NCBI RefSeq assembly: GCF_004216915.1
Contig: NZ_SGXD01000001.1
Span: 1,007,013 to 1,071,012, forward strand
DNA: 64,000 nucleotides
DNA from: Motilibacter rhizosphaerae
Lineage (GTDB): Bacteria; Actinomycetota; Actinomycetes; Motilibacterales; Motilibacteraceae
Direction of reading: 5' to 3'
Shown here: positions 1 through 64,000 of the stretch, in pieces
Layout: each line of letters begins with the position of its first letter
Position numbering within the stretch: the first letter of the stretch is position 1
Translations under genes and position numbers: made by a program
The notes under the pieces: model-generated
The model's input: only the letters and a program-made list of their open reading frames with translations
Database searches by the model: none
What the model was told of the DNA's origin: nothing

Positions 1-576
1 CGGCGGCGGTGAGGGGTCTGGCCGGAGGGACGCCGTGCCGACAGTCGAAGCGCTCACGGGTACGGCATGCGGGGGATCCGAGTGCGCGCTGCAGCCAGCG
101 ACGGCGAGCATCCCGGCGCAGATGCTCAAGACCCGCGAGCGCGTAGACACCGGCGCACGCTAGCAGTCCTGTCCCCGCCTACAAGGACAAGGGCTGTGAA
201 ATCCCTGGATCGGAGCGACGAGAAGGCTCCTCATCGGCGGCAGCGGACGTGCGCCGTCAGACGGCTAGCGCTTGACCGAGTTGGGGAGCGGCATGGCCAG
301 GCAGGCGAGGAGTGCGAGTACGAGGACGCCTCGCGCCGAGGCTGCGACGTCACCCTTGGTCAGGCGACCCACCGTCAACGCACACCAGCGCGACCAGGTG
401 CGTGAGGAGGACTCGCTGAGGCGTGGTCGAGCGCACGGGCGGCCGACGGTGAGGGCCGCCAGTTGGGGACGTCACGGCCGGGAAGTGCCCTCGCCGGTCG
501 GCCTACATCGGCAGCTGCGGGCGCGAGAGCGCGCGCAGAGCGGCATGTGCGGACGTTCGAGGGGCAGGGCTGGGAG
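1..576. other. no convincing intact gene; possible membrane-protein remnant
   Basis: I see no intact gene here. On the minus strand, about 415 down to 263, one frame reads as a plausible C-terminal end of a membrane protein. It has a hydrophobic run (GVLVLALLACLAMPL) followed by a short basic tail and a stop at 265-263. No start codon or ribosome site sits in front of it, so it is best taken as a decayed fragment. The other open frames have the arginine/proline-rich composition typical of wrong frames in GC-rich DNA. Confidence 0.4.
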
Positions 577-1158
577 ATGAGCGCTTGGCGTTGGCAGCCG
601 CCGCCGGGCTGGCCGGAACCGCCCGATGGCTGGGCGCCGCCTCCAGGTTGGCGCCCAGACCCTGCGTGGCCCGCTCCGCCCGGGGGGTGGCAATGGTGGC
701 GCCGCGACAGCGCATGGCGGGCAACTCCGCGGTGGGTGTACGTGGGCGGGCTGCTCTGGCTGGTCGGGTTAGTCCTCGCCTCCGGCGTGGCAGCACTTGG
801 TGTCCGAACGGCGGGCTCCGCGAGCGACGTGCGCTGGGGGACAGTGACGGCGGGGGCCGCGCTCGCGCTCGGGTTGACCGTCGGGTGGGGGGCGTTGCTG
901 GGTGCGGCCGCACGCTGGCGTGACCTGGCATGCAGCGTCGCCGCGGCGACGGCGGTGCTCATCGCGCTCTACGTCGGGGCGATGCTCTTCTGGCCGCGTG
1001 GAGACGACGTCAGCTCAGACGACGCGGCCGGCGCGGGTGTGGTGCTGCTGATCGTACCGATGGCGGTGAGCGTGGCCCTTTGCCTCGGGCTGGGTGCCGT
1101 GCCTGCCGCCCTAGTGCGACGCGGCCTCCAGCGCGGACGCGCCCGCAGGGCGGCATGA
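577..1158 (+). CDS. Trp/Pro-rich small membrane protein
   Basis: Hypothetical membrane protein of 193 residues. I chose the ATG at 577, which follows a purine-rich GGGCTGGGAG stretch; a longer frame from 463 would add only low-complexity residues. The first ~40 residues are a repeat-like Trp/Pro segment (PPPGW, PPDGW, PPPGW, PAPPGGW), a cytoplasmic head often seen on small actinobacterial membrane proteins. About four hydrophobic segments follow: near 55-75, 90-110, 120-140 and 155-180. It ends with an Arg-rich cytoplasmic tail. It converges with the small minus-strand gene at 1172-1432. No function can be assigned. Confidence 0.65.
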   Translation: MSAWRWQPPPGWPEPPDGWAPPPGWRPDPAWPAPPGGWQWWRRDSAWRATPRWVYVGGLLWLVGLVLASGVAALGVRTAGSASDVRWGTVTAGAALALGLTVGWGALLGAAARWRDLACSVAAATAVLIALYVGAMLFWPRGDDVSSDDAAGAGVVLLIVPMAVSVALCLGLGAVPAALVRRGLQRGRARRAA

Positions 1159-1171
1159 GCGGCCGTTGCTC

Positions 1172-1432
1172 CTACCGATTGCGGTGTCGTGTGTCACCCC
1201 GGAGGATTAGTTCGACCATGCGAGTCAGGGCGCCGGCGAGCAGCGCGAACATCACGGCCTGCAGCGGCGAGGTGATGCCGGTCAGATGCGCTACGGACCA
1301 CACGATGGACCCCGCGATCACGGCGCGCGCAAGTCCTCCCAGTCGGCGCAGGAGGCTGGACGACCTCGACGCTTCCGGCAGCCGGCTCATCTGCACATGC
1401 TCCCCGATGAGTCCGACCTCCGAGGGCGGCAT
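1172..1432 (-). CDS. small two-helix membrane protein, hypothetical
   Basis: 86-residue hypothetical protein if translation starts at 1432. An internal ATG at 1390 (MSRLPEAS), preceded by GGGGAG, is an equally good start and gives 72 residues. Two hydrophobic segments (AVIAGSIVWSVAHLTGI and LQAVMFALLAGALTRMVELIL) are separated by a short polar turn, and the protein ends in a basic tail. It lies between a converging small membrane gene and the non-coding left side of the IS110 element, so its own promoter region may be altered by the insertion. Function unknown. Confidence 0.45.
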   Translation of the reverse strand: MPPSEVGLIGEHVQMSRLPEASRSSSLLRRLGGLARAVIAGSIVWSVAHLTGITSPLQAVMFALLAGALTRMVELILRGDTRHRNR

Positions 1433-1439
1433 GCCGCAC

Positions 1440-2990
1440 GGCGGCTACTTGTGGTCGACGTACGGCTCCAGCCCGGCCAGGCTGGGGTCGAGGTGTTCGG
1501 CGGGGTCGCTCTCACAGCGGCTGCCCACGGCTGGGTTGGTGTGGCTCTCTCATGGCGTGCGTCCCGCCGGGCACCGTGACGAGGTCGTGGCTCAAGAAAG
1601 GTCTGTCCCGCTCGAAGTAGCACTGCCCCCCTCGTCGACCCGTGGTGCGTCCGGCTCTTCAGGCGAGGAGGCAGCGGTGAGCAGGGTTGTCATCGGGGTG
1701 GACCCGCACAAGAGGTCCTCCACCATCGAGGTCATCGACGACGGCGAGAACGTCCTCGCCGTCGGCAGGTACGGCACCGACCGCGACGGCTACCAGCAGA
1801 TGCTCGCCGCCGGCAGAGCGTGGCCGGACCGGCTGTGGGCGGTCGAGGGCTGCCAGGGCGTGGGCCGGTACCTGGCGCAGCGGCTGGTCGCTGACGGCGA
1901 GCTGGTGGTGGATGTGCCGGCGAAGCTGTCGGCGCGGGCGCGGGTGTTCTCCACCGGCCAAGGCCGCAAGACCGACGCCGCCGACGCGCACGCTGTCGCG
2001 GTCGTCGCGCTGCGTACTCCGCGGCTCGCCCGGGTCCGCGTGGATGACGCGACGGTCGCGCTGCGGCTGCTCGCGGAGCGGCGGGACGAGCTCGGCGCGG
2101 CGCGGACGTTGACGGTCAACCGGCTGCACCGCCTGCTCGCTGACATGGTGCCCGGCGGGGCGAAGCAGTTCCTGTCCGCGCAGCAGGCGAAAGCCCTGCT
2201 CACCGGCCTAGAGCCCGCCGACGGTGTGGTGGCCGTGACCCGGGTGGCGCTGGTCGAGGAGCTTGTCGTCGAGCTCGAGGCGATCGACGCGCGGATCACG
2301 ACCGCGAAGCGGCAGCTCGACACCCTAGTCCGGTCGACGGGGTCGGGGCTGCTTCGCCTTAACGGGATCGGTCCGTCAGGGGCGGCACGGCTGCTCGGCG
2401 ACATCGGCCAGATCGCACGGTTCCCGACCAAGGGTCACTTCGCGTCCTGGAACGGCACCGCCCCGATCGAAGCGTCCTCCGGGGACGTGCGCCGACACCG
2501 GCTGTCTCGGGCGGGGAACCGGCGGATCAACCGGGTGCTGCACATCATGGCGATCGTGCAGCTGCGCCACGACACCCCCGGGCGCCGCTACTACGACCGC
2601 AAGCGCGCCGAGGGCAAAAGCCCGATGGAGGCGATGCGGGCAATCAAGCGCCGGCTCTCCGACGTCGTCTACCGCCAGCTCGTCCAGGACCAGCGGCAGG
2701 ACCAGCGGCACGAGCCCGGCGGGGAGGTGACGGGCCCGGGAGGACAAGCGGGGGCGACTACTGACTCCAGCGCGGCCGGCTACAACCCCGACACCGGCGC
2801 TTTGGAGAAGTCACTTCCCGGACCCGCCACGACCGAGGCTACGCCCGCAACCCCGCCCGGCACAGACCACACAACAGCCCGGACCCGCCGCCCCTCCATG
2901 GCGACGGCCCGCAGCCGGGGTCAAGCCGCTCCTGCTTGACACCGGCGAGGACCGGCGCACCCTGCACGGGCGGGGGAGCGGCGTTGACAA
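1440..2990 (+). mobile_element. IS110-family insertion sequence, approximate limits
   Basis: The element is recognised from its transposase at 1677-2939. IS110 elements lack terminal inverted repeats and often make no target duplication, so the ends cannot be read directly; the limits given are estimates. The ~240 bases before the transposase carry no gene and contain a clear hairpin (CCAGCC 1468-1473 with GGCTGG 1480-1485). In the IS110 group the non-coding end upstream of the transposase is known to specify the bridge RNA. A TTGACA hexamer at 2984-2989 near the right side could serve as an outward -35 box. Confidence 0.5.
1677..2939 (+). CDS. IS110-family transposase (DEDD recombinase)
   Basis: 420 residues, intact, so the element may be active. 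The GTG at 1677 is chosen because the family begins immediately with the VVIGVDPHK motif and GGCGAGGAGG precedes it closely. The N-terminal RuvC-like domain keeps its acidic set: D9 (GVDPHK), E57 (WAVEGCQG), D100 and D103 (KTDAADAHA). The C-terminal Tnp domain holds LNGIGPSGAARLLGDIG and the segment SSGDVRRHRLSRAGNRRIN, which contains the serine/asparagine region typical of the family. A low-complexity tail of ~80 residues after the domain is longer than usual. IS110 enzymes excise and insert DNA through a serine-linked mechanism guided by a bridge RNA (family knowledge). Confidence 0.93.
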   Translation: MSRVVIGVDPHKRSSTIEVIDDGENVLAVGRYGTDRDGYQQMLAAGRAWPDRLWAVEGCQGVGRYLAQRLVADGELVVDVPAKLSARARVFSTGQGRKTDAADAHAVAVVALRTPRLARVRVDDATVALRLLAERRDELGAARTLTVNRLHRLLADMVPGGAKQFLSAQQAKALLTGLEPADGVVAVTRVALVEELVVELEAIDARITTAKRQLDTLVRSTGSGLLRLNGIGPSGAARLLGDIGQIARFPTKGHFASWNGTAPIEASSGDVRRHRLSRAGNRRINRVLHIMAIVQLRHDTPGRRYYDRKRAEGKSPMEAMRAIKRRLSDVVYRQLVQDQRQDQRHEPGGEVTGPGGQAGATTDSSAAGYNPDTGALEKSLPGPATTEATPATPPGTDHTTARTRRPSMATARSRGQAAPA

Positions 2991-3030
2991 CAGAAAGGAG
3001 CCATGAGCGAGCGCATCGGGCGACTACGAC

Positions 3031-3247
3031 CTAGTGGCGATGACCCCCTGGTGTGCGCCCTTGCCGAGGCTTGCGAGCGAGCATGGAGACGGACCAGAAG
3101 ATCATCGCGATCGCGGTCAGCGTTGCCCACAGACTGCGTCCCGGTCAGGTTCGAAAGATCGCTAACGCCCGCTGCCAGGAGCAACCCGACGCCGATGAGT
3201 AGGCCTAGCGCGGCTCCGAGTCGTCGGAGGCGGAGGCGGCGTTCCAC
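3031..3247 (-). pseudogene. frameshifted small two-helix membrane protein
   Basis: A GTG at 3247 preceded by GCAGGAGGACCAC, a strong ribosome site at good spacing, opens a frame reading VERRLRLRRLGAALGLLIGV with a clear first membrane helix. That frame then loses character. From about 3140 downward a frame one base ahead carries a second helix (WATLTAIAMIFWSVSMLARK) and a basic end, stopping at 3033-3031. The two halves fit a 70-residue two-helix protein broken by a one-base indel between about 3100 and 3145. It sits just beyond the IS110 element, consistent with local decay. The alternative is chance hydrophobic frames in GC-rich DNA. Confidence 0.4.
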
Positions 3248-3249
3248 GT

Positions 3250-3958
3250 GGTCCTCCTGCTCAGCGGCGTCTCGTTCCGCGCACCGTACCCGCTCCGCCC
3301 CTGCCCGGGGTTCACCTCTGGCGCGTTGAGCAACGTCCGCTCTTCGGCACGAGCGGACGTTCGCGAGCGGTTCCTCACCCGTGCTGACGGTGTCCTCCCG
3401 TTGCTGGAACGTCGTACCACTGCGTCCCCGAAGCCGCTCCATGGAGCTGGCACCGGAACTGAGAGGTCCGTCGCCGGCTCCGCTCCCTCCGCCCCCCACG
3501 CGCCTGGCCCGGGCGGACGAGCGCTGGCGACGCGTCGCGGCCGTGTCCCCGCGTGCAGGTGATCGAGGCCGCCGGCCGGTGACCGGTCCGCTCGTTTTGG
3601 GAGCGCGCTCCCCGCTCTGGTTGAGATGTCGCCACCGCACGCCGGCGCCCGCCAGGTCACGCGAGGCCGAGGTGCCCGGGGTACGGAGGAACCCGCTGGT
3701 CCTCGTGAGCGAGGTGTCGGGGCCCGAGCAGGCCGAGGGACCGGACCGCGTCGCGGGCCCGGGGCAGGTTTGTTGAACAGGGGCATGGCCCCGTTGCGGA
3801 AGCGGTCCACAACGGCGCCGCGACCGGCGCGGAGGGCCCAGGGGTCCGAGGCTCTCGTAAGCGGTGCCCTCCCCCTGGTGCCCGTCGACGCGCCGGGTCG
3901 CCCCCCAGCGGAGCAGCCCCCCGGTCAACCGCCCAACCGGCCTGCCTCGGCACTGGTG
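3250..3958. other. gene-poor stretch
   Basis: No gene is supported here. Open frames on both strands are long only because stops are rare at this GC content. Their products are Arg/Pro/Ala/Ser-rich, without hydrophobic pattern or motif, and none has a convincing ribosome site. The stretch separates the IS110 area from the purine genes and may contain degraded sequence. Confidence 0.5.
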
Positions 3959-5329
3959 CTAGCCGAGCCGCTGCAGCCGTGCGGCCGCGGCGGAGTGCCG
4001 GCGCAGCACGTCGTCCAGGCCCGGAGCCGTGAGCTCGCCGCCGCGGACGACCGTCTTGCCGGCGACCACGGTGTGCCGGGCGGACACGGGGCCGCAGCGC
4101 AGCCACGCCTCGACGGGGTCGGTCAGCGCGCCGGCGAACGCCAGGCCGGTGAGCGGCCAGCAGACGAGGTCGGCGACGGCGCCGGGGCGCAGGACGCCCA
4201 GCTCCCCCAAACGTCCGAGGCAGGCCGCCGACCCGAGCGTCGCGATCTCCAGGGCGTCGCGCGCCCCCATCGCCGTCGGCCCCTCGCGCAGCCGGCCCAC
4301 CAGCATGGCGTTCCGGGCTTCCATCCACAGCGAGGCCGAGTCCGTCGAGGACGAGCCGTCGCAGCCGAGCCCGACGTTGACGCCCGCCGCGCGCATCGCC
4401 CGCACGGGGGCGATGCCACCACCACCGATCATCATGTTGGACGACGGGCAGTGCGCGACGCCCACACCCGCGGCTCCGAGGCGGGCGATCTCGCCGTCGT
4501 CGGGATAGATGCAGTGCGCCACCCAGCTGCGGTCGGTGAGCCAGCCCACCTCCTCGAACTGGTCGATGGTGCGGCGCCCGAACGTCCTCGCGGCGAAGAG
4601 GTCCTCGTCCGGGTCCTCCGCGAGGTGCGTGTGCAGGCGTACGTCCAGCCGCTCGGCCAGCTCCGCCGTACGCCGCATGAGCTCCGGTGTCACCGAGAAC
4701 GGCGAGCACGGCGCGAGGGCGATGCGGACCATCGCCCCCCACGAGGGGTCGTGGTGGCGCGCCACGAGCGCCTCGCTGTCGGCCAGGATCTCGTCGTCGT
4801 CCTGCACCACCGAGTCCGGCGGAAGCCCGCCGTCCTTCTGCGACAGGCTCATCGAGCCCCGCGTCGGGTGGAAGCGCATGCCCAGCTCGCGGGCGGCGCT
4901 GATCTCCGCGCTGATGAGGTCGCCCGCGCCGCGCGGGTGGACGTAGAGGTGGTCGGTGCTCGTCGTGCAGCCGCCGAGGGCGAGCTCGGCGAGACCGACC
5001 CATGCCGAGAGGTACGACGCCTCCTCGTCCAGCCCGGCCCACAACGGGTAGAGCCCGGTCAGCCAGTCGAACAGCGACGCCCGCGTCGTCGGCCGGTACG
5101 CGCGGGTGAGGTTCTGGTAGATGTGGTGGTGGGTGTTGATGAGCCCGGGTGTGACGAGGCAGTCCTGCGCCGAGAGCTCCTCCTGCGCCGCAGGCGGCTG
5201 GTCCTGCGCCCCGCCCACCGCGCTGACCAGGCCGTCCTGCACCGCGACCCACCCGCCGGGCAGCTCGCGCCGCTCGTCGTCCATCGTGACGAGCAGGGTG
5301 GCGCCGGTGATGAGCAGGTCCGCGGTCAC
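3959..5329 (-). CDS. amidohydrolase, 8-oxoguanine deaminase-like
   Basis: 456-residue amidohydrolase-superfamily metalloenzyme. The family includes 8-oxoguanine deaminase (8-oxoguanine to urate plus ammonia) and the AtzB/TrzN triazine hydrolases. Metal ligands are visible: the HxH pair in GLINTHHHIYQNLTRA, a histidine in LHTHLAEDPDED, a histidine in SWVAHCIYPDD and the aspartate in GLGCDGSSSTDSA. The TSTDHLYVHP segment after the first ligands is typical of the 8-oxoguanine-deaminase branch. I prefer the GTG at 5329 (VTADLLITGATLL) to the ATG at 5386, which adds an unstructured leader; neither has a strong ribosome site. It diverges from the aldolase at 5410 and lies next to uricase, which would take its product. 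A triazine substrate is less likely but not excluded. Confidence 0.85.
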   Translation of the reverse strand: MTADLLITGATLLVTMDDERRELPGGWVAVQDGLVSAVGGAQDQPPAAQEELSAQDCLVTPGLINTHHHIYQNLTRAYRPTTRASLFDWLTGLYPLWAGLDEEASYLSAWVGLAELALGGCTTSTDHLYVHPRGAGDLISAEISAARELGMRFHPTRGSMSLSQKDGGLPPDSVVQDDDEILADSEALVARHHDPSWGAMVRIALAPCSPFSVTPELMRRTAELAERLDVRLHTHLAEDPDEDLFAARTFGRRTIDQFEEVGWLTDRSWVAHCIYPDDGEIARLGAAGVGVAHCPSSNMMIGGGGIAPVRAMRAAGVNVGLGCDGSSSTDSASLWMEARNAMLVGRLREGPTAMGARDALEIATLGSAACLGRLGELGVLRPGAVADLVCWPLTGLAFAGALTDPVEAWLRCGPVSARHTVVAGKTVVRGGELTAPGLDDVLRRHSAAAARLQRLG

Positions 5330-5409
5330 CCGGGGAGTCTGGTCAGCCGGTGTTTCTCCGCGGTGGCAGGGAGATTGCCGGGGCATGTCCGGTGGGTCGC
5401 CCGCTTAGG

Positions 5410-6537
5410 ATGCGGCTCCCCGACCTGCCGGAGGACGCCGTGCCCGAGCTGACCGACCTGCTCGCCCCTGTCGCGCAGCTCGACCTCGCGCCGGCGGCGA
5501 CACCGGCCCACCCGCTCCACACCTGCTACGTCCCGGCCGACCGAATGCGCCCCGGGGAGCACCTGCGGTGGGGCGAGGAAGCGCTGGCCCTGCTGGACTC
5601 CTGCGCGCCCGACGAGGAGGCGCTCGCCGCCGCGGTCGGACGCCCCCTCCCGCCCGGCACGTACGCGCGGGTGCGCGAGCTGCTCGCCGTGGCCCCGGTG
5701 CAGGACCTGCGGGTGGACCTGGAGGACGGCTACGGCGTCCGCCCCGACGACGAGGAGGACGCGGCGGTGGAGGCCGCGGTCGCGGCGCTCGCGGAGGCGC
5801 CGCCGCCGTCGTTCGGCCTGCGGGTCAAGTCGCTGGAGCCGGCGACGATGCACCGCGCCTTACGCACGCTCGAGGGCTGGACCGCCGCGCTCGCTGGGGC
5901 AGCCCTCCCCGCCGGCATCGTCACGCTGCCCAAGGCGCAGGACCCGCGGCAGGTCGAGGTCGCCGTTGCGGTGCTGGGCGAGCTGGAGCGCAGGACCGGC
6001 CTGCGGCCCGCGCTCGAGCTCCAGGTCGAGACCGCGCTCGGGGTCGTCGACCGGTCCGGGGCCACGACGGTCGCCGGCCTGCTCGCCGCCGGGCAGGGAA
6101 CGGTGACCGGGATCCACTTCGGGACCTACGACTTCACCGCGTCGCTCGGTATCGCTCCCCAGGAGCAGGCGCTCGACAACCCCGTGGCCGACGCGGCGAA
6201 GGACCTGCTCCAGCTGGTGGCCGCGACGCACGGAGTCCCGGTGAGCGACGGGTCGACCAACCTGCTGCCGGTCGGCGACGCGGGGCAGGTGCGTGGGGTC
6301 TGGGCCGAGCACACCCGCCTCGTCGAGCGTGGGCTGCGGCGCGGGCTGTGGCAGGGCTGGGACATGCACCCCGGGCACCTCGTCTCGCGCTGGACGGCGT
6401 GCACCGCCTTCTTCCTGGCGCGCCTGCCCGAGGTCCGCGAGCGGCTCGCCGGCGGGCGCGCGGGCGTCGCGGACGAGCCGGCGACCGTGCGCATGCTCGA
6501 GGCCTTCGACCGGCGCGCCCGGTCGCTCGGGCTCTGA
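5410..6537 (+). CDS. DUF6986-type HpcH/HpaI-like aldolase
   Basis: 375 residues. The fold family is the phosphoenolpyruvate/pyruvate-binding aldolase group (HpcH/HpaI/citrate lyase beta). Supporting segments are the acidic metal site VQDLRVDLEDGYGVRP, the strand RPALELQVETALGV with its conserved glutamate, GIHFGTYDFTASLGI and WDMHPGHLVSRW. The ATG at 5410 is chosen over the upstream in-frame ATG at 5350, which would overlap the divergent gene. It is transcribed toward uricase with a 75-base gap. In other actinobacteria such genes lie beside ureide-catabolism genes; a role in using glyoxylate or another C2-C4 product of purine breakdown is an inference from context, not shown by the sequence. 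Confidence 0.8.
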   Translation: MRLPDLPEDAVPELTDLLAPVAQLDLAPAATPAHPLHTCYVPADRMRPGEHLRWGEEALALLDSCAPDEEALAAAVGRPLPPGTYARVRELLAVAPVQDLRVDLEDGYGVRPDDEEDAAVEAAVAALAEAPPPSFGLRVKSLEPATMHRALRTLEGWTAALAGAALPAGIVTLPKAQDPRQVEVAVAVLGELERRTGLRPALELQVETALGVVDRSGATTVAGLLAAGQGTVTGIHFGTYDFTASLGIAPQEQALDNPVADAAKDLLQLVAATHGVPVSDGSTNLLPVGDAGQVRGVWAEHTRLVERGLRRGLWQGWDMHPGHLVSRWTACTAFFLARLPEVRERLAGGRAGVADEPATVRMLEAFDRRARSLGL

Positions 6538-6544
6538 GCCGCGC

Positions 6545-6561
6545 GGAAACCGAGCCGAAAC
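6545..6561 (+). promoter_or_regulatory. candidate operator, GGAAAC-N6-GAAAC direct repeat
   Basis: GGAAAC (6545-6550), six bases, then GAAAC (6557-6561), ending 51 bases before the uricase start. The same arrangement recurs at 19750-19766 (reverse orientation, before the permease operon) and, with one change (GGCAAC), at 14185-14201 before the xdh operon. An 11-base repeat period places both half-sites on one DNA face. A-rich words are rare in this DNA, so the recurrence suggests a shared regulator or promoter element. Confidence 0.6.
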
Positions 6562-6612
6562 AGCGGGGACACCGCGGCCGCGCAGACTGGCGGCCAGTTC
6601 CGAGGAGGGCGC

Positions 6613-7503
6613 ATGGGGCACCTGCTGGGCCACCACCAGTACGGCAAGGCGGAGATCCGTGTGGTGCGGCTCTTCCGCGACAGCGACCCGCACCAGATCG
6701 TCGACTACAACGTCTCGGTCGCCGTCTCCGGCGACATCGGCGAGACGTGGCTCTCGGGCGACAACTCGGCGTGCCTGACGACCGACGCGATGAAGAACAC
6801 CGTCAACGCGTTCGCCCGCTCGCAGCCCGACGCCGTGCGCCAGCCGGAGGAGTTCGCCCGCGTCCTCGCCCGCCACTTCGTCGAGACCGTGCCGCAGATC
6901 GGCACGGCCCGCGTCAGCATCGAGTCGTACGGGTGGGACCGGCTCGCCGGCCACCCGCACGCGTTCGCCCGCAGCGGGCGCCTCGTACGGACCTGCAGCG
7001 TCGTCCGCAGCAGCGACGAGGAGTGGGTGACGAGCGGGCTGCGCGACCTCGTCGTGCTCAAGACGACGGACTCGGAGTTCTGGGGGTTCTACACCGACGC
7101 GTACACCACCCTCCCGCCGACGCAGGACAGGATCCTCGCGACCGCAGTGACCGCACAGTGGTGGCACACCCCGGCCGAAGGGCCGCAGGACTGGGACGCG
7201 TCGCACCTCGCCGTCGTCGACGCGCTGACGGAGACGTTCGCCGGGCACCACAGCCTGGCGCTGCAGCAGACGCTGTTCGCGATGGGCGAGGCCGTGCTCG
7301 ACGCGGCCAAGGGTGTCGCGGAGATCCGCCTCTCGATGCCCAACAAGCACCACTTCCTGCTGGACCTCAGCGCCTTCGGCCTCGACAACCCCGGAGAGGT
7401 GTTCCACGCCGACGACCGGCCCTACGGCCTCATCGAGGGGACCGTCCGGCGGGAGGGCGCCGGGGAGCCGGGTCCGGCGTACGACCCCGGGCAGGCGTGG
7501 TAG
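6613..7503 (+). CDS. urate oxidase (uricase)
   Basis: 296 residues, the usual length of cofactor-free uricases. It oxidises urate with O2 to 5-hydroxyisourate and H2O2 in the cytoplasm. The catalytic pair is visible as K12 (HQYGKAEIRV) and T57-D58 (DNSACLTTDAMKNTV). Further family segments are VLKTTDSEFWGFYTD, IRLSMPNKHHFLLDL with the active-site histidine, and the GEVFHADDRPYG end. GAGGAGGGCGC precedes the ATG. It lacks the C-terminal SKL signal of eukaryotic forms. It converges with the hydroxyisourate hydrolase gene one base away, so the next enzyme of the pathway is encoded on the opposite strand. A candidate operator at 6545-6561 lies in its leader. Confidence 0.96.
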   Translation: MGHLLGHHQYGKAEIRVVRLFRDSDPHQIVDYNVSVAVSGDIGETWLSGDNSACLTTDAMKNTVNAFARSQPDAVRQPEEFARVLARHFVETVPQIGTARVSIESYGWDRLAGHPHAFARSGRLVRTCSVVRSSDEEWVTSGLRDLVVLKTTDSEFWGFYTDAYTTLPPTQDRILATAVTAQWWHTPAEGPQDWDASHLAVVDALTETFAGHHSLALQQTLFAMGEAVLDAAKGVAEIRLSMPNKHHFLLDLSAFGLDNPGEVFHADDRPYGLIEGTVRREGAGEPGPAYDPGQAW

Positions 7504-7504
7504 C

Positions 7505-7816
7505 TCAGCTGCCGCGGTAGGTGCTGTAGCCGAACGGCGACAGCAGCAGCGGGACGTGGAGGTGCCCGTCGTCGCTCGCCCGGAAGGCCAGGACGACCTC
7601 CGGGAAGAACGCGTCCGGCCCGAGGTGCCCGGCGACGTCGAAGATCAGCCGCCACAGGCCCGGCCCCCACTGCTCGGTCGGCACGAGGTCCTTCGCGCGC
7701 CCGTCGGCGTCCGTGACGGCCAGCGCCACGGGCCCGGAGACGTCCTCGACGCGGACGGGCAGGTCGGGGACCGGTCGCCCGGTCGCGAGGTCCAGCACGT
7801 GGGTCGAGAGCGTCAT
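7505..7816 (-). CDS. uraH: 5-hydroxyisourate hydrolase
   Basis: 103-residue transthyretin-related protein that hydrolyses 5-hydroxyisourate to OHCU, the step after uricase. The N-terminal STHVLDLATG motif (catalytic H6), the VRVEDVSG strand with the conserved arginine, the HLHVPLLLSPFGYSTY segment and the terminal tetrapeptide YRGS are all intact. Its ATG at 7816 overlaps the stop of the upstream fused allantoicase gene by four bases (ATGA), so the two are translationally coupled. It is the last gene of the minus-strand operon beginning near 14114. Confidence 0.95.
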   Translation of the reverse strand: MTLSTHVLDLATGRPVPDLPVRVEDVSGPVALAVTDADGRAKDLVPTEQWGPGLWRLIFDVAGHLGPDAFFPEVVLAFRASDDGHLHVPLLLSPFGYSTYRGS

Positions 7817-9282
7817 GGTCCCTCCAGCAGGCGGCGGACGCGCAGCAGCAGGATCTCCAGCTGCTGCGCGGAGGCCACCTCGAGCTCGGTCTCGGGGTCG
7901 TTGTCGAGCCGCTGCCGCAGCAGGGCCAGCATCTCGTCGGCCGTGCGCCCGCTCGCGCGCACGACGTAGGTGAAGCCGAAGCGCTCCTCGTACGCCGCGT
8001 TGCCCGTCGCGATCTCCGCCAGCACCGCCGTGTCCGCCCCGTCGGCTCCGGCCTGCTCGCGCCGCTCCTGGCTGCCCGCGCGAGGCTTCTCGCCGATCCG
8101 GGGGTGGGCCAGCAGTGCCTCCAGCCGGTCACGGTCGGGGAGGGTGTTCCACACCTCCTCGGCGACCGAGGGGAGCGCGTCGAGGAAGGGCCTGCGACTC
8201 AGCACGTCCTCGACCCACCGCGACGACCCGCACACCGCTGTGAGCTCGCGGCGCAGCGCCGCCTCCGGCAGCGCGTCGAGCCACCGCTCGGCCCACTCGC
8301 GTCGCCCGGCCGCGGTGGGCACGGCGGCGGTGCGCAGCCGCGCGACCCCGCCGTCCGGGTGCACGGTGAGCAGGAGCTCGCGGACCGGCTCGGCGCTGTC
8401 GACCGCGAGGTGGTGGCGCTGGTCCGGCTGCAACGGCGTCGGCGGCACCAGCGGGACCCACTCCTCGCGGGAGCTCCGCCCGCTCAGCTCGGCCGACTCG
8501 GGCGCATTGCCCTTGAAGTGGCGCGTGTCCAGGATGACCTGCCGCAGCGTGCACTCGGTCGCCAGCGTGAGGCGCACCCAGTCCGCTCCCGGACCGCGCC
8601 GCCGCCTCGTCTCCCAGCCCTCGCCCATGCTGCGCGCCTCACCGGGCGCGACGAGGTTGGCCCTGCGCCCGAAGTGCATGTCGCTGCAGGACGGCACGAT
8701 CCCGCCCCACTCCGCGGCCGCGAGGTCGACGGTGAGCCCGTCGGCGAGCCGTGGGTCGGGCAGCGCCGGGCCGTGCACGCGGAGCCGCGCGATGCCGCCG
8801 TCCGGCGCGGCGCGGAGCCGGACGTGGGTGACCGTCCGCGACACCGGCACGGGCAGCGCGTGGAGCGCGTCGGGCTCGAGCGGCTGCGGCGGCAGCAGCT
8901 CCTCCCACTCCGCGGCGAGGACCTCAGAAGGGGAGGGGTTGCCGGGCAGCCAGGTCCCGTCGAGGGCGGCGGACTCCATCTGGTTGCCGGAGAACCACCC
9001 GGTGTCCACGACGACGACCGTCGGGACGCCCGGGGCGCCGAGCCTGATGACCGCCCAGTCGGCCGCGCCGTCGTAGCGCCGCTCCCCGCGGCGGCGCCGC
9101 GTCTCCCACCCGTCCATCCACTGGCCGTGCTCGTCGTAGGTCCCGCGCCGGCTCACCGGCCGGTCGGGCTGCAGCATCCGCTCGGCGGGGCCGAAGAACT
9201 CGTCGCTCACTGCGATGACCGTGCCGCCGAAGCGCGCCCCCGTGAGGTCGGGGTACGCGTCGAGCCGCGGGTCCGTGCTCAT
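7813..9282 (-). CDS. alc: allantoicase fused to OHCU decarboxylase
   Basis: 489-residue bifunctional protein. Residues ~1-325 are an allantoicase (allantoate to ureidoglycolate plus urea) with its two related halves: GARFGGTVIAVSDEFF and DGWETRRRRG in the first, GGIVPSCSDMHFGRRANLV and GEGWETRRRRG in the second. Residues ~330-489 are an OHCU decarboxylase domain (OHCU to S-allantoin) with CGSSRWVEDVLSRRPF and the catalytic AHPRIGEKP motif at about 392-399. The reading frame runs through without a stop. The two joined activities are not consecutive: allantoinase acts between them. ATGA overlaps link it to allantoinase upstream and hydroxyisourate hydrolase downstream. The urea released can feed the urease encoded at 19839-24336. 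Confidence 0.92.
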   Translation of the reverse strand: MSTDPRLDAYPDLTGARFGGTVIAVSDEFFGPAERMLQPDRPVSRRGTYDEHGQWMDGWETRRRRGERRYDGAADWAVIRLGAPGVPTVVVVDTGWFSGNQMESAALDGTWLPGNPSPSEVLAAEWEELLPPQPLEPDALHALPVPVSRTVTHVRLRAAPDGGIARLRVHGPALPDPRLADGLTVDLAAAEWGGIVPSCSDMHFGRRANLVAPGEARSMGEGWETRRRRGPGADWVRLTLATECTLRQVILDTRHFKGNAPESAELSGRSSREEWVPLVPPTPLQPDQRHHLAVDSAEPVRELLLTVHPDGGVARLRTAAVPTAAGRREWAERWLDALPEAALRRELTAVCGSSRWVEDVLSRRPFLDALPSVAEEVWNTLPDRDRLEALLAHPRIGEKPRAGSQERREQAGADGADTAVLAEIATGNAAYEERFGFTYVVRASGRTADEMLALLRQRLDNDPETELEVASAQQLEILLLRVRRLLEGP

Positions 9283-10625
9283 GCGCCCGCCCCGACGGAG
9301 ACGCCACGGTTGAGCAGCAGGCCACGCGGCGGCGCCGCCTGCTCGACGCGCTCGCCGCGGAGCCACGTCTGGGCCACCACACCGGAGAGCCGCTTGCCGT
9401 GCCATGGCGAGATCTTGTGCCGCTGCAGCAGGTCCTCGGCCTTCACCACGAACTCCGCATCGGGGTCCCACACCACGAGGTCCGCGTCCTTCCCCACGTC
9501 GATGCCGCCCTTCTGCGGCAGGCCGGCGATGCGCGCCGGTGTCGCCGACTGCCAGCGCGCCATGTCGACGAGTCCGTAGCCGAGCTGGCGCGCCGCGGTC
9601 CAGACGACGGGGAGGGAGGTCTGGATGCCCGAGATGCCGCCCCACGCCGTACCGAAGTCCCCGGTGTCGAGGGACTTCACCTCCGGCGACGCCGGTGAGT
9701 GGTCCGAGACCATGCAGTCGATGACGCCGTCGCCCAGGGCGCGCCACAGCGCAGCGCGGTTGGCCTCCGAGCGCACGGGGGGCGCGCACTTGCACTGGGT
9801 CGCACCGTCGGGGATGTCCTCTGCGCTCAGCGAGAGGTAGTGCGGGCACGTCTCGACCGTGATCGGCAGCCCTTCGGCGCGGGCGGACCGCAGCAGCGGC
9901 AGGCACTCCTGCGCCGAGAGGTGGAGGATGTGCGCGCGGCCACCGGTCGTGCGGACCGCGTCGATGACCGACTGCACGGCTTCGACCTCGGCCTCGGGAG
10001 GGCGGGAGGCGACGTACGCGGCGTAGCTCCGGCCCTGCGGCGCAGGCGCGCGCTCCAGCGGCCCGGGTGCCTCCGCGTGCACGATCACCGGGACGCCGAG
10101 CCGCGCGGTCACCGCGAGCGCGCGCTCGAGCTCGCCCGGCCCGATGGAGCAGAACTCGTCGACACCGCTCGGCACGAGAAACACCTTGAAGCCACACACA
10201 CCGGCGGCCACGAGCGGCGCGACGGACGACGTGTCGTCGGAGGTGATGCCTCCCCAGAAGGCGACGTCGACGACGACCTGGTCCTGCGCCGCCGCGCGCT
10301 TCTCCGCCAGAGCCCCGACCGTCGTCGTGGCCGGGATGGAGTTCAGCGGCATGTCGACGATGGTCGTGACACCACCGGCGGCAGCGGCGGCGGTGGCCGT
10401 TGCGAAGCCCTCCCACTGCGTACGTCCCGGCTCGTTGACGTGCACGTGGCTGTCGACGAGCCCGGGAGACACGACGAGCCCGGTCACGTCGTGGAGCTCG
10501 ACGTCACGGGGGAGCGGCGCGGTCCCAGAGAGGACCGCGCTGATCGCGCCCTCGTCGATCAGGACCGTCGCCGGGCGCACCCCGGAGGGCAGCACCACAC
10601 GGTCGCTGCGCAGGGCTGTGGTCAC
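9279..10625 (-). CDS. allB: allantoinase
   Basis: 448-residue dihydroorotase-like amidohydrolase that opens allantoin to allantoate. The dinuclear metal site is readable: HxH in LVDSHVHVNEPGRTQWEG, the lysine to be carbamylated in VCGFKVFLVPSGVDEF, histidines in VIVHAEAPG and ILHLSAQE, and the aspartate in CMVSDHSPASPEVK. The start is a GTG at 10625 whose GTGA overlaps the stop of the xanthine dehydrogenase molybdo-subunit. It lies between xdhA and the fused allantoicase, all within one coupled operon. Dihydropyrimidinase or hydantoinase activity is the main alternative in this superfamily, but the context favours allantoin. Confidence 0.94.
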   Translation of the reverse strand: MTTALRSDRVVLPSGVRPATVLIDEGAISAVLSGTAPLPRDVELHDVTGLVVSPGLVDSHVHVNEPGRTQWEGFATATAAAAAGGVTTIVDMPLNSIPATTTVGALAEKRAAAQDQVVVDVAFWGGITSDDTSSVAPLVAAGVCGFKVFLVPSGVDEFCSIGPGELERALAVTARLGVPVIVHAEAPGPLERAPAPQGRSYAAYVASRPPEAEVEAVQSVIDAVRTTGGRAHILHLSAQECLPLLRSARAEGLPITVETCPHYLSLSAEDIPDGATQCKCAPPVRSEANRAALWRALGDGVIDCMVSDHSPASPEVKSLDTGDFGTAWGGISGIQTSLPVVWTAARQLGYGLVDMARWQSATPARIAGLPQKGGIDVGKDADLVVWDPDAEFVVKAEDLLQRHKISPWHGKRLSGVVAQTWLRGERVEQAAPPRGLLLNRGVSVGAGA

Positions 10626-12847
10626 GGCGTCTCCTCCACGACGAGGTCCTCGGGGCGCACCGGCAGGCGGGTCAGCGGGTTCCCGGTCGCCGCCCGCAGC
10701 GCGGCGACGACGGCGGCGGGCGAGCTCACGTGGGGCGCCTCGCCGACGCCCTTCGCGCCGTACGGCGCCCGCGGGTCGGGCACCTCGACCAGGCGGACGT
10801 CGACGTCCGGGACGTCGAGCGTCGTCGGCAGCAGGTAGTCGCCGAAGCCCGGGCCGAGCACGCGACCGCCGTCGAGCACGAGCTCCTCCATCAGCGCGAG
10901 CCCGGCTCCCTGCACGGACCCGCCCTCCACCTGCCCGAGCAGACCGAGCGGGCTCAGCGCGCGGCCGACGTCCTGCGCGGTCGCGAGCTGCACGAGCCGG
11001 GAGGTCCCGAGGTCGAGGTCGACGTCGACGACGGCGCGGTGCGCGACGTACGCGAAGGCGACGTGCGGCGAGCCCTGCCCGCGCGCGTCGAGCCCCGTCG
11101 TGGGGTGGTGGCGGTAGGTCCGTTCGGCGTCCACACCGTCGCCGACGAGCTCGCCGAGCGGGACGGACTCCCCGGCCTCGGAGGCGACCGCCCTGCCCTC
11201 GAGGAGCTCCCACGCCCCAGCGGGTACGCCGCGGCCCGCCGCCCGCACGCGCAGCTCGTCGGCCACGGCGGCGCAGGCCATCCGCACCGCACCGCCGGAC
11301 ACCCAGGTCTGCCGGGCCGCGCTCGTCGAGCCGGCTGAGGCGATCGAGGTGTCCGCCTGCAGCAGCTCGACCTCGTCGACACCGAGCTCGGAGCGGACGA
11401 TCTGGCGCGCCAGCGTGACGAACCCCTGCCCGACCTCGGCGCAGGCGCTGCGCACGACGGCGCGCACGGTGCCGTCCACGACCTCCAGCCGGACGTGCGC
11501 CGTCGAGGGGTCGTCGTAGCCCTCGGAGAACGCAATGTTCTTGTAGCCGAGAGCGATGCCGATGCCGCGGCGCACCCGTGCAGGATCGGCGCAGCGGCCC
11601 TGGCCGCCCGGCAGGAGGAGCTCGTCGGCCTCGTCGTGCCGTGCCGGCAGCGGGATCTGCGCGAGCTCGGCGAGCACCTCGTGGGCGGGTGACGGGTCGA
11701 CGACCTCCTGCCCGGTGGGCAGGCGGTCGCCGGGACGTACGGCGTTGATCTCGCGCAGCTGCAGCGGGTCCATGTCGAGCGCCGCAGCGAGCCGGTCCAT
11801 CTGGGCCTCGTGGCCCGCGCACACCTGCACGACGCCGAACCCGCGCATCGCGCCGTTGGGTGGGTTGTTTGTGCGCACCACCAGGCCCTCGAGGCGCGCG
11901 TTGGGCACGGCGTACGGGCCGGCGGCCATCGTCGTCGCGTTGCCCACGACCGCCCAGGACGAGCTCTGGTACGCGCCACCGTCGAGCAGGATCCGCGCGC
12001 TCACCGAGACGAGGCGGCCGTCGCGCGTCGCCGTGTGCCGGTAGTGCATGCGCGCGGGGTGCCGGTGCACGTGGCCGAGGAACGACTCCTGCCTGGTGTA
12101 CACCATCTTCACGGGCTTGCCGGTGAGCATGGCGAGCAGGCTGCAGTGCACCTGCAGCGTCACGTCCTCCCGGCCGCCGAACGCGCCGCCGACCCCGCCG
12201 AGCGTGACCCGGACGAGCTCGGACGGCAGGGCGAGGCAGTCCGCCACCTGGCGCTGGTCGACGTGGAGCCACTGGGTGGCGACGGTGAGATCGACGCCGC
12301 CGTCGGCCGCCGGGACGGCCAGCGCGGCCTCGGGGGCGAGGAACGCCTGGTCCTGCACGCCGATGACGTAGTCGCCCTCGACCACGACGTCGCCCTCGGC
12401 CTCCGGGTCGCCGTGCTCCACCACCAGGTGGCGGTAGGTGTCGTCCACGGCGAGCTCGGGATCGGTCAGGGGAGCCAGCACCTCCCAGGTCGCGACGACG
12501 GCGCGGGCGCCGGCCTCGGCGGCGGCGCGGGTCTCGGCCGCGACGGCTGCGACGGGCTCGCCGTGGTAGCGCGCGACGTCGCTGACGAAGACCGCCTGAT
12601 CGGTGACATCCAGCCCGTAGCAGGGGTTCCCCGGCACGTCGGCCGAAGTCGCGACGCGGACGACGCCCGCCACCGCGTACGCCGGGGTGACGTCGAGCGC
12701 GACGAGCCGGGCGTGCGGGTGGGGGCAGCGGACGGTCGCCCCGTGCAGCATGCCGGGGACGATGAGGTCGTTGGCGTAGGTGAAGGTTCCCGTCGCCTTG
12801 GCCGTGCCGTCGGGCCGACGAGCGCTCCCGCCGATCCGCTCGGTCAC
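10622..12847 (-). CDS. xdhA: xanthine dehydrogenase, molybdopterin-binding subunit
   Basis: 741-residue molybdenum-cofactor subunit (E. coli-type naming). It hydroxylates hypoxanthine and xanthine to urate with the FAD and Fe-S partners encoded just upstream. Signatures are GGVGGAFGGREDVTLQVH (cofactor contact), GAMRGFGVVQV with the substrate-site arginine, CAEVGQGFVTLARQIV, and AKGVGEAPHVSSPAAV with the catalytic glutamate. The GTG start at 12847 overlaps the Fe-S subunit stop (GTGA). At ~740 residues it is a normal split-subunit form. A close relative acting on another N-heterocycle cannot be excluded, but uricase and allantoin genes in the same cluster make xanthine the best guess. Confidence 0.93.
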   Translation of the reverse strand: MTERIGGSARRPDGTAKATGTFTYANDLIVPGMLHGATVRCPHPHARLVALDVTPAYAVAGVVRVATSADVPGNPCYGLDVTDQAVFVSDVARYHGEPVAAVAAETRAAAEAGARAVVATWEVLAPLTDPELAVDDTYRHLVVEHGDPEAEGDVVVEGDYVIGVQDQAFLAPEAALAVPAADGGVDLTVATQWLHVDQRQVADCLALPSELVRVTLGGVGGAFGGREDVTLQVHCSLLAMLTGKPVKMVYTRQESFLGHVHRHPARMHYRHTATRDGRLVSVSARILLDGGAYQSSSWAVVGNATTMAAGPYAVPNARLEGLVVRTNNPPNGAMRGFGVVQVCAGHEAQMDRLAAALDMDPLQLREINAVRPGDRLPTGQEVVDPSPAHEVLAELAQIPLPARHDEADELLLPGGQGRCADPARVRRGIGIALGYKNIAFSEGYDDPSTAHVRLEVVDGTVRAVVRSACAEVGQGFVTLARQIVRSELGVDEVELLQADTSIASAGSTSAARQTWVSGGAVRMACAAVADELRVRAAGRGVPAGAWELLEGRAVASEAGESVPLGELVGDGVDAERTYRHHPTTGLDARGQGSPHVAFAYVAHRAVVDVDLDLGTSRLVQLATAQDVGRALSPLGLLGQVEGGSVQGAGLALMEELVLDGGRVLGPGFGDYLLPTTLDVPDVDVRLVEVPDPRAPYGAKGVGEAPHVSSPAAVVAALRAATGNPLTRLPVRPEDLVVEETP

Positions 12848-13308
12848 GCGTCCTCCGCCGCGAGGGCGTGGACCGCGGCGATGATGCGGGCGTATCCCGT
12901 GCAGCGGCAGAGGTTCCCGCTCAGCGCCTCGCGCACGGCGGTGTCGCTCGGGTGCGGGTCCGCGGCCAGCAGGGCCGTGATCGCGACGGCCATCCCCGGC
13001 GTGCAGAAGCCGCACTGGACGGCCCCGGCCTCGACGAGGGCCTGCTGCACGCGCGAGGGTGCGTCAGGGGTGCCGAGGCCGGCGGCCGTCGTCACCTCGC
13101 GCCCTTCCGCATCGGCGGCCAGCACGGTGCAGCTCGTGGCGAGCGTCCCGTCGAGCAGCACGCTGCAGGTCCCGCACCGGCCCTGCAGGCAGCCCTCCTT
13201 GACCGCGGTGCATCCGACGCGCTCGCGCAGCGCCGCGAGCAGGGTGTCGGAGGCGGCATCCTCCCCGAGCTCGTGCGGGGTGCCGTCGACCGAGAGCACC
13301 CAGCTCAT
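12844..13308 (-). CDS. xdhC: xanthine dehydrogenase, [2Fe-2S] subunit
   Basis: 154-residue iron-sulfur subunit carrying two [2Fe-2S] clusters that pass electrons from molybdenum to FAD. The plant-ferredoxin cluster ligands are C40, C45, C48 (EGCLQGRCGTCSV) and C60 (TSCTV). The second cluster uses VQCGFCTPGM and GNLCRCTGY, all four cysteines present. The ATG at 13308 overlaps the FAD-subunit stop. The symbol follows E. coli naming for the Fe-S subunit and must not be confused with the XdhC-type insertion chaperone encoded at 14289. Confidence 0.94.
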   Translation of the reverse strand: MSWVLSVDGTPHELGEDAASDTLLAALRERVGCTAVKEGCLQGRCGTCSVLLDGTLATSCTVLAADAEGREVTTAAGLGTPDAPSRVQQALVEAGAVQCGFCTPGMAVAITALLAADPHPSDTAVREALSGNLCRCTGYARIIAAVHALAAEDA

Positions 13309-14114
13309 GCGGCGACCGGCTCGAGCTGCGCGGCGGCCCGGCCGACCGCGCGGGCGGCGAGGACGCCGGCCGTGCGCCGTCGGTGGGCGGCACTGGTGCG
13401 CAGTCCGGACGTGGCCCAGCCGATCCCGCGCTCCACCAGCGCCGCGACCTGGGCGAGTGCAGTCGGGTCGAGCGCGCTCGCGGCCACGGCCTCCGCCTCC
13501 GGCATGCGCAGCGGCTCGCTGGCCACGCCGCCGACGGCGATCCGCACACCGCCCGGACCGAGCACCGCCGCGGCGCTCGCCGTTGCCCCGATGACGGCCT
13601 GGCGCTCTCCCGCCTTGAGGTACGCGACTCCCGGCCCCGGGAGCGCGTAGACCACCGCGGTGACGAGCTCGTCGGGGCGCCGGGCCTCCGCGCGCCAGGC
13701 AGTGAGCGGCAGCCGGCGCAGGCCGCCGCGGCTCTGCACGAGGACGTCGGCCTCGAGGGCGGCGAGCGCGGTGACGAGGTCCCCTGCGCCTCCCGTGCCG
13801 AGCGCGCCGCCGACCGTGCCCGACCCGCGCTGGGCGGGTGAGCCCACGGTCAGGGCCGTCGCCCGCAGCAGCGGCAGCTCCCCGCTGACCAGCTCGGCGT
13901 AGGTCGTCATCGCCCCGACGACGACGCGGTCCCCGATGACCTCGACGCGCCGCAGCTCGGGGATGCGCTGGAGCGACACCAGGTGCGGCGGGTCGAGCCG
14001 CCCCGCCGACCGGTCGACGAGCAGCGTCGTCCCCCCGGCGACGGGCACAGCTCCCGGGAGGTCGGCGAGCGCGTCGAGGGCAGCGCTCACGCTGGTGGGT
14101 CGGGCGACGGTCAA
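13305..14114 (-). CDS. xdhB: xanthine dehydrogenase, FAD-binding subunit
   Basis: 269 residues from a TTG start at 14114. I chose it because AAGGAG lies six bases upstream and the protein then begins LTVARPTSVSAALDAL, the normal family start; the ATG at 14189 would add a polar leader across the presumed promoter. FAD-site segments are AVPVAGGTTLLVDRSAG, VVVGAMTTYAEL and QRGSGTVGGALGTGGAGDL. The C-terminal CO-dehydrogenase-flavoprotein domain follows. It heads the minus-strand operon xdhB-xdhC-xdhA-allB-alc/uraD-uraH, every junction being a 4-base overlap. The repeat at 14185-14201 lies 70 bases upstream. Confidence 0.9.
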   Translation of the reverse strand: MTVARPTSVSAALDALADLPGAVPVAGGTTLLVDRSAGRLDPPHLVSLQRIPELRRVEVIGDRVVVGAMTTYAELVSGELPLLRATALTVGSPAQRGSGTVGGALGTGGAGDLVTALAALEADVLVQSRGGLRRLPLTAWRAEARRPDELVTAVVYALPGPGVAYLKAGERQAVIGATASAAAVLGPGGVRIAVGGVASEPLRMPEAEAVAASALDPTALAQVAALVERGIGWATSGLRTSAAHRRRTAGVLAARAVGRAAAQLEPVAA

Positions 14115-14184
14115 CCGCTGCTCCTTCCGGCTCTCGGGGCGGCCACCGGTCACGCTGCCACACGCGAGGGGCGCTCCGGCCGTC

Positions 14185-14201
14185 GGCAACCGCGCCGAAA
14201 C
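14185..14201 (+). promoter_or_regulatory. candidate operator, GGCAAC-N6-GAAAC
   Basis: GGCAAC (14185-14190), six bases, GAAAC (14197-14201) in the 174-base divergent region between the xdh operon (start 14114) and the XdhC-type gene (start 14289). It matches the uricase and permease elements except for one A-to-C change in the first half. The flanking bases also match the uricase copy: AACCG, one variable base, then GCCGAAACAGC. Its position could serve both divergent promoters. Confidence 0.55.
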
Positions 14202-14288
14202 AGCTGCACCGGTGAGGTTTTACACCGTGGACATCTGCGCCGCTGTCGCGTTCACCCAGCCGCGACGTGGGCTTCCTACCGTGGTGCC

Positions 14289-15239
14289 ATGCTGCGCGAG
14301 GTGTGGCCGTTCGTCGCGGCCGAGCGGGGAGCCGGGCGACGGGTGGTGCTGGCCAGGCTCGTCGCGCGCTCCGGCCCCGGAGCGCGCCCGGTCGGTGCGG
14401 CCCTGGCGGTGTCCGAGTCCGGCGCGTGGGCCGGGTCCGTGTCCGGCGGCTGCGTCGACGGTGACGTGCTCGCCGTCGCCCGTGCCGTGCTGGACGGAGC
14501 GGCACCGCGTACCGTCCGCTGCTCGGCCGGGGGCGACCGGATGCCGTGGGAGGCGGGGCCCAGCTGCCGCTCGCTGCTGCAGGTGCTCGTCGCGCCCGCC
14601 CCCGAGGACGGGACCGTGGTCGCGGTGTCGGAAGCACTGGAGGGTGTGGTGCCGGTGACGGTGCGGACGTCGCTCGACCCGCCGTACGCGATGGTGCTGG
14701 GGGAGGACCCGTTGCCCGGAAGGACGTTCGACGAGGTGCTCGACCCTCGTCCGCTGCTCGTGCTCGTCGGCGCCACCGACGTCGCCACGGCCCTGGCGCC
14801 GTTGGCCGACGCGGTCGGGAGGCGGGTCGTCGTGGTCGACCCGCGGCCGGACTTCGCGCAGCCGCAGCGCGTCCCCGGCTCCGAGGTCCGGTGCGCGTGG
14901 CCGCAGCAGGTCCTGCCCTCGCTGGGGCTGCAGGAGCGCGACGCCGTGCTCGTCCTCACCCACGACGCGAAGATCGACGACCCGGCCCTGCGCGCCGCCC
15001 TCGGCACCGCCGCGGGGCACATCGGCGTGCTCGGCAGCCGGGCCACGCACGCCGAGCGCCTCTCCCGACTGGCGGGAGCGCCGGGGCTGGGACGGATCTC
15101 GGGCCCGGCCGGCCTCGACCTCGGCGGCAGCACGGCAGCGGAGGTGGCGCTGTCGATGCTCGCCGAGGTCGTGGCCGTGGCGCACGGGCGCGGGGGAGAG
15201 CGGCTCTCGGCCACGATGGGGCCGGTGCAGGCCGCATGA
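14289..15239 (+). CDS. XdhC/CoxI-family molybdoenzyme maturation protein
   Basis: 316 residues. XdhC-type proteins bind sulfurated molybdenum cofactor and deliver it to xanthine dehydrogenase. The N-terminal XdhC/CoxI domain shows SGGCVDGDVLAVARAVLDG, with the cysteine thought to contact cofactor. The C-terminal Rossmann-like domain shows VVVVDPRPDFAQPQRVPG, VLVLTHDAKIDDPALRAAL, HIGVLGSRATHAERL and GGSTAAEVALSMLAEVVA. The ATG at 14289 gives a compact leader downstream of the divergent control region. The following gene overlaps by ATGA, so the chaperone and a cofactor-editing enzyme are co-made. Confidence 0.92.
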   Translation: MLREVWPFVAAERGAGRRVVLARLVARSGPGARPVGAALAVSESGAWAGSVSGGCVDGDVLAVARAVLDGAAPRTVRCSAGGDRMPWEAGPSCRSLLQVLVAPAPEDGTVVAVSEALEGVVPVTVRTSLDPPYAMVLGEDPLPGRTFDEVLDPRPLLVLVGATDVATALAPLADAVGRRVVVVDPRPDFAQPQRVPGSEVRCAWPQQVLPSLGLQERDAVLVLTHDAKIDDPALRAALGTAAGHIGVLGSRATHAERLSRLAGAPGLGRISGPAGLDLGGSTAAEVALSMLAEVVAVAHGRGGERLSATMGPVQAA

Positions 15240-15790
15240 GCGTCTGGGCCCTGGTCCTCGCCGCCGGCGCCTCGCGCCGCCTCGGCCGTCCCAAGCAGCT
15301 CGAGGTCGTCCGTGGTCGCCCGCTGCTGGCGCACGCCCTCGACGCCGCGTCCGCCGCGGACGAGGTGCTCGTGCTCACCGGGGCGTACGCCGAGCGGATG
15401 GGCGGCCTGCTGCCCGACGTGCCCGTCCTCCACATCGCGAACTGGGGGCGCGGGATGGGTCACGTCCTCGCCTGCGGCGTCCGCGCCCTGCCGCCCGAGG
15501 CGGAGGCCGTGGTCGTGCTCCTGGCGGACACCCCCGGGATCGGGGCGAGCGCCGTGGGTGAGGTGATCGCGGCCTGGCACGCCGGCGCCGGGCCCGTCGT
15601 CTCGGCGGAGTACGACGGCGTCTCCGGGCACCCGCGGCTCTTCGACCGGTCGCTGTTCGCGGAGCTCGGGGACCTCGAGGGTGACACCGGCGCGGCCTCG
15701 CTGCTGCAGCGCCACCCGGTGGCCCTGGTGCCCGTCCTGGGCGACCCCGTCGACATCGACGACGAGGAGACCCTCGCCCTCGCGCGCTGA
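15236..15790 (+). CDS. MobA/MocA-like molybdenum cofactor nucleotidyltransferase
   Basis: 184 residues of the NTP-transferase fold. Such enzymes attach CMP or GMP to molybdopterin; next to xanthine dehydrogenase the cytidylyltransferase (MocA) role is expected. The nucleotide loop LVLAAGASRRLGRPKQL is intact, with the metal-binding aspartate in VVLLADTPGIGA and the segment GVSGHPRLFDRSLF. It is slightly shorter than typical MocA (~190-200). Coupled to the XdhC-type gene by a 4-base overlap. It ends six bases before the convergent codA-like gene. Confidence 0.88.
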   Translation: MSVWALVLAAGASRRLGRPKQLEVVRGRPLLAHALDAASAADEVLVLTGAYAERMGGLLPDVPVLHIANWGRGMGHVLACGVRALPPEAEAVVVLLADTPGIGASAVGEVIAAWHAGAGPVVSAEYDGVSGHPRLFDRSLFAELGDLEGDTGAASLLQRHPVALVPVLGDPVDIDDEETLALAR

Positions 15791-15796
15791 GGATCC

Positions 15797-17059
15797 TCAA
15801 CGGGGACGGAAGTCCACCGCCTCCTCGTCCCCGTGCCACACGACCCTGCTCTGCGCCGGCTCCGTCCGCGCCACGACCTTCCCGTCGCGCAGCACGGCGA
15901 AGCGGCGCGGCTGCAGCCGCAGCGCCTCCGCCTCCGAGGTGGCGTCGTGCACCACGAGGTCGGCCGGGCCGCCGAGGCGGATGCCGTAGTCCGCGAGCCC
16001 GAGGGCCGCTGCCGGCGCGGTGGTCACCATGGAGACCAGCCGCCGCAGCTCCTCGTCCCCGCTGAGGTGGCCGATGTGGGCGAGCACGAACGCCGCCTGC
16101 ATCGGGTCGCCGGAGCCGAGGGGGTACCACGGGTCCATCACCGAGTCGTGCCCGACCGCGACGTTGACCCCGGCCGCCTGCAGCTCCTTGACCCGGGTGA
16201 GCCCACGGCGCACCGGTCCGGTGTCGAAGCGCCCCTGCAGCACGGCGTTGTCGAGCGGGTTGACCGTCATGTGCAGGCCGGCGCGGGCGATGTTGCGGAT
16301 GAGGCGGTACGCGTAGGCCGCGCCGTAGGAGCCCATCGCCGTGGTGTGGCTGGCGGTGACCCGCCCGGACATGCCGCGCTTGATCGTCTCGGCGGCCATG
16401 ACCTCGACGAAGCGCGCGTGGTCGTCGTCGGTCTCGTCGCAGTGGATGTCGACCCGCAGCCCGTGCTCCTCGGCGAGCGCGAAGGCGAACTGCACGCTCG
16501 CCACACCGTCCTCGCGGGTGAGCTCGTAGTGCGGGATGCCCCCGACGACGTCGGCGCCGAGCGCGACCGCCTTGCGCATCAGCGCTTCCCCGCCCGCGAA
16601 GCCGAGGACGCCCTGCTGCGGGAAGGCGACGATCTGCAGGTCGACGAGCCCCCGCGCCTCCTCGCGCAGCTCGACCAGTGCCCGCAGCGCGCGGAGCTCG
16701 GGGTCGCAGACGTCGACGTGCGTGCGGACGTGCTGGACGCCGTGGGCGAGCTGCCAGCGGAGGACCTGCCGCGTACGCGCCAGCACGTCGTCGACGGAGA
16801 GGGTGGCGACCCGCTCGGCCCAGACGGCGATCCCCTCGAACAGCGAGCCGGAGACGTTGGGCCGGGGCTGGCCGACGGTGAGCACGGCATCGAGGTGGAT
16901 GTGCGGCTCGACGAGCGGCGGGGTCACCAGCCGGCCGGCCAGGTCGAGGACCTGCGCCGGACTGCCGTCGGGCTCGACGAACCTGCCGTCCTGCACGGCG
17001 AGGTCGACGAGCTCCGGGACGCCCGGGAGGCGGGCGCCCCGGAGGAGCAGGTCGCTCAC
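15797..17059 (-). CDS. codA: cytosine deaminase-type amidohydrolase
   Basis: 420 residues, the length of CodA. It is expected to deaminate cytosine to uracil; CodA relatives also act on isoguanine, 5-methylcytosine or creatinine. Metal and catalytic residues: H53 and H55 ([11 protein letters not shown]), [13 protein letters not shown] (histidine and proton-shuttle glutamate), [13 protein letters not shown] (histidine), and the aspartate in [18 protein letters not shown]. The last segment is close to the CodA signature. It is the third gene of an operon with an NCS1 permease and a Rieske oxygenase; its ATG overlaps the oxygenase stop by four bases. Uracil is the likely product, but the exact base is uncertain. 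Confidence 0.88.
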
Positions 17060-18270
17060 GCTGCGGCCCGGACGAACGCCAGCAGTTCGCGGCGGAGGGC
17101 CACGCCGAGGCGGTCAGCCCGCACGTGCATCTCGTCCTTCAGGTCGAGCGGGAGCACCCGCAGGGTCAGCGTCTCCTGCAGCGCGAGGTCCTCGGCGAGG
17201 ACGGCCTGCTCGAAGGCGACCTCGTTGGCGACGACCTGGGGCGTCGGCTCGCCCAGCCCGCCGATGTCGTGCAGCAGCATCTTGGTGTAGATCCGCGTGC
17301 TGTCCGCGGACTCCGGCTGGGCGAAGAAGAGGATCGTCTTCACCGCGCCCACGTCGAGCTCCTCGAGGCGCAGCACCAGCTGGAACGGCGCGCGGTAGAC
17401 GTAGGTCGCCCGTCGGCGCTGGCGCAGCGGACGCAAGCCCGCCGCCACGCCGGGGTCCTCGGGGTTCTCGAACCACTGCTCCTGCACGCTGCGGAAGCCG
17501 CCGGGCTCGGGCAGGACGTCGTACGCCTCGACGACCGTCGCCGCCTCGGAGCCGAAGGTCCCCGTGTGCACGAACGGGAAGTGCGCGACGTCGAGGAAGT
17601 TGTCCGCGACGAACCCGGCCGGTGCTGGTGTCCGGTCCGGCGGGAGCCAGGCACCGGCGTACGCCGCGTCCTCCGCATCGGGCTCGTCGAACAGCGGCAC
17701 GAGCGGTTCCTCTGGCGCGAGCCAGACGAGCCCCCAGCGCTCCGCCAGCGCGTACGGCTCGGGCTCCGCGCGCAGCCCGGTCCCCGACCGGGAGAGGGAC
17801 CACGTCCGGCCGAGCAGCCGCACCTCGTGCGCGGCACCGACCTCGGTGGAGAGCGCGATCGGGTGCCAGGCGCGCAGCAGCGCGGGATCCTCGTTGCCCA
17901 GCCCGGGGATCTCCTGCTCCGCCTCCGTGTCCTCCGCGTCGAGCAGGACCTCGACCGCGCCGTCCACCTCGCGGACCGGCGGCCCGGGCGGCAGCGACGC
18001 CCGAGGGGGTACGCGGTCGTGCCCGAGCGACGGGACGAGCGTGCACGTGCCGGCCGCGTCGAACTCCCATCCGTGGTAGGCGCACTGCAGCCGGCCGCCC
18101 GCGACGCTGCCGGTCACCAGGGGTACGCGGCGGTGCGGGCAGAGCGCCGGGAGCAGCGTCGCCGGGCCGTCCGGCTCGAGCCGCACGAGCACCCACTCCC
18201 GCCCGCCGACGCGTACCTGCCGCGGCTCGGTCCCCACGTCGGCGCTGCGGGCGACCGGCGTCCAGCTCAC
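17056..18270 (-). CDS. Rieske-type non-heme iron oxygenase
   Basis: 404 residues. The N-terminal Rieske domain binds a [2Fe-2S] cluster through C44, H46, C63 and H66 (CPHRR and CAYHGWEF). The C-terminal catalytic domain has [17 protein letters not shown], with H230 and H235 as mononuclear iron ligands and N224/D227 nearby. Between them, residues ~130-195 ([37 protein letters not shown]) look like a second, degenerate Rieske fold lacking ligands. No reductase or ferredoxin gene is adjacent. It is coupled by 4-base overlaps to an NCS1 permease and a CodA-like deaminase. This context suggests hydroxylation or N-demethylation of a purine or pyrimidine; the substrate is unknown. Confidence 0.88.
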
Positions 18271-19691
18271 GCCGGCAGCCGGACCGTCCGCCGCGCCTCC
18301 ACGGTGGCGATCGCGGCGTACAGCAGGGCGGCGACGGCGAAGCCCACCTCGAAGGTCAGGTCGCCGAGCGCGGGGTGGTGGCTCGGCAGCGGAGCCTTGT
18401 ACTTCGTCTGGTTGCTGAACAGCCCGATCGAGACCGCCATGCCGACGGCCATGGCCACCCAGCCCGCGAAGGGGTTGTGGCGCTGGTTGAACAGCAGGCC
18501 AGCCACCTGCTGGCGGCGGCGCAGGAACCAGTCCGTGAAGTACACGCCGAGCCACGGCCCGATCCAGTAGGCGATGACGAGCAGGAAGTCCTCGTACTTC
18601 TCCCCGGCGTCGTCGAGCGAGGTCAGCGCGAGGATGAAGCCGATCGTCCCGAAGCCCACGGCGACGATCGCGCGGCGCAGCGAGAGCGGGAGCTTGATGC
18701 CCAGGGCGAGGAACGAGATCGCGCCGGAGTAGATGTTGATGGCGTTGGCCGAGACAGCGCCGAGCGCGATGCAGAGCAGCGTGAGCTTCCCCAGCCACGT
18801 CGGCAGGTGCGCGACGAACTGCGAGGTCGGGCTGCCGTCCCCCGCACCGCCGATCGTCATGGAGGCGGCACCGGCGATCTCGAGGACCGTGCAGGAGATG
18901 AAGACCCCCAGCCCGGCGTACACCGCGACCTTGGCCTTGCTCACGTCGCGCGGCAGGTAGCGGGTGTAGTCGGCCGCGTAGGGGTTCCAGCCCGCGGCGT
19001 AGCCGAAGGTCGCACCCAGCAGCACGAGCCAGCCGCCGATGCCGCCGTGGTGTCCGGAAGCGCCGGGGTGGGACTTGCTGAGGATGACGACGGTCGTCAC
19101 CGCGAAGACGATGCCGAGCACGGGGAACGCCCAGCGCTCGAAGGCGTGGACCATGTTGTGCCCGAGGAACGCCACGGCCAGCTGGGCGATCACCACGACG
19201 ACGAGGCAGAGCCAGTCGGGCAGGCTCGTCAGCGAGGCCAGGGCGAGCGCCCCGCTGACGCTGTTGACCGCGAACCAGCCGATGCCGGCCGTGACGGCGT
19301 TGAGCCCGGCGGGGAGGAGGTTGCCGAACCAGCCGAACGGGATCCGGCTGAGGATCATCTGCGGCACGCCGTACTCCGGCCCGCGCGCGGACAGGATGCC
19401 CTGCGTGACCCCGCCCAGCGCGGAGCCGACGACGATCGCGGAGGCCGCCTCCCAGAACGTCAGCCCGAAGAACGCGACGCCGATGACGCCGACGAAGACG
19501 GTCGCGAACTCGAGGTTCGGCGACATCCAGGTCCAGAGCAGCTGGACGGGCGTCCCGTGCCGCTCGCCGGGGGGCACGGCCTCCGCGCCCCCGGGCTCGA
19601 CGGCGGCGATCCTCGTGCCGTACGAGCCCTCCCGCAGCTCCAGCAGGTCCACCCCGGCCAGGTCGCTCCCCGGCGCAGCCGTCGCGGTCAT
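18267..19691 (-). CDS. NCS1-family nucleobase permease
   Basis: 474 residues, about 12 membrane segments. Nucleobase:cation symporter-1 family importers take up cytosine, purines, uracil, hydantoin or allantoin. Family segments are [15 protein letters not shown] near the N terminus, [33 protein letters not shown] and AIAYWIGP-like text ([19 protein letters not shown]). The ATG at 19691 has GAGGAGGACCG in front. It leads the permease-Rieske-codA operon (GTGA overlap with the oxygenase) and diverges from the urease operon. The 19750-19766 repeat is 59 bases upstream. Cytosine is suggested by codA in the operon. Confidence 0.92.
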
Positions 19692-19749
19692 CGGTCCTCC
19701 TCGTGGGCCGCCCTCCCACGGGCGGACGGAAGGACTGTCCTGCCGCCGG

Positions 19750-19766
19750 GTTTCACTGGCGTTTCC
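19750..19766 (-). promoter_or_regulatory. candidate operator, GGAAAC-N6-GAAAC (minus orientation)
   Basis: Read on the minus strand: GGAAAC (19766-19761), six bases, GAAAC (19754-19750), exactly as in front of uricase. It is 59 bases upstream of the permease start and 73 bases from ureA, so it could also act on the divergent urease promoter. A further GGGGAAAC on the minus strand at about 19800-19793 may be an extra half-site. Confidence 0.58.
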
Positions 19767-19838
19767 TCTTCGTCGCCGAGGATGAAGTTCTCGTTTCCCC
19801 GGCCGGACCGGTGCGTCGGCGCGGTTAGGGTCCCGGTC

Positions 19839-20141
19839 ATGCGGCTCACCCCCCACGAGCAGGAGCGCCTGATGGTGTCGTACGCCGCGGACCTCGCGCT
19901 GCGGCGCAAGGCCCGCGGGGTCAAGCTCAACGCCCCCGAGTCCACGGCCGTCATCGCCTCGTTCCTCCTCGAGGGAGCCCGCGACGGGCGCACGGTGACC
20001 GACCTCATGGAGGCCGGCCGGCACGTGCTGGCCCGCGAGGACGTGATGAGCGGGGTGCCCGAGATGCTCGACGAGGTGCAGGTCGAGGCGACCTTCCCCG
20101 ACGGCACCAAGCTCGTCACCGTCCACCACCCCATCCCGTGA
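19839..20141 (+). CDS. ureA: urease subunit gamma
   Basis: 100 residues, standard for UreA. Structural subunit of the cytoplasmic nickel urease (urea to two ammonia plus CO2). Typical text is [40 protein letters not shown] and [18 protein letters not shown]. First gene of ureABCFGD. The divergent region with the permease operon (19692-19838) carries the repeat element. The last codons overlap the GTG of ureB. Confidence 0.97.
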
Positions 20142-20498
20142 CCGACAGTCCGACCGGAAGGACATCCGTGCTGCCAGGCGAGATCCTCCACGCCGAGGGG
20201 CCGGTCGTCATCAACGCCGGACGGCCCGTCCTCTCGCTCGTCGTCGAGAACACCGGGGACCGGCCCGTCCAGGTCGGGTCGCACTACCACTTCGCCGCCG
20301 CCAACCCGGCCCTCGCCTTCGACCGCGACGCGGCATGGGGCCACCGGCTCGACGTGCCGGCGGGGACGGCGGTCCGCTTCGAGCCGGGCGTCACCCGCGA
20401 GGTCGACCTGGTGCCCCTCGCCGGACGCCGGGTCGTGCCCGGGCTGCGCCTCGAGTCCGCCGGCCCGCTGGACGGCGCGCGCGACGGGAGCGGCGACC

Positions 20499-20506
<8 letters not shown>
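20138..20506 (+). CDS. ureB: urease subunit beta
   Basis: 122 residues. The beta subunit packs around the catalytic alpha subunit. Signature segments are [41 protein letters not shown]-type text (shown in part: [16 protein letters not shown]), [15 protein letters not shown] and [13 protein letters not shown]. The GTG start at 20138 overlaps the ureA stop by four bases, and the gene overlaps ureC by eight bases. The C-terminal tail beyond the conserved core is short and polar. Confidence 0.96.
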
Positions 20507-22217
<1,711 letters not shown>

Positions 22218-22230
22218 TGGCACTGCTCTG

Positions 22231-22887
22231 ATGGCGCTCGCCGCCCTGCTCGTGCTCGCCGACGGCCGCATGCCGTCCGGCGGGCACGTGCACTCCTCCG
22301 GCGTCGAGACCGCCGTCGCGCGCGGGCTCGTCGACGGAGTGCCGTCGCTGCAGCGCTTCCTCCGCGACCGACTCACGTCCGGAGGGCTCGTCGCCGCCTC
22401 GCTCGCCGCCGCCGCGTGCAGCGGGTGGTCGGCCGAGCTGCTCGACGCCGAGGCCGACGCGCGTACGCCCGTGCCGGCACTGCGCGAGGCCTCCCGCAGC
22501 CAGGGCCGCGCGCTGCTGCGGGCGGCGTCGGCCGCCTGGCCCAGCCCGTCGTACGCCGCGGCGGGCGCCCGCCCGCACCTGCCGGTGATCCTCGGTCTCG
22601 CGGCAGCGGCAGGGGGGTGCACGCCGACCGAGGCGGCGGCCGCGGCCGCCCACACCAGCGTGACCGGTCCGGCCTCCGCCGCCGTCCGCCTGCTGGGGCT
22701 GGACCCGATCGCCGTGCACGCCGTGCTCGCCGCCCTCGCGCCAGAGGTCGACGAGGTGGCGCGTACTGCCGTCCACGCTGTGGAGCAGGGCTTCCTGGGC
22801 CGCCGGTCCTCGCCGCTGCTCGACATCCTCGGCGCCGCCCACGGCTGCGCCGCTGACAGGGGAGAGGTGACCCTCTTTGCATCGTGA
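22231..22887 (+). CDS. ureF: urease accessory protein UreF
   Basis: 218 residues. UreF bridges UreD and UreG in nickel insertion. Recognisable segments are [21 protein letters not shown] at the N terminus, [19 protein letters not shown], the helical [20 protein letters not shown] and a [14 protein letters not shown] end. The ATG at 22231 is 13 bases after ureC. As in many actinobacteria it is short and Ala-rich. The 3' end overlaps the UreG start by 11 bases. No ureE gene is present in the operon. Confidence 0.92.
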
Positions 22888-23557
22888 CCATGAGCTCGCA
22901 GGGGACTCGTACTTCGGCGGAGCGGCCTCCGCGCCGCACCGGCACGGCCCGCTCCGCATCGGCATCGGCGGTCCCGTCGGCAGCGGCAAGACCGCGACCG
23001 TCGCCGCGCTGTGCCGCACGCTCGCCGGGGAGATCGACCTCGCGGTCGTCACCAACGACATCTACACGACCGAGGATGCGGACTTCCTGCGCCGCAACGG
23101 GGTGCTGCCCGATGAGCGCATCCGCGCCGTCGCGACCGGCTGCTGCCCGCACACGGCGATCCGGGACGACATCAGCGCCAACCTCGAGGCGGTGGAGGGG
23201 CTCGAGAGCGCCTTCCCCGGGCTCGAGCTCGTGCTCGTCGAGAGCGGCGGGGACAACCTCACCGCGACGTTCTCCTACGGCCTCATCGACCTGCAGATCT
23301 TCGTGGTCGACGTGTCCGGCGGGGACAAGGTGCCGCGCAAGGGGGGACCGGGCGTGCAGCGCTCGGACCTGCTGGTGGTCAACAAGACCGACCTCGCTCC
23401 CCTGGTCGGCGCCGACCTCGGCGTGATGGACCGCGACGCGAAGGTCCAGCGCGGCGACCGCCCGGTGGTCTTCCAGTCGCTGCGCGAGGACCCGTCCGCC
23501 GCCGACGTCGCGGCGTGGGTGCGCGCCCAGGTGTCCGCGCGGCTGGCGCACGCGTGA
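22877..23557 (+). CDS. ureG: urease accessory GTPase UreG
   Basis: 226 residues from a TTG start at 22877, inside the end of ureF. SIMIBI-class GTPase that powers nickel delivery. P-loop [19 protein letters not shown], Walker-B-like [15 protein letters not shown], the nickel-binding CPH motif in [12 protein letters not shown] and the base-recognition [12 protein letters not shown] are all intact. The His/Asp-rich leader [10 protein letters not shown] is short, so extra nickel storage is unlikely. The stop overlaps the GTG start of ureD. Confidence 0.97.
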
Positions 23558-24336
23558 GGGCCTCCGCGACGCTCGTCGCGGAGCTCGTGCACGGCGAGAC
23601 GCGGGTGACGACGCTGGCCTGCGAGCCGCCGCTCGTCGCCCGCACCACCGGCCCCGGCAGGATCCACCTCGTCGCGGCGGCGGGCGGGCCGTGCCGCGGG
23701 GACGACCTCACGCTGCACGTCCGCGTCGGCCCCGGCGCCTCCCTCGAGGTCTGCTCGACGGGCGCGACGGTGGCGCTGCGCGGCCGGGTGGACGACGCGT
23801 CGGTCTGGCGCACGTCGATCGAGGTGGCGGAGGGGGCCACCTTGGTCTGGACGCCGGAGCCTACGGTCGCGGCGGCCGGGTGCCGGCACGTCGCCGACAC
23901 CCGCGTGCGCCTCGCCGCAGACGCGTCGCTGGTGCTCCGCGAGGAGCTCGTCACCGGGCGCACGGGGGAGGACCCGGGCGGCGACCTCACGGCGGCCCTG
24001 CGGGTCGAGCGCGCCGGGGTCGCGGTCTACGACCAGGAGATGGCGGTGGGCCCCGCGGCTCCCGTGCTCGGCGCGTACCGCGCTGTCGGGGCGCTGGTCG
24101 CGGTCGGGCAGCCGGCTCCTCCGGCGGCGCGGCTGCTCGGCGGTCTGGGGTTCGTCGCGCCGCTGGCGGCGCCCGACGCGTGGGCGGCGACGGCGGTGGC
24201 TCCCGACGCCGCGGCGCTGCGCCGCCTGCTATCCCTCGGCGTCCCTCGGCAGCGCGACGTACGCCGCGGCGTCGGCCCCGACGTGCCGCTCCATGAGCTC
24301 CCTGGCCAGCCCCGGGAAGCCCGCGAGCACTGCTGA
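23554..24336 (+). CDS. ureD: urease accessory protein UreD
   Basis: 260 residues from GTG 23554. UreD (UreH) is the scaffold that binds apo-urease with UreF and UreG. Segments: [53 protein letters not shown] and [18 protein letters not shown]. The final ~35 residues ([13 protein letters not shown] onward) look unlike UreD. They overlap the end of the convergent GntR gene by 108 bases, so the natural end has probably been extended by loss of an earlier stop. Last gene of the urease operon. Confidence 0.92.
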
Positions 24337-24888
24337 GAGGATCTCGGCGTGCTCCGCCCAGCAGTCGGCGGCGCGCTCCGGCAGGTTGCTGCGGAACACC
24401 CAGCGCATCTTCACCCGCACCTGCTCCAGGAGGAGCTCGAGCTCGCGGTTGCCCGACGCGGCCGCGAGCAGCCCGTGGAACGACTCCACCAGGGGCGGGA
24501 GGTCGTCGAAGCGCCTGCGGCGCACGGCCTCCTGACCCCGCCGGAGCACCTCGCTGATCTCATGCGCGCCCTCCCCGCCGCGCCGGTCGGCGGCGAGCTC
24601 GGCGGCCAGGCCCTCCAGCGACTGGCGCACCCGCACGAGCTCGAGCCCGGCTGAGACTGAGGGCACGGCGACACTGGCCCCGCGGAACTTCGTCACCTCC
24701 ACGAAGCCCTCGGACACGAGCCGCGCGAGCGCCTCGCGCACGGGGAGCCGGGAGGCGTTGTACTCGCCCGCCAGGTCCTCCTCGCGCAGGCGGTGCCCGG
24801 GCAGCAGGTCCCCGCTGATGATCCGGTCGCGCACCTGCTCCGCGATGACGTCGCGCAGCGGCGTCGCGTCCACGTTCGCTGGTGCCAC
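24229..24888 (-). CDS. GntR-family regulator, FCD (FadR) type
   Basis: 219 residues from GTG 24888, which has AAGGAGGA just upstream. The N-terminal winged helix-turn-helix reads ISGDLLPGHRLREEDLAGEY and PVREALARLVSEGFVEV. The C-terminal FCD ligand domain holds an aspartate/histidine set likely to bind metal or a carboxylate: [32 protein letters not shown] and [14 protein letters not shown]. It diverges from the ring-opening amidohydrolase operon; the palindrome GATCGTATAACGATC at 24991-25005 fits this subfamily. It probably represses that operon and itself until an intermediate binds; the ligand is unknown. The 3' end overlaps ureD. Confidence 0.9.
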   Translation of the reverse strand: MAPANVDATPLRDVIAEQVRDRIISGDLLPGHRLREEDLAGEYNASRLPVREALARLVSEGFVEVTKFRGASVAVPSVSAGLELVRVRQSLEGLAAELAADRRGGEGAHEISEVLRRGQEAVRRRRFDDLPPLVESFHGLLAAASGNRELELLLEQVRVKMRWVFRSNLPERAADCWAEHAEILSAVLAGFPGLARELMERHVGADAAAYVALPRDAEG

Positions 24889-24990
24889 GGTCCTCCTTCG
24901 TGCTCCCCTCGCCCATCTTCGGCGGGAGATGCGTGCGGCGGCAAGGTTTACGTTCGGGAAACAGGATCGTTGCTGCCCCGCTACGCCACA

Positions 24991-25005
24991 GATCGTATAA
25001 CGATC
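24991..25005. promoter_or_regulatory. GntR/FCD operator overlapping a -10 box
   Basis: GATCGTATAACGATC is a perfect palindrome around a central T (six-base arms GATCGT and ACGATC). It fits the FadR-subfamily consensus TNGTNNNACNA (TCGTATAACGA). TATAAC at 24996-25001 is a good -10 hexamer for the plus-strand operon, and the reverse strand offers a similar box for the regulator. Binding would therefore block both promoters. It lies 101 bases before the operon start and 103 before the regulator start. Confidence 0.72.
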
Positions 25006-25105
25006 ACGTGCTGATCGGAACCTCCCTCGCCGAGTTCTTCCGCAACGACAGCCGCTCGCTCGACGAGCGGGACGAGGATCGTCGGACGAACCAGGACATG
25101 CGCTC

Positions 25106-26140
25106 ATGAGCGCCGTGCTCCTGGTCAAGGCCGCCACCGCGGGCCCGGACGACGTCGATGCGCTGAAGCTGCTCGCCGCCGAGGGCCTCGGCGTCGACGA
25201 CGTCATCGCCGTCGCGGCCAAGACCGAGGGCAACGGCTGCGTCAACGACTTCAGCCGCACCCTCGGCGCGCGGGCCTGGCACGACGTCCTGCCCGCCGCC
25301 GCGGTCACCGTCATGTCGGGCGGGACCGAGGGCGTGCTGAGCCCGCACGCGACGCTGGTCGTGCGCGCACCGTGGCGTACGGGCCTGCGCGGCGCGTCGG
25401 CGTCCACCCCGCCGATCCCGAAGGCGGTGCTGGGCCGCCGCCCGCAGGTCGACGCCGTGGCCCGTACGGTCGGCGAGGCGGTCGCGGACGCGGGCCTCCG
25501 CCCGCAGGACGTCCACCTGGTGCTGGTGAAGTGCCCGCTGCTGACCTCCGAGGACGTCGCCGCGTGCCGCGCTGCCGGCACGGAGCCGGTCACGACCGAC
25601 ACCTACGAGTCGATGGCCCGCTCGCGCTCAGCGGCTGCCCTGGGGGTCGCGCTGGCCCTGGGGGAGCGGACGGGCGAGGAGGTCGACGCCGCGCTCGCGG
25701 CCGGTGGCTGGGACGCCTGGTCGGGCGTCGCCTCGTGCAGCTCCGGCGCGGAGATCGCCGACTGCCAGGTGCTGGTCCTGGGCAGCGACCCGGCTGGCGG
25801 TCCGCTGCGCATGGCGCACACCGTCCTGCACGACGCCATCGACGCGGGCGCGGTGCTGTCCCTGCTCGCCGAGCTCGGTGCCGGGCCCGCCGGCGAGGGC
25901 GCGGAGGTCGTGCACGCCTTCGCCAAGGCGGAGGCGGCGCCCGACGGCCTCGTGCGTGGCCGCCGCCACACGATGCTCACCGACTCCGACCTCCACTCCA
26001 CCCGCCACGCCCGTGCGGCGGTGGGCGGCCTGCTCGCCGGCCTCGTCGGCGACCCCTGCCTGTACGTCTCAGGCGGTGCCGAGAACCAGGGACCGCCGGG
26101 GGGCGGCCCCCTGGCCCTCGTCGTCCGCGCCTCCAGCTGA
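25106..26140 (+). CDS. ring-opening amidohydrolase (cyanurate/barbiturate hydrolase family)
   Basis: 344 residues of the cyanuric acid hydrolase/barbiturase family, which hydrolyses an amide in a six-membered N-heterocycle using three internal repeats with Lys-Ser pairs. Repeat 1: K39 ([15 protein letters not shown]) and S71 ([12 protein letters not shown]). Repeat 2: K142 ([11 protein letters not shown]) with the serine cluster S210-S213 ([10 protein letters not shown]). Repeat 3: K274 (AFAKAEA) and S322 ([16 protein letters not shown]). VKCPLLT and the final loop resemble cyanurate hydrolases more than the second paralogue at 31950 does. First gene of the GntR-controlled operon. Whether the substrate is barbiturate, cyanurate or another ring cannot be read from sequence. 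Confidence 0.88.
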
Positions 26141-26167
26141 CCACCCGAACACCGAGGAGATCCCGAC

Positions 26168-27271
26168 ATGTCCGAGACCCCCACCACGCTCAGCCGGCGC
26201 AGCGCCCTCCGCCTGTTCGGCGCCGGCGCGGCCACCCTGCTGGGCGGCGGGCTGCTGAGCGCCTGCGGCTCCAGCGACAAGGAGGCCACCAGCTCCTCGA
26301 CCCCGGCGACCGGTGGCGCGAGCGCCGCCGCCGGCGGCGCGTCGGGCACGACGAAGGCCGCGATCCAGCTGGCCTACCTCAAGAACGTGCAGTTCGCCGG
26401 AAGCTTCTTCGCCGAGGAGAAGGGCTACTACGCCGCCGGCGGCCTCGACGTCGACCTCATCGCGGGCGGCCCGAACCTCGCGGTCGAGCCGGTCGTCGCG
26501 AGCGGCAAGGCGCTCGTCGGCATCACCCACACCGCCGAGCTGGCCAAGGCCGTGTCCAACGGCGCGAAGCTCACCTGCATCGGGGCCGGCTTCCAGAAGA
26601 ACCCCTTCTGCGTGCTGTCGCTCGCATCGAACCCGATCACCAAGCCCGAGGACATGATCGGCAAGAAGATCGGCGTCTCGGCGACGAACGTGCCGGTCTG
26701 GCAGGCGTTCCTCAAGGCCAACAAGATCGACGCGTCGAAGATCCACGTGGTGACCGTGCAGTTCGACCCGACCCCGCTCGCCAGCAAGGAGATCGACGGC
26801 CTGGTCGCGTTCTACACCAACGAGCCGATCGTGCTCGAGGTCAAGGGCATCAAGACGCACAGCATGCTGCTCAACGACTTCGGCTACCCCCTGCTCGAGG
26901 ACCTGTACATCGCGAAGACGGCCGACCTCGCCGATCCCACGAAGCGCAAGCAGATCGTGGCGCTGATGACCGCGGAGGCCAAGGGCTGGCAGGACGCCGT
27001 CGCCGACCCGCAGCAGGCGGCGACGCTGGCGGTGACGAAGTACGGCAAGGACCTCAAGCTCGACATGCAGCAGCAGGTCCTCGACATGAAGGCGCAGAAC
27101 GACCTCGTCGTCAGCGACACGACGAAGGCCCACGGGCTGTTCTGGATGACCGACGAGGACATCGCGAGCACCATCAAGTCCCTCGCGCTGGGCGGGGTCA
27201 CCGCGTCGCCCGGCCTCTTCTCGAACGACGTGCTCAAGGACGTCTACAAGGGCGGGGCGACCGCGGCCTGA
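26168..27271 (+). CDS. ABC importer substrate-binding lipoprotein, NMT1/SsuA-like
   Basis: 367 residues. The leader has twin arginines ([12 protein letters not shown]) and a lipobox LLSAC with lipid-carrying C33, so it is exported, probably by Tat, and anchored outside the membrane. A Ser/Ala/Gly linker follows, then a two-lobed NMT1/THI5-like domain ([57 protein letters not shown]). This family binds pyrimidine precursors, sulfonates and similar small ring compounds. The ATPase gene follows 26 bases later. It likely captures the N-heterocycle or its derivative. Confidence 0.92.
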
Positions 27272-27297
27272 GGCCGGGGCGCAGCCGAGGAGGAACC

Positions 27298-28122
27298 ATG
27301 CCAGTCAGCACCATCGAGCTCCCGGACCAGGCCGTCCGGGGCGGCGAGGGCATCACGGTCCGCGGGGTCTCCAAGGAGTACGCCGTACGCCGGGGCAGCG
27401 TCACCGCGCTCTCCGACGTCGACCTCGCCGTGCCCAGGGGCGGCTTCGTGTCGCTGCTCGGGCCCAGCGGCTGCGGCAAGTCGACGATGCTGCGGATCCT
27501 CGCCGACCTGGAGCAGGCGAGCCGGGGGACCGTGCTCGTCCACGGGGAGGAGCCGGGCGTGGCCCGCCGGGCCCACCACCTCGGCATCGCGTTCCAGGAC
27601 TCGGCGCTGCTGCCGTGGCGCACGGTGGTCGACAACCTGCGGCTCCCGCTGCAGGCAGCGGGGCGCTCGCTGCCGACCGGCGAGCTCAACGACCTCATCG
27701 CGCTGGTGGGTCTGCGCGGCTTCGAGAAGGCCAAGCCCGCGCAGCTCTCCGGCGGCATGCGCCAGCGCGTCGCGATCGCGCGCTCGCTGGTGCACAGCCC
27801 GCAGGTCCTCCTGCTGGACGAGCCGTTCGGGGCGCTCGACGAGATGACCCGCCAGCGGCTGAACCTCGAGCTGCTGCGCATCTGGTCCGAGCGCGTGACG
27901 ACCACGCTGCTGGTGACGCACTCGGTCTCGGAGGCGGTGTTCCTGTCCGACACGGTCGCGGTGATGGCACCCCGCCCGGGCCGGGTCCTCGAGACCGTGT
28001 CGATCGACCTGCCGCGGCCGCGTACGCCGGAGATGCTGCGGGACCCCGCGTTCCACGCGTACACCGACCGGCTCTCCGAGCTGCTCTTCTCGGAGGCGGC
28101 GCAGCCGGTGGTGGCGCCGTGA
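27298..28122 (+). CDS. ABC importer ATPase
   Basis: 274 residues. Walker [17 protein letters not shown]-loop [13 protein letters not shown], signature [15 protein letters not shown], Walker [15 protein letters not shown] and the H-loop VTHSVSEAV are intact. The Q-loop and signature text are of the SsuB/TauB/nitrate group, matching the lipoprotein type. GAGGAGGAACC precedes the ATG. The stop overlaps the permease GTG by four bases, so stoichiometric synthesis is expected. Confidence 0.96.
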
Positions 28123-29705
28123 CGGTCCTCGCCGCCGAGCGCGGATCCGTGCGGCTGACGAACCCGTTGCGCAACAAGGCGTTCGCGCCGGTCCTCGGTG
28201 TCGTGCTCCTGCTCGTGCTCTGGCAGGTCGCGGCCGCCCTCGCCAGCGGCCGGCACGTCGTGCCGCCGCCCTTCGACGTGGTGCGCACGCTCGTGCAGGA
28301 CCGGTTCTACGGCGCCTCGCTGCGCACGACCGCGTGGGAGGGCCTGCGCGGCTACGTCTGGGGCAACCTCGTCGCCTTCCTGCTCGCGGTCGTCTGCGTG
28401 CTCGTGCCGCCGTTGCAGTCGCTGCTCACGCGGCTCGCAGTGGCGACGTACTGCACGCCGACGATCGCCATCGGCCCGCTGCTCATCGTGCTGCTCAGTG
28501 CCGACACGACGAAGGTCATCATGTCGGCGCTGTCGGTGTTCTTCCTGACGCTGCTGGGTGTCCTGCTCGGGTTGGCGTCGACGCCGCAGACCGCGCTCGA
28601 CCTCGTCCACGTGTCGGGCGGCTCGCGGGTCTTCGCGCTGCTGCGGGTGCGGCTGCGCTCCGCCGTCCCCGCGACGGCGACCGCGCTGAGCCTCGCGGCT
28701 CCCGCCGCCCTGCTGGGCGCGATGATCGGCGAGTACCTCGGGGGTGACCGCGGCCTCGGCGTCGTCATGGTGCAGGCCCAGCAGTCCCTGCAGGTCTCGC
28801 GCACCTGGGCGGTCGCGCTGCTCGCCACCGGTCTCTCGACGGTGGTCTACCTCGGCACCAGCCGGCTCGCCCGCCTGCTGTCGTTCGAGGTGACCGTCAC
28901 CGACCTGGCGGCCACCCCGAAGGCCGCCAGGAGCAAGGGTTCCTCGCTCCTCGCGCTCGCCAAGGCCGTCGCCGCGGTCCTCGTCGTCCTGCTCGCCTGG
29001 GAGCTGCTCGTGCGCGGGACGGGGCTCGACCCGTACATCGCGAAGACGCCGGGCGACGTGTGGGGCTACCTCACCTCCGGCACGGACGCGGCGTCCCACC
29101 GTCACCTCGTGCTCAGCAACCTCGGCACGACCCTGCGCGACGCCGGTGTCGGGTACGCCGCGGGGACCCTCGTCGCGGTGCTGCTCGCCGCCGTCTTCCT
29201 CACGAGCCCGCTGGTCGAGGGGATGTTCCTGCCGGTCGTGCTGGCGCTCCGCTCGGTGCCGCTGGTGGCCATGACACCGCTGGTGGCGCTGGTGTTCGGC
29301 CGCGGCCTGCTCGGGGTCACGGTCCTCGCCGGCGCGATCACGCTGGTGCCGACGCTCGTCAACGTCGTCGGTGCGCTGCGCGCCGTGCCGAAGCCGGCGA
29401 CGGACCTGCTCCACGCGTACGCCGTGGGGACCGTCCGCGGGCTGCTCACCGTGCGCTTCGTCTACGCCGTACCGGCTCTCGCGACCAGCGCGCGGATCGC
29501 GGTGCCGGGCGCCCTGCTCGGCGCGGTGCTGGCCGAGCTGCTGGCGACCGGGTCCGGGCTCGGGCAGATGCTCGCCGTCGCCACCATCAACGGCGACTTC
29601 CTCGCGCTGTGGGCGGGTGTCGCGGTGCTGACCGCCGTCTCGGTCGTCTGCTACGCCGCGCTGTCCGCGCTGGAGTCCGCCGCCCTGCAACGGCTCGGCC
29701 GGTGA
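28119..29705 (+). CDS. ABC importer permease, two permease domains fused
   Basis: 528 residues, twice the usual ~260, with two complete binding-protein-dependent permease domains joined head to tail. The first spans ~20-255 and the second ~275-525. Each half has the cytoplasmic coupling region: half one [19 protein letters not shown] and [18 protein letters not shown]; half two [19 protein letters not shown] and [17 protein letters not shown]. About 12 helices in all. A single polypeptide can thus form the whole membrane channel with two copies of the ATPase. Coupled to both neighbours by GTGA overlaps. Confidence 0.93.
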
Positions 29706-30496
29706 GCGGACCGCTGCTGGACGTCGGGTTCCTCGCGACGGGTGTCGCGTCCGGAGCGCTGTCCGCGGCGTTCGGGGTCGGCGGCGCTGCGCTGTCGACG
29801 CCGGCGATCCGCGCGCTCGGGGTCGCGCCCCTGCTGGCCGTGGGAACGACGCTGCCGTCGGTCATCCCGAGCGCGGTCGTGGGAACTTTGCGCTACAGCC
29901 GCGCGGGGCTCGTCGACTGGGCTGCCGTCGTGCGGATCGTGCCCTCCGGGACGGTCGCGGCGGTCGCCGGCTCGCTGCTCTCGCACGCGCTGCCCGGCGG
30001 CGGCCACTGGCTGATGGTCCTGACCGCGCTCGTGCTCGGCTGGATGGCGCTGCGCCTCGCGACGCCGCGCCCTGCTCGGCCGACCGCGCCCGGGGACACG
30101 CTGGTACGCAGCAGGATCTCGAGCCCCGCCGTCGCCGCGACCGCCTCGGGCGTGGGTGCGGGCCTGCTCTCGGGGCTGCTCGGCCTCGGCGGTGGCGTGG
30201 TGCTCGTGCCCGCGCTGACCGAGCTGCTCGGCATGACCCTGCACCGCGCGGTTGCGACCTCGCTCGCCTGCGTGGGCCTGCTCGCGGTGCCGAGCACGAT
30301 CACGCACGGCCTGGTCGGCGACATCGACTGGACCGTGGCGCTGCTCCTCACCGTCGGGGTCGTGCCCGGTGCCCGGATCGGGTCCGCGCTCGCGCTCCGG
30401 GCGTCCGAGCGGCGGCTGCGTACGGTCGTCGCGGCGTTCCTCGGCCTCGTCGCGGTCGTCTACGGGGCGGGCGAGCTCGCCGCCCTCCTGCCGTGA
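29702..30496 (+). CDS. TauE/SafE-family membrane protein
   Basis: 264 residues, about eight helices in two related halves (GVASGALSAAFGVGGAALSTP and GVGAGLLSGLLGLGGGVVLVP). TauE/SafE proteins are thought to move small organic acids, sulfite or sulfoacetate, often as exporters. Inside a ring-opening operon an exporter of a carboxylate end product such as malonate is a reasonable inference, but nothing in the sequence fixes the substrate. GTG 29702 overlaps the permease stop; the gene ends in a GTGA overlap with the amidase gene. Confidence 0.88.
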   Translation: MSGPLLDVGFLATGVASGALSAAFGVGGAALSTPAIRALGVAPLLAVGTTLPSVIPSAVVGTLRYSRAGLVDWAAVVRIVPSGTVAAVAGSLLSHALPGGGHWLMVLTALVLGWMALRLATPRPARPTAPGDTLVRSRISSPAVAATASGVGAGLLSGLLGLGGGVVLVPALTELLGMTLHRAVATSLACVGLLAVPSTITHGLVGDIDWTVALLLTVGVVPGARIGSALALRASERRLRTVVAAFLGLVAVVYGAGELAALLP

Positions 30497-31938
30497 GCGC
30501 GCTCGCCGGTCTGCCGGCCGTCGAGCTGGCCCGCCTCGTGCGCGAGCGGGAGGTGACCGTGCCGCAGGTCGTCGAGGACCACCTCGCGCGCATCGACGAG
30601 ACGGATGGCGTGCTGCACGCGTTCGTCGCCGTACGCGCCGAGGCCGTCCGCGCGGAGGCGCGCGACGCCCAGCTGCGCCTCGACGCCGGGGAGCCGGTCG
30701 GGCCGCTGCACGGCGTGCCGTTCACGGCCAAGGACGTCCTCGCCACCAGCGACCCCGTCGCCCGCGCCGGCAGCCTGGCCGCCCCTCCCGAGCCGACCCC
30801 GGACGCCACCGCGGTGCAGCGGATGCGCGCCGCCGGCGCCCTGCTGCTCGGCAAGACCGCCTGCCCCGAGCTCGCGTTCGGCGTCGACACGGTCTCGCCC
30901 GTGTCCGGTGCGACTGGCAGCCCTTGGGGTGAGGGGCTCACCCCAGGAGGCTCGAGCGGTGGCGAGGCCGCCGCCGTCGCGAGCGGCATGAGCGCGGTGG
31001 GCCTCGGCACCGACTACGGCGGCTCGCTGCGCTGGCCCGCGGCCTGCGTCGGCATCCTCGCCGTGCGGCCGACGGTCGGGCTCGTCCCCGGGACCGGGCA
31101 GCTGCCGGGCCTCCCTGGTCCGGGCGGTCGCCGGCTGCCTGACCCGTGGAGCCTGCAGGGCGCGCTGCAGGTCGTCGGCCCGCTGGCGCGGACGGTCGAC
31201 GACCTCGCGCTCGCGCTCGACGTCCTGGCCGGGCCCGACGGTTGGGACCCCGCGGTGCGGGCAGCTGCGCCGGTCGTCCCTCCCGGGCCCGGCGTCGAGG
31301 GCCTGCGGGTCGGCTGGGTGGCGCGCGAGGACTCGACGCCCGTACGCCGTGACGTCGCCGTGCTCGTCGCCCGCGCGGTCGCCCTGCTGGGCTCCGCCGG
31401 TGCCGAGGTCGAGCACCGCCCCGGGCTGCTGGACGGCGCTCACGCGGCGTACAACGCGGTCCGCGACGCGGACGGGCTCGACGACCTGCGCCGCTGGGTG
31501 TCCGGCCGGGAGCACCTGCTCGGCCCCGAGCTGCAGCTCGCGCTGGCGCGTCCGCAGCCCTTGCGCAGCGCGTACGCCGAGGCCTGGGCCGCGGCGGCGG
31601 AGCCCCGCCAGCGCATCCTCGCCGCGCTCGGTGCCGGTGACGAGCCGGGGCTGGACCTGCTCGTCTGCCCCGTCGCCCCGGTGCCGGCCTTCCGCCGTGG
31701 GGTGCCCGTGGAGGTCGAGGGCCAGCGCCTCGCGGGCTTCGACCTCATGGCCCTCTGCCGCGCCGTCACGCTCCCGGGGCTGCCGAGCCTCTCCGTCCCC
31801 GTCGGCCTCTCCGAGGACGGGCTGCCCGTCTCCGTCCAGCTCGTCGCCCGGCCGTACGCCGAACCCGTCCTGCTCGCCGCCGCCCGCGTCCTCACCGCTG
31901 CGGTGGGACCGCTGCTGCCGCCTCCGCCCGCGTCCTGA
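30493..31938 (+). CDS. amidase-signature family hydrolase
   Basis: 481 residues. The Ser-cisSer-Lys triad is clear: K80 (HGVPFTAKDVLAT), cis-serine in PGGSSGGEAAAVASG (S154/S155) and nucleophile S178 (GTDYGGSLRWPAA). The conserved lysine-rich segment LLLGKTACPELAFG follows the family. Neighbouring ring-opening hydrolases suggest it cleaves an acyclic ureide: ureidomalonate (to urea and malonate) if the ring is barbiturate, or a biuret/carboxybiuret-type product if it is cyanurate. No AtzG-like small partner gene is adjacent, which weighs slightly against an AtzE role. Confidence 0.88.
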   Translation: MSALAGLPAVELARLVREREVTVPQVVEDHLARIDETDGVLHAFVAVRAEAVRAEARDAQLRLDAGEPVGPLHGVPFTAKDVLATSDPVARAGSLAAPPEPTPDATAVQRMRAAGALLLGKTACPELAFGVDTVSPVSGATGSPWGEGLTPGGSSGGEAAAVASGMSAVGLGTDYGGSLRWPAACVGILAVRPTVGLVPGTGQLPGLPGPGGRRLPDPWSLQGALQVVGPLARTVDDLALALDVLAGPDGWDPAVRAAAPVVPPGPGVEGLRVGWVAREDSTPVRRDVAVLVARAVALLGSAGAEVEHRPGLLDGAHAAYNAVRDADGLDDLRRWVSGREHLLGPELQLALARPQPLRSAYAEAWAAAAEPRQRILAALGAGDEPGLDLLVCPVAPVPAFRRGVPVEVEGQRLAGFDLMALCRAVTLPGLPSLSVPVGLSEDGLPVSVQLVARPYAEPVLLAAARVLTAAVGPLLPPPPAS

Positions 31939-31949
31939 AGGAGCTCCCC

Positions 31950-33083
31950 GTGCTCGTGCCCCGCGCCACCCTGACCGTCTGCCCCATGCGGACGCCCAAC
32001 GACGTCTCCGCGGTCGAGAAGGCCCTCGCCGCGCTGGACCCCGCCTCCGTCGTCGCGGTCGTCGCGAAGAGCGAGGGGTCGGGCCTGCCCAACGACTACG
32101 GACGGCTGTTCGCCGAGGTGTCGCTGCGCCAGGCGGTCGCCGACGCCCGGGGCGTCGACGCCGCGACGGTCGCGGACGAGGTCAGCATGATCGTCTCCGG
32201 TGGCTCGCCCGGGGTCATCAGCCCGCACGCGACGATCGTCACGCAGGAGTGGGTCGAGGTCGCGGAAGCGCCGGTCGCCTCCGACGGCGGCGGGCTGGTG
32301 GTCGGCCGCGCGCACACCGAGGAGATCCTGCCCGAGGAGATCGGCCGGGTCGCCCAGGTCGACAAGGTGGCGGACGCCGTACGCCGCGCGATGGCCTCCG
32401 CGGGCGTCACCTCCGCCGCCGACGTCCACCTGGTCATGGCGAAGGGCCCAGCCCTCTCGACCGCGGGGATCGCCGACGCCGCCGCCCGCGGGCACGACGT
32501 CGTCACGCTCGACCCGGGCATCGGGCCGATGGGCTCGATGTGCTGGTCGAACGACGGCGCCGCCCTGGGTGTGGCCGTCGCGCTCGGCGAGGTCCCGCGC
32601 GACGCGGTGACGAACGACGTCATCCGCAAGGACTTCTCGCTGTTCAGCGAGGTCGCTGCGACGTCGGCGGGCGGCGAGAAGCGGCGGGGCGAGGTGCTCA
32701 TCCTCGCGAACCGGCCGGATGCGCTCTCCGACGGCCGGGTCGGTCACGGGATCACGCAGAACCTCGCTGACACGTCGGGGATCCTCACGGCGCTGCGCAC
32801 CGCCGGACTCGAGTTCGACTGCTGCCCCAGCGACTCCGACCGCGAGCGCATCGTGCAGGTGTTCGCTAAGTTCGTGCTGCCAGGCGATCCCTCGCTCGAC
32901 GGCGCCCATCTCACGGTGCTCGACGACCACGAGGCGCACCACGTGGCGAAGGCCGTCGGCGGCACCCTCGTCGTCTCGGTGACGGGGAAGCCGATGTGCT
33001 TCGTCTCGGGCGGCGAGCGCAACTCGCACATGGGCCCGCCGGGGGGCAACCCCGTGGCAGCCGTGGTGGCGCGCGCGTCCTGA
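31950..33083 (+). CDS. second, divergent ring-opening amidohydrolase
   Basis: 377 residues, same three-repeat family as the 25106 gene but clearly divergent. Repeat 1: K40 (VVAKSEGSGLPNDYGR) and S83 (IVSGGSPGVISPH). Repeat 2: a lysine in HLVMAKGPALST and a serine in EVAATSAGGEKRRG. Repeat 3: a lysine in VQVFAKFVLPGD and a serine in CFVSGGERNSHMGPPGGNP. The end loop has an added SHM between the acidic residue and GPPGG, and substrate-contact segments differ, so a different ring or a later intermediate is likely. GTG 31950 has AAGGAG six bases upstream. Last gene of the operon. Confidence 0.87.
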   Translation: MLVPRATLTVCPMRTPNDVSAVEKALAALDPASVVAVVAKSEGSGLPNDYGRLFAEVSLRQAVADARGVDAATVADEVSMIVSGGSPGVISPHATIVTQEWVEVAEAPVASDGGGLVVGRAHTEEILPEEIGRVAQVDKVADAVRRAMASAGVTSAADVHLVMAKGPALSTAGIADAAARGHDVVTLDPGIGPMGSMCWSNDGAALGVAVALGEVPRDAVTNDVIRKDFSLFSEVAATSAGGEKRRGEVLILANRPDALSDGRVGHGITQNLADTSGILTALRTAGLEFDCCPSDSDRERIVQVFAKFVLPGDPSLDGAHLTVLDDHEAHHVAKAVGGTLVVSVTGKPMCFVSGGERNSHMGPPGGNPVAAVVARAS

Positions 33084-33090
33084 GGCAGCG

Positions 33091-34098
33091 TCAGCCGGTG
33101 ACGGCCCGTCCGCGGGTGATGCGGACGACCGCCACCGTCCGCTTCCCGGTGAACGGGTTCAGCCCGACCAGCCGTGCCCCGGTGCTCGTCCGCCGCAGGC
33201 TGACCTTGAGCACGTCGAGCGCCTGGACCTTCTGGGCGGCGACGATTCCGGCCGCGATGTCGGCGGCCCTGACCTTGCGGTGGTGGGTGCCCGCCGACGC
33301 GTTGGCCGCTCGAGCGACGACCACGGCCAGCTGTGGGACGGTGGTCGGCAGGTTCAGGGCCTCATCGGCTCGCTGGACGTCGCGCTCCCGCACGACGTCG
33401 GCGCGCGCCGGCACGGCAACCGTCTGCGGTCCGTAGCTCCACGTGTCGGTCTTCGAGCCGCCGTCCGGGAACGACGAGACGACGGCCCGGACCGCGCCGG
33501 AGGCGTCGAGGACCACAGTGGTCGTCATCGTGCCCTCCTCCGTCACCACGCTCGTCAGCGTCCACATGCGGGTGCCGTCCGACCCGTCCACCCGCCGGGC
33601 AGCGGTCACCTGCTCGTCGACGCCCTGGCCGATGGAGTCGAGCGAGGCGTCCGGGGCCAGTTCCTGGACGGGGTCGAGGCCGTCCGCCTTGTGCATGCCC
33701 GACAGCAGCACCCATGCGTGCGGCTTGCCCAGCAGCCGGAGCGCCGGCGCGCCCCTGCGCCCGAGGCTGGCCGCGCTGAGGTAGCTCCCGCGGCCGGTCA
33801 CCTCGATGGTCTCGGCGTGGAGCTCGCCGTCGTTCGTGCTCGTGTCGTGGGACCGCCCGTGCACCGGGTCCACCACGAGGTCCTCGGTGAAGTCCCCGTC
33901 GTCGCCCTGCCCCTCCTCGTGGAGGGCCCAGCCGCCTTGCGCGGCCCCGGCACTCGCGACGGCCGCGGCCTGGAGGGCGGCGAGGGCCTCGGCGGGCGCG
34001 ACCGCCACCGAGGGGGCCTCGGCGGCGGAGGCGGTGGGCGCGAGCAGGCCCGCGGCGCCCACGGCGAGCAGGGCAGCCATCGACGAGGTGCGCACCAC
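33091..34098 (-). CDS. secreted protein of unknown function
   Basis: 335 residues from GTG 34098, preceded by AGGAAGGACGTCCC. A signal peptide is clear (AALLAVGAAGLLAPTASA, cleavage near residue 25), with no lipobox cysteine. The mature part has alternating polar/hydrophobic strands (GRSHDTSTNDGELHAETIEV, TRMWTLTSVVTEEGTMTTTV), which recalls LolA/LppX-type lipid-binding lipoproteins in general shape only. A C-terminal helical part with a basic NPFTGKRTVAVVRITRGR end follows. It converges with the ring-opening operon and sits 83 bases downstream of the ABC permease operon, which may be coincidental. Confidence 0.75.
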   Translation of the reverse strand: MVRTSSMAALLAVGAAGLLAPTASAAEAPSVAVAPAEALAALQAAAVASAGAAQGGWALHEEGQGDDGDFTEDLVVDPVHGRSHDTSTNDGELHAETIEVTGRGSYLSAASLGRRGAPALRLLGKPHAWVLLSGMHKADGLDPVQELAPDASLDSIGQGVDEQVTAARRVDGSDGTRMWTLTSVVTEEGTMTTTVVLDASGAVRAVVSSFPDGGSKTDTWSYGPQTVAVPARADVVRERDVQRADEALNLPTTVPQLAVVVARAANASAGTHHRKVRAADIAAGIVAAQKVQALDVLKVSLRRTSTGARLVGLNPFTGKRTVAVVRITRGRAVTG

Positions 34099-34181
34099 GG
34101 GACGTCCTTCCTGACGACCGGTCGCTCCGGCCTGTCCTCCTAGGAGACACGACCACGGCCCGGAGGTTGGGCCGGACGGGC

Positions 34182-36890
34182 TCACTGAGCCCCGACGCGC
34201 AGCACCTGACCGAGCCGCTGCCGGCGGCGGAGGGACGACTCGACCGCGACGACCCCGGCGACGCCGACCACCACGACGAGCAGGGGTGCGGCGGTCGTCC
34301 ACGGCACGACGGGCGCGGGGTCCTGGGGCTGCGCGGTCAGCAGGTGCAGCGCGTACGGGCCGGGAGCCGCCCGCGCGAGCACGACTCCCAGCGCCAGTCC
34401 GCCGAGGGCGCCGAGGGCGAGCGGCGGGAGCAGCTCGCCCGCGACCATCCGTCGGGCCTCCCGGGACCGCAGCCCGAGCGTGCGGAGCCGGGCGAGCGTG
34501 TCCCCGCGCTCGCGCGCGCTGGCGGCGGAGCCGAGGACGAGCGCGAGCAGCGCGAGCAGCAGCATCGCGAGCGCGGTGAGCCGGGCGAGGCGGAGCAGCG
34601 CGAGCGGCAGCGGGCTGGTCTGCCGCTCGTGCAGCAGCGTGGTCCGGACGGTGACGGCCCCGTCGGCTCCCGCCAGCGCGCGCAGCACCCGCCCTGCCGC
34701 CGGTCCGGTCGCCCAGACCGTGTCGGGAGGGGCGTCCGCACCGGCGGCGGCGAACGCCGCGGCGTCGACCACCACCAGCGGCCCGCCGTCACCGAGGGGC
34801 GGAGCGCCGCCCACGACGCGCAGCGGGACACGGCCGTCCCCCCACGGCAGCGCGAGGGTGCCGCGGAGCAGCGCGGGGTCGGAGGTCCGCAGCAGGGCGG
34901 GGACCCCGCCCTGGCCGGGGGCCCGCAGCCGGGCGAGCTGCGGCGCGTCGGTGAGCGGCGTGGTCGCGAGCAGCCGCTGGAACGCGGCCGCGTCGACGAC
35001 GACGAGCCGGGCGCTCCCGGTGCTCACCCGCCCGACGAGGGACACGTCGGCGACCCGGGCGGGTACGGCGAGCCGCACGCCCTCCGTGCCGGCCGCCCGC
35101 CGGGCCAGCGCCGCGACCTGCGGGCCGGGCTCCGTGTGCAGCACGGCGTCGGCGCCGACCGAGCGCCAGGCGCCGTCGGCCTGCCCGGTGCTCTGGGTCG
35201 CCGACAGGCAGAGCGCGAGCGCGGCCAGCGCGCTCGAGACGGTGACGACGAGGAAGGGCAGCGGCCGCGCGACGGTCGTCGCGGTCCGCGCCGCGACGAG
35301 GTACGCGGTGCTGCGCCGCCCGCGGCGCAGTCGCGCCACGACCAGCCGCGCGGCGAGCGGCAGCAGGCGGAGCAGCACGAGGGCCGCGGTGGCGGCGGCG
35401 AGCGTCGGGGCGAGCGCGGGGAGCAGGACGGCGGTGCCGGAGTCCGGGTCGCTCGGGACGACGCCGCGCTGGTGCAGCGCGACGAGGGCGCCGAGCGCGG
35501 CGAGGAGGACGCCCCCCTCGAGCGCCGCGCGCCGCAGCGCCGCGGTGCGTGCGACCGTGCGGCGGGCGGAGCGGTTCGCGGGGGAGCGCCGACCGCCGGT
35601 GGCCCGAGCCGCGGCGAGGACGCCGAGCGCGGGCGGGGCGAGCGCGGCGACGCCGAGCAGGGGCAGCGGCCAGGTCAGCGACGGGTGGGGCCCCACGGCG
35701 TACGCGGCGAGCAGCCCGGCCGCGCCCCCGAGCGCGGTGACGAGCAGCGACTCGGCGAGCAGCTCGCCCCCGAGCCCGGGGAGGCCGGCCCCGCGGACCC
35801 GGACGTCGCCGAGCGCCGCCGCCCGCCGGCGGACCAGCTGCTCGGCGGCGAGCAGGAGCGCGAGCGCGGTGGTGGTGACGAGGCCGACGAGGAGCACCTC
35901 GGCCTGCGCGGTGGCGGTCGCGACCCGCCGGCGGGCGTCGCGGAGGACGGCGTCGAGGCTGCTGCGCCACGTCGGGTCCCCCTCGACCGCCGCGCCGGAG
36001 CTGGCCTCGACGCGGACGACGACGCCGGCGAGCACCTTCGCGTTGCCGCGGTCGAGCCGGCTCGGGGACGGGCTGAACGACACAGCCCGGACGAGGTAGT
36101 CCGCGTCGAGCGCGATCCGCGCGTCGGCCAGCGAGTCCGCCGACAGCAGGGCCCCGATGGCGGTGCGGGTGACCTGCTGCCCGACGAACTCCTGGGGGCG
36201 CAGCAGGTCCGGTGCCGACTGCCACGCCCGGTCGGTGGGGTCGACGGGGCGGTAGATGCCGCTGACGCGGATGTCGAGGTCCTGCTTCTGGGGGTCGCGC
36301 GCCGGCACGCGGTCCCCCGGGCCCACGCCGAGCGCAGCGGCCGCCTGCTCCGAGAGCCCGACCTGCACCGGCCACGGCCCGGAGTCCGGCTGGACGAGCT
36401 GGGTGGGCCGGGCGGTGGAGGCTCCGGGCGCCCGGCCGGCGGTCCACGTCACGCGCGCGCCGCTGCCGCCGGTGACGTAGGCGAGCTGCAGGACCCGCCC
36501 GGGCACGGTGCCGGACACGGGCAGGTCGACGCTGGTCACGCTCGCGAGCGGCGGCTGCAGCGCGGCGGCGAGGTCGGCCGGCAGCGCGGCCCGCGCCTGG
36601 TAGACCGTCGACTGCACGGAGGTCGAGGAGTCGGGGTCCCGCTGCTTGGGGTCGCCCGGCGCGTCCGGCGGGAACGGCGCGGTGAGCACCAGGTCGGCGG
36701 CCGTGCCCGCGCGGGCGACGACGTCGCTGACGGCCGAGTCCGCGGCGCGCGATACCGCGGGCGGCAGGGCCGCGGCGAGCACCGTGCCGAGGGCCACGAC
36801 GGTGCCGGCGAGGACCAGCGGCCCGCGGTCGGCGCGGGCGCGGCCGACCACGCTGGGCAGGTGCACGCCGAGGAGCTGGCGCGGGCTCAT
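34182..36890 (-). CDS. large FtsX-like ABC permease
   Basis: 902-residue membrane protein of the MacB/FtsX class. One N-terminal helix precedes a large extracytoplasmic domain (~60-300), then clusters of helices around 335-520 and 755-895, with a second extracytoplasmic stretch between. The conserved FtsX-like core appears as RLRTLGLRSREARRMVAGEL before the last helices. Such permeases usually export or extract lipids, lipoproteins or peptides with a separate ATPase. The ATG overlaps the stop of the similar permease upstream (ATGA). Last gene of a four-gene operon with two ATPases. Confidence 0.9.
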   Translation of the reverse strand: MSPRQLLGVHLPSVVGRARADRGPLVLAGTVVALGTVLAAALPPAVSRAADSAVSDVVARAGTAADLVLTAPFPPDAPGDPKQRDPDSSTSVQSTVYQARAALPADLAAALQPPLASVTSVDLPVSGTVPGRVLQLAYVTGGSGARVTWTAGRAPGASTARPTQLVQPDSGPWPVQVGLSEQAAAALGVGPGDRVPARDPQKQDLDIRVSGIYRPVDPTDRAWQSAPDLLRPQEFVGQQVTRTAIGALLSADSLADARIALDADYLVRAVSFSPSPSRLDRGNAKVLAGVVVRVEASSGAAVEGDPTWRSSLDAVLRDARRRVATATAQAEVLLVGLVTTTALALLLAAEQLVRRRAAALGDVRVRGAGLPGLGGELLAESLLVTALGGAAGLLAAYAVGPHPSLTWPLPLLGVAALAPPALGVLAAARATGGRRSPANRSARRTVARTAALRRAALEGGVLLAALGALVALHQRGVVPSDPDSGTAVLLPALAPTLAAATAALVLLRLLPLAARLVVARLRRGRRSTAYLVAARTATTVARPLPFLVVTVSSALAALALCLSATQSTGQADGAWRSVGADAVLHTEPGPQVAALARRAAGTEGVRLAVPARVADVSLVGRVSTGSARLVVVDAAAFQRLLATTPLTDAPQLARLRAPGQGGVPALLRTSDPALLRGTLALPWGDGRVPLRVVGGAPPLGDGGPLVVVDAAAFAAAGADAPPDTVWATGPAAGRVLRALAGADGAVTVRTTLLHERQTSPLPLALLRLARLTALAMLLLALLALVLGSAASARERGDTLARLRTLGLRSREARRMVAGELLPPLALGALGGLALGVVLARAAPGPYALHLLTAQPQDPAPVVPWTTAAPLLVVVVGVAGVVAVESSLRRRQRLGQVLRVGAQ

Positions 36891-39800
36891 GACGCCACCC
36901 GCAGGTGGGCGCTGTCCGCCCGGCGGACCTGGACCGCGACGACCGCCGCCGTCACGGCCAGGCAGCCCAGGAGGAGCGCGGCGAGCAGGCCGACCTCTGC
37001 CAGCCACGGCCACTGCCGGAGCACCCCGGGGACGGGTGCCCCGCCGACGTCCGAGCGGACGAGCCGCGGCGCCACGGCCCACGAGGAGACGGCGCCGACG
37101 ACCGCCCCGAGCGCGACGAGCAGCGCGAGGACGGCCCCGTGCTGGAGCAGCAGCCCGGCGAGCACGGTGCGGCGCGGGAGCCCCAGCCCGCGCAGCCGGG
37201 CGACCTCGACCGCGCGGTCCTGCAGGTCAGAGGTGACGTGCAGCGCGGTGCCGGCGAGCGCGAGCAGCGCCGCGGCCGCGAGCAGCATCCCCAGCGCCGC
37301 CGGCAGCTCGATGCGCAGCGGTCCCCGGACCAGGCCCGTGTCCACCTCGGGGCGGCTGCTCACCTCGCCGGTGGCGAGCGCGCGCAGCCGCTGCGCCGCG
37401 CCGTCCTGGGTGGGGGACCCGATCCACCAGGCGTCCACCGCGGGCGTGAGGTCGCCGGCGCTCAGCAGGGAGCGGGAGAGCAGGTCGGCGTCCGCGAGCA
37501 GCGTGACGCCGCCCGGCTGGGAGGGCACGTCGGGGACGACGGCGGCGACGCGCACGGTCACGGCGGTCGTGCCCACCGTGACGGTCAGCCCCGACCCGAC
37601 CTGCGTGCCGGTGCCGTCCGCGAGCCTGCGCGACAGGGCGACCGGCACGGTCGTCGGGCGCGGGAACGCCGTGAGCAGGAGCTCCGCCGTGCCGTACGGC
37701 AGGCCGGGCACCGCCACCGCCGCGTCGGCGCTGAGCGTGCTGCCGCTGCGCGACACGTCCGGCGAGCTCAGCAGCGCGCCCTCGCCGCCCACGGGGACGG
37801 CCGCCCACGTCTCGGCCGGGGAGCTGCCGGAGACCCGCAGGGTGATGTGGACGAGGCTGCTCGGGACCTGGACGGGCGCGGACGGGTCGGCGGCGTCGAC
37901 CATGAGGTCGACCCCGACGAGGTGCAGTCCCGGGGGCAGCGGGTCGCGCAGGACGACCGGGTGCGGACGCCCGTCGAGGCGCACGGGCGCGGCCTCGGCC
38001 GCCGCGCGCACGCCGAGGGCGTCCTGCACGAGCAGCGACGGGGTGGCGACGAGGTCGACGCCGGGGCCCGCGCTGCCGGTGAGCGTGGAGGTGCCGGAGT
38101 CCAGGGCGATGCCGCGTACGGGGCGGTCGGGCGCCAGCCGCCGGCCGACCGCCGCCCAGCCGCCGGCGGCGTCGAGCCGACCGCGGAGCAGCGCCCCGGC
38201 ACGCGTGGTGTCCACGGCGACGAGCCGCGGCGTGACGCCCGGCTGGCCGGCCCATCCTCCGACGATCACGGGCCGGGCCGTCACGGGAGAGACGGTCCCG
38301 CCGGCGGCGGCGAGCACGGCCGCCCCCGAGCCGGGGTCCGGCGGCTGGAGGACGGTGGCGGAGAGGTCGGTGCCGACGCGCAGGGCGGCCTGGTCGTGCT
38401 GCGCCCGCAGCCAGGTCGCGCCGAACGACAGCCCGAAGGTGCCCTCCGCGGCCGCCAGCGCGAGGAGCAGCGCGGCCGCGGCGGCCTGCGGGCGGCGGGC
38501 CGCCTCGAACGCCGCGAGCGGGAGGAGCAGCCCGCGGGCCCGGCGGGCCAGCCGGTCGAGCGCGTGCAGCGGCGGGGGCACCAGCCGCAGCACGAGCACC
38601 GCCCCGGCGACGAGGCAGAGGGCCGGCGCGAGCACCAGGACGGCGTCCGTGCGGCCCGACCCCGTCGTGGGCTGGTCGCGCAGCTGCTCCCACCCCACCA
38701 GCGCGAGGGCGAGGAGCAGCACGTCGACACCGGAGCGCGCGGCCGCACCGCGCAGGGTCGAGCGGGTCGCGGCACGCTCCCCCCGGTCGGGGCGCAGCGC
38801 CGGCACGACGAGGACGGCTGCCAGCGCCACAGCACCCACGACCACCGCGAGGACCTGCGAGCGGTCGGTCCGCGGACCGGCGGCGAGGCCCGCGTCGGCG
38901 AGGACGGGCAGGTGGGTGAGGCCGGCGTGCACCAGGGCGGAGAGGGGGAGGGCGAGCAGCGCAGCGAGGACGGCGAGCGCCGCGGCCTCCGCGCCCGCCA
39001 CGGCGGCGAGCTGGCCGCGCCCCGCGCCCAGGCCGGCGAGCAGCTCGGTCTCCTGCTGCCGGAGCGCTGCGACCAGCCGGCCGCCGAGCCCGAGCGCCGC
39101 GGCGGTGAGCGCGATCGCGAGCAGGACCACGACGAGCACGACGGCCCGCGTCGCGGCCTGCTGGGTGCGGCCGAGGGCCAGCGTCCGCGGCAGCTCGGAG
39201 GCCACGCGCTCGGCGGTGGGGCGCTGCCCGAGCACGGCGCTGAGCCGGGCGTCGGCTGCGGCCAGCCGGCCCGAGACGGCCGCGAGCCGGGTGCGGGTGA
39301 CGCTGCCGAGCTGCGGCGAGGCCGTGACGTCGAGCCGGTCCACCGTGGACCCGCTGGCGACGAGGTCGGGGACCGCGACGACGAAGGGGCCGTAGGCCCG
39401 GGAGAGCTCCTGGCTGTACCCGTCGCGGTAGGCCAGGTCCGCGCCGGAGCCGACCAGCAGGTCGCGGTCCCAGCCCGCGTCGGGACGCGGCCGGAACGTC
39501 CCGACGACCGTCACCGTCACCGGCGGCACGGGGTCGCCGCTGCCCACCTCGCGGCCGAGCGCGACCTGCGCGCCGGGCTCGAGGTGGAGCAGCCGTGCGG
39601 TGCTCTGCGGGACGACGGCCTCGATGGCAGCTCCTGGGGCACCGCCCGCCCGCGGCCAGTGGCCGGAGGTGAGCTCGGCGTGCTCCGGCAGCGCGTCGAG
39701 GGCGGAGAGGTAGCCCAGGCGGCGTACGCCGGTCGGCCCGTCCAGCAGCCGCATGGAGGTCGACATGCGCCGCGCGCTGCTGGAGCCGAGGGGGGCCAGC

Positions 39801-40054
39801 GCCCAGCGCACGACGCCGTCCTCGGCCGCGGCGACCGCCGTCACGTCACGGCCGTGCACGCCGGTCGCGATCGCCGTCACGTCGCGGTCGTGCGCCGGCG
39901 CGCGGACGAAGGCGACGTCGAGCGCGCGCTCCTGCGTCGAGGTGAGGAGCAGCGCGCTGACCCCGAGCAGCGTCGCGCCCATCGTCACGACGGCGAGCAC
40001 GGCGGCGAGCAGGGGCAGCTGCACCCGCGCCCGCGGCGCCAGCAGAGCGAGCAC
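36887..40054 (-). CDS. large FtsX-like ABC permease
   Basis: 1055 residues, same architecture as the following gene and apparently its distant paralogue. N-terminal helix (LLAAVLAVVTMGATLLGVSALL), a periplasm-like domain, helices near 300-420 and 460-550, a second exterior domain, and terminal helices with the FtsX-type sequence DRAVEVARLRGLGLPRRTVL. GTG 40054 shares one base with the stop of the upstream ATPase gene. The two permeases probably form a heterodimer. Possible cargo includes antimicrobial peptides or cell-envelope lipids; nothing in the window decides. Confidence 0.9.
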   Translation of the reverse strand: MLALLAPRARVQLPLLAAVLAVVTMGATLLGVSALLLTSTQERALDVAFVRAPAHDRDVTAIATGVHGRDVTAVAAAEDGVVRWALAPLGSSSARRMSTSMRLLDGPTGVRRLGYLSALDALPEHAELTSGHWPRAGGAPGAAIEAVVPQSTARLLHLEPGAQVALGREVGSGDPVPPVTVTVVGTFRPRPDAGWDRDLLVGSGADLAYRDGYSQELSRAYGPFVVAVPDLVASGSTVDRLDVTASPQLGSVTRTRLAAVSGRLAAADARLSAVLGQRPTAERVASELPRTLALGRTQQAATRAVVLVVVLLAIALTAAALGLGGRLVAALRQQETELLAGLGAGRGQLAAVAGAEAAALAVLAALLALPLSALVHAGLTHLPVLADAGLAAGPRTDRSQVLAVVVGAVALAAVLVVPALRPDRGERAATRSTLRGAAARSGVDVLLLALALVGWEQLRDQPTTGSGRTDAVLVLAPALCLVAGAVLVLRLVPPPLHALDRLARRARGLLLPLAAFEAARRPQAAAAALLLALAAAEGTFGLSFGATWLRAQHDQAALRVGTDLSATVLQPPDPGSGAAVLAAAGGTVSPVTARPVIVGGWAGQPGVTPRLVAVDTTRAGALLRGRLDAAGGWAAVGRRLAPDRPVRGIALDSGTSTLTGSAGPGVDLVATPSLLVQDALGVRAAAEAAPVRLDGRPHPVVLRDPLPPGLHLVGVDLMVDAADPSAPVQVPSSLVHITLRVSGSSPAETWAAVPVGGEGALLSSPDVSRSGSTLSADAAVAVPGLPYGTAELLLTAFPRPTTVPVALSRRLADGTGTQVGSGLTVTVGTTAVTVRVAAVVPDVPSQPGGVTLLADADLLSRSLLSAGDLTPAVDAWWIGSPTQDGAAQRLRALATGEVSSRPEVDTGLVRGPLRIELPAALGMLLAAAALLALAGTALHVTSDLQDRAVEVARLRGLGLPRRTVLAGLLLQHGAVLALLVALGAVVGAVSSWAVAPRLVRSDVGGAPVPGVLRQWPWLAEVGLLAALLLGCLAVTAAVVAVQVRRADSAHLRVAS

Positions 40055-40773
40055 TAGCCCGTGGTCCGGCCGTCGGAGATGCGGACGACCCGGTCGGCGA
40101 GCGCCATCATCACGGGGTCGTGGGTCGCCACGAGCGCGGTGACCCCCTCGGACTCGACCACGCCGCGCAGCAGGGCCATGATCTCCAGCCCGGTCTCCGG
40201 GTCGAGCTGCCCCGTCGGCTCGTCGGCGACGAGCAGCCGCGGCGAGGCCGCCAGCGCGCGGGCGACGGCCACGCGCTGCTGCTGCCCGCCGGAGAGCTCC
40301 CCCGGCCGCTGCTCCGCGTGCTCACTGAGCCCGACGAGGTCGAGCAGCAGGGCGACGCGGCGCTCGCGCTCGGCCACCGGCGTACGCGCCATGCGCAGCG
40401 GGACCCCGATGTTCTCCGCAGCCGAGAGCACCGGGATGAGCCCGAAGGTCTGGAAGACGTAGGAGACCGACTCGCGGCGCAGCCGGCTCAGCCCGTCCTC
40501 GTCGAGGGTCGTGACCTCGGTGCCGTCGACGACGACGCTGCCGGCGTCCGGCTTGTCGAGGCCGCCGACGACGTTGAGCAGGGTGGTCTTCCCCGACCCC
40601 GAGCGGCCGACGAGGGCGACCATCGTGCCGGCGGCGACGTCGAACGTCACGTCCTGCAGCGCGTGCACCGTCGCGGCGCCCGTGCCGAAGCTGCGGCGGA
40701 CGCCGCGGACGGAGACCATCGGCTGTGCTGGTGGTGCAGCTGGCGCGTCCAGCGCTCCTGGCGTCGTCGTCAC
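40054..40773 (-). CDS. ABC exporter ATPase, MacB/LolD type
   Basis: 239 residues. Walker A GRSGSGKTTLLNVVGGL, Q-loop YVFQTFGLIPVLSAAENI, signature LSGGQQQRVAVARALAA, Walker B RLLVADEPTGQLD and H-loop ATHDPVM are complete and of the MacB/LolD type that works with FtsX-like permeases. Start GTG 40773 overlaps the stop of the first ATPase gene. The stop TAG abuts the downstream permease GTG. Two ATPases with different tails in one operon suggest an ATPase heterodimer or two alternative motors. Confidence 0.95.
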   Translation of the reverse strand: MTTTPGALDAPAAPPAQPMVSVRGVRRSFGTGAATVHALQDVTFDVAAGTMVALVGRSGSGKTTLLNVVGGLDKPDAGSVVVDGTEVTTLDEDGLSRLRRESVSYVFQTFGLIPVLSAAENIGVPLRMARTPVAERERRVALLLDLVGLSEHAEQRPGELSGGQQQRVAVARALAASPRLLVADEPTGQLDPETGLEIMALLRGVVESEGVTALVATHDPVMMALADRVVRISDGRTTG

Positions 40774-41669
40774 GCCGGCACGTCCGGGCGGATCGCCACC
40801 TGGTCGGTCTCCAGCGCCAGGCGCACCCGGCGGGTGAGCGCGAGCGCCTCGCGGTAGTCCTTCGGCACCTGCACGCGGCCGGCGCGGTCCATGATCGCGT
40901 ACTCCTCGGCGACGACCTCGTGCTCGCCGTCGGCCCCCGTCGTGCTGCGGCGCAACACCTCGCTGCTCGTGCGCCCGGCCCGGATCGCGACCGTGCGGGC
41001 GACCTGGCCGCTGACGTCCGGGTCGTGGGTGACGATGACGACGGTCACGCCGAGCTGCTCGTTCGCGGTCCGCAGCGCGCCGAACACCTCGGCCGAGGTG
41101 CCCGTGTCGAGCTCCCCGGTCGGCTCGTCGGCCAGCAGCACCTGCGGGCGGTTGGCCATCCCGACGCAGATCGCGACGCGCATCTGCTCGCCGCCCGACA
41201 TCTGCGCGGGCCTGCGTCCCAAGCAGTGCGCGACGCCGACGGCCTCGAGCAGCTCTCCGGCGCGCGTACGCCGCTCGCGGCGCGGTACGCCGGCCAGCGT
41301 CATCGGCAGGTCGACCATCTGCTCGGCGGTGAGGTACGGGACGAGGTTGCGCGCCGTCTGCTGCCGCACGATCCCGACGGTGTGCCGGCGGTAGTGGACG
41401 CGCTGGCGGCGCGTCATCGACATGAGGTCCCAGTCGCCGACGCGGGCGCGCCCCGCCGTGGGCGCGTCGATGCCCGCCAGCAGCGAGAGCAGCGTCGACT
41501 TCCCGGAGCCCGACGCCCCGACGATCGCGACCATCTCGCCCGCGTCGACGAGCAGGTCCAGTCCCTGCAGAGCTTGCACTTCGACCGAGCCGGTCTGGTA
41601 GATGCGCACGAGGTTGTCGCACACGATGAGCGCGTCGGAGCCGAACTCCGGCCCGGCAGAGCGGGGCAT
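40770..41669 (-). CDS. ABC exporter ATPase with AbrB-like C-terminal segment
   Basis: 299 residues from ATG 41669, well placed behind AGGAGGTGCCC; a GTG at 41675 overlaps that ribosome site. ATPase core: GASGSGKSTLLSLLAG, MSGGEQMRVAICVGM (an unusual signature with EQM in place of QQQ), QVLLADEPTGELD and VIVTHDPDVS. Residues ~260-299 (MDRAGRVQVPKDYREALAL and VRLALETDQVAIRPD) resemble a SpoVT/AbrB swapped-hairpin, usually a DNA-binding or dimerisation unit. First gene of the operon ATPase-ATPase-permease-permease. Confidence 0.92.
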   Translation of the reverse strand: MPRSAGPEFGSDALIVCDNLVRIYQTGSVEVQALQGLDLLVDAGEMVAIVGASGSGKSTLLSLLAGIDAPTAGRARVGDWDLMSMTRRQRVHYRRHTVGIVRQQTARNLVPYLTAEQMVDLPMTLAGVPRRERRTRAGELLEAVGVAHCLGRRPAQMSGGEQMRVAICVGMANRPQVLLADEPTGELDTGTSAEVFGALRTANEQLGVTVVIVTHDPDVSGQVARTVAIRAGRTSSEVLRRSTTGADGEHEVVAEEYAIMDRAGRVQVPKDYREALALTRRVRLALETDQVAIRPDVPA

Positions 41670-41735
41670 GGGCACCTCCTGTCGACGACCTCGTCGGGGG
41701 CCGCAGACTAACCCGGTTCACGGCGGCGCGGGCAT

Positions 41736-41864
41736 CCCCCTTGCCGTGATCATGCAGATCCTGGGTGGGCGCCGGTGCGCGGGAGCACACCCCTTGTCGT
41801 GATCATGCACATCTCGTGCGCGTGGCTGTCGGTCGCGATCCCCTGTCGTGATCATGCACGTCTT
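41736..41864. repeat. three-copy intergenic direct repeat
   Basis: Three copies of a ~22-base word, CCCTTGTCGTGATCATGCAC with small changes, each ending ATC or GTC, at about 41738-41760, 41791-41813 and 41841-41863. Each contains the palindrome TGATCA. Spacing is 53 and 50 bases. The segments between copies are unrelated, which is unlike CRISPR, where both repeats and spacing are stricter and repeats longer. Similar TGATCATGCA repeats are widespread between genes in some actinobacteria (recollection, to be checked). Confidence 0.7.
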
Positions 41865-41955
41865 GGGAGTCCGTGCTGCAGGGCAGGAACTTCTTCTTTC
41901 CTCCCGCCCCCTAGCGAGGTAGACTTCGAACCTGCGTTCGAGTAGCAGGGAGCTG

Positions 41956-43210
41956 GTGGAGCAGGCCCGCGCCTGCCTCGCCGAGCTCGCTGCGCTCGAC
42001 CTTGCGGCGGTGCCCGCGGCGGAGCTCAGGCCGCTGCTGAAGGAGCTGCACGCGACGCGCGCTGTGCTCGGACGCGGCGGACGCGAAGGTGGTGGAGGCG
42101 TTCGACTCGCGGCAGGCGTACCGGGCGGACTTCGCGGTGACGACCGCGTCGTGGCTGTGGCACCACACGCACGTGGGCGAAGCCGATGCCAGATCTCGGG
42201 TACGCGTCGCGCGAGCCCTGCGCTCCCTGCCGCTCGCCGCGGACGCACTGGCCGGAGGCGAGGTGTCATGGCAGCACGTCCGCCGCATCGCGCCCGTGGT
42301 CGGCTACCTCGCCGACACCCTGGACGAGCTGCCGCGCCTGGAGAAGACGCTCGTGGACTTCGCCCGCGAGAACACTCCGGACGACCTGACTAGCCTGGTG
42401 CAGGCCGCGGGGGAGGCGGCCGGTGTGGGGGAGTCGGCGGCGGAGCGGGAGCAGCGCCGCCTCGCCCAGCGCTCGTTCACGACGACAACCGCACTCGACG
42501 GGTGGCGGCACGTCACCGGCCTGCTCTCACCCGAGGTCGGGGACCTGCTCGAGCAGGTCCTCACCGGGCTCAGCTCGCCTGTGCCCGGCATGGACGGTGC
42601 GCCCGATGACCGGACGGCGGCGCAGCGCCGGCACGACGCGCTCGCCGACGCCATCGGCATGGTCGCCGACCTCGACACCGTCCCCGAGGTCAACGGCTCC
42701 CGCCCCCGGCTGACGCTGATCGCCGACGTGGCGACGATCCGGTCGGAGGACCCGGCGTGGGCCGCCCGCTCCCCGCTCGCGTCGCTGCTCACCCGGTCAC
42801 TCGGCCCGGCCACTCTGGAGCTGCTCACCTGCGACGCGGTCGTCACCCCGCTGCTCACCGACGGGCTCGGCGTCCCCCTCGCCGAAGGCCGCGCCAAGCG
42901 GTTCGTGACCAGCGCTCAACTGAAAGCGCTCAAAGCGCGGGACGACGGGTGCATCGTCCCCGGCTGCGACCGCATCCGCCTTGAAGCCCACCACGTCATC
43001 CCCTGGTCGCAGGGCGGGCTCTCCGACGTGAGCAGCTACGTGCTGTTCTGCAAGCGACATCACCACATCGCCCACGAGGACGGCTGGACCGTCGAACCCG
43101 ACCCCGACCGGCCCGGCCTCTACCAACTGAGACCACCCGACGCAAGACCACCGATCCGGGCCCGGCACACCATCGACCGCGACCCCGGCAGCACCACCCC
43201 CATCTGGTGA
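41956..43210 (+). pseudogene. DUF222/HNH endonuclease gene with a frameshift
   Basis: The N-terminal ~35 residues (MEQARACLAELAALDLAAVP and LRPLLKELHATRAV) are in one frame from GTG 41956. The rest of the protein (VVEAFDSRQAYRADFAVTTA onward, to 43210) is in the next frame, so a one-base indel lies between about 42050 and 42080. The downstream part is otherwise complete: a DUF222 helical region and an HNH nuclease motif at the end (CIVPGCDRIRLEAHHVIPWS, then FCKRHHHIAHEDG). A shorter protein could start at GTG 42089. These genes are multicopy in actinobacteria and associated with mobile DNA. Sequencing error in GC-rich DNA is a real alternative to a true pseudogene. Confidence 0.75.
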
Positions 43211-43250
43211 CCAGGACCAGCTGGTGACGAGAACCATCTGGTGACGGGGG
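43202..43250 (+). repeat. 17-base tandem repeat, about 2.8 copies
   Basis: ATCTGGTGACCAGGACC (43202-43218), AGCTGGTGACGAGAACC (43219-43235) and ATCTGGTGACGGGGG (from 43236) form a tandem array. The first copy contains the stop codon of the HNH gene (TGA at 43208-43210), so the repeat extends out of the coding sequence. Probably slippage-derived. Confidence 0.65.
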
Positions 43251-43266
43251 ACACCCAGGCATGCGT

Positions 43267-43295
43267 GTGGGCGGGCCGAAGACGGCCCGCCCCAC
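43267..43295. terminator. hairpin between convergent genes
   Basis: GTGGGCGGGCCG (43267-43278), loop AAGA, then CGGCCCGCCCCAC (43283-43295): a 12-base stem with one bulged C. It lies between the 3' ends of the HNH gene and the GH31 gene, so it can end transcripts from both sides. There is no T-run, as is common in actinobacteria. Confidence 0.6.
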
Positions 43296-43327
43296 GTACC
43301 TCATGCTGCGTCAGTCACGACGCGACC

Positions 43328-46300
43328 TCAGCGGTAGCCGACCACCAGCCCCGAGCTCGTCGACCGCGCGGGTGCCGTGACACTGAGCGTGCGCGTCTGC
43401 GCGTCCCAGCTCCACGACCCGGCCGGAGCCGGCACGTCGTCGATGGTCACGGTCTGCGGCTGCGGCACGTCGAGGAAGCGCACGGTCCACGTGCGCGACC
43501 CGACCTGTCCCGCGAAGGACCCGTTGGCAGCACGGACCTTCAGCGTGCCCTTGTGCGCGCTCTCGACGTAGTGGATCTCCGTCGTCGCGCTCTGCCGGCG
43601 GTCCGTCGTCGTTCCGTCGTCCTCGAACAGCGTGGTCGTCCCCTGCGCACCGGGCGCCACCGTGAGGGTGACGGCGGTGAGCGGGTTCTGCACGTCGTTC
43701 GTCACCGCGGCCGTACGGGTCGTGACGATCCCGCCGGCCTTGACGAACACCGGCATCGTGTCGAGCCCGGTGGTGATCTCGGCGCTGGTGCCGCCGGCGT
43801 AGGTCTTGCCGGTGAACCAGTCCGTCCACGAGCTGCCCGTCGGGAACCACACGTGCGTGGTCGCCGTCGTGCCCGGCGTCGTCACCGGGGCGACGAGGAC
43901 GTCGGAGCCGTAGAGGTACTCGCCACCCGCCGTCGCGTACGCCTCCTGCTCGCCCGGGTACTCGAGGTACGTCGGCCGCACGACCGGGACACCGGTCGCC
44001 TCGGCCTGCCGCGCCAGCGTGTACGTGTAGGGCACCAGCGCCTCGCGCAGGTTCAGGAACTTGCTCGCGGACGCACCCGCGGCACCCGGGTACTGCCAGG
44101 GCAGCCGGTCGCCGTGGTCGCTGTGCAGCCGGTCGATCGGCTGGAAGGTGCCGAACTGCACCCAGCGGGCGTAGAGGTCGTCGGGCAGCTTGGTGGTGCG
44201 CCGCCCGTTGACGACGTCCGAGCCGGGGATGCCGTACTGCTCACCCCTGTTGTGGCCGCCGATGTCGTGGCTGATCGGGGAGAGGCCGGTCGACGCCGAC
44301 TCCCCGGACGTGAAGCCGACCTCGGCCGCGAGGGTGCCCCACGTGGAGGCGGTGTCACCCGTGAACGGCAGGGTCGTGCGCTTGTCGGCCCACGGCCCGG
44401 TCGGGACCGGCACCGGGTTGCTGTAGCCGCCCGCCTGCAGCGAGCCGAAGGCCCGCGAGAAGGCGAAGCCGCGGCCGAGGTCCGGAGTGGTGTAGTCGGC
44501 GTACTGCTGGTTGATCCACGCGTCGCCGGTGACGCCGTCGAGGTTGCTCTCGCTCGCGTCGCAGCACCAGTCCAGCCACCAGAAGTCCGCGCCCTGCTGG
44601 GACATCTGGTCGTGCAGCTGCATGAAGGCCTTCAGCTGGTCCGGGTCGCCGAAGTCGAAGGTGTAGCAGACGGAGGCACCGCCGTTGCAGCCGCTGGTGT
44701 GCTGGGTGAGCTTGCCCTTCGCGGTCGCCATCGCCTGCGGGAACTGCGGGTCGGTCGAGGCGATGCTCGGGTGGATGTTGAGCGAGGTCTTCAGCCCCTG
44801 CGACTTCGCCCAGGCGAAGAACGCCTGCGGGTCGGGGAACTTCGCCTTGTCGATCTCCCAGCCGTCCCAGTCGTTCAGCGCCTTGAAGTCCGTGTCGATG
44901 ACGAGCACGTCCAGCGGTACGCCCTGGTCGCGGAACGTCTGCACGAGCTTCTGGTAGTCGGCCGCGGTGCGGTCGAGGTACTGCGAGAACCAGACGCCGT
45001 ACGCCCAGCGGGGCAGCAGCTTCGACGGACCGGTGAGGGTCGCGAGGTCCTGCAGGCCCTGCTCGTACTGCTGGCCGTAGCCGAAGACGTAGCCGTCCTG
45101 GTAGCCGCCCGCGTGGGGTGCCCGCGGCGTCACCGCCCGCTTGGCCGGGTCGTAGACCGCCGACGCGGTGTCGTCGAGCAGCGACCAGCCGTCCTGGTAG
45201 AGCAGGCCCGGGGTGAGCGTCGGGTTGCCGTGCGAGGCACCGCCGTCGAACCCGTCGAGCGCGCGGCGGTAGCCGCCGAGCGGGGCGTGCGGCGCCAGCA
45301 GGGGTGCGCCCTGCGCGGTCACTGCGAGGGTGTCGACGTTGGCGACGCAGCCGCCGTCCGCCGGGCAGGCGAGGCTGACGTCGGAGTCACCCGCCGGCAG
45401 CGTCACCGGCGTGCTGACGGTCCGCCAGCTGTCCCAGCTGCTCGTCGCCGGCAGCGCGAGGGCGGTGGCAGCGCCGGCGCCGGTGGTGACGCTCGCCGCG
45501 GTCGCGCCGGCGGCAGCGGCGTAGCGCACCTGCAGGTCGTACGTCCCCGCAGCCGGTACGCCGACGACGTGGACGGTCGTGGCGGCGTCGCGGACGTCGA
45601 GCCCGGCGACGAAGCCACTGCCCGAGTAGTCGTTGTGGTCCTTGGCCACGCGCGAGCCGCCGGACAGGCCGCCCGACTCCGCCTCGCAGACGGTGCCGTA
45701 GGAGCAGTCCGCGCCGCGGGTCGCGGCGGGTGCGGGCAGGCCCGAGCCGACCGAGCCGACGGCCAGGCTGTCGATGTTGACGTTGCCGGGGTCGGACGCC
45801 CCGCGCACGAGGTGCAGGGTGTTCCTGCCTGCGGCCAGGTGGACCGGCGCGCTGGAGGTGGCCCAGGTGTCCCAGCTGCCGCTGGACGGCAGCGGCAGCG
45901 TCGTGCTCGCGCCGCCGTCGACCGCCAGCGTCACGTCACCGGCGGCCGCTGAAGCCCCGTGCGTAGCGAGCGGTCAGCTGGTAGTCGCCGGCCGCCGCGG
46001 CGTCGACGGAGAACGTGATGTCGTCACCGACGCCCTCGAAGCCGGCCGCGAAGCCCTTGCCGGTGTAGCCGGCGTGGTCCGTGGCGAGGTGCATGCGGCC
46101 GTGCAGCCCGAGGGACTCGGCCTCGCACAGCGCGCCGAAGGTGCACAGCGACACGGGCTCCGGGTAGGACGCGCCGGTCGGCAGCACGGCGAGGCTGTCG
46201 ACGTTGAGCTGCCCGGTGTCCGCCGCCGTGTGCGCGAGCGTCACCGTGTGGGGGCCGGCCGCCAGCTGCAGGTCGAACGGGAGCACGGACCACGAGTCCC

Positions 46301-47000
46301 ACCCGCCAGTGGGGGGCAGCGGCACCTGCCGCGCGGAGCTCCCGTCGACGCTCAGCGTCAGGGTGCGCGCCGTGGAGAGCCCGTTGGCGTAGCGCAGATC
46401 CAGCACGTAGTTGCCTGCGGCCGGGGGCGTCACCTGGAACGACAGGGAGTTGCCCTGGCCCTCGAACCCGGCCGCGAACCCGGTGCCGGTGAACCCGGTG
46501 TGGTCCGTCGCCGTGCCGAAGCCCTGCAGGGTCAGGTCCTCGCCCTCGCAGAGGACCCCGAAGCCGCAGACGGCCGTGGTGTGGCCGGACCAGGGGTGGC
46601 CCTCGACCTGCTGCGGGCCCGCCTTCAGCCGGACGACGAGGTTCTGGTCGGTGAACGCGCCCGAGTCGACCTTGTAGCGCAGCGTCAGCGCGCCGGTGTC
46701 GAGGACGAGCCAGCCGTCCTGCGTGGTCGTCGTGAACGCCGGGCTGCGGAACGTGTCCCGCCCGATCGCGTTGAACGTCGCTGCGTCCACGAACTTCGCA
46801 TCGCCGGCGTACTCCGTGCGCACGAGCGTCGGGGAGAGCACCTCGAAGCGTGCGCTGCCGGAGACCACGGCGCTCCTGCTCGCGGCGGGCGGGGCAGCCT
46901 CCGCGACCGTGGAGGGGGCGACCGCAGCGGCCGCGGACGCCGCGGTCGCGAGCGCGAGCAGCGCTGCGCGCCTCCGGCGCGCGTGTCGGGGGTGGGCCAT
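43328..47000 (-). pseudogene. GH31 glycosidase with three CBM-like modules, frameshifted
   Basis: Two frames make one protein: 47000-45936 (N-terminal part) and 45934-43328 (rest). Removing one base from the C4 run at 45955-45958 gives YARASAAAGDVTLAVDG, which aligns without gaps to YANGLSTARTLTLSVDG in the neighbouring module; the repaired protein is ~1223 residues. Order: signal peptide (AALLALATAASAAAAVAPS), GH31 N-terminal beta domain, three tandem CBM35/CBM6-like modules (each beginning like FGxLCEAE and ending VNIDSLAV-like), then the GH31 barrel. The barrel has nucleophile DFWWLDWCCDASES and the acid/base region SHDIGGHNRGE. Likely an extracellular alpha-glucosidase or alpha-xylosidase. 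A LacI-type operator lies 22 bases upstream. Confidence 0.85.
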
Positions 47001-47021
47001 ACGACAGACCTCTCTGTTGTC

Positions 47022-47037
47022 GTGAGGGCGCTTTCAC
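47022..47037. promoter_or_regulatory. LacI-family operator upstream of the GH31 gene
   Basis: GTGAGGGCGCTTTCAC matches the palindromic LacI/GalR-family consensus GTGAAAGCGCTTTCAC at 14 of 16 positions, including the central GCGC and one perfect half. It lies 22 bases upstream of the GH31 start on the minus strand, between that start and its promoter or over it, suggesting repression relieved by a sugar. No LacI gene is in the window. Confidence 0.6.
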
Positions 47038-47188
47038 GTGCGCGCCGTGCGCACCCTATGCGCGGCCACCAGGACGGGGGAAGAGATCCCTCCAACGTTG
47101 CAGAGCGTGACCGGTCCACGAGCGTGCGGGGCGGAGCCGGGGCCCCTAGGCTGCGGAGACCGCCGCGCGACGCTGGACAGGTGATGCC

Positions 47189-47779
47189 GTGGACCTCCCC
47201 GACCTGCTCGTCGAGAGCAGGGAGCAGTGGCGTGCCTGGCTCGGCGAGCACGGCCCGACCAGCCGGGGCGTCTGGGTGGTCACGTGGAAGCGCCAGTCGG
47301 GCGGGCCGCACGTCCCCTACGACGACGTCGTGGAGGAGGCCCTCGCCGCGGGCTGGATCGACTCGCGGCCGCGGATCATCGACGAGCACCGCTCCGCGCG
47401 CCTCGTCACGCCGCGCGGGCCCGGGAGCCGGTGGTCGCGGCTGAACAAGCAGCGGGTCGAGCGGCTGCTGGAAGCGGGGCTGATGCGGCCCGAGGGCCTC
47501 GCCGTGGTGGCCGCCGCGCAGGCGTCGGGCACGTGGACCGCCCTCGACGACGTCGAGGAGCTGCTGGAGCCACCGGACCTGGTCGCGGCGCTGGACGCGG
47601 TGCCCGCAGCCCGGGAGCACTGGCAGGGCTTCCCCCGCTCCGCCCGCCGGGCGATCCTCGAGTGGGTCACCTCGGCGCGGACCGCCCCCACCCGGGCCGC
47701 CCGTGTCGAGCAGACCGTGGCCAGTGCGGCGCGCGGGGAGCGGGCCAACCAGTGGCGACCGAGGACCCGCGACGAGTGA
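47189..47779 (+). CDS. YdeI/OmdA-family protein
   Basis: 196 residues. Members of this family (bacteriocin-protection YdeI/OmpD-associated) are small cytoplasmic proteins of unclear biochemistry. Family text: GVWVVTWKRQSGGPHVPYDD, EEALAAGWIDSRPRIIDEHR, TPRGPGSRWSRLNKQRVERL and, at the end, FPRSARRAILEWVTSARTA. GTG 47189 is the first start after the divergent GH31 promoter region. The stop overlaps the next gene by four bases. Confidence 0.82.
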   Translation: MDLPDLLVESREQWRAWLGEHGPTSRGVWVVTWKRQSGGPHVPYDDVVEEALAAGWIDSRPRIIDEHRSARLVTPRGPGSRWSRLNKQRVERLLEAGLMRPEGLAVVAAAQASGTWTALDDVEELLEPPDLVAALDAVPAAREHWQGFPRSARRAILEWVTSARTAPTRAARVEQTVASAARGERANQWRPRTRDE

Positions 47780-48294
47780 GCACCGCCGGGAGGGAGCCCC
47801 TCGTCGTCACCCTCGAGCTGGCCGACCCGGTCCAGGAGCTGCTGGACGGCCTGCGCCGCCGGTGGTTCCCGGCCGACCGCCTCGTCGTAGGCGCGCACCT
47901 CACGCTGTTCCACGCCCTGCCGGGCGAGCTGCTGGCGGAGGTGCTCGACGACCTGCGGGAGACCGCCCCGGAGGTGCTGCCGCTGGAGGTGACCGGGCCC
48001 GTCAGCCTCGGGCGCGGTGTCGCTGTCGGCCTCCGCAGCCAGGAGCTCGCTGCGTGGCACCGTGAGCTGCAGCGCCGGTGGACGCCGTGGCTCACCCGCC
48101 AGGACGCCGCTCTGCTGCGCGCGCACGTCACCGTGCAGAACAAGGTCGACCCGGCGGTCGCCCGCGCGACCTTGGACGAGCTGCGCGGCATGGTCCTGCC
48201 GGAGACGGCGGAGGGCAGCGCGGTCGCCGTGTGGCACTACCTCGGCGGCCCGTGGGCGCCGGCGGCACGGGTGCCGCTGGGCGCTACCAGGTGA
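47776..48294 (+). CDS. 2H phosphoesterase (2'-5' RNA ligase-like)
   Basis: 172 residues with the two HxT/S motifs that define the 2H phosphoesterase superfamily: VGAHLTLFHAL and LRAHVTVQNKV, placed in the two symmetrical lobes. Members hydrolyse cyclic phosphodiesters or seal RNA. No specific substrate can be assigned. GTG 47776 overlaps the YdeI-like stop. The end overlaps the convergent P450 gene by 11 bases. Confidence 0.85.
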   Translation: MSTAGREPLVVTLELADPVQELLDGLRRRWFPADRLVVGAHLTLFHALPGELLAEVLDDLRETAPEVLPLEVTGPVSLGRGVAVGLRSQELAAWHRELQRRWTPWLTRQDAALLRAHVTVQNKVDPAVARATLDELRGMVLPETAEGSAVAVWHYLGGPWAPAARVPLGATR

Positions 48295-49573
48295 CGGGCA
48301 GCTCGCCGACGCCGTAGACGAACGACATCCGGCGGAACGCGAGCTCCTCCTGCGGGACCGCGAGCGCCAGGTGCGGGAACCGGCGCAGCAGCGCGGGTAG
48401 CACCGTGCGCAGCTCCATCCGCGCGAGCTCGGCACCGATGCAGCGGTGCGCGCCGTGCCCGAAGGCCAGGTGGCCGCTCGTCGGGATGCGGAAGGGGTCG
48501 AAGCCGTCGGGGTCCGCCCCGGCCGAGGCGGGGTCGCGGTTGGCGCCGCTGAGCGAGACGAGGACCGCGTCACCGGCGCGTACGCGGTGGCCGCCGAGGT
48601 CAGTGTCGCGCTTGGCGAAGCGCGGGAACGCGACCTGCACGACGGAGAGGTAGCGCAGCAGCTCCTCGACCACGCGGTCGACCTGCTCGGGCGTGCCGGA
48701 GCGGACCAGCTCGGCGTGCGCCGGGTCGCGCAGCAGCACGATGACGCCCAGCGAGATCATCCCCGCGGTCGTCTCGTAGCCGCCGGTGAAGATGCCGTCC
48801 GCCAGCCCCGCGAGGTCGACGTCGGTGATGGTGTCGCCCTCGTTGCGGATGATCTCGCCGATGAGCCCGGCGCCGGGGTCCTTGCGCTGGCGCACGATGG
48901 CCTCGAGCAGCACCTGGCGCTGCGCCGAGACCGCACCGAAGGCGGCTGACCCGACCGTCGCGTCGAAGCGCTGGCCGCCGAAGCGGGAGAAGGCGTCGCG
49001 GTCCTCGTACTGCAGGCCGAGCAGCTCGCAGATGGTGGTGAACGGCACCGGGAACGACACCTCGCGCGCGAGGTCCGCTCCCGGGCCGGCCGCCTCGAGC
49101 GCGTCGAGCCGGCGGGTCACGACCTCCTCGATCGCGGGCTGCAGGCGGAGCAGCCGGCGTCGCGTGAACTCGGGGGTGACGATGCGGCGCAGCCGGGTGT
49201 GCAGCGGCGGGTCGGTGAAGCCGAGGCCGCCGACGTCGTCCGCGCTCACGGTGTCGCTCGCACCGAACAGGTGACGGATGTCGTTGCTGTAGCCCTCGTG
49301 GTCGGCGAGCACCTCGCGGGCGAGGGCGTGGTCGCTCACCAGGTGCACCGGGAAGTCGAAGGGCAGCTGCAGCCGGTGGACGGGGTCCGCGGCGCGCACC
49401 TCGGCGAGGCGCGGGACGGGGTCCGTGCCCGTGCGCTGCAGCGGGAAGCGGGCGGTCCCCGGCAGGAACGCGAACGAGAAGTTCGACAGGTCGACGCCCT
49501 TGCGCCGGATGCGTCGGAGCACTAGCCGGCGACCGGCGGCGCCGGCCCAGCCGCTGACGGGGTGGGCCCTCAT
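48284..49573 (-). CDS. cytochrome P450
   Basis: 429 residues, a class I bacterial P450 needing ferredoxin and reductase from elsewhere. Heme loop FGHGAHRCIGAELARME with the cysteine ligand, K-helix EELLR with the conserved Glu and Arg, and the PERF-like region FDPFRIPTSG. The I-helix reads GLADGIFTGGYETTAGM: the usual acid-threonine pair appears as E-T, with GGYE replacing the commoner AGxD. A leader of about 30 basic/hydrophobic residues precedes the conserved LPGTARFPLQR start, so the true start may be further in. No redox partner or biosynthetic cluster is adjacent. Confidence 0.92.
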   Translation of the reverse strand: MRAHPVSGWAGAAGRRLVLRRIRRKGVDLSNFSFAFLPGTARFPLQRTGTDPVPRLAEVRAADPVHRLQLPFDFPVHLVSDHALAREVLADHEGYSNDIRHLFGASDTVSADDVGGLGFTDPPLHTRLRRIVTPEFTRRRLLRLQPAIEEVVTRRLDALEAAGPGADLAREVSFPVPFTTICELLGLQYEDRDAFSRFGGQRFDATVGSAAFGAVSAQRQVLLEAIVRQRKDPGAGLIGEIIRNEGDTITDVDLAGLADGIFTGGYETTAGMISLGVIVLLRDPAHAELVRSGTPEQVDRVVEELLRYLSVVQVAFPRFAKRDTDLGGHRVRAGDAVLVSLSGANRDPASAGADPDGFDPFRIPTSGHLAFGHGAHRCIGAELARMELRTVLPALLRRFPHLALAVPQEELAFRRMSFVYGVGELPVTW

Positions 49574-49727
49574 CCCGGCGTCGACCTCCCTCCTGCTCGT
49601 CGTCCTCGGGCCGGCGGGGTGCCGCGCGGTGCTCCCGGGACGGGCGACGAGGTGATCGATCGTATTCGGCGACCCCCTCCGCTCCTGCGCCGACCCGCCC
49701 GAGGACGGGACCGGACCGCTCAGGCGC

Positions 49728-51119
49728 TCAGCAGGCCAGCGACGGGGGCGCGGGGACGGGGGCGCGCTTCGCGGCGTACATCTCGGCGTCCGCGCGCCGG
49801 AGCAGCCCGTCCACGTCGTCGCCCGGGCGGGTGACGGCCACGCCGGTGCTGGCGCCGACGACGAGCGCGTGCGAGAGGTACGCGACCGGTTCCCCGAGCG
49901 CGCTGCGCACCCGCTCGGCGAGCTCCTCGCCGTCGGCCGACCCGGGGCAGACGACGACGAACTCGTCGCCGCCGAGCCGGGCGACGACGTCGTCGGGGCG
50001 CACGAGCGAGCGCAGCCGCTCGGCGACCTCGACCAGCACGGCGTCGCCGGCGGCGTGGCCGTAGCGGTCGTTGACGGCCTTGAAGCCGTCGAGGTCCAGG
50101 TAGAGCACGAGGGCGCCGGTGGCGAGGCGCTCCTCGAGGGCGTCGGTGAGCGCGCGCCGGTTCGCCAGCCCGGTGAGCCCGTCGTGGGCGGCGAGGTGCG
50201 CGAGCTGGGCGTGGGCGCGGGCCTGCTCGTGCACGGCGGAGGTGAAGCGGGCGAGGGCGAGCGCGACGGTCACGGTGGACCCGACGGCGAGCACGACGCG
50301 CTGCTCGAGGGCGAGCGAGCCGCGGGCCGCGAGCACCGTCGGGCCGGCGAGCAGCGCCGCGCCGAGGAAGACGACGCGCGCCGGGTGCAGGCGCTCGTCC
50401 CGCGCGACGACCGGCCCCAGCAGGTCCGTGTCGCGGGACGGGTGGCGGGCAGCCCCGACGACGGCGGCGTTCGCCAGGAGGAACAGGCAGTCGAAGCGCG
50501 ACAGGACGGACTCCGGCGCGTCCGCGAGCACGCTGACGGCGGTGTCGGACGCCAGGGTCAGGCCCGTCCCCCCGAGCAGCAGCAGCGTCGGGGTGCCCCG
50601 GCGCCCGGGCGTCAGCGTGAGGAACAGCGTGCCGGCGAGGAGCGCGACGTCGCCGAGCGGGTAGAGCACGGTGAGGACGTCGGCCAGGTCGATGCCGGTG
50701 ATGACGGGGGCCACGACGACGAGCCAGAGCACCATCGCCGCGGCGGTCGTGAGGATCAGCCCGTCGAGGATGCCGGCGCGGGCCTGCGCGGGGGCGCGGT
50801 ACCGCACGATGACGACCGCGGTGACGAGGAGCAGGGGGTAGCCCGCGAGCCACAGCGCGTCCGCCGGCGAGAGCGACGGGGAGCTGCCGCCGAGCTCGAT
50901 GAGGTCGTAGACGACGTCTCCGGCGAACCACGCGGTCTGCGCTGCTGCGAGGCAGACCCAGGGCAGCCGCGTACGTGCCGACGGCCGCAGCGCCGCGCGC
51001 CAGGCTGCCAGCACGAGCGCGAGGAAGCAGGCGACGTACGCGGTGCCCCCGACCAGCCCCTGCGGCTGCAGGGCGACGAGGAGCAGCGCGAGGGCGCCTG
51101 GCGCTGCCCACCGGACCAC
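49728..51119 (-). CDS. membrane-anchored diguanylate cyclase (GGDEF)
   Basis: 463 residues. Nine or ten N-terminal hydrophobic segments (to ~residue 290) form a membrane sensor. A GGDEF domain of ~160 residues follows: DGLTGLANRRALTDALEERL, LYLDLDGFKAVNDRYGHAAG, the intact active site RLGGDEFVVVCPG and GVAVTRPGDDVDGLLRRADA. No EAL domain, so it should make cyclic di-GMP rather than degrade it. Start GTG 51119. An RxxD inhibitory site is not obvious at the expected place ahead of GGDEF. Confidence 0.92.
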   Translation of the reverse strand: MVRWAAPGALALLLVALQPQGLVGGTAYVACFLALVLAAWRAALRPSARTRLPWVCLAAAQTAWFAGDVVYDLIELGGSSPSLSPADALWLAGYPLLLVTAVVIVRYRAPAQARAGILDGLILTTAAAMVLWLVVVAPVITGIDLADVLTVLYPLGDVALLAGTLFLTLTPGRRGTPTLLLLGGTGLTLASDTAVSVLADAPESVLSRFDCLFLLANAAVVGAARHPSRDTDLLGPVVARDERLHPARVVFLGAALLAGPTVLAARGSLALEQRVVLAVGSTVTVALALARFTSAVHEQARAHAQLAHLAAHDGLTGLANRRALTDALEERLATGALVLYLDLDGFKAVNDRYGHAAGDAVLVEVAERLRSLVRPDDVVARLGGDEFVVVCPGSADGEELAERVRSALGEPVAYLSHALVVGASTGVAVTRPGDDVDGLLRRADAEMYAAKRAPVPAPPSLAC

Positions 51120-51188
51120 GTCCGCCCATCGGCCGCCCGGAGCGGGGCATGAGGGACAGGAGCATGTGGATCACCACGGGGACTGGAG

Positions 51189-51230
51189 GGGCCGGCCCCT
51201 GGAGACGGGGGTGCAGCCAGGGGCCGGCCC
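51189..51230. terminator. strong 14-base-pair hairpin
   Basis: GGGCCGGCCCCTGG (51189-51202) and CCAGGGGCCGGCCC (51217-51230) pair perfectly around a 14-base loop. It lies downstream of the GH54 gene (minus strand, stop 51340) and 70 bases upstream of the GGDEF start. It is most likely a terminator insulating the two; a structured leader for the GGDEF mRNA is an alternative. Confidence 0.6.
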
Positions 51231-51283
51231 GCTTCAGTGTTATCGCTCACATCCGGCCCGTCAAGGGCTCGTCAGGGAACCGC

Positions 51284-51318
51284 GGAGCCCGGCGCCCCTC
51301 GGGGGGACGCCGGGCTCC
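51284..51318. terminator. hairpin after the arabinofuranosidase gene
   Basis: GGAGCCCGGCG (51284-51294) pairs perfectly with CGCCGGGCTCC (51308-51318). The stem begins 22 bases past the stop of the minus-strand GH54 gene. With the hairpin at 51189-51230 it makes a tandem pair of stems. Confidence 0.6.
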
Positions 51319-51339
51319 GGGTGGTGCTGGCGACGTCGG

Positions 51340-52833
51340 TCAGGGGGCGATCGTCCACTCCTGGCAGGTGTTGTCCAGCCACTGCCACAGCCGGACGTCC
51401 GTGCCGTTGGCCGTGCCGCAGTTCGCCGCGTCGAGGACCATGCCGCTGTTGCGCACGACGAGCATGTACCGCCCGTTCCCCGCAGGGACGACGTCCCACC
51501 TCTGGCAGGTGTTGCCGAGCGCGGACCACAGGTCGGCCTCGGTCCCGTCGGCCTGCCCGCAGTTCACCGCGTCGAGCACCTTCCCGCTGTTGACGTTCGT
51601 GACGGTCCACGTGCCCTCGCTGCTGGCGCTGAAGGTCCACTGCTGGCAGGTGTTGCCCAACGAGCTCCAGAGGTCGAGCCGCGTCCCGTTGGCGGTGCCG
51701 CAGTTGACGGCGTCGAGGACCTTGCCGCTGTTGACGTTGGTGATGCGGTACTTCGTGCCCGCCACCGGGAACGTCGTCGAGGTCGCGTACCCGACCGACA
51801 CGATGTTCGCCTGCACCGCGCTCTCCGTCGCGTCGCTCGGGTAGCCCGCGGTCATGACCCCCTCGAAGAACGACCCCACCGACCCGTTGCTGTTGTCGCC
51901 ACCGGTGCCGAGGACGATCGAGCCCTCGAGGTGCATCGGGGTGTAGCCGCCCGTGCTCGGCAGGGCACCGCTGTAGCGGGTGGTGAGCGAGCCGGACTGG
52001 GCGTTGCCGTCCTTGATCGCGTACGTCGTGGTGCCGTTGTCCTTCAGCATCGCGGTCACGAAGGTGCTGCTGCGCCCGGTGTTCGCGGACCAGGAGCCGT
52101 TGCCGCCCTGGAAGAGGCCGTTCTCCAGGTCGCCCTGCACCATCGGCCCGCTGGTCTGCGGGCAGGAGAACCAGCACTCGTTGCTGAAGTTGATGGCATC
52201 CATGTGCCCGTTGCCCGTGTCGTTCCCGGACGTCTCGGCGTTGCCGTAGTCGAAGCAGCAGCGGTCGTTGTAGTGCTGGCCGGCGGTGACCATGTACATG
52301 CCCTCGGGCTGGGACCCGGTGGCCACACCGCTGGTGGCGTTGTCGCGGTAGCCCACGCCGGCGGAGACGTAGAGGCCGTAGACCTTGTGGCCGCCCGCCG
52401 TGACCGGGAGGGCTGCGGCGTTGGCGGCGTAGTCCTGGGCACCGTTCCCGCCCGGCCCCTCGACGGTGAGGTCGTTGTGCCGGCTGGTCTGGTCGTAGAT
52501 CCTGATGACGCGGCACACCGCGCCGGAGCAGAACAAGTCCTGCGCGGCGGCGTTGGCGTACCCGCCCGCCGAGAGGAGTCCGACGTTCGACGTCGCGCCG
52601 TCCGTCGAGCGCTGCACCTGGTAGAGCGGGCCGGTGTAGGACGCGAAGAGCGCGCGGGTGAGGCTGTGCGCGGCGACGCACGGAGTGCCGCCGCTGGCGT
52701 AGATGTCGCAGGGCAGGGAGGCCGCGAGGGCCGAGCCCGCGGTGCTGACGGAGCCGACGAGGGCGGCCGCCGCGAGGGCGAGAGCCGCGCCGACGCTCAG
52801 CAGCGCGTGGCGGAGTCGAGAGCCAGAGTTCAT
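51340..52833 (-). CDS. secreted GH54 alpha-L-arabinofuranosidase with ricin-type module
   Basis: 497 residues. Signal peptide MNSGSRLRHALLSVGAALAL through ALAASLP (cleavage near 38). The GH54 catalytic domain (~40-350) starts with the diagnostic LPCDIYASGGTPCVAAHSLT and contains GPLYQVQRSTDG, AAQDLFCSG, IYDQTSRHNDL, NDRCCFDYGNAE and MHLEGSIVLGTGGDNSNG. Cys-rich as in the family. Residues ~360-497 are three ~45-residue ricin-B/CBM13 repeats (YRITNVNSGKVLDAVNCG, then TWTVTNVNSGKVLDAVNCG-like, then YMLVVRNSGMVLDAANCG), each with a QxW-type end (CQQWTF, CQRWDV, CQEWTI). It removes arabinose from plant polysaccharide outside the cell. Confidence 0.93.
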   Translation of the reverse strand: MNSGSRLRHALLSVGAALALAAAALVGSVSTAGSALAASLPCDIYASGGTPCVAAHSLTRALFASYTGPLYQVQRSTDGATSNVGLLSAGGYANAAAQDLFCSGAVCRVIRIYDQTSRHNDLTVEGPGGNGAQDYAANAAALPVTAGGHKVYGLYVSAGVGYRDNATSGVATGSQPEGMYMVTAGQHYNDRCCFDYGNAETSGNDTGNGHMDAINFSNECWFSCPQTSGPMVQGDLENGLFQGGNGSWSANTGRSSTFVTAMLKDNGTTTYAIKDGNAQSGSLTTRYSGALPSTGGYTPMHLEGSIVLGTGGDNSNGSVGSFFEGVMTAGYPSDATESAVQANIVSVGYATSTTFPVAGTKYRITNVNSGKVLDAVNCGTANGTRLDLWSSLGNTCQQWTFSASSEGTWTVTNVNSGKVLDAVNCGQADGTEADLWSALGNTCQRWDVVPAGNGRYMLVVRNSGMVLDAANCGTANGTDVRLWQWLDNTCQEWTIAP

Positions 52834-52910
52834 CGGTGAAGCCTGTTCCGTTCGACGTGGTCCGACGCCGAGGCGGGTGGACCGGCACCCGGCGGGAGAG
52901 CGGGAACAGC

Positions 52911-52934
52911 GTGTGAACGGTAACACGTTCGCAC
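52911..52934. promoter_or_regulatory. candidate operator upstream of the arabinofuranosidase gene
   Basis: An imperfect inverted repeat: GTGTGAACG (52911-52919) and CGTTCGCAC (52926-52934) match at eight of nine positions around GTAACA. It is 78 bases before the GH54 start. The inner word GGTAACACGT recurs at 53050-53059, which supports a regulator site, plausibly of the LacI family. Confidence 0.45.
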
Positions 52935-53043
52935 GCCGCGAACTCCTCCTCCATCTCAAGGGGGGCCGCGTTCTCGCGGCGGGGAACCGGATCCGTCCGG
53001 CTGCTGCGAGAACGTACGCCCGCGCTGCGACGAGGACAAGTCA

Positions 53044-53061
53044 CGAACCGGTAACACGTCG
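53044..53061. promoter_or_regulatory. second copy of the GGTAACACGT word
   Basis: CGAACCGGTAACACGTCG repeats the core of the 52911-52934 site 131 bases further upstream of the GH54 gene. The gap 52834-53162 contains only these sites, a short inverted repeat (GTTCGT 53084-53089 with ACGAAC 53097-53102) and the 53104 hairpin. Confidence 0.35.
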
Positions 53062-53103
53062 ATGCTCGTGCGGCGCAGGAATTGTTCGTACGACGCACGA
53101 ACT

Positions 53104-53132
53104 CGGGGGGTGGGCTGATGCCCACCCCCCCG
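53104..53132. terminator. hairpin after the protease gene
   Basis: CGGGGGGTGGGC (53104-53115), loop TGAT, GCCCACCCCCCCG (53120-53132), a 12-base stem with one extra C. It starts 31 bases past the stop of the minus-strand protease gene. Confidence 0.65.
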
Positions 53133-53162
53133 ACTCGTCTCCTGCTGCGTGCGGCTGAGCGC

Positions 53163-54626
53163 CTACTGCGGCGTCCCCGTCCCGAGGGCCACCCGCACGC
53201 TGTGCGCCGTGCCGTCGGCGTCGAGGTAGCGCACCATGACCGAGCTGCCGGCCTCCAGCCGCGTCATCTCCTGCGTCAGCGCCGAGGACGTCGCCACCTG
53301 CACGCCCGCGACGGACTCGATGGTGTCGCCGGCGGCGAGACCCGCCTTCGCTGCACCGCTGCCCGAGGCCACACCCGCGACGACGACGCCCGAGGTCGGG
53401 ATCTGCGCCACCCCCGACCCGAAGGCGGAGCGCGAGCCGAAGCTGCTGGTCGTCGGCTCCACGTAGACCCCGAGCGCGGCGGTCGCCCCGATGTGGATCG
53501 TGGAGGAGCCCTGTCCCGCGACGATGGCCCGGGCGATCGTGAGCGCGTTCGCGATCGGGATCGCGTAGCCCTGCGTCGTCGAGGTGTACGCCGCGGTGGC
53601 GTACCCGCCGCTCGCGCTGGCGGCGGTGTCCATCCCGACCACCCGACCCGCCGTGTCCACCAGCGGCCCGCCCGAGTCCCCGGCCTGGATGGCGGCGTCG
53701 GTCTCGAGCAGCGAGGTGAGCGTCTCGGGGTTCCCGCCGTCCTCGTCGCTGGCGGTGATCGTCTGCCCCGTCGCGACGATGGCGCCGCCGGCGTAGCTCG
53801 GTGTCCCGCCGGTGCCGCCGGCGTTGCCGACCGCCACGACCTTCGTGCCCGTGGTGGTCGTGCCGGAGGCGATGGGCGCCGTCGCGAGGCCGCTCGCGCC
53901 CTTCAGCTGGAGGACCGCCACGTCCTCCGTCCTGTCGTAGCCCACGACGGTGGCGGCGTAGCTCCTGCCGTTGGCGACGTCCCGCACGCTGATCGACGTG
54001 GCGCCCTCGATGACGTGGTTGTTCGTGAGGATCTCCCCCGTGGACGTGAGGACGATCCCGGTGCCCGCCGCCTCGCCGCCGTTCAGCGTCGACACGACGT
54101 CGACGACGAAGGAGTCGGCCTTCGCCGCGATGCTGGCGGCGTCGCTCGGCCCGTCGGCGCCGGCGGACGACGCCGTGCCGCTCGACCTCGTGCCGCTCGA
54201 GGTGGAGCCCGTCGCCCCGCCGCCGCTGCTGCCCGTGCTGCCGCTGCTGCCGGAGGGCGCCCAGCCTGTGCCCCAGGGGGACCGGTCCTGCGGTCCGCCG
54301 GAGCCGTAGCCCCAGCGGGTCGGCGCGACCGGCGACGGAGCAGCCGTCGACGAGGCAGCAGCCGACGGACCCGTCGTGACCTCGTAGCCCACGACTCCGG
54401 CGCCGGCGCCGAGCGCCAGGACCGTCACGGCGGCGAGCGACGTCGTCGTGCGGCGGGAGACCCTGCGGCCCGAGAGCCTGCGGCGTACGGACTCCACCGC
54501 TCCAGCAGCAGGTGCCGCCGCAGCGGCGTGCCCCGCGGTCGGCGGCCAGTGGAACTCCGGCCCGCGCTGCTGCTGACCGCCATTGATCTCGCTGCTGTCG
54601 CTGCTGCCGTGCATGTCGTCGCTCAT
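53163..54626 (-). CDS. membrane-anchored HtrA-like serine protease with PDZ domain
   Basis: 487 residues. A cytoplasmic N-terminal ~60 residues, one membrane helix ([20 protein letters not shown]) and a long Ser/Gly/Thr linker precede a trypsin-like domain. Its triad is H in [13 protein letters not shown] in [14 protein letters not shown] and S in [18 protein letters not shown]-terminal PDZ domain has [21 protein letters not shown] and [18 protein letters not shown]. This matches the PepD/HtrA group acting in extracytoplasmic protein quality control. It diverges from the two-component system at 54792, and in mycobacteria MprAB controls pepD, so co-regulation is plausible. Confidence 0.93.
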
Positions 54627-54692
54627 GTCGTCCTCCGTCGTGTCCCTGCCTTGGAGACTGCGCCCGGACCCTGGTGCGATCCTGCGAGGGAC

Positions 54693-54750
54693 CTGTCGCG
54701 ACCCTGTGAACCCCGGGCGCCCGGGGAACTCACAGCCGGCTCACGGCTGG
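54693..54750. promoter_or_regulatory. 11-base-period direct repeats in the protease/response-regulator divergent region
   Basis: Two pairs of direct repeats with 11-base period, as expected for OmpR-family regulators: CTGT at 54693 and 54704 (CTGTCGCGACC, CTGTGAACCCC), and CTCAC at 54729 and 54740 (CTCACAGCCGG, CTCACGGCTGG). Between them is a perfect 16-base palindrome CCCCGGGCGCCCGGGG (54711-54726). The region separates the protease start (54626) from the regulator start (54792), so autoregulation and control of the protease are both possible. Confidence 0.45.
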
Positions 54751-54791
54751 CGCACAGGGAGCGTCGTGGAAGCGCTGCCACCGTCAGTGGC

Positions 54792-55484
54792 ATGCGCATC
54801 CTCGTGGTCGACGACGACGAGGCGGTCCGCGGGTCGCTGGCCCGTACGCTCCGCTTCGACGGGTACGACATCGACACCGCCACCGACGGGGTGGAGGCGC
54901 TCGCCGCCGTCCGTGGCGGAGAGCCCGACGGCGTGGTCCTCGACGTCCGGATGCCCCGGCTCGACGGCCTGGAGACGTGCCGGCAGCTGCGCGCGCAGGG
55001 ACTCCAGGTGCCGGTGCTCATGCTCACCGCGCGCGACAGCGTCGGCGACCGGGTCGCGGGCCTCGACGCCGGCGCCGACGACTACCTCGTCAAGCCCTTC
55101 GCCCTGCAGGAGCTGCAGGCGCGGCTGCGCGCCCTGCTGCGCCGCTCCGGCATCACCGCCCAGGTCGAGCAGAGCAGCCTCGAGCTGGTCTTCGGCGACC
55201 TGCGCCTCGACGGCCGCACCCACGAGGTCTGGCGCGGGGACAGGCTGGTCCGGCTGACGCGCACGGAGTTCGCGATCCTCGAGGTGTTCCTGCGCCACCC
55301 GCGGCACGTGCTCTCGCGCACGGTGCTCTTCGAGCAGGTGTGGGGGTACGACTTCGGCGAGTCCTCGAACAGCCTGCACGTCTACGTCGGCTACCTGCGC
55401 CGGAAGCTCGAGCTCGGCGGGGAACCACGGCTGCTCCACACGGTGCGCGGCGTCGGGTTCGTGCTGCGCGAGGACCCGCTGTGA
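54792..55484 (+). CDS. OmpR-family response regulator, MprA-like
   Basis: 230 residues. Receiver domain with the acidic pocket LVVDDDEAV, phospho-acceptor D51 ([12 protein letters not shown]), switch threonine in MLTARDS and K in [12 protein letters not shown]-terminal winged helix: [40 protein letters not shown] and TVRGVGFVL. The stop overlaps the GTG of the kinase gene by four bases. The divergent HtrA-like gene is its likely target. Confidence 0.96.
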
Positions 55485-56953
55485 CGAGGGGCGTCCGGGG
55501 CTGGTGGCGGCGGCGGCCGCTGCGGACGCGGCTGGCGCTGCTGACGGCGAGCGCCGTCGCGGTCGCGGTCCTCTCGCTCGCCGGGCTGGCGTGGGCCTTC
55601 GTCGGCGAGGCCCTGGACCACCAGGTGGAGTCGCAGCTGAGCGCCGAGGCGCGGGCGATCGCCGCGCAGCCGCAGGAGTGGGTGCCGCCCGCGGCCTTCC
55701 GCGGGCGCGGTCGAGGACCCGGCCGTCGTGCCACCGACTTCGGCAGCCGCTGGCAGATCCTGGCGCCGGACGGCACGGTCAGGGGGGCGTCGCCCGAGGG
55801 GCTGCCGGTGACGGCGTCGGCACGGCAGGTGGCCTCCGACGGCACCGGACGCGCGGAGCAGCACGTGACGATCGGCTCCGACGTCTACCTCGTCCTCACG
55901 GTGCCGGCCAGCGGCGGGGGCGCGGTCCAGGTCGCCATGGACGAGGGGCCGGTGGACCGGACGCGGACGACCCTCGGCCTGCTCCTCCTGGGCGCCAGCG
56001 TCGTGGGCATCGGCGGGAGCGCCCTGCTCGGCCGGGCCGTCGCGCGCGCCGGCCTGGTGCCGGTCCAGCGGCTCACCGAGGCGGTGGAGTCCTCCACGCA
56101 GACGATGGACCTGGCGCGGACGATGGACCTCTCGCAGCCGGTGGGCCTGCTCGGCGAGGACGAGGTGGGTCGGCTGGGCAGGGCGGTCAACACCCTGCTC
56201 GCGGCCGTGGACTCCTCGCGCCGTGACCAGCGCGCGCTCGTCGAGGATGCCGGCCACGAGCTCCGGACGCCGTTGACGAGCCTGCGCACGAACATCGAGC
56301 TCCTCCTGGAGATGGAGCGCAAGCCCGAGCTCGCGCACCGGCTGCCGCCCGAAGAACGCCTGCAGCTGCTGCAGGACCTCGACTCGCAGGTCTTGGAGCT
56401 CACGACGCTGACCGGTGAGCTGGTGGAGCTCGCCCGGGAGGAGGGTGCGCGCGAGGCGGTCGAGCGGGTCGACCTCGCCGACGTCGTCTCCGCGGCCGTC
56501 GCGCGGGTCCGGGCACGCGCCTCGGGCGTGACCGTACGCGCCAGCCTGCTGCCGGTCGTGGTCCTGGGGCGGCCGGCGGAGCTGGAGCGGATGGTGGTCA
56601 ACGTCCTCGACAACGCCGTGAAGTGGAGCCCAGGGGGGGCGCGGGTCGACGTGGACCTGCTGCTGGAGGGCACGTCCTCGTGCACTCTGCAGGTCGCGGA
56701 CACCGGGCCGGGGATCGACGAGGCCGACCGGCCGTACGTCTTCGACCGGTTCTACCGCGCGCCGGCGGCACGGGGCATGCCGGGCTCGGGGCTCGGCCTG
56801 GCGATCGTCGCGCAGACCGCGGCGCAGCACGGGGGGAGCGCGGCGGTCGGGCCGAACCACCCCTCGGGGACCGTGCTGAGCGTCCGGCTCCCGGTCGCGG
56901 CCCCTTCACCCTCAGCGCTCGAGCCGTCACTCGATTGGCCGGTGTACGGATGA
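55481..56953 (+). CDS. sensor histidine kinase, MprB-like
   Basis: 490 residues. Two membrane helices ([20 protein letters not shown] near 20-45 and [20 protein letters not shown] near 165-190) enclose an extracytoplasmic sensor of ~115 residues. A HAMP region, an H-box [18 protein letters not shown] with phospho-histidine, an N-box [15 protein letters not shown] and ATP-lid motifs [11 protein letters not shown] and [11 protein letters not shown] follow. Complete and probably functional. Envelope stress is the expected signal, given the paired protease. Confidence 0.95.
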
Positions 56954-57007
56954 TCAGCGACGGGTATCCGTCGTCGTGCCTGCCAATGACGACATCGGAG
57001 GAACCTC

Positions 57008-57253
57008 ATGGGCATCGGAGTCAGCGTCCTGCTGATCGCTGCGGGACTCATCATCGCGCTGGCCGTGCACGCGACGGTCAGCGGGCTCGACCTCCAGGTC
57101 GTCGGCTGGATCCTCGCTGCTGCGGGGGTCCTCGGGCTGGTGCTCGAGTTCGCGCTGTTCGCGCCGCGCCGCCGCTACGCGGCCCCGGTGGTCGAGCGCG
57201 ACGTCGTCGACCCCGCGCCGCGGACGGTCGTCGAGGAGCGCCGCACCTACTAG
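57008..57253 (+). CDS. small DUF6458-like membrane protein
   Basis: 81 residues. Two helices (MGIGVSVLLIAAGLIIALAV and VVGWILAAAGVLGLVLEFAL) and a cytoplasmic tail rich in Arg and Glu. This is typical of the actinobacterial DUF6458 group, function unknown. GGAGGAACCTC precedes the ATG. It follows the kinase gene by 54 bases and may be read from the same transcript or its own. Confidence 0.8.
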   Translation: MGIGVSVLLIAAGLIIALAVHATVSGLDLQVVGWILAAAGVLGLVLEFALFAPRRRYAAPVVERDVVDPAPRTVVEERRTY

Positions 57254-57333
57254 TCCCACCTCCGTCGTCCCCCCCCCCGCGACGGAGCCGAACGGTCGCG
57301 CATGACAGGCGCGCCTCAACGAAAGGTCCCCCC

Positions 57334-57498
57334 ATGGTCACCCTGCTCTACATCGTCGGCGTCATCCTCTTCATCCTCGGCATCATCGGGTTCTTCACCC
57401 ACCTGGTGGGTTTCGGCATCGGCGCGATCATCGTGGGCGCCGTCATCATCCTCGTGTGCAAGTTCGTCGTGGGCCCGCGCGGAGGCGCAGCCATCTAG
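57334..57498 (+). CDS. 54-residue hydrophobic membrane protein
   Basis: MVTLLYIVGVILFILGIIGF and a second helix IGAIIVGAVIILVCKFVVGP, then a short GGAAI end. A ribosome site GAAAGG lies seven bases before the ATG. It resembles tiny hydrophobic proteins common in actinobacteria that accompany DUF6458 genes. Followed by a terminator hairpin 12 bases after the stop, which supports it as a real gene. No function known. Confidence 0.78.
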   Translation: MVTLLYIVGVILFILGIIGFFTHLVGFGIGAIIVGAVIILVCKFVVGPRGGAAI

Positions 57499-57510
57499 GA
57501 CCTGCACGTC

Positions 57511-57544
57511 CAGCAGGGCCGTCCCCTCGGGGGCGGCCCTGCTG
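57511..57544. terminator. terminator hairpin between convergent genes
   Basis: CAGCAGGGCCG (57511-57521) pairs perfectly with CGGCCCTGCTG (57534-57544), with an inner CCCC/GGGG stack over a tiny loop. It stands between the small membrane gene and the convergent phosphohydrolase gene (stop 57557) and can serve both. Confidence 0.8.
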
Positions 57545-57556
57545 CCGTCTGCACGC

Positions 57557-58351
57557 TCAGATGTCCAGCACGAGCGCGCAGTGGTCGGACACGATCGGCT
57601 CGGCCACGACACGGAAGTCCTGCACCGCTGCGGGTTCGGACACGAGCAGGTAGCTCGCGTGGCGTACGGGCCTGGGGTAGTGCGCGGTCCGCGTGTCGGC
57701 CTCGCCCACGAGGTCGGTGAGCCCGACCTCCGCGAGGACGGCGAAGGTCTCGCTGCTGGGCAGGAGGTTCAGGTCGCCGCAGACGACGACGAGGTCGTCA
57801 GGGCGGCGGGCGTCCTGGACGAAGGCGGCGAGCCGCTCCGCCTGCGCACGGCGCTCCGGGGTGTCCTGCTTGCCCGCCGGGTCACGCAGGCCGTGCAGCT
57901 GCACGACGAGCAGCGGGCGCGGGGCGGCGACCCGTACGGCCAGGGCGGCGCGCGGACGCCCACCCGTCGGCCACTCGTCGTGGTCGAGGAGGTCCCCGTG
58001 CACGAAGCGCGACGCGGTCGACAGCAACGGCAGCCGCGCCGAGGTCCAGGTCCCGAGCCCGAACTCCTGCCGCCACCGCCGCCCCTCGGCGTCCCGGACC
58101 GGTCCCGAGTCGCAGGCGACGAACTCCGCGTGGTGCCCCGGCAGCAGCCGGCTCACGTCCTCGACGAGATCGGCGCGCTGGGGGAGGTGGTGCTCGCCGT
58201 CGGTGAAGGCCGTCCAGCCCGCGAGCCCCGGCGTCCGCGTCACCTCCTGCAGGCACACCACGTCCGCGCCGGTGGTCGGCAGCCAGGCGGCGAGCTGCTC
58301 CCACCGCGCACCGCCCCAGGCGTTCAGCGAGAGGATCCGCACCCGGCGCAC
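57557..58351 (-). CDS. endonuclease/exonuclease/phosphatase (EEP) family protein
   Basis: 264 residues from GTG 58351 (or 261 from 58342; no strong ribosome site either way). EEP fold motifs are present: ILSLNAWGG, VVCLQEVTR with the metal-binding glutamate, VVVCGDLNLLPSSETF and EPIVSDHCALVLDI. No signal peptide, so cytoplasmic. The segment RHASYLLVSEP lies where family members identify substrate. The fold covers nucleases, sphingomyelinases and phosphatases; the specific activity is unknown. Confidence 0.85.
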   Translation of the reverse strand: MRRVRILSLNAWGGARWEQLAAWLPTTGADVVCLQEVTRTPGLAGWTAFTDGEHHLPQRADLVEDVSRLLPGHHAEFVACDSGPVRDAEGRRWRQEFGLGTWTSARLPLLSTASRFVHGDLLDHDEWPTGGRPRAALAVRVAAPRPLLVVQLHGLRDPAGKQDTPERRAQAERLAAFVQDARRPDDLVVVCGDLNLLPSSETFAVLAEVGLTDLVGEADTRTAHYPRPVRHASYLLVSEPAAVQDFRVVAEPIVSDHCALVLDI

Positions 58352-58477
58352 GCTACCGGGGCCGCTGCCGGCAGGTCCGCGCCCGGCGCCGCTGGCTAGG
58401 GTGGGCAGCTCGCGCCGTCCAGCAGCAGGAGCCGTCGTGGCCGAGCACAGCAGCGCCGCCGACCAGCGGCTGGCGCC

Positions 58478-59521
58478 GTGAGGGCGCTCGTCTTCGAGGC
58501 GTACGCCGGGCCCCTCGAGGTCCACGACGTCTGGGACCCCGCTCCCGCCCCGGACGGGGTCGTCGTCCGCGTGGAGGCGACGGGGGTCTGCCGGAGCGAC
58601 TGGCACGCCTGGCAGGGCCACGACCCCGACGTGCGACTCCCGCACGTGCCCGGCCACGAGCTCGCGGGCACCGTCGCGGCCGTGGGGCGCGACGTCCGCC
58701 GCTGGCGGGAGGGGGACCGCGTGACGGTCCCCTTCGTCTGCGCGTGCGGGCGGTGCGCCCTGTGCGCCGCCGGTGAGCACCAGGTGTGCCCGCACCAGAC
58801 GCAGCCGGGCTTCACCCACTGGGGGTCGTTCGCCGAGCTCGTCGCCCTCGACGCGGCCGACGTCAACCTCGTGCGGCTGCCCGACGGGCTGCCGTCCGCG
58901 ACCGCGGCGAGCCTCGGCTGCCGCTTCGCCACGGCGTACCGCGCGGTCGTGCAGGTCGGGCGCGTACGCCCCGGCGAGTGGGTCGCGGTGCACGGCTGTG
59001 GCGGCGTGGGGCTCTCCGCGGTGCAGGTCGCCGTCGCGGCCGGTGCCCGTGTCGTGGCCGTGGACGTGAGCCCGGGGGCGCTGGAGCTGGCCCGCAGCTT
59101 CGGAGCGGAGGTCGGCGTCGACGCGCGGGCCGTCGGGGCTGTCGGCGGCACCGCCGACGCCGTGGTCGAGGCGACGCGTGGGGGAGCGGCGGTCTCCCTC
59201 GACGCGCTGGGCTCGCCCGGCACCTGCGAGGCGTCGGTCCGCTCGCTGCGCCCGCGCGGCAGGCACGTGCAGGTGGGCCTGCTGCCGCCGGGCGCCGGGC
59301 GCGCCGTGGTGCCCATGGAGCGCGTCATCGCGCTCGAGCTCGAGGTGCTGGGCAGCCACGGGATGGCGGCCCACGCGTACGACGGGATGCTCGGCCTCGT
59401 CGCCGCGGGGCGGCTGCGCCCCGACCTCCTCGTCACCCGGGAGCTGGCCCTGGCGGACGCCGCGCAGGCGCTGCGGGACGTGGGCCGGCAGCCGGGGATC
59501 GCGGTCGTCACGGCGTTCTGA
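58478..59521 (+). CDS. zinc-dependent alcohol dehydrogenase
   Basis: 347-residue MDR-family dehydrogenase. Catalytic zinc ligands: the cysteine in TGVCRSDWHAW and the histidine in VPGHELAGTV. The structural zinc uses four cysteines in VCACGRCALCAAGEHQVC. The NAD(P) Rossmann motif is HGCGGVGLSAVQVAVAAG. Start GTG 58478 with no strong ribosome site. It lies before a NagB-like gene of opposite strand. The substrate is unknown; sugar alcohol or aldehyde use with the downstream sugar operon is only contextual. Confidence 0.9.
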   Translation: MRALVFEAYAGPLEVHDVWDPAPAPDGVVVRVEATGVCRSDWHAWQGHDPDVRLPHVPGHELAGTVAAVGRDVRRWREGDRVTVPFVCACGRCALCAAGEHQVCPHQTQPGFTHWGSFAELVALDAADVNLVRLPDGLPSATAASLGCRFATAYRAVVQVGRVRPGEWVAVHGCGGVGLSAVQVAVAAGARVVAVDVSPGALELARSFGAEVGVDARAVGAVGGTADAVVEATRGGAAVSLDALGSPGTCEASVRSLRPRGRHVQVGLLPPGAGRAVVPMERVIALELEVLGSHGMAAHAYDGMLGLVAAGRLRPDLLVTRELALADAAQALRDVGRQPGIAVVTAF

Positions 59522-59542
59522 GGGCTACCCGTTCTCTGAGGG

Positions 59543-60319
59543 CTACCAGCCCCAGCCGCGGGGCTTCGCCAGGAGGGCTTGACGGTAGTCGTCGAGCCGG
59601 GTGAGCAGCCGCGCCGCCGCCTCGTCGAGGACGACGGTGACGTGCGGGTGCAGCTGCAGCACGCTGGCGGGGCACGAGGCAGTGACGGGTCCCTCGAGGG
59701 CGGCAGCGACCGCCGCCGCCTTGTGCGCGCCGGAGGCCACGAGGAGCAGGTGGCCGGCGGAGCTGATCGTCGCGAGCCCCTGCGTGATGACGTGCACGGG
59801 GACCTTCCCGAGGCTCGCGAAGAAGCGCGCGTTGTCGAGACGCGTCTGCAGCGTCAGCGTCTTGACCCTGGTGCGCGACCCCAGCGAGGAGCCCGGCTCG
59901 TTGAAGCCGATGTGGCCGTTGGTGCCGATGCCGAGGAGCTGCACATCGACACCTCCGACCGCGCCCAGCAGCGACTCGTACGCGGCGGCCGCTTCCCGCG
60001 GGTCGCGAGCCGTGCCGTCAGGTCCGTGCACCCGAGCGGGGTCGATGTCGATGGCGTCGGTGAGCTCCCGGCGGATGACCCGGGCGTAGGACTCGGGGTG
60101 ACCGGGTGCGAGCCCGACGTACTCGTCGAGGAGGTACGCGTCCACCTCGGCGAAGGACAGCCCCTCCCGGTGCCGGCGCACCAGCTCGGCGTAGGTCGCG
60201 AGCGGCGAGGACCCGGTGGCGAGGCCGAGTCGCCGGCACCCGTGGCGCAGGGCCTCCTCGAGCACGTCCGCCGCGCTCCGGCCCACGCCCTGCTCGTCAG
60301 CGACGACAGCGATCTCCAC
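59543..60319 (-). CDS. nagB: glucosamine-6-phosphate deaminase-like
   Basis: 258 residues. NagB converts glucosamine-6-phosphate to fructose-6-phosphate and ammonia. Motifs: LGLATGSSPLATYAELVRRH (phosphate loop), DAYLLDEYVGLAPGHPESY, LLGIGTNGHIGFNEPGSSLG with the catalytic aspartate/histidine region, and KVPVHVITQGLATI. All main residues look intact. It diverges from the Gfo/Idh-ABC operon, with 177 bases between starts that include a near-consensus promoter for the other side. This suggests an amino-sugar related pathway. Confidence 0.92.
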   Translation of the reverse strand: MEIAVVADEQGVGRSAADVLEEALRHGCRRLGLATGSSPLATYAELVRRHREGLSFAEVDAYLLDEYVGLAPGHPESYARVIRRELTDAIDIDPARVHGPDGTARDPREAAAAYESLLGAVGGVDVQLLGIGTNGHIGFNEPGSSLGSRTRVKTLTLQTRLDNARFFASLGKVPVHVITQGLATISSAGHLLLVASGAHKAAAVAAALEGPVTASCPASVLQLHPHVTVVLDEAAARLLTRLDDYRQALLAKPRGWGW

Positions 60320-60424
60320 CTGGCTCCTTCCGTAGAACGGTTGCGTTAGTGACGCTAGGGGCGGTTCCGCCAGGTGTCAACGCCGCAGGCGATGAAGCGG
60401 AAGAGGGCCTCCCCCCTGGAACCC

Positions 60425-60453
60425 TTGACAGTCTCTGGTCTCGTCCCTACCTT
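60425..60453 (+). promoter_or_regulatory. sigma-70-type promoter for the sugar operon
   Basis: TTGACA (60425-60430, perfect -35), 17-base spacer, TACCTT (60448-60453, -10). Transcription would begin near 60460, about 37 bases before the GTG at 60497, whose ribosome site is GAGGAC. The words TTGCGTTAG (60339-60347) and TGCGTTGCG (60471-60479) flanking it may be halves of a repressor site. Confidence 0.68.
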
Positions 60454-60496
60454 CCCTTTCATAAACCAACTGCGTTGCGGAACGAGGACGAACCAC

Positions 60497-61504
60497 GTGA
60501 GACAGCTGCGAGTGAGCGTCGTCGGCGCCGGGGGGCTGGGCCAGCTGCACATGCGCAGCCTGCGCTCGATCCCGGGGGCGCGGCTGGTGCGCGTGCACGA
60601 CCGGAGCCTCGCCCCCGAGGCCAAGGCCCTCGCCGTCGAGCTCGGCGCGGACGAGTGCGACCTGCACGGTGCGCTCGACCCTGGCGCGGTGGACGCCGTG
60701 GTGGTGGCGACCCCGACGGACACGCACGCACCCGTCGTCCTGGCCGCGCTCGACGCAGGGCTCTCGGTGTTCTGCGAGAAGCCGCTGGCGCGGACGGCTG
60801 CAGAGGCGGGCGAGCTCGCCCGACGCGCGGCTGCCCGGGGGAGCAAGGTCGCCGTCGGGCACGTCGTGCGCTACTTCCCGGAGTACGCCGCGGCCCGCCA
60901 GGCGCACCTCGACGGGATCCTCGGCCCCGTGGCCGCGGCTCGGCTCGCGCGGCTCAACGCGCCGCCCGCGTCCCACCACCGCTGGTACGCCGACTTCACC
61001 CGCAGCGGCGGCGCCCTGCTGGACATGGCGATCCACGACATCGACTGGTGCCTCTGGGCCTTCGGGCCGGTCGCCCGGGTGCACGCGAAGCGAGCGGGCT
61101 CCGGAGGGGGCGAGGTCGTCGCCATCACGCTGCGGCACGCCAGTGACGTCATCTCCTACATCGACGCCAGCTGGCGCAACGAGTCCTTCAGCACCAGCCT
61201 CGAGCTCGTGGGGAGCGAGGGCCTCCTCCGCACCAGCGGTTCTGCTGGCGCCGGCTTCGTGCTCGCGCTCCGCGACGGTGACGTCGCGGGCTACATGCCC
61301 GAGGCCGCCGAGGAGCTCGACGACCCCTTCCGGCTCGAGCTGGCCGCGGCGCTCGAGTGGTTCCGCGGAGGCCGACCGCCGCGGGCCACGGTCGAGGACG
61401 GGTACGCTGCACTGCTCACCGTCGAGGCGGCGGAGCGCAGCATCACGCTGGGGCGGCCCGTCGTGAGCGAGTCCGTCCCCACGGCGTACGCGGCGGCCCG
61501 ATGA
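60497..61504 (+). CDS. Gfo/Idh/MocA-family oxidoreductase
   Basis: 335 residues from GTG 60497, chosen because the Rossmann motif SVVGAGGLGQLHMRSL then lies at the N terminus and the start falls after the promoter at 60425-60453. The EKP motif is FCEKPLARTAAEAG. The substrate-side lysine/histidine segment is GGALLDMAIHDIDWCLWAFG, with the catalytic Asp-x-x-x-His arrangement. NAD(P)-dependent dehydrogenase of a sugar, inositol or amino sugar derivative. First gene of an operon with a second family member and a sugar ABC importer. Confidence 0.92.
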   Translation: MRQLRVSVVGAGGLGQLHMRSLRSIPGARLVRVHDRSLAPEAKALAVELGADECDLHGALDPGAVDAVVVATPTDTHAPVVLAALDAGLSVFCEKPLARTAAEAGELARRAAARGSKVAVGHVVRYFPEYAAARQAHLDGILGPVAAARLARLNAPPASHHRWYADFTRSGGALLDMAIHDIDWCLWAFGPVARVHAKRAGSGGGEVVAITLRHASDVISYIDASWRNESFSTSLELVGSEGLLRTSGSAGAGFVLALRDGDVAGYMPEAAEELDDPFRLELAAALEWFRGGRPPRATVEDGYAALLTVEAAERSITLGRPVVSESVPTAYAAAR

Positions 61505-62484
61505 CCACCGTCGGCCTGCTGGGCTGCGCCCACGTCCACGCCGCGACGTACGTCGCCGAGCTGCGCCGCCTCGCTCCGCGGGTGCGCGTCCTCGGCCTCC
61601 ACGACGAGCAGCCCGAGCGGTCGCGGCGCTTCGCGGACGCCCACGGGCTGGAGGTGTTCGCCACTGCGGAGTCGCTGTGCGAGTCCGTCGACGCGGTCGT
61701 CATCACCGCCGAGCACGCGCGCTACGCGGGCCTCGCCCGCGTCGCCGCCGAGCGGGGGTGCCGGATCCTGTGCGAGAAGCCGCTGGGCGTGGACGCGGTC
61801 TCGAGCGACGAGCTGCGCGCGCTCGATGCCTGGGCCTCGGTCGCCTTCCCGGTCCGCTACGCCCCCGCCGTGCGCCAGGCACGACGCGCCTTCCGGAGCG
61901 GCAGCCTCGGCGGCCTGCTGGCGATGAGCGGCGTCAACCACGCTCCGGCGCCGGGCGGGTTCTTCGCCGACCCGCAGCTGTCCGGCGGAGGGGCGATCGT
62001 CGACCACGTCGTCCACCTCGCCGACGCACTCCGCTTCATCACCGGCTGCGAGTACGCCGACGTCTTCGCCGAGGCGGGCCGGCTGCACGCGGACTCCCGG
62101 GTCGAGGAGGTGGCCCAGGTCGTCGTGACGACGACCGACGGCGCCTGGGCGTCGATCGACCCGGGCTGGTCGCGGCCGCAGGGCATGGCCGGGGGAGTGG
62201 ACTTCGAGATGCAGCTGTGGTTCGAGGGTGGCCGCGTGCTCGTCGACGCCTTCGCGCGCCACGCGGTGCTCACCTCACCCGGCGGGCGCGTGGCGCACCT
62301 GCCCTACGACCCGGGGATCGACGCCGCGATGCTCGCCGACTGGGTCGGCGCGATCGAGGACGGCGCCCCGCCCCCCGTGCCGCTGGAGGAGGGCTGGCGC
62401 GCGACCCGCGTCGCCCTCGGCGCCCTCGAGTCCGCCGCCACCGGCGACGTCGTCGACCTGCAGAGCAAGGAGATCCCCGCATGA
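61501..62484 (+). CDS. Gfo/Idh/MocA-family oxidoreductase, second member
   Basis: 327 residues. N-terminal Rossmann segment MTTVGLLGCAHVHAATYVAE (GxxxCxH in place of GxGxxG), EKP motif ILCEKPLGVDAVSS and GGGAIVDHVVHLADALRFIT holding the catalytic histidine pair. The altered dinucleotide loop (CAHVHA) resembles members that bind the cofactor differently. The ATG overlaps the first dehydrogenase stop (ATGA). It likely acts on the same imported sugar, for example in an oxidation-elimination-reduction sequence. Confidence 0.9.
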   Translation: MTTVGLLGCAHVHAATYVAELRRLAPRVRVLGLHDEQPERSRRFADAHGLEVFATAESLCESVDAVVITAEHARYAGLARVAAERGCRILCEKPLGVDAVSSDELRALDAWASVAFPVRYAPAVRQARRAFRSGSLGGLLAMSGVNHAPAPGGFFADPQLSGGGAIVDHVVHLADALRFITGCEYADVFAEAGRLHADSRVEEVAQVVVTTTDGAWASIDPGWSRPQGMAGGVDFEMQLWFEGGRVLVDAFARHAVLTSPGGRVAHLPYDPGIDAAMLADWVGAIEDGAPPPVPLEEGWRATRVALGALESAATGDVVDLQSKEIPA

Positions 62485-63563
62485 GCGCCACCCCGTCGTC
62501 TCCTGCCGGCCTGTCGCGACTCCGGGTGGACCACCTCCGGCGCTACGGCCTGTGGGTCGTCTTCGCCGCGGTCACCCTGGCCCTCGCGGCGGCGTCGAGC
62601 ACCTTCCGCCAGCCGATCAACCTGCAGAACATCCTGGAGCAGAACAGCATCCTCGGCATCGTCGCCTGCGGCATGGCCGTCATGATGATCTCCGGCGGCT
62701 TCGACCTCTCCGTCGGCGCCGTCGGCGTGAGCGCCTCCGTCCTCGCGGCCGTCGTCTCCTCCCGGTGGGGCGCCGGAGCGGCCATCGTCAGCGGCGTCCT
62801 CCTCGGCGCCGCCATCGGGCTGGTCAACGGCCTGCTCATCGCCCGCGTCCGCATCAACGCCTTCGTGGCGACGTTCGCCATGGCGAGCATCGTCTCCGGC
62901 CTGCTGTTCGTCGCTACTGGGGCGGAGTCGAAGCCCGCGGAGGTGCACGTGCTGGCGTCGGCCGCCTCCGACCGGGTCGCCGGCGTCCCCGTCGTGTTCC
63001 TCGTCTTCCTGCTGTGCCTGGCGCTGGTCTGGTACTTCATGACGCGGACGCGCTACGGCCACTACGTCTACAGCGTGGGCGGCAACGAGGAGGCGAGCCA
63101 CCTCTCCGGAGTCCCCGTGCAGGCCGTGCGCATCCTCGCGTTCAGCCTTGGCGGGCTGTTCGCCTCGGTCGCGGGGCTGCTCCTCCTGGGCCAGACCTCG
63201 GTCGGGCAGCCGAGCGCCGCATCGAGCTGGCCGCTGCAGGCGATCGCCATCTGCGTCGTGGGCGGCATCGCCCTGACGGGAGGTACGGGCCGGATCCCCG
63301 ACGTCCTCGCCGCCACGCTCTTCCTCGGCGTCATCGCCAACGGCCTCAACCAGCTGAACGTCTCGCCGTACTGGCAGCCCACGGTGACCGGCGTCGTCAT
63401 CCTCGTCGCCGTCGTGCTCGAGCAGTACAACAAGCAGCTCCGCGGCTCCGTCCGGCGGACCGCGGCACCGCGTACCGCCTCAGCAGCAGGCGCTCCGCAC
63501 CGCTCCACCTCGACCCCCGTCCCCACCACCTCCCTTCCCACCACTTCGCAGGAGCTCCGGTGA
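62481..63563 (+). CDS. ribose/inositol-type ABC importer permease
   Basis: 360 residues, ~10 helices, of the RbsC/AraH permease group. Conserved segments are GIVACGMAVMMISGGFDLSVG (family signature), VNGLLIARVRINAFVATFAM, YSVGGNEEASHLSGVPVQA and VVGGIALTGGTGRIPDVLAA. The Ser/Thr/Pro-rich C-terminal tail (~30 residues) is extra. The start is ATG 62481, coupled to the dehydrogenase by ATGA. Its own stop overlaps the binding-protein gene. The ATPase gene is not upstream and may lie beyond the window. Confidence 0.93.
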   Translation: MSATPSSPAGLSRLRVDHLRRYGLWVVFAAVTLALAAASSTFRQPINLQNILEQNSILGIVACGMAVMMISGGFDLSVGAVGVSASVLAAVVSSRWGAGAAIVSGVLLGAAIGLVNGLLIARVRINAFVATFAMASIVSGLLFVATGAESKPAEVHVLASAASDRVAGVPVVFLVFLLCLALVWYFMTRTRYGHYVYSVGGNEEASHLSGVPVQAVRILAFSLGGLFASVAGLLLLGQTSVGQPSAASSWPLQAIAICVVGGIALTGGTGRIPDVLAATLFLGVIANGLNQLNVSPYWQPTVTGVVILVAVVLEQYNKQLRGSVRRTAAPRTASAAGAPHRSTSTPVPTTSLPTTSQELR

Positions 63564-64000
63564 TCCCCACGTCCTCCCACGCCCGCCTCGTCGGTCTCAC
63601 GGCGTGCGCCGCCCTCGTCAGCAGCCTCGCCGCGTGCAGCGGTAGTACGGCGACGAGCACGGCAGCCAGCTCCGGTGCGCCGGTGGCCAGCGGGTCCAGC
63701 GCGCCCGCCGCCAGCGGCAGCAGCGCGGCGACAGCGCAGGCGGCGCAGGCAGCGAACCCGGACCTCCCCGCGGGGACCTGCAGCGGCAAGAAGATCGGAC
63801 TGTCGAACATCTCGACGACGATCCCGTTCCTGGCCGCGATGGACGACGCGTTCAAGAAGGAGGCCGAGCGGCTGGGGATGAAGCCCACGGTGCTCAACGG
63901 GAACCTCGACAACGCCACCCTGGTCAACAACATCGGCACGCTCGCCGCGCAGCGCGTCGACGCGCTGCTCGTGACCTCCTCCAGCCCCACCGCGCCGGTG
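63560..64000 (+). CDS. sugar ABC importer binding lipoprotein, cut by window end
   Basis: First 147 residues only. GTG 63560 overlaps the permease stop. The signal peptide ends in a lipobox LAAC (LVSSLAACSGS), then a Ser/Ala/Gly linker, then the start of a periplasmic-binding-protein-like domain: CSGKKIGLSNISTTIPFLAA, DDAFKKEAERLGMKPTVLNG and NNIGTLAAQRVDALLVTSSS. Matches the ribose/inositol binding family that pairs with RbsC-type permeases. Confidence 0.92.
   Translation, partial: MIPTSSHARLVGLTACAALVSSLAACSGSTATSTAASSGAPVASGSSAPAASGSSAATAQAAQAANPDLPAGTCSGKKIGLSNISTTIPFLAAMDDAFKKEAERLGMKPTVLNGNLDNATLVNNIGTLAAQRVDALLVTSSSPTAPV

Follow-up and report, generated by a model that had tools for sequence, protein, structure and literature searches.

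Putative GlnR boxes at the promoters of a purine, pyrimidine and urea catabolism gene cluster in Motilibacter rhizosphaerae

The window, i.e., the whole 64-kb stretch of DNA analysed, covers positions 1007013 to 1071012 of contig C1 in a genome of 4,315,149 bases on 15 contigs. The gene cluster considered here begins on the minus strand with an 8-oxoguanine deaminase-type amidohydrolase (3959-5329; NF006055, 600 bits against a cut-off of 532), followed on the plus strand by a gene for a DUF6986 protein resembling HpcH/HpaI aldolases (5410-6537) and by uricase (urate oxidase; 6613-7503; TIGR03383, 305 bits). The minus strand then encodes a 5-hydroxyisourate hydrolase of the transthyretin family (7505-7816), an allantoicase fused to an OHCU decarboxylase domain (7813-9282), an allantoinase (9279-10598; TIGR03178) and three xanthine dehydrogenase subunits similar to PucD, PucE and PucC (10622-14114), the first of these genes starting from a TTG at 14114. 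XdhC-like and molybdenum cofactor cytidylyltransferase-like (MocA-like) maturation genes are located on the plus strand (14289-15790). A minus-strand operon for a cytosine deaminase-type amidohydrolase, a Rieske oxygenase and an NCS1 nucleobase permease (15797-19691) is divergent to the plus-strand urease operon ureABC-F-G-D (19839-24336). In a family search, none of the genes called in the stretch 3959-24336 was identified as a regulator. A GntR/FCD regulator gene adjoins the urease operon (24232-24873), and its promoter is devoid of the element described below.

The element GGMAAC-N6-GAAAC occurred exactly three times in the 64-kb window, with the positions and strands that the sequence-only reading had reported. 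The copy before uricase (6545-6561, plus strand; GGAAACCGAGCCGAAAC) has the form GGAAAC-N6-GAAAC and ends 51 bp ahead of the ATG at 6613. A third half-site, GACAC (6568-6572, plus strand), stands in phase at +22 from the first and extends this copy to the array GAAAC-N6-GAAAC-N6-GACAC. The second copy (14185-14201, plus strand; GGCAACCGCGCCGAAAC) is separated by 70 bp from the TTG start of the minus-strand xdh operon, which is preceded by GGAAGGAG, and additionally faces the divergent xdhC-like gene at 14289, the first of the xdhC-like/mocA-like operon. The third copy (19750-19766, minus strand; GGAAACGCCAGTGAAAC) is located 58 bp from the permease start at 19691 and 72 bp upstream of the divergent ureA at 19839. 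The distances to the uricase and xdh starts agreed with those given before, and the distance to the permease start was 58 bp instead of 59 bp. With an upstream GCGAC (19772-19776) the third copy forms a triple half-site, GCGAC-N6-GAAAC-N6-GAAAC (19750-19776, minus strand). An extra GGAAAC on the minus strand (19793-19798) lies 32 bp from the nearest GAAAC, and its role is uncertain. A fourth, GlnR-like site, GCCAC-N6-GAAAC (5352-5367, minus strand; GCCACCGCGGAGAAAC), was found between the 8-oxoguanine deaminase gene (minus strand) and the DUF6986 gene (plus strand). This site, as well as the position of ureA and of the xdhC-like gene opposite the third and the second copy, had been overlooked in the sequence-only reading. 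All sites of the window are intergenic. A further GGAAAC near an AtzD-type gene (24957-24962) is without an in-phase partner and was not counted.

The half-sites GAAAC or GCAAC and GAAAC are direct repeats with starts 11 bp apart, thus one helical turn, and 11-bp direct repeats are the form of site used by OmpR-family regulators. GGMAAC-N6-GAAAC is a narrow version of GnnAC-N6-GAAAC, which matches the published actinobacterial GlnR box; the search was therefore widened to this pattern. The GlnR box described for Streptomyces coelicolor reads gTnAc-n6-GaAAc, that of Mycobacterium smegmatis t/gTAAC-n6-Gc/aAAC (PMC10704036, Table 2), and 53 GlnR ChIP peaks of M. smegmatis yielded Gn2AC-n6-GnAACA (PMC3662644); the uricase and xdh copies also have the last A of this sequence. 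Genome-wide, the strict element had five matches, three of them inside the window, and the wide pattern had 25 matches versus 4 for the pattern read backwards. A spacer of 5 bp gave no match (backward control 5) and a spacer of 7 bp gave 6 (control 6). When spacers from 0 to 20 bp were scanned in the window, five matches were obtained with 6 bp and at most one with every other length. Thus, the 6-bp spacing is highly specific. Additional GnnAC half-sites were most enriched at the offset +22 (5 sites versus a mean of 0.58 per offset). The looser pattern GnnAC-N6-GnAAC was too weak alone (7 window matches versus 3.84 expected), and GnnAC-N6-GnnAC was not discriminating.

Among the 25 wide matches, 21 were outside called genes and 4 inside, with called genes taking up about 90 % of the window; the gene calls came from a simple codon-usage caller trained on the window, which may miscall genes elsewhere in the genome, and the status of one outside match (L018) is uncertain, as the caller finds few genes in that stretch. 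A flood of equal matches in coding DNA, named in the sequence-only reading as the observation that would speak against the element, was thus not seen for the five strict and 25 wide matches. Outside the cluster, wide matches adjoin genes of nitrogen metabolism: the glnA promoter carries a perfect array of four half-sites, GTAAC-N6-GAAAC-N6-GTGAC-N6-GAAAC (L016), and further matches belong to the promoter of amtB (L006), a type III glutamine synthetase (L030) and a NirD-type Rieske protein, the small subunit of nitrite reductase, beside a nirB-like nitrite reductase gene (L009). Other matches are located in the promoter of a whiB gene (L005) and next to a gene for a DUF1989 protein (L025). The sequence-only reading had predicted one regulator joining purine and pyrimidine genes. 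A shared regulator is well supported, but the element is not a special link between purines and pyrimidines; as the general GlnR box, it is also present at glnA, amtB, the nitrite reductase gene and whiB, and here at urease.

GlnR is the well-known nitrogen-starvation switch of actinobacteria. The OmpR-type DNA-binding domain has 23 matches in the genome, and one of these proteins is a clear GlnR (L031, 236 amino acids; the same gene as L252, G000:C1:4259-4966). Its best matches in the PDB were 8hih and 8hig, both full-length regulators, and 8hml, a DNA-binding domain; two receiver-domain entries, 4o1i and 4o1h, also matched. The DNA-binding domain of L031 is nearly identical to that of 8hih, 8hig and 8hml, which the match table names only as response regulators and which we take to be GlnR entries, while entry 4o1h is named GlnR. 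A comparison with an N-terminal sequence of a Streptomyces GlnR, used as a lead only, gave 71 % identity over 115 residues. A GlnR ortholog was detected in 75 of the 79 genomes of the class sample, including all four genomes of the same genus or family (79-88 % identity). An MtrA ortholog is encoded as well (L036), with the MtrA structure 2gwr as best PDB match. To our knowledge, based on limited literature searching, GlnR has apparently not been studied in this lineage.

The predicted sites share several traits with the GlnR regulon of M. smegmatis: the motif Gn2AC-n6-GnAAC(A) and the location in intergenic, sometimes divergent regions (PMC3662644, PMC4222082, PMC4617892), where GlnR controls divergent gene pairs (PMC3662644). 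The GlnR targets of M. smegmatis comprise amtB and whiB, and ChIP peaks were assigned to nucleobase permeases, an allantoicase and MSMEG1293, a locus adjoining uricase (PMC3662644). In that organism, nitrogen starvation raised the level of uricase mRNA, and glnR was needed for growth on uric acid, guanine and uracil (PMC4222082); nitrogen limitation induces nucleotide catabolism including uricase (PMC4617892). Unlike in M. smegmatis, a predicted box is located here directly before a uricase gene that appears to be monocistronic and before the xdh/allantoin operon, another is common to the permease operon and urease, and all of them are in one cluster. With S. coelicolor the sites have in common the layout of a-site and b-site, the 6-bp spacer and GAAAC as b-site (PMC10704036), the targets ureA and glnA, which S. 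coelicolor has besides amtB, and the occurrence of multiple boxes in tandem; urease is under GlnR control (PMC10704036). The a-site differs, being GAAAC, GCAAC, GCGAC or GCCAC in this cluster and GTnAC in S. coelicolor. Literature searches found nothing that joined GlnR with uricase and xanthine dehydrogenase, or with purine and urate oxidase.

The motif, the specificity of its spacing, the intergenic placement, the presence at glnA and amtB and the GlnR ortholog together identify the shared element very probably as a GlnR box and the cluster as a GlnR-controlled system for nitrogen scavenging, with binding predicted from the sites. Among other regulators, MtrA, alone or in competition with GlnR, is an improbable owner of the element. 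MtrA is an OmpR-family protein with an ortholog in this genome. It is reported to recognise GlnR-like sequences, to occupy the GlnR boxes of nitrogen genes and to act in nitrogen-rich medium as a repressor of glnII, nirB and ureA (PMC11000389; Zhu et al. 2019 via PMC10704036). However, the 14-bp MtrA sequence reported for S. avermitilis differs from the present motif, the 6-bp spacing and the GAAAC b-site fit GlnR, and the best-matching sites, at glnA, amtB and urease, are GlnR targets by precedent. MtrA could bind jointly without displacing GlnR.

A dedicated purine or pyrimidine regulator as binding protein is even less probable. PucR-, XdhR- and HucR-like regulators serve these pathways in other bacteria, but such a protein would not explain the same motif before glnA, amtB, whiB and the nitrite reductase gene. 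The family search of the genes called in the stretch 3959-24336 identified none, and the GntR/FCD gene beside urease is without the element at its promoter. Chance matches in GC-rich DNA can practically be dismissed. The patchy occurrence of uricase boxes in relatives and the lone xdh match, both given below, would fit chance, but only 0.01 strict matches were expected after shuffling the dinucleotides of the window, and in 100 such shuffles three matches never occurred, as the sequence-only reading had anticipated in calling three well-placed copies unlikely by chance. The window makes up 1.5 % of the genome and holds 3 of the 5 strict and 5 of the 25 wide matches (binomial probability about 3e-5 each), and the genome-wide counts of 25 matches with the 6-bp spacer versus 0 and 6 with its neighbours speak likewise against a random origin.

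For the preferred regulator, GlnR, the following mechanism is proposed. This OmpR-family global nitrogen regulator would bind GnnAC half-sites that follow each other every 11 bp, in pairs or at times in sets of three or four. When nitrogen is short, GlnR would occupy the sites of the cluster and most likely raise transcription of the uricase gene, of the xanthine dehydrogenase/allantoin and nucleobase permease/deaminase operons and of the divergent urease operon. The cell would then import guanine, xanthine, urate and pyrimidines and degrade them by way of allantoin and urea, which would supply glutamine synthetase with ammonia. MtrA may share the GlnR sites. As no clear -10/-35 elements were assigned, activation rather than repression is proposed by analogy; like the signal and the direction at each divergent promoter, it is predicted from M. 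smegmatis and Streptomyces. The element is almost certainly the binding site of GlnR, and the cluster adds a neat new case of known biology, not a new system. For M. smegmatis, it has been published before that growth with uric acid, guanine or uracil depends on GlnR. The analysis names a likely regulator for an otherwise unexplained motif, predicts purines, pyrimidines and urea as nitrogen sources of this actinobacterium during starvation, and provides a clean set of GlnR targets predicted for this lineage, extending known biology rather than changing it.

In a genome of the same genus (G001), boxes were present before the orthologs of amtB (82 % protein identity), glnA (91 %) and whiB (98 %), which supports the predicted identity as GlnR box in the Motilibacter lineage. 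No uricase, xdh or urease was detected at the thresholds used in the four genomes of the same genus and family (G001-G004). In other families of the class, intergenic matches to GnnAC-N6-G[AC]AAC versus the backward control were 7:0 for uricase, 9:0 for ureA and 1:0 for xdh; not all of the counted sites belong to the promoter of the query gene. Coding DNA had no excess of the same motif (uricase 2:2, ureA 1:2). A convincing counterpart of the xdh box was not found among the class relatives, whose FAD-subunit homologs were of little use for the comparison, as most of them are distant (about 33-44 % identity). Uricase boxes were patchy in other families, with several in one sample of 28 and two in another sample of 80. 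The latter consisted of the best 80 uricase matches in named genomes, among them Geodermatophilus, Microbispora, Actinoplanes and Amycolatopsis: the box was located in the uricase-operon promoter in only 2 of 80, and the intergenic enrichment at these loci was weak (5 versus 2 in the control). Membership of uricase in the predicted GlnR regulon therefore depends on the lineage, or makes use of boxes that diverge from GnnAC-N6-G[AC]AAC. One possible history, put forward tentatively and with somewhat less than even confidence, is that the cluster, absent from the sampled members of genus and family, was either gained or kept in this organism and came under the core nitrogen regulator by at least four GlnR boxes; everything from purine and pyrimidine uptake to urease would then form one GlnR-controlled scavenging unit, and uricase boxes would have been gained repeatedly in different lineages.

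Upstream of a WhiB gene of M. rhizosphaerae, a GAAAC-N6-GAAAC site was located (G000:C2:821257-821273, locus L005), which was retained within the genus, and in another genus of the same family a related GnnAC-N6-GAAAC site precedes the WhiB gene (compared loci L223 and L246). whiB is likely a conserved target of GlnR, comparable to the whiB targets of GlnR in M. smegmatis. Two further box-like sites, separated by approximately 4.4 kb, were present at G000:C3:840957-845398 (L024, L025), one upstream of a BioY family gene, the other upstream of a DUF1989 gene that adjoins a TetR regulator. Another box-like site, GAGACCCGGGGGAAAC, was within a 3-kb stretch with hardly any gene called (L018, G000:C2:583870-586885), for which an Rfam match was not found. 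An identical 16-mer occurred at G000:C4:20986-21001.

Matches to uricase, xdh and urease were not found in the same-genus and same-family genomes G001-G004, thus the entire nucleobase cluster seems to be specific to M. rhizosphaerae among the sampled genomes. An IS110-type transposase (window 930-2939) adjoins the cluster on the left, which may point to mobility. To the right of urease, the genes at 25106-33083 comprise two ring-opening amidohydrolases of the AtzD/TrzD type (cyanuric acid hydrolase/barbiturase family), enclosing an NMT1-type ABC transporter, a TauE-type exporter and an amidase; a GntR/FCD regulator (24232-24873) is divergent to this region. The region possibly has a role in oxidative pyrimidine or s-triazine catabolism.

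Follow-up and report, generated by a model that had tools for sequence, protein, structure and literature searches.

The NCS1 permease, Rieske oxygenase and CodA-like deaminase genes found together in the window (the whole stretch of 64,000 nucleotides of Motilibacter rhizosphaerae DNA analysed here) belong to a gene module conserved in other genomes. The oxygenase shows a feature that is new here, an added N-terminal Rieske domain followed by a hollowed original one, which is found in one clade. This enzyme probably oxidises a nucleobase, or a close analogue, handled by the permease and deaminase of the module, and we lean slightly towards a substrate on the 5-methylcytosine/thymine branch. 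As the best explanation we put forward, tentatively, a full route of 5-methylcytosine uptake, deamination to thymine and Rieske oxidation at the methyl group.

The three genes run in the same direction in the window (Table 1). The translational coupling of permease, oxygenase and deaminase claimed in the original prediction was confirmed, with a four-base GTGA overlap at each junction, and the ring-opening hydrolases, amidase and urease that it placed within 15 kb were all located by profile scans (two amidohydrolases, one amidase and urease genes). The neighbourhood also contains a purine island with an 8-oxoguanine-deaminase-type gene, a uricase and xanthine dehydrogenase, as well as genes that, from reading their sequences, we take to belong to the allantoin pathway. 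The urease and purine genes next to the oxygenase gene of the window represent a synteny common to genomes that have no CodA or NCS1 at that place. No linked reductase gene was seen at the module locus. Regarding the permease, no substrate can be assigned to it because its match to the NCBIfam ncs1 model lies under the cut-off (153 of 353), and a search for similarity to solved structures gave no match to any of them.

Table 1. Position of the module genes, oxygenase domains and neighbouring genes in the window
Feature	Coordinates	Strand	Evidence or remarks
NCS1-family nucleobase permease, 474 aa	18267..19691	(-)	PF02133 138.7 bits (Transp_cyt_pur)
Double-Rieske non-heme iron oxygenase, 404 aa	17056..18270	(-)	PF00355 + PF19112; GTG start within NCS1 stop
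Intact N-terminal Rieske domain, residues 1-110	17941..18270	(-)	C44, H46, C63, H66 nearly invariant
Hollowed original Rieske domain, residues 126-185	17716..17895	(-)	Strands kept in model, cluster-binding segment lost
Catalytic domain, residues 186-404	17059..17715	(-)	Iron ligands H230, H235, D361 and bridging D227
CodA-like deaminase, 420 aa, Ser at E. coli Asp314	15797..17059	(-)	Profile scan and CodA alignment
GTGA overlap NCS1/Rieske	18267..18270	(-)	Sequence reading
GTGA overlap Rieske/CodA	17056..17059	(-)	Sequence reading
Ring-opening amidohydrolase, cyanuric acid hydrolase type; outside conserved module	25106..26140	(+)	NF052395 380.6 bits, cut-off 360
Second ring-opening amidohydrolase, like 5hy0; outside conserved module	31950..33083	(+)	Alignment
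Amidase	30493-31938		Context, within 15 kb of Rieske gene
Urease genes	about 19.8-24.3 kb		Context, within 15 kb of Rieske gene

A scan of 394 genomes of the same class revealed the CodA-linked form of the oxygenase in three of them, namely the window genome, G031 (locus L038) and G272 (L039). A further genome with this form was G411 (L177), and a wider contig scan with generic Rieske patterns, in which the family is under-sampled, added Winogradskya consettensis (L058) and a groundwater MAG (L059) among the matches listed. In all six actinobacterial genomes found, six being a minimum, the oxygenase adjoins a CodA-like gene and an NCS1 gene lies close by, indicating that this linkage is more than chance. 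The orientation of NCS1 is opposite to that of the Rieske and CodA genes in G031, G272, G411 and the MAG, and in Winogradskya the CodA and NCS1 genes are separated by one other gene. The four-base overlap of CodA and Rieske genes recurs in G031 and Winogradskya and is absent from G272 and the MAG; that of NCS1 and Rieske genes occurs in the window only. A Ser-type CodA and an NCS1 gene are found with no adjoining oxygenase in G075 and in G001, the latter from the same genus as the window, so that the oxygenase seems to be an added element. A search of plasmids for close relatives of the oxygenase gave no match at E 1e-25, and no Rieske gene neighboured the Klebsiella codA loci among the annotation listed.

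The oxygenase carries the marks of its class, a CxH...CxxH cluster motif, a 2-His-1-carboxylate iron site and a bridging Asp, and scored 65.7 bits with PF00355 (cut-off 20.3) and 82.5 bits with PF19112 VanA_C (cut-off 23.5). Residues D227, H230, H235 and D361 were invariant in an alignment of 32 sequences. The cluster motif and the iron motif are separated by 180 residues in the window protein and by 178-190 in the double-Rieske family, and the same spacing was 100-122 in 123 of 140 scanned oxygenase frames, a set that comes mostly from one search, includes repeats and is not a census. The window oxygenase thus departs from the usual one-Rieske spacing, a difference of layout and not one of fold or iron sites. 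Analysis of the intervening region revealed that residues 126-185 match the beginning of the proteins in ordinary relatives (N-x-D-P-A-L...WHPVA...LLG). In an alignment with a single-Rieske relative they pair with its residues 7-135, interrupted by a gap of about 55 residues, which correspond to the segment holding both cluster motifs in ordinary relatives.

In the phylogenetic tree, the double-Rieske family forms one clade (support 0.974) whose sister group consists of single-Rieske actinobacterial proteins (support 0.993). The N-terminal Rieske domain groups with the Rieske domains of these single-Rieske relatives, so that an internal duplication of the protein's own domain appears to fit better than the capture of a foreign one. 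The oxygenase would have arisen in this way within a nucleobase-linked Rieske clade, the new N-terminal copy carrying the cluster and the old copy becoming hollowed. An AlphaFold2 monomer (pLDDT 89.5, pTM 0.83) superposed on SxtT, NdmA and dicamba monooxygenase, and VIA-align matched its residues 1-403 to residues 10-331 of SxtT over 310 residues at 2.3-2.4 A. In this model, built from an alignment of mostly one-Rieske sequences that could bias it, the new N-terminal domain seems to occupy the canonical place. The duplication of a Rieske domain and the emptying of its original, retained in a single clade that spans several genera, are relevant to how the spacing of cluster and iron site is maintained as these enzymes evolve.

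The best fold match of the oxygenase was with the saxitoxin-pathway hydroxylases SxtT/GxtA (Z 32.8), which also carry out C-H hydroxylation, although they share only about 21-27% identity with it, have a single Rieske domain and differ in substrate and gene context. The methylxanthine N-demethylases NdmA/NdmB, VanA_C-type monooxygenases that act on a purine, resemble it in fold (Z about 30-31) but have a single Rieske domain and 19-26% identity; a partial NdmA sequence fell outside the oxygenase clade in the tree, and the fold match alone does not decide the type of enzyme. Rieske oxidation of a nucleobase is not in itself new, since according to PMC7373994 the HpxDE pair of Klebsiella is a Rieske system acting on hypoxanthine and xanthine. 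Like the window enzyme, HpxD, a molybdenum-independent hydroxylase of these two bases, is encoded with genes for base transport and purine metabolism; it differs in its single Rieske domain, its purine substrate and its partner reductase HpxE, the module having no such linked gene. Its identity to the window oxygenase is 31-32% (31% over the catalytic part), and its position outside the oxygenase clade in the tree rules out orthology.

The proposal that the Rieske enzyme is a nucleobase oxidiser gained support from the location of its homologues, which sit with nucleobase transporters and deaminases; none was found in unrelated aromatic pathways among the neighbourhoods compared. The single-Rieske sisters belong to a conserved cluster, syntenic with the window, that also includes xanthine dehydrogenase, allantoin-pathway genes, an NMT1-type ABC transporter and urease. 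Other relatives overlap (L065) or precede (L062) a gene for uracil phosphoribosyltransferase, one lies ahead of an NCS1 gene (L064), and those at L066, L067, L069, L071 and L104 have nucleoside-type ABC transporters or adenine deaminase as neighbours; the gene names at these loci are our presumed assignments from reading the sequences, that of NCS1 being also matched by similarity. Because relatives adjoin genes for nucleobase transport, salvage and deamination, we read the oxygenase clade, on gene context, as a nucleobase clade. A role of the Rieske protein as the missing urate oxidase of the single-Rieske purine clusters was ruled out by the presence of uricase in all 13 such genomes tested. 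Within the clade, E304, K311 and H334 were found in the six CodA-linked members and are nearly absent from relatives, in which position 311 is mostly Asn and position 334 mostly Asp or Asn. We take this pattern as a sign of a changed substrate, with the three positions as putative pocket residues.

The deaminase matched Amidohydro_3 and the NCBIfam cytosine deaminase model (487.3 bits, above the cut-off of 483). Alignment to E. coli CodA revealed that 10 of 11 catalytic or base-binding positions are kept in the window protein and the compared module members, the sole change being Asp314 to Ser. This comparison, which covered the module copies except that of G411, showed Ser at position 314 in the window, G031, G272, Winogradskya and the MAG, and also in G001, G075, G264 and G320. 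Ser occupies this position in the second Klebsiella codA as well, and other actinobacterial CodAs have Asp. According to PMC6186785, the Klebsiella 5-methylcytosine deaminase has Ser at the CodA Asp314 position and mutation of Asp314 in CodA confers activity on 5-methylcytosine. Since the module deaminase has the same residue, thymine rather than uracil is its likely product. The Kpn00632-type 5-methylcytosine deaminase resembles the window protein in this Ser and in the other catalytic residues kept, differs in being only 48% identical to it, and in Klebsiella has as neighbours a codB-type permease and a regulator of the PucR type, and no oxygenase.

In the 5-methylcytosine route, the NCS1 permease would import a 5-substituted cytosine, most likely 5-methylcytosine, which the Ser314-type CodA would deaminate to thymine. 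The Rieske enzyme, drawing electrons from a reductase encoded elsewhere, would then insert oxygen into the same base, most likely at the 5-methyl group to give 5-hydroxymethyluracil. The methyl group is favoured because the closest solved enzymes (SxtT/GxtA, NdmA and dicamba monooxygenase) hydroxylate or demethylate sp3 carbons, and because in four genomes, including two that carry the Rieske gene as well, the NCS1 gene has beside it a 2OG-Fe(II) oxygenase that is a distant relative of fungal thymine dioxygenase (E 4.6e-26). The fungal thymine-7-hydroxylase performs on thymine the reaction proposed here, but it is a 2-oxoglutarate enzyme unrelated to the Rieske protein. The bacterial neighbour (in L039, L165 and L177) has DIOX_N and 2OG-FeII_Oxy domains, as seen on the L165 protein. 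When compared at Arg190, Tyr217 and Phe292 of the fungal enzyme, its HTDF motif is compatible with a change of Tyr217 to Phe, and Gln stands at the apparent Arg190 position, as read via the 6jyv alignment and not from the hydroxylase itself. This makes it doubtful as a thymine-7-hydroxylase ortholog and, as Arg190 seems lacking, only suggestive as support for oxidation of the thymine methyl group.

Several observations count against this route. The ancestral context of the clade is purine, and HpxD, the known nucleobase Rieske enzyme, acts on ring carbons, so that a change of chemistry would be needed. Furthermore, we identified no gene for the further conversion of 5-hydroxymethyluracil or iso-orotate, and in G001 and G075 the CodA and NCS1 genes occur with no oxygenase. 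The further idea that bacteria catabolise the epigenetic base 5-methylcytosine with a double-Rieske oxygenase, and not a TET-like 2-oxoglutarate oxygenase, oxidising the 5-methyl group of thymine is one that we consider rather unlikely.

The main chemical rival to the 5-methylcytosine route is a purine one, given that oxidation of a purine ring is the likelier ancestral chemistry. In it, the Rieske enzyme would hydroxylate C2 of adenine to isoguanine, which CodA would convert to xanthine, feeding the purine island. The presence of relatives beside adenine deaminase, xanthine dehydrogenase and purine-type transporters, the annotation of E. coli CodA as cytosine/isoguanine deaminase and the precedent of HpxD as a Rieske enzyme that hydroxylates a purine ring are consistent with such a route. 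We nevertheless judge it improbable, as it leaves the conserved Ser314 unexplained, the window genome is the sole module genome with a close xanthine dehydrogenase relative, and G031, G272 and the MAG lack uricase.

The known barbiturase pathway comprises uracil dehydrogenase, barbiturase and ureidomalonase, and the PF09663 and amidase genes of the window neighbourhood recall it. In the original prediction the oxygenase could turn uracil, formed from cytosine by CodA, into barbiturate, a proposal at odds with the Ser314 type, that of the 5-methylcytosine class, in every module deaminase examined. A more general version, in which a deaminated pyrimidine is oxidised at C6 to barbiturate or 5-methylbarbiturate before ring opening and urease action, would make use of the two PF09663 proteins, the amidase and the urease that lie within 15 kb of the oxygenase gene in the window. 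Neither PF09663 gene belongs to the module operon, however, and neither protein carries the barbiturase-type Gln. At the position of CAH Arg188, located by the K156+32 spacing and a Moorella alignment, the protein encoded at 25106-26140, which passes the cyanuric acid amidohydrolase cut-off, has Arg and that encoded at 31950-33083 has Asn. The conserved linkage with barbiturase that had been suggested as a check did not appear either, the PF09663 family being missing from three genomes that retain the module (G031, G272 and Winogradskya) and encoded on another contig than the module in the MAG. These data make C6 oxidation quite unlikely. RutA, which would mark an alternative uracil route, gave no match above its cut-off in the ten genomes tested. 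A literature search, thin on subscription journals, found no papers joining a Rieske enzyme with barbiturase or with 5-methylcytosine deaminase.

Equally unlikely is an N-methyl route, in which CodA would act as a creatinine deaminase to give N-methylhydantoin, to be N-demethylated or hydroxylated by the Rieske enzyme, or in which N-methylated bases would be demethylated: a corynebacterial CodA has creatinine deaminase activity, the fold is close to that of caffeine demethylase NdmA (Z 31.0) and a dimethylglycine-dehydrogenase-type gene and an aldehyde dehydrogenase lie nearby in G272 and G411, but the other CodA base-binding residues examined are those of the cytosine enzyme and the genes for methyl compounds have no conserved counterparts in the window, L038, L058 or L059.

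With regard to the preferred 5-methylcytosine route, bacterial use of this base beyond thymine is, to our knowledge, poorly described, and the module provides a small gene set for its study that is present in Winogradskya consettensis NBRC 14913.

A gene for a 2OG-Fe(II) oxygenase adjoins the NCS1 permease gene at four loci, two of them module loci with a CodA-linked oxygenase (L039 and L177), and the proteins share 71-79% mutual identity. The Rieske gene is also present in two of these four genomes. No close copy of this 2OG-Fe(II) oxygenase was found in G264, a genome with a Ser-type CodA. At three loci from Blastococcus and a relative (L040, L060 and L061), the double-Rieske oxygenase occurs without adjoining CodA or NCS1, and two-component regulatory genes lie nearby.

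Coordinates of the features described.
Locus	Feature	Position	Strand
L039	2OG-Fe(II) oxygenase adjoining NCS1	3420-4391	+
L177	same	6595-7566	+
L165	same	7008-7979	+
L178	same	1-593	+
Window	ring-opening amidohydrolase	25106-26140	
Window	different ring-opening amidohydrolase	31950-33083	
L065	oxygenase relative; overlapping uracil phosphoribosyltransferase-like gene	6992-8122; 8119-8751	
L062	oxygenase relative, directly 5′ of uracil phosphoribosyltransferase-like gene	9980-11143; 11180-11821	
L104	oxygenase relative adjoining adenine deaminase-like gene	5912-8692	
L069	same	5256-7614	
L071	same	1-1790	
L092	Rieske-only protein	9009-9788	-
L092	divergent VanA_C catalytic protein	9995-10894	+
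L130	catalytic-type frame without cluster segment	6033-6875	+

An amidase and an NMT1-type transporter are encoded close to the two amidohydrolases of the window, in a neighbourhood that possibly serves the use of cyanuric acid or a related triazine. In L041-L057, the single-Rieske relative accompanies a conserved purine cluster of XDH, allantoin genes, NMT1-type ABC transporter and urease; an adenine-deaminase-like protein is also present, scoring well over its C-terminal domain only.

Other oxygenase relatives lie beside apparent uracil phosphoribosyltransferase or adenine deaminase genes. Those next to adenine deaminase-like genes, some of which also adjoin nucleoside-type ABC transporters, may be uncharacterised hypoxanthine hydroxylases.

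Asaia sp. W19 (L092) carries a two-protein split version, in which the catalytic protein's own Rieske domain is hollow, in what looks like an independent hollowing. Genes for a deaminase and for a protein resembling 8-oxoguanine deaminase lie beside this pair, as does an ABC transporter of the nucleoside type. The cluster segment missing from the frame of an Acidimicrobiaceae MAG (L130) could have been lost through decay or be absent through an error of assembly. Next to this frame lie an NMT1-type transporter and another Rieske oxygenase frame.
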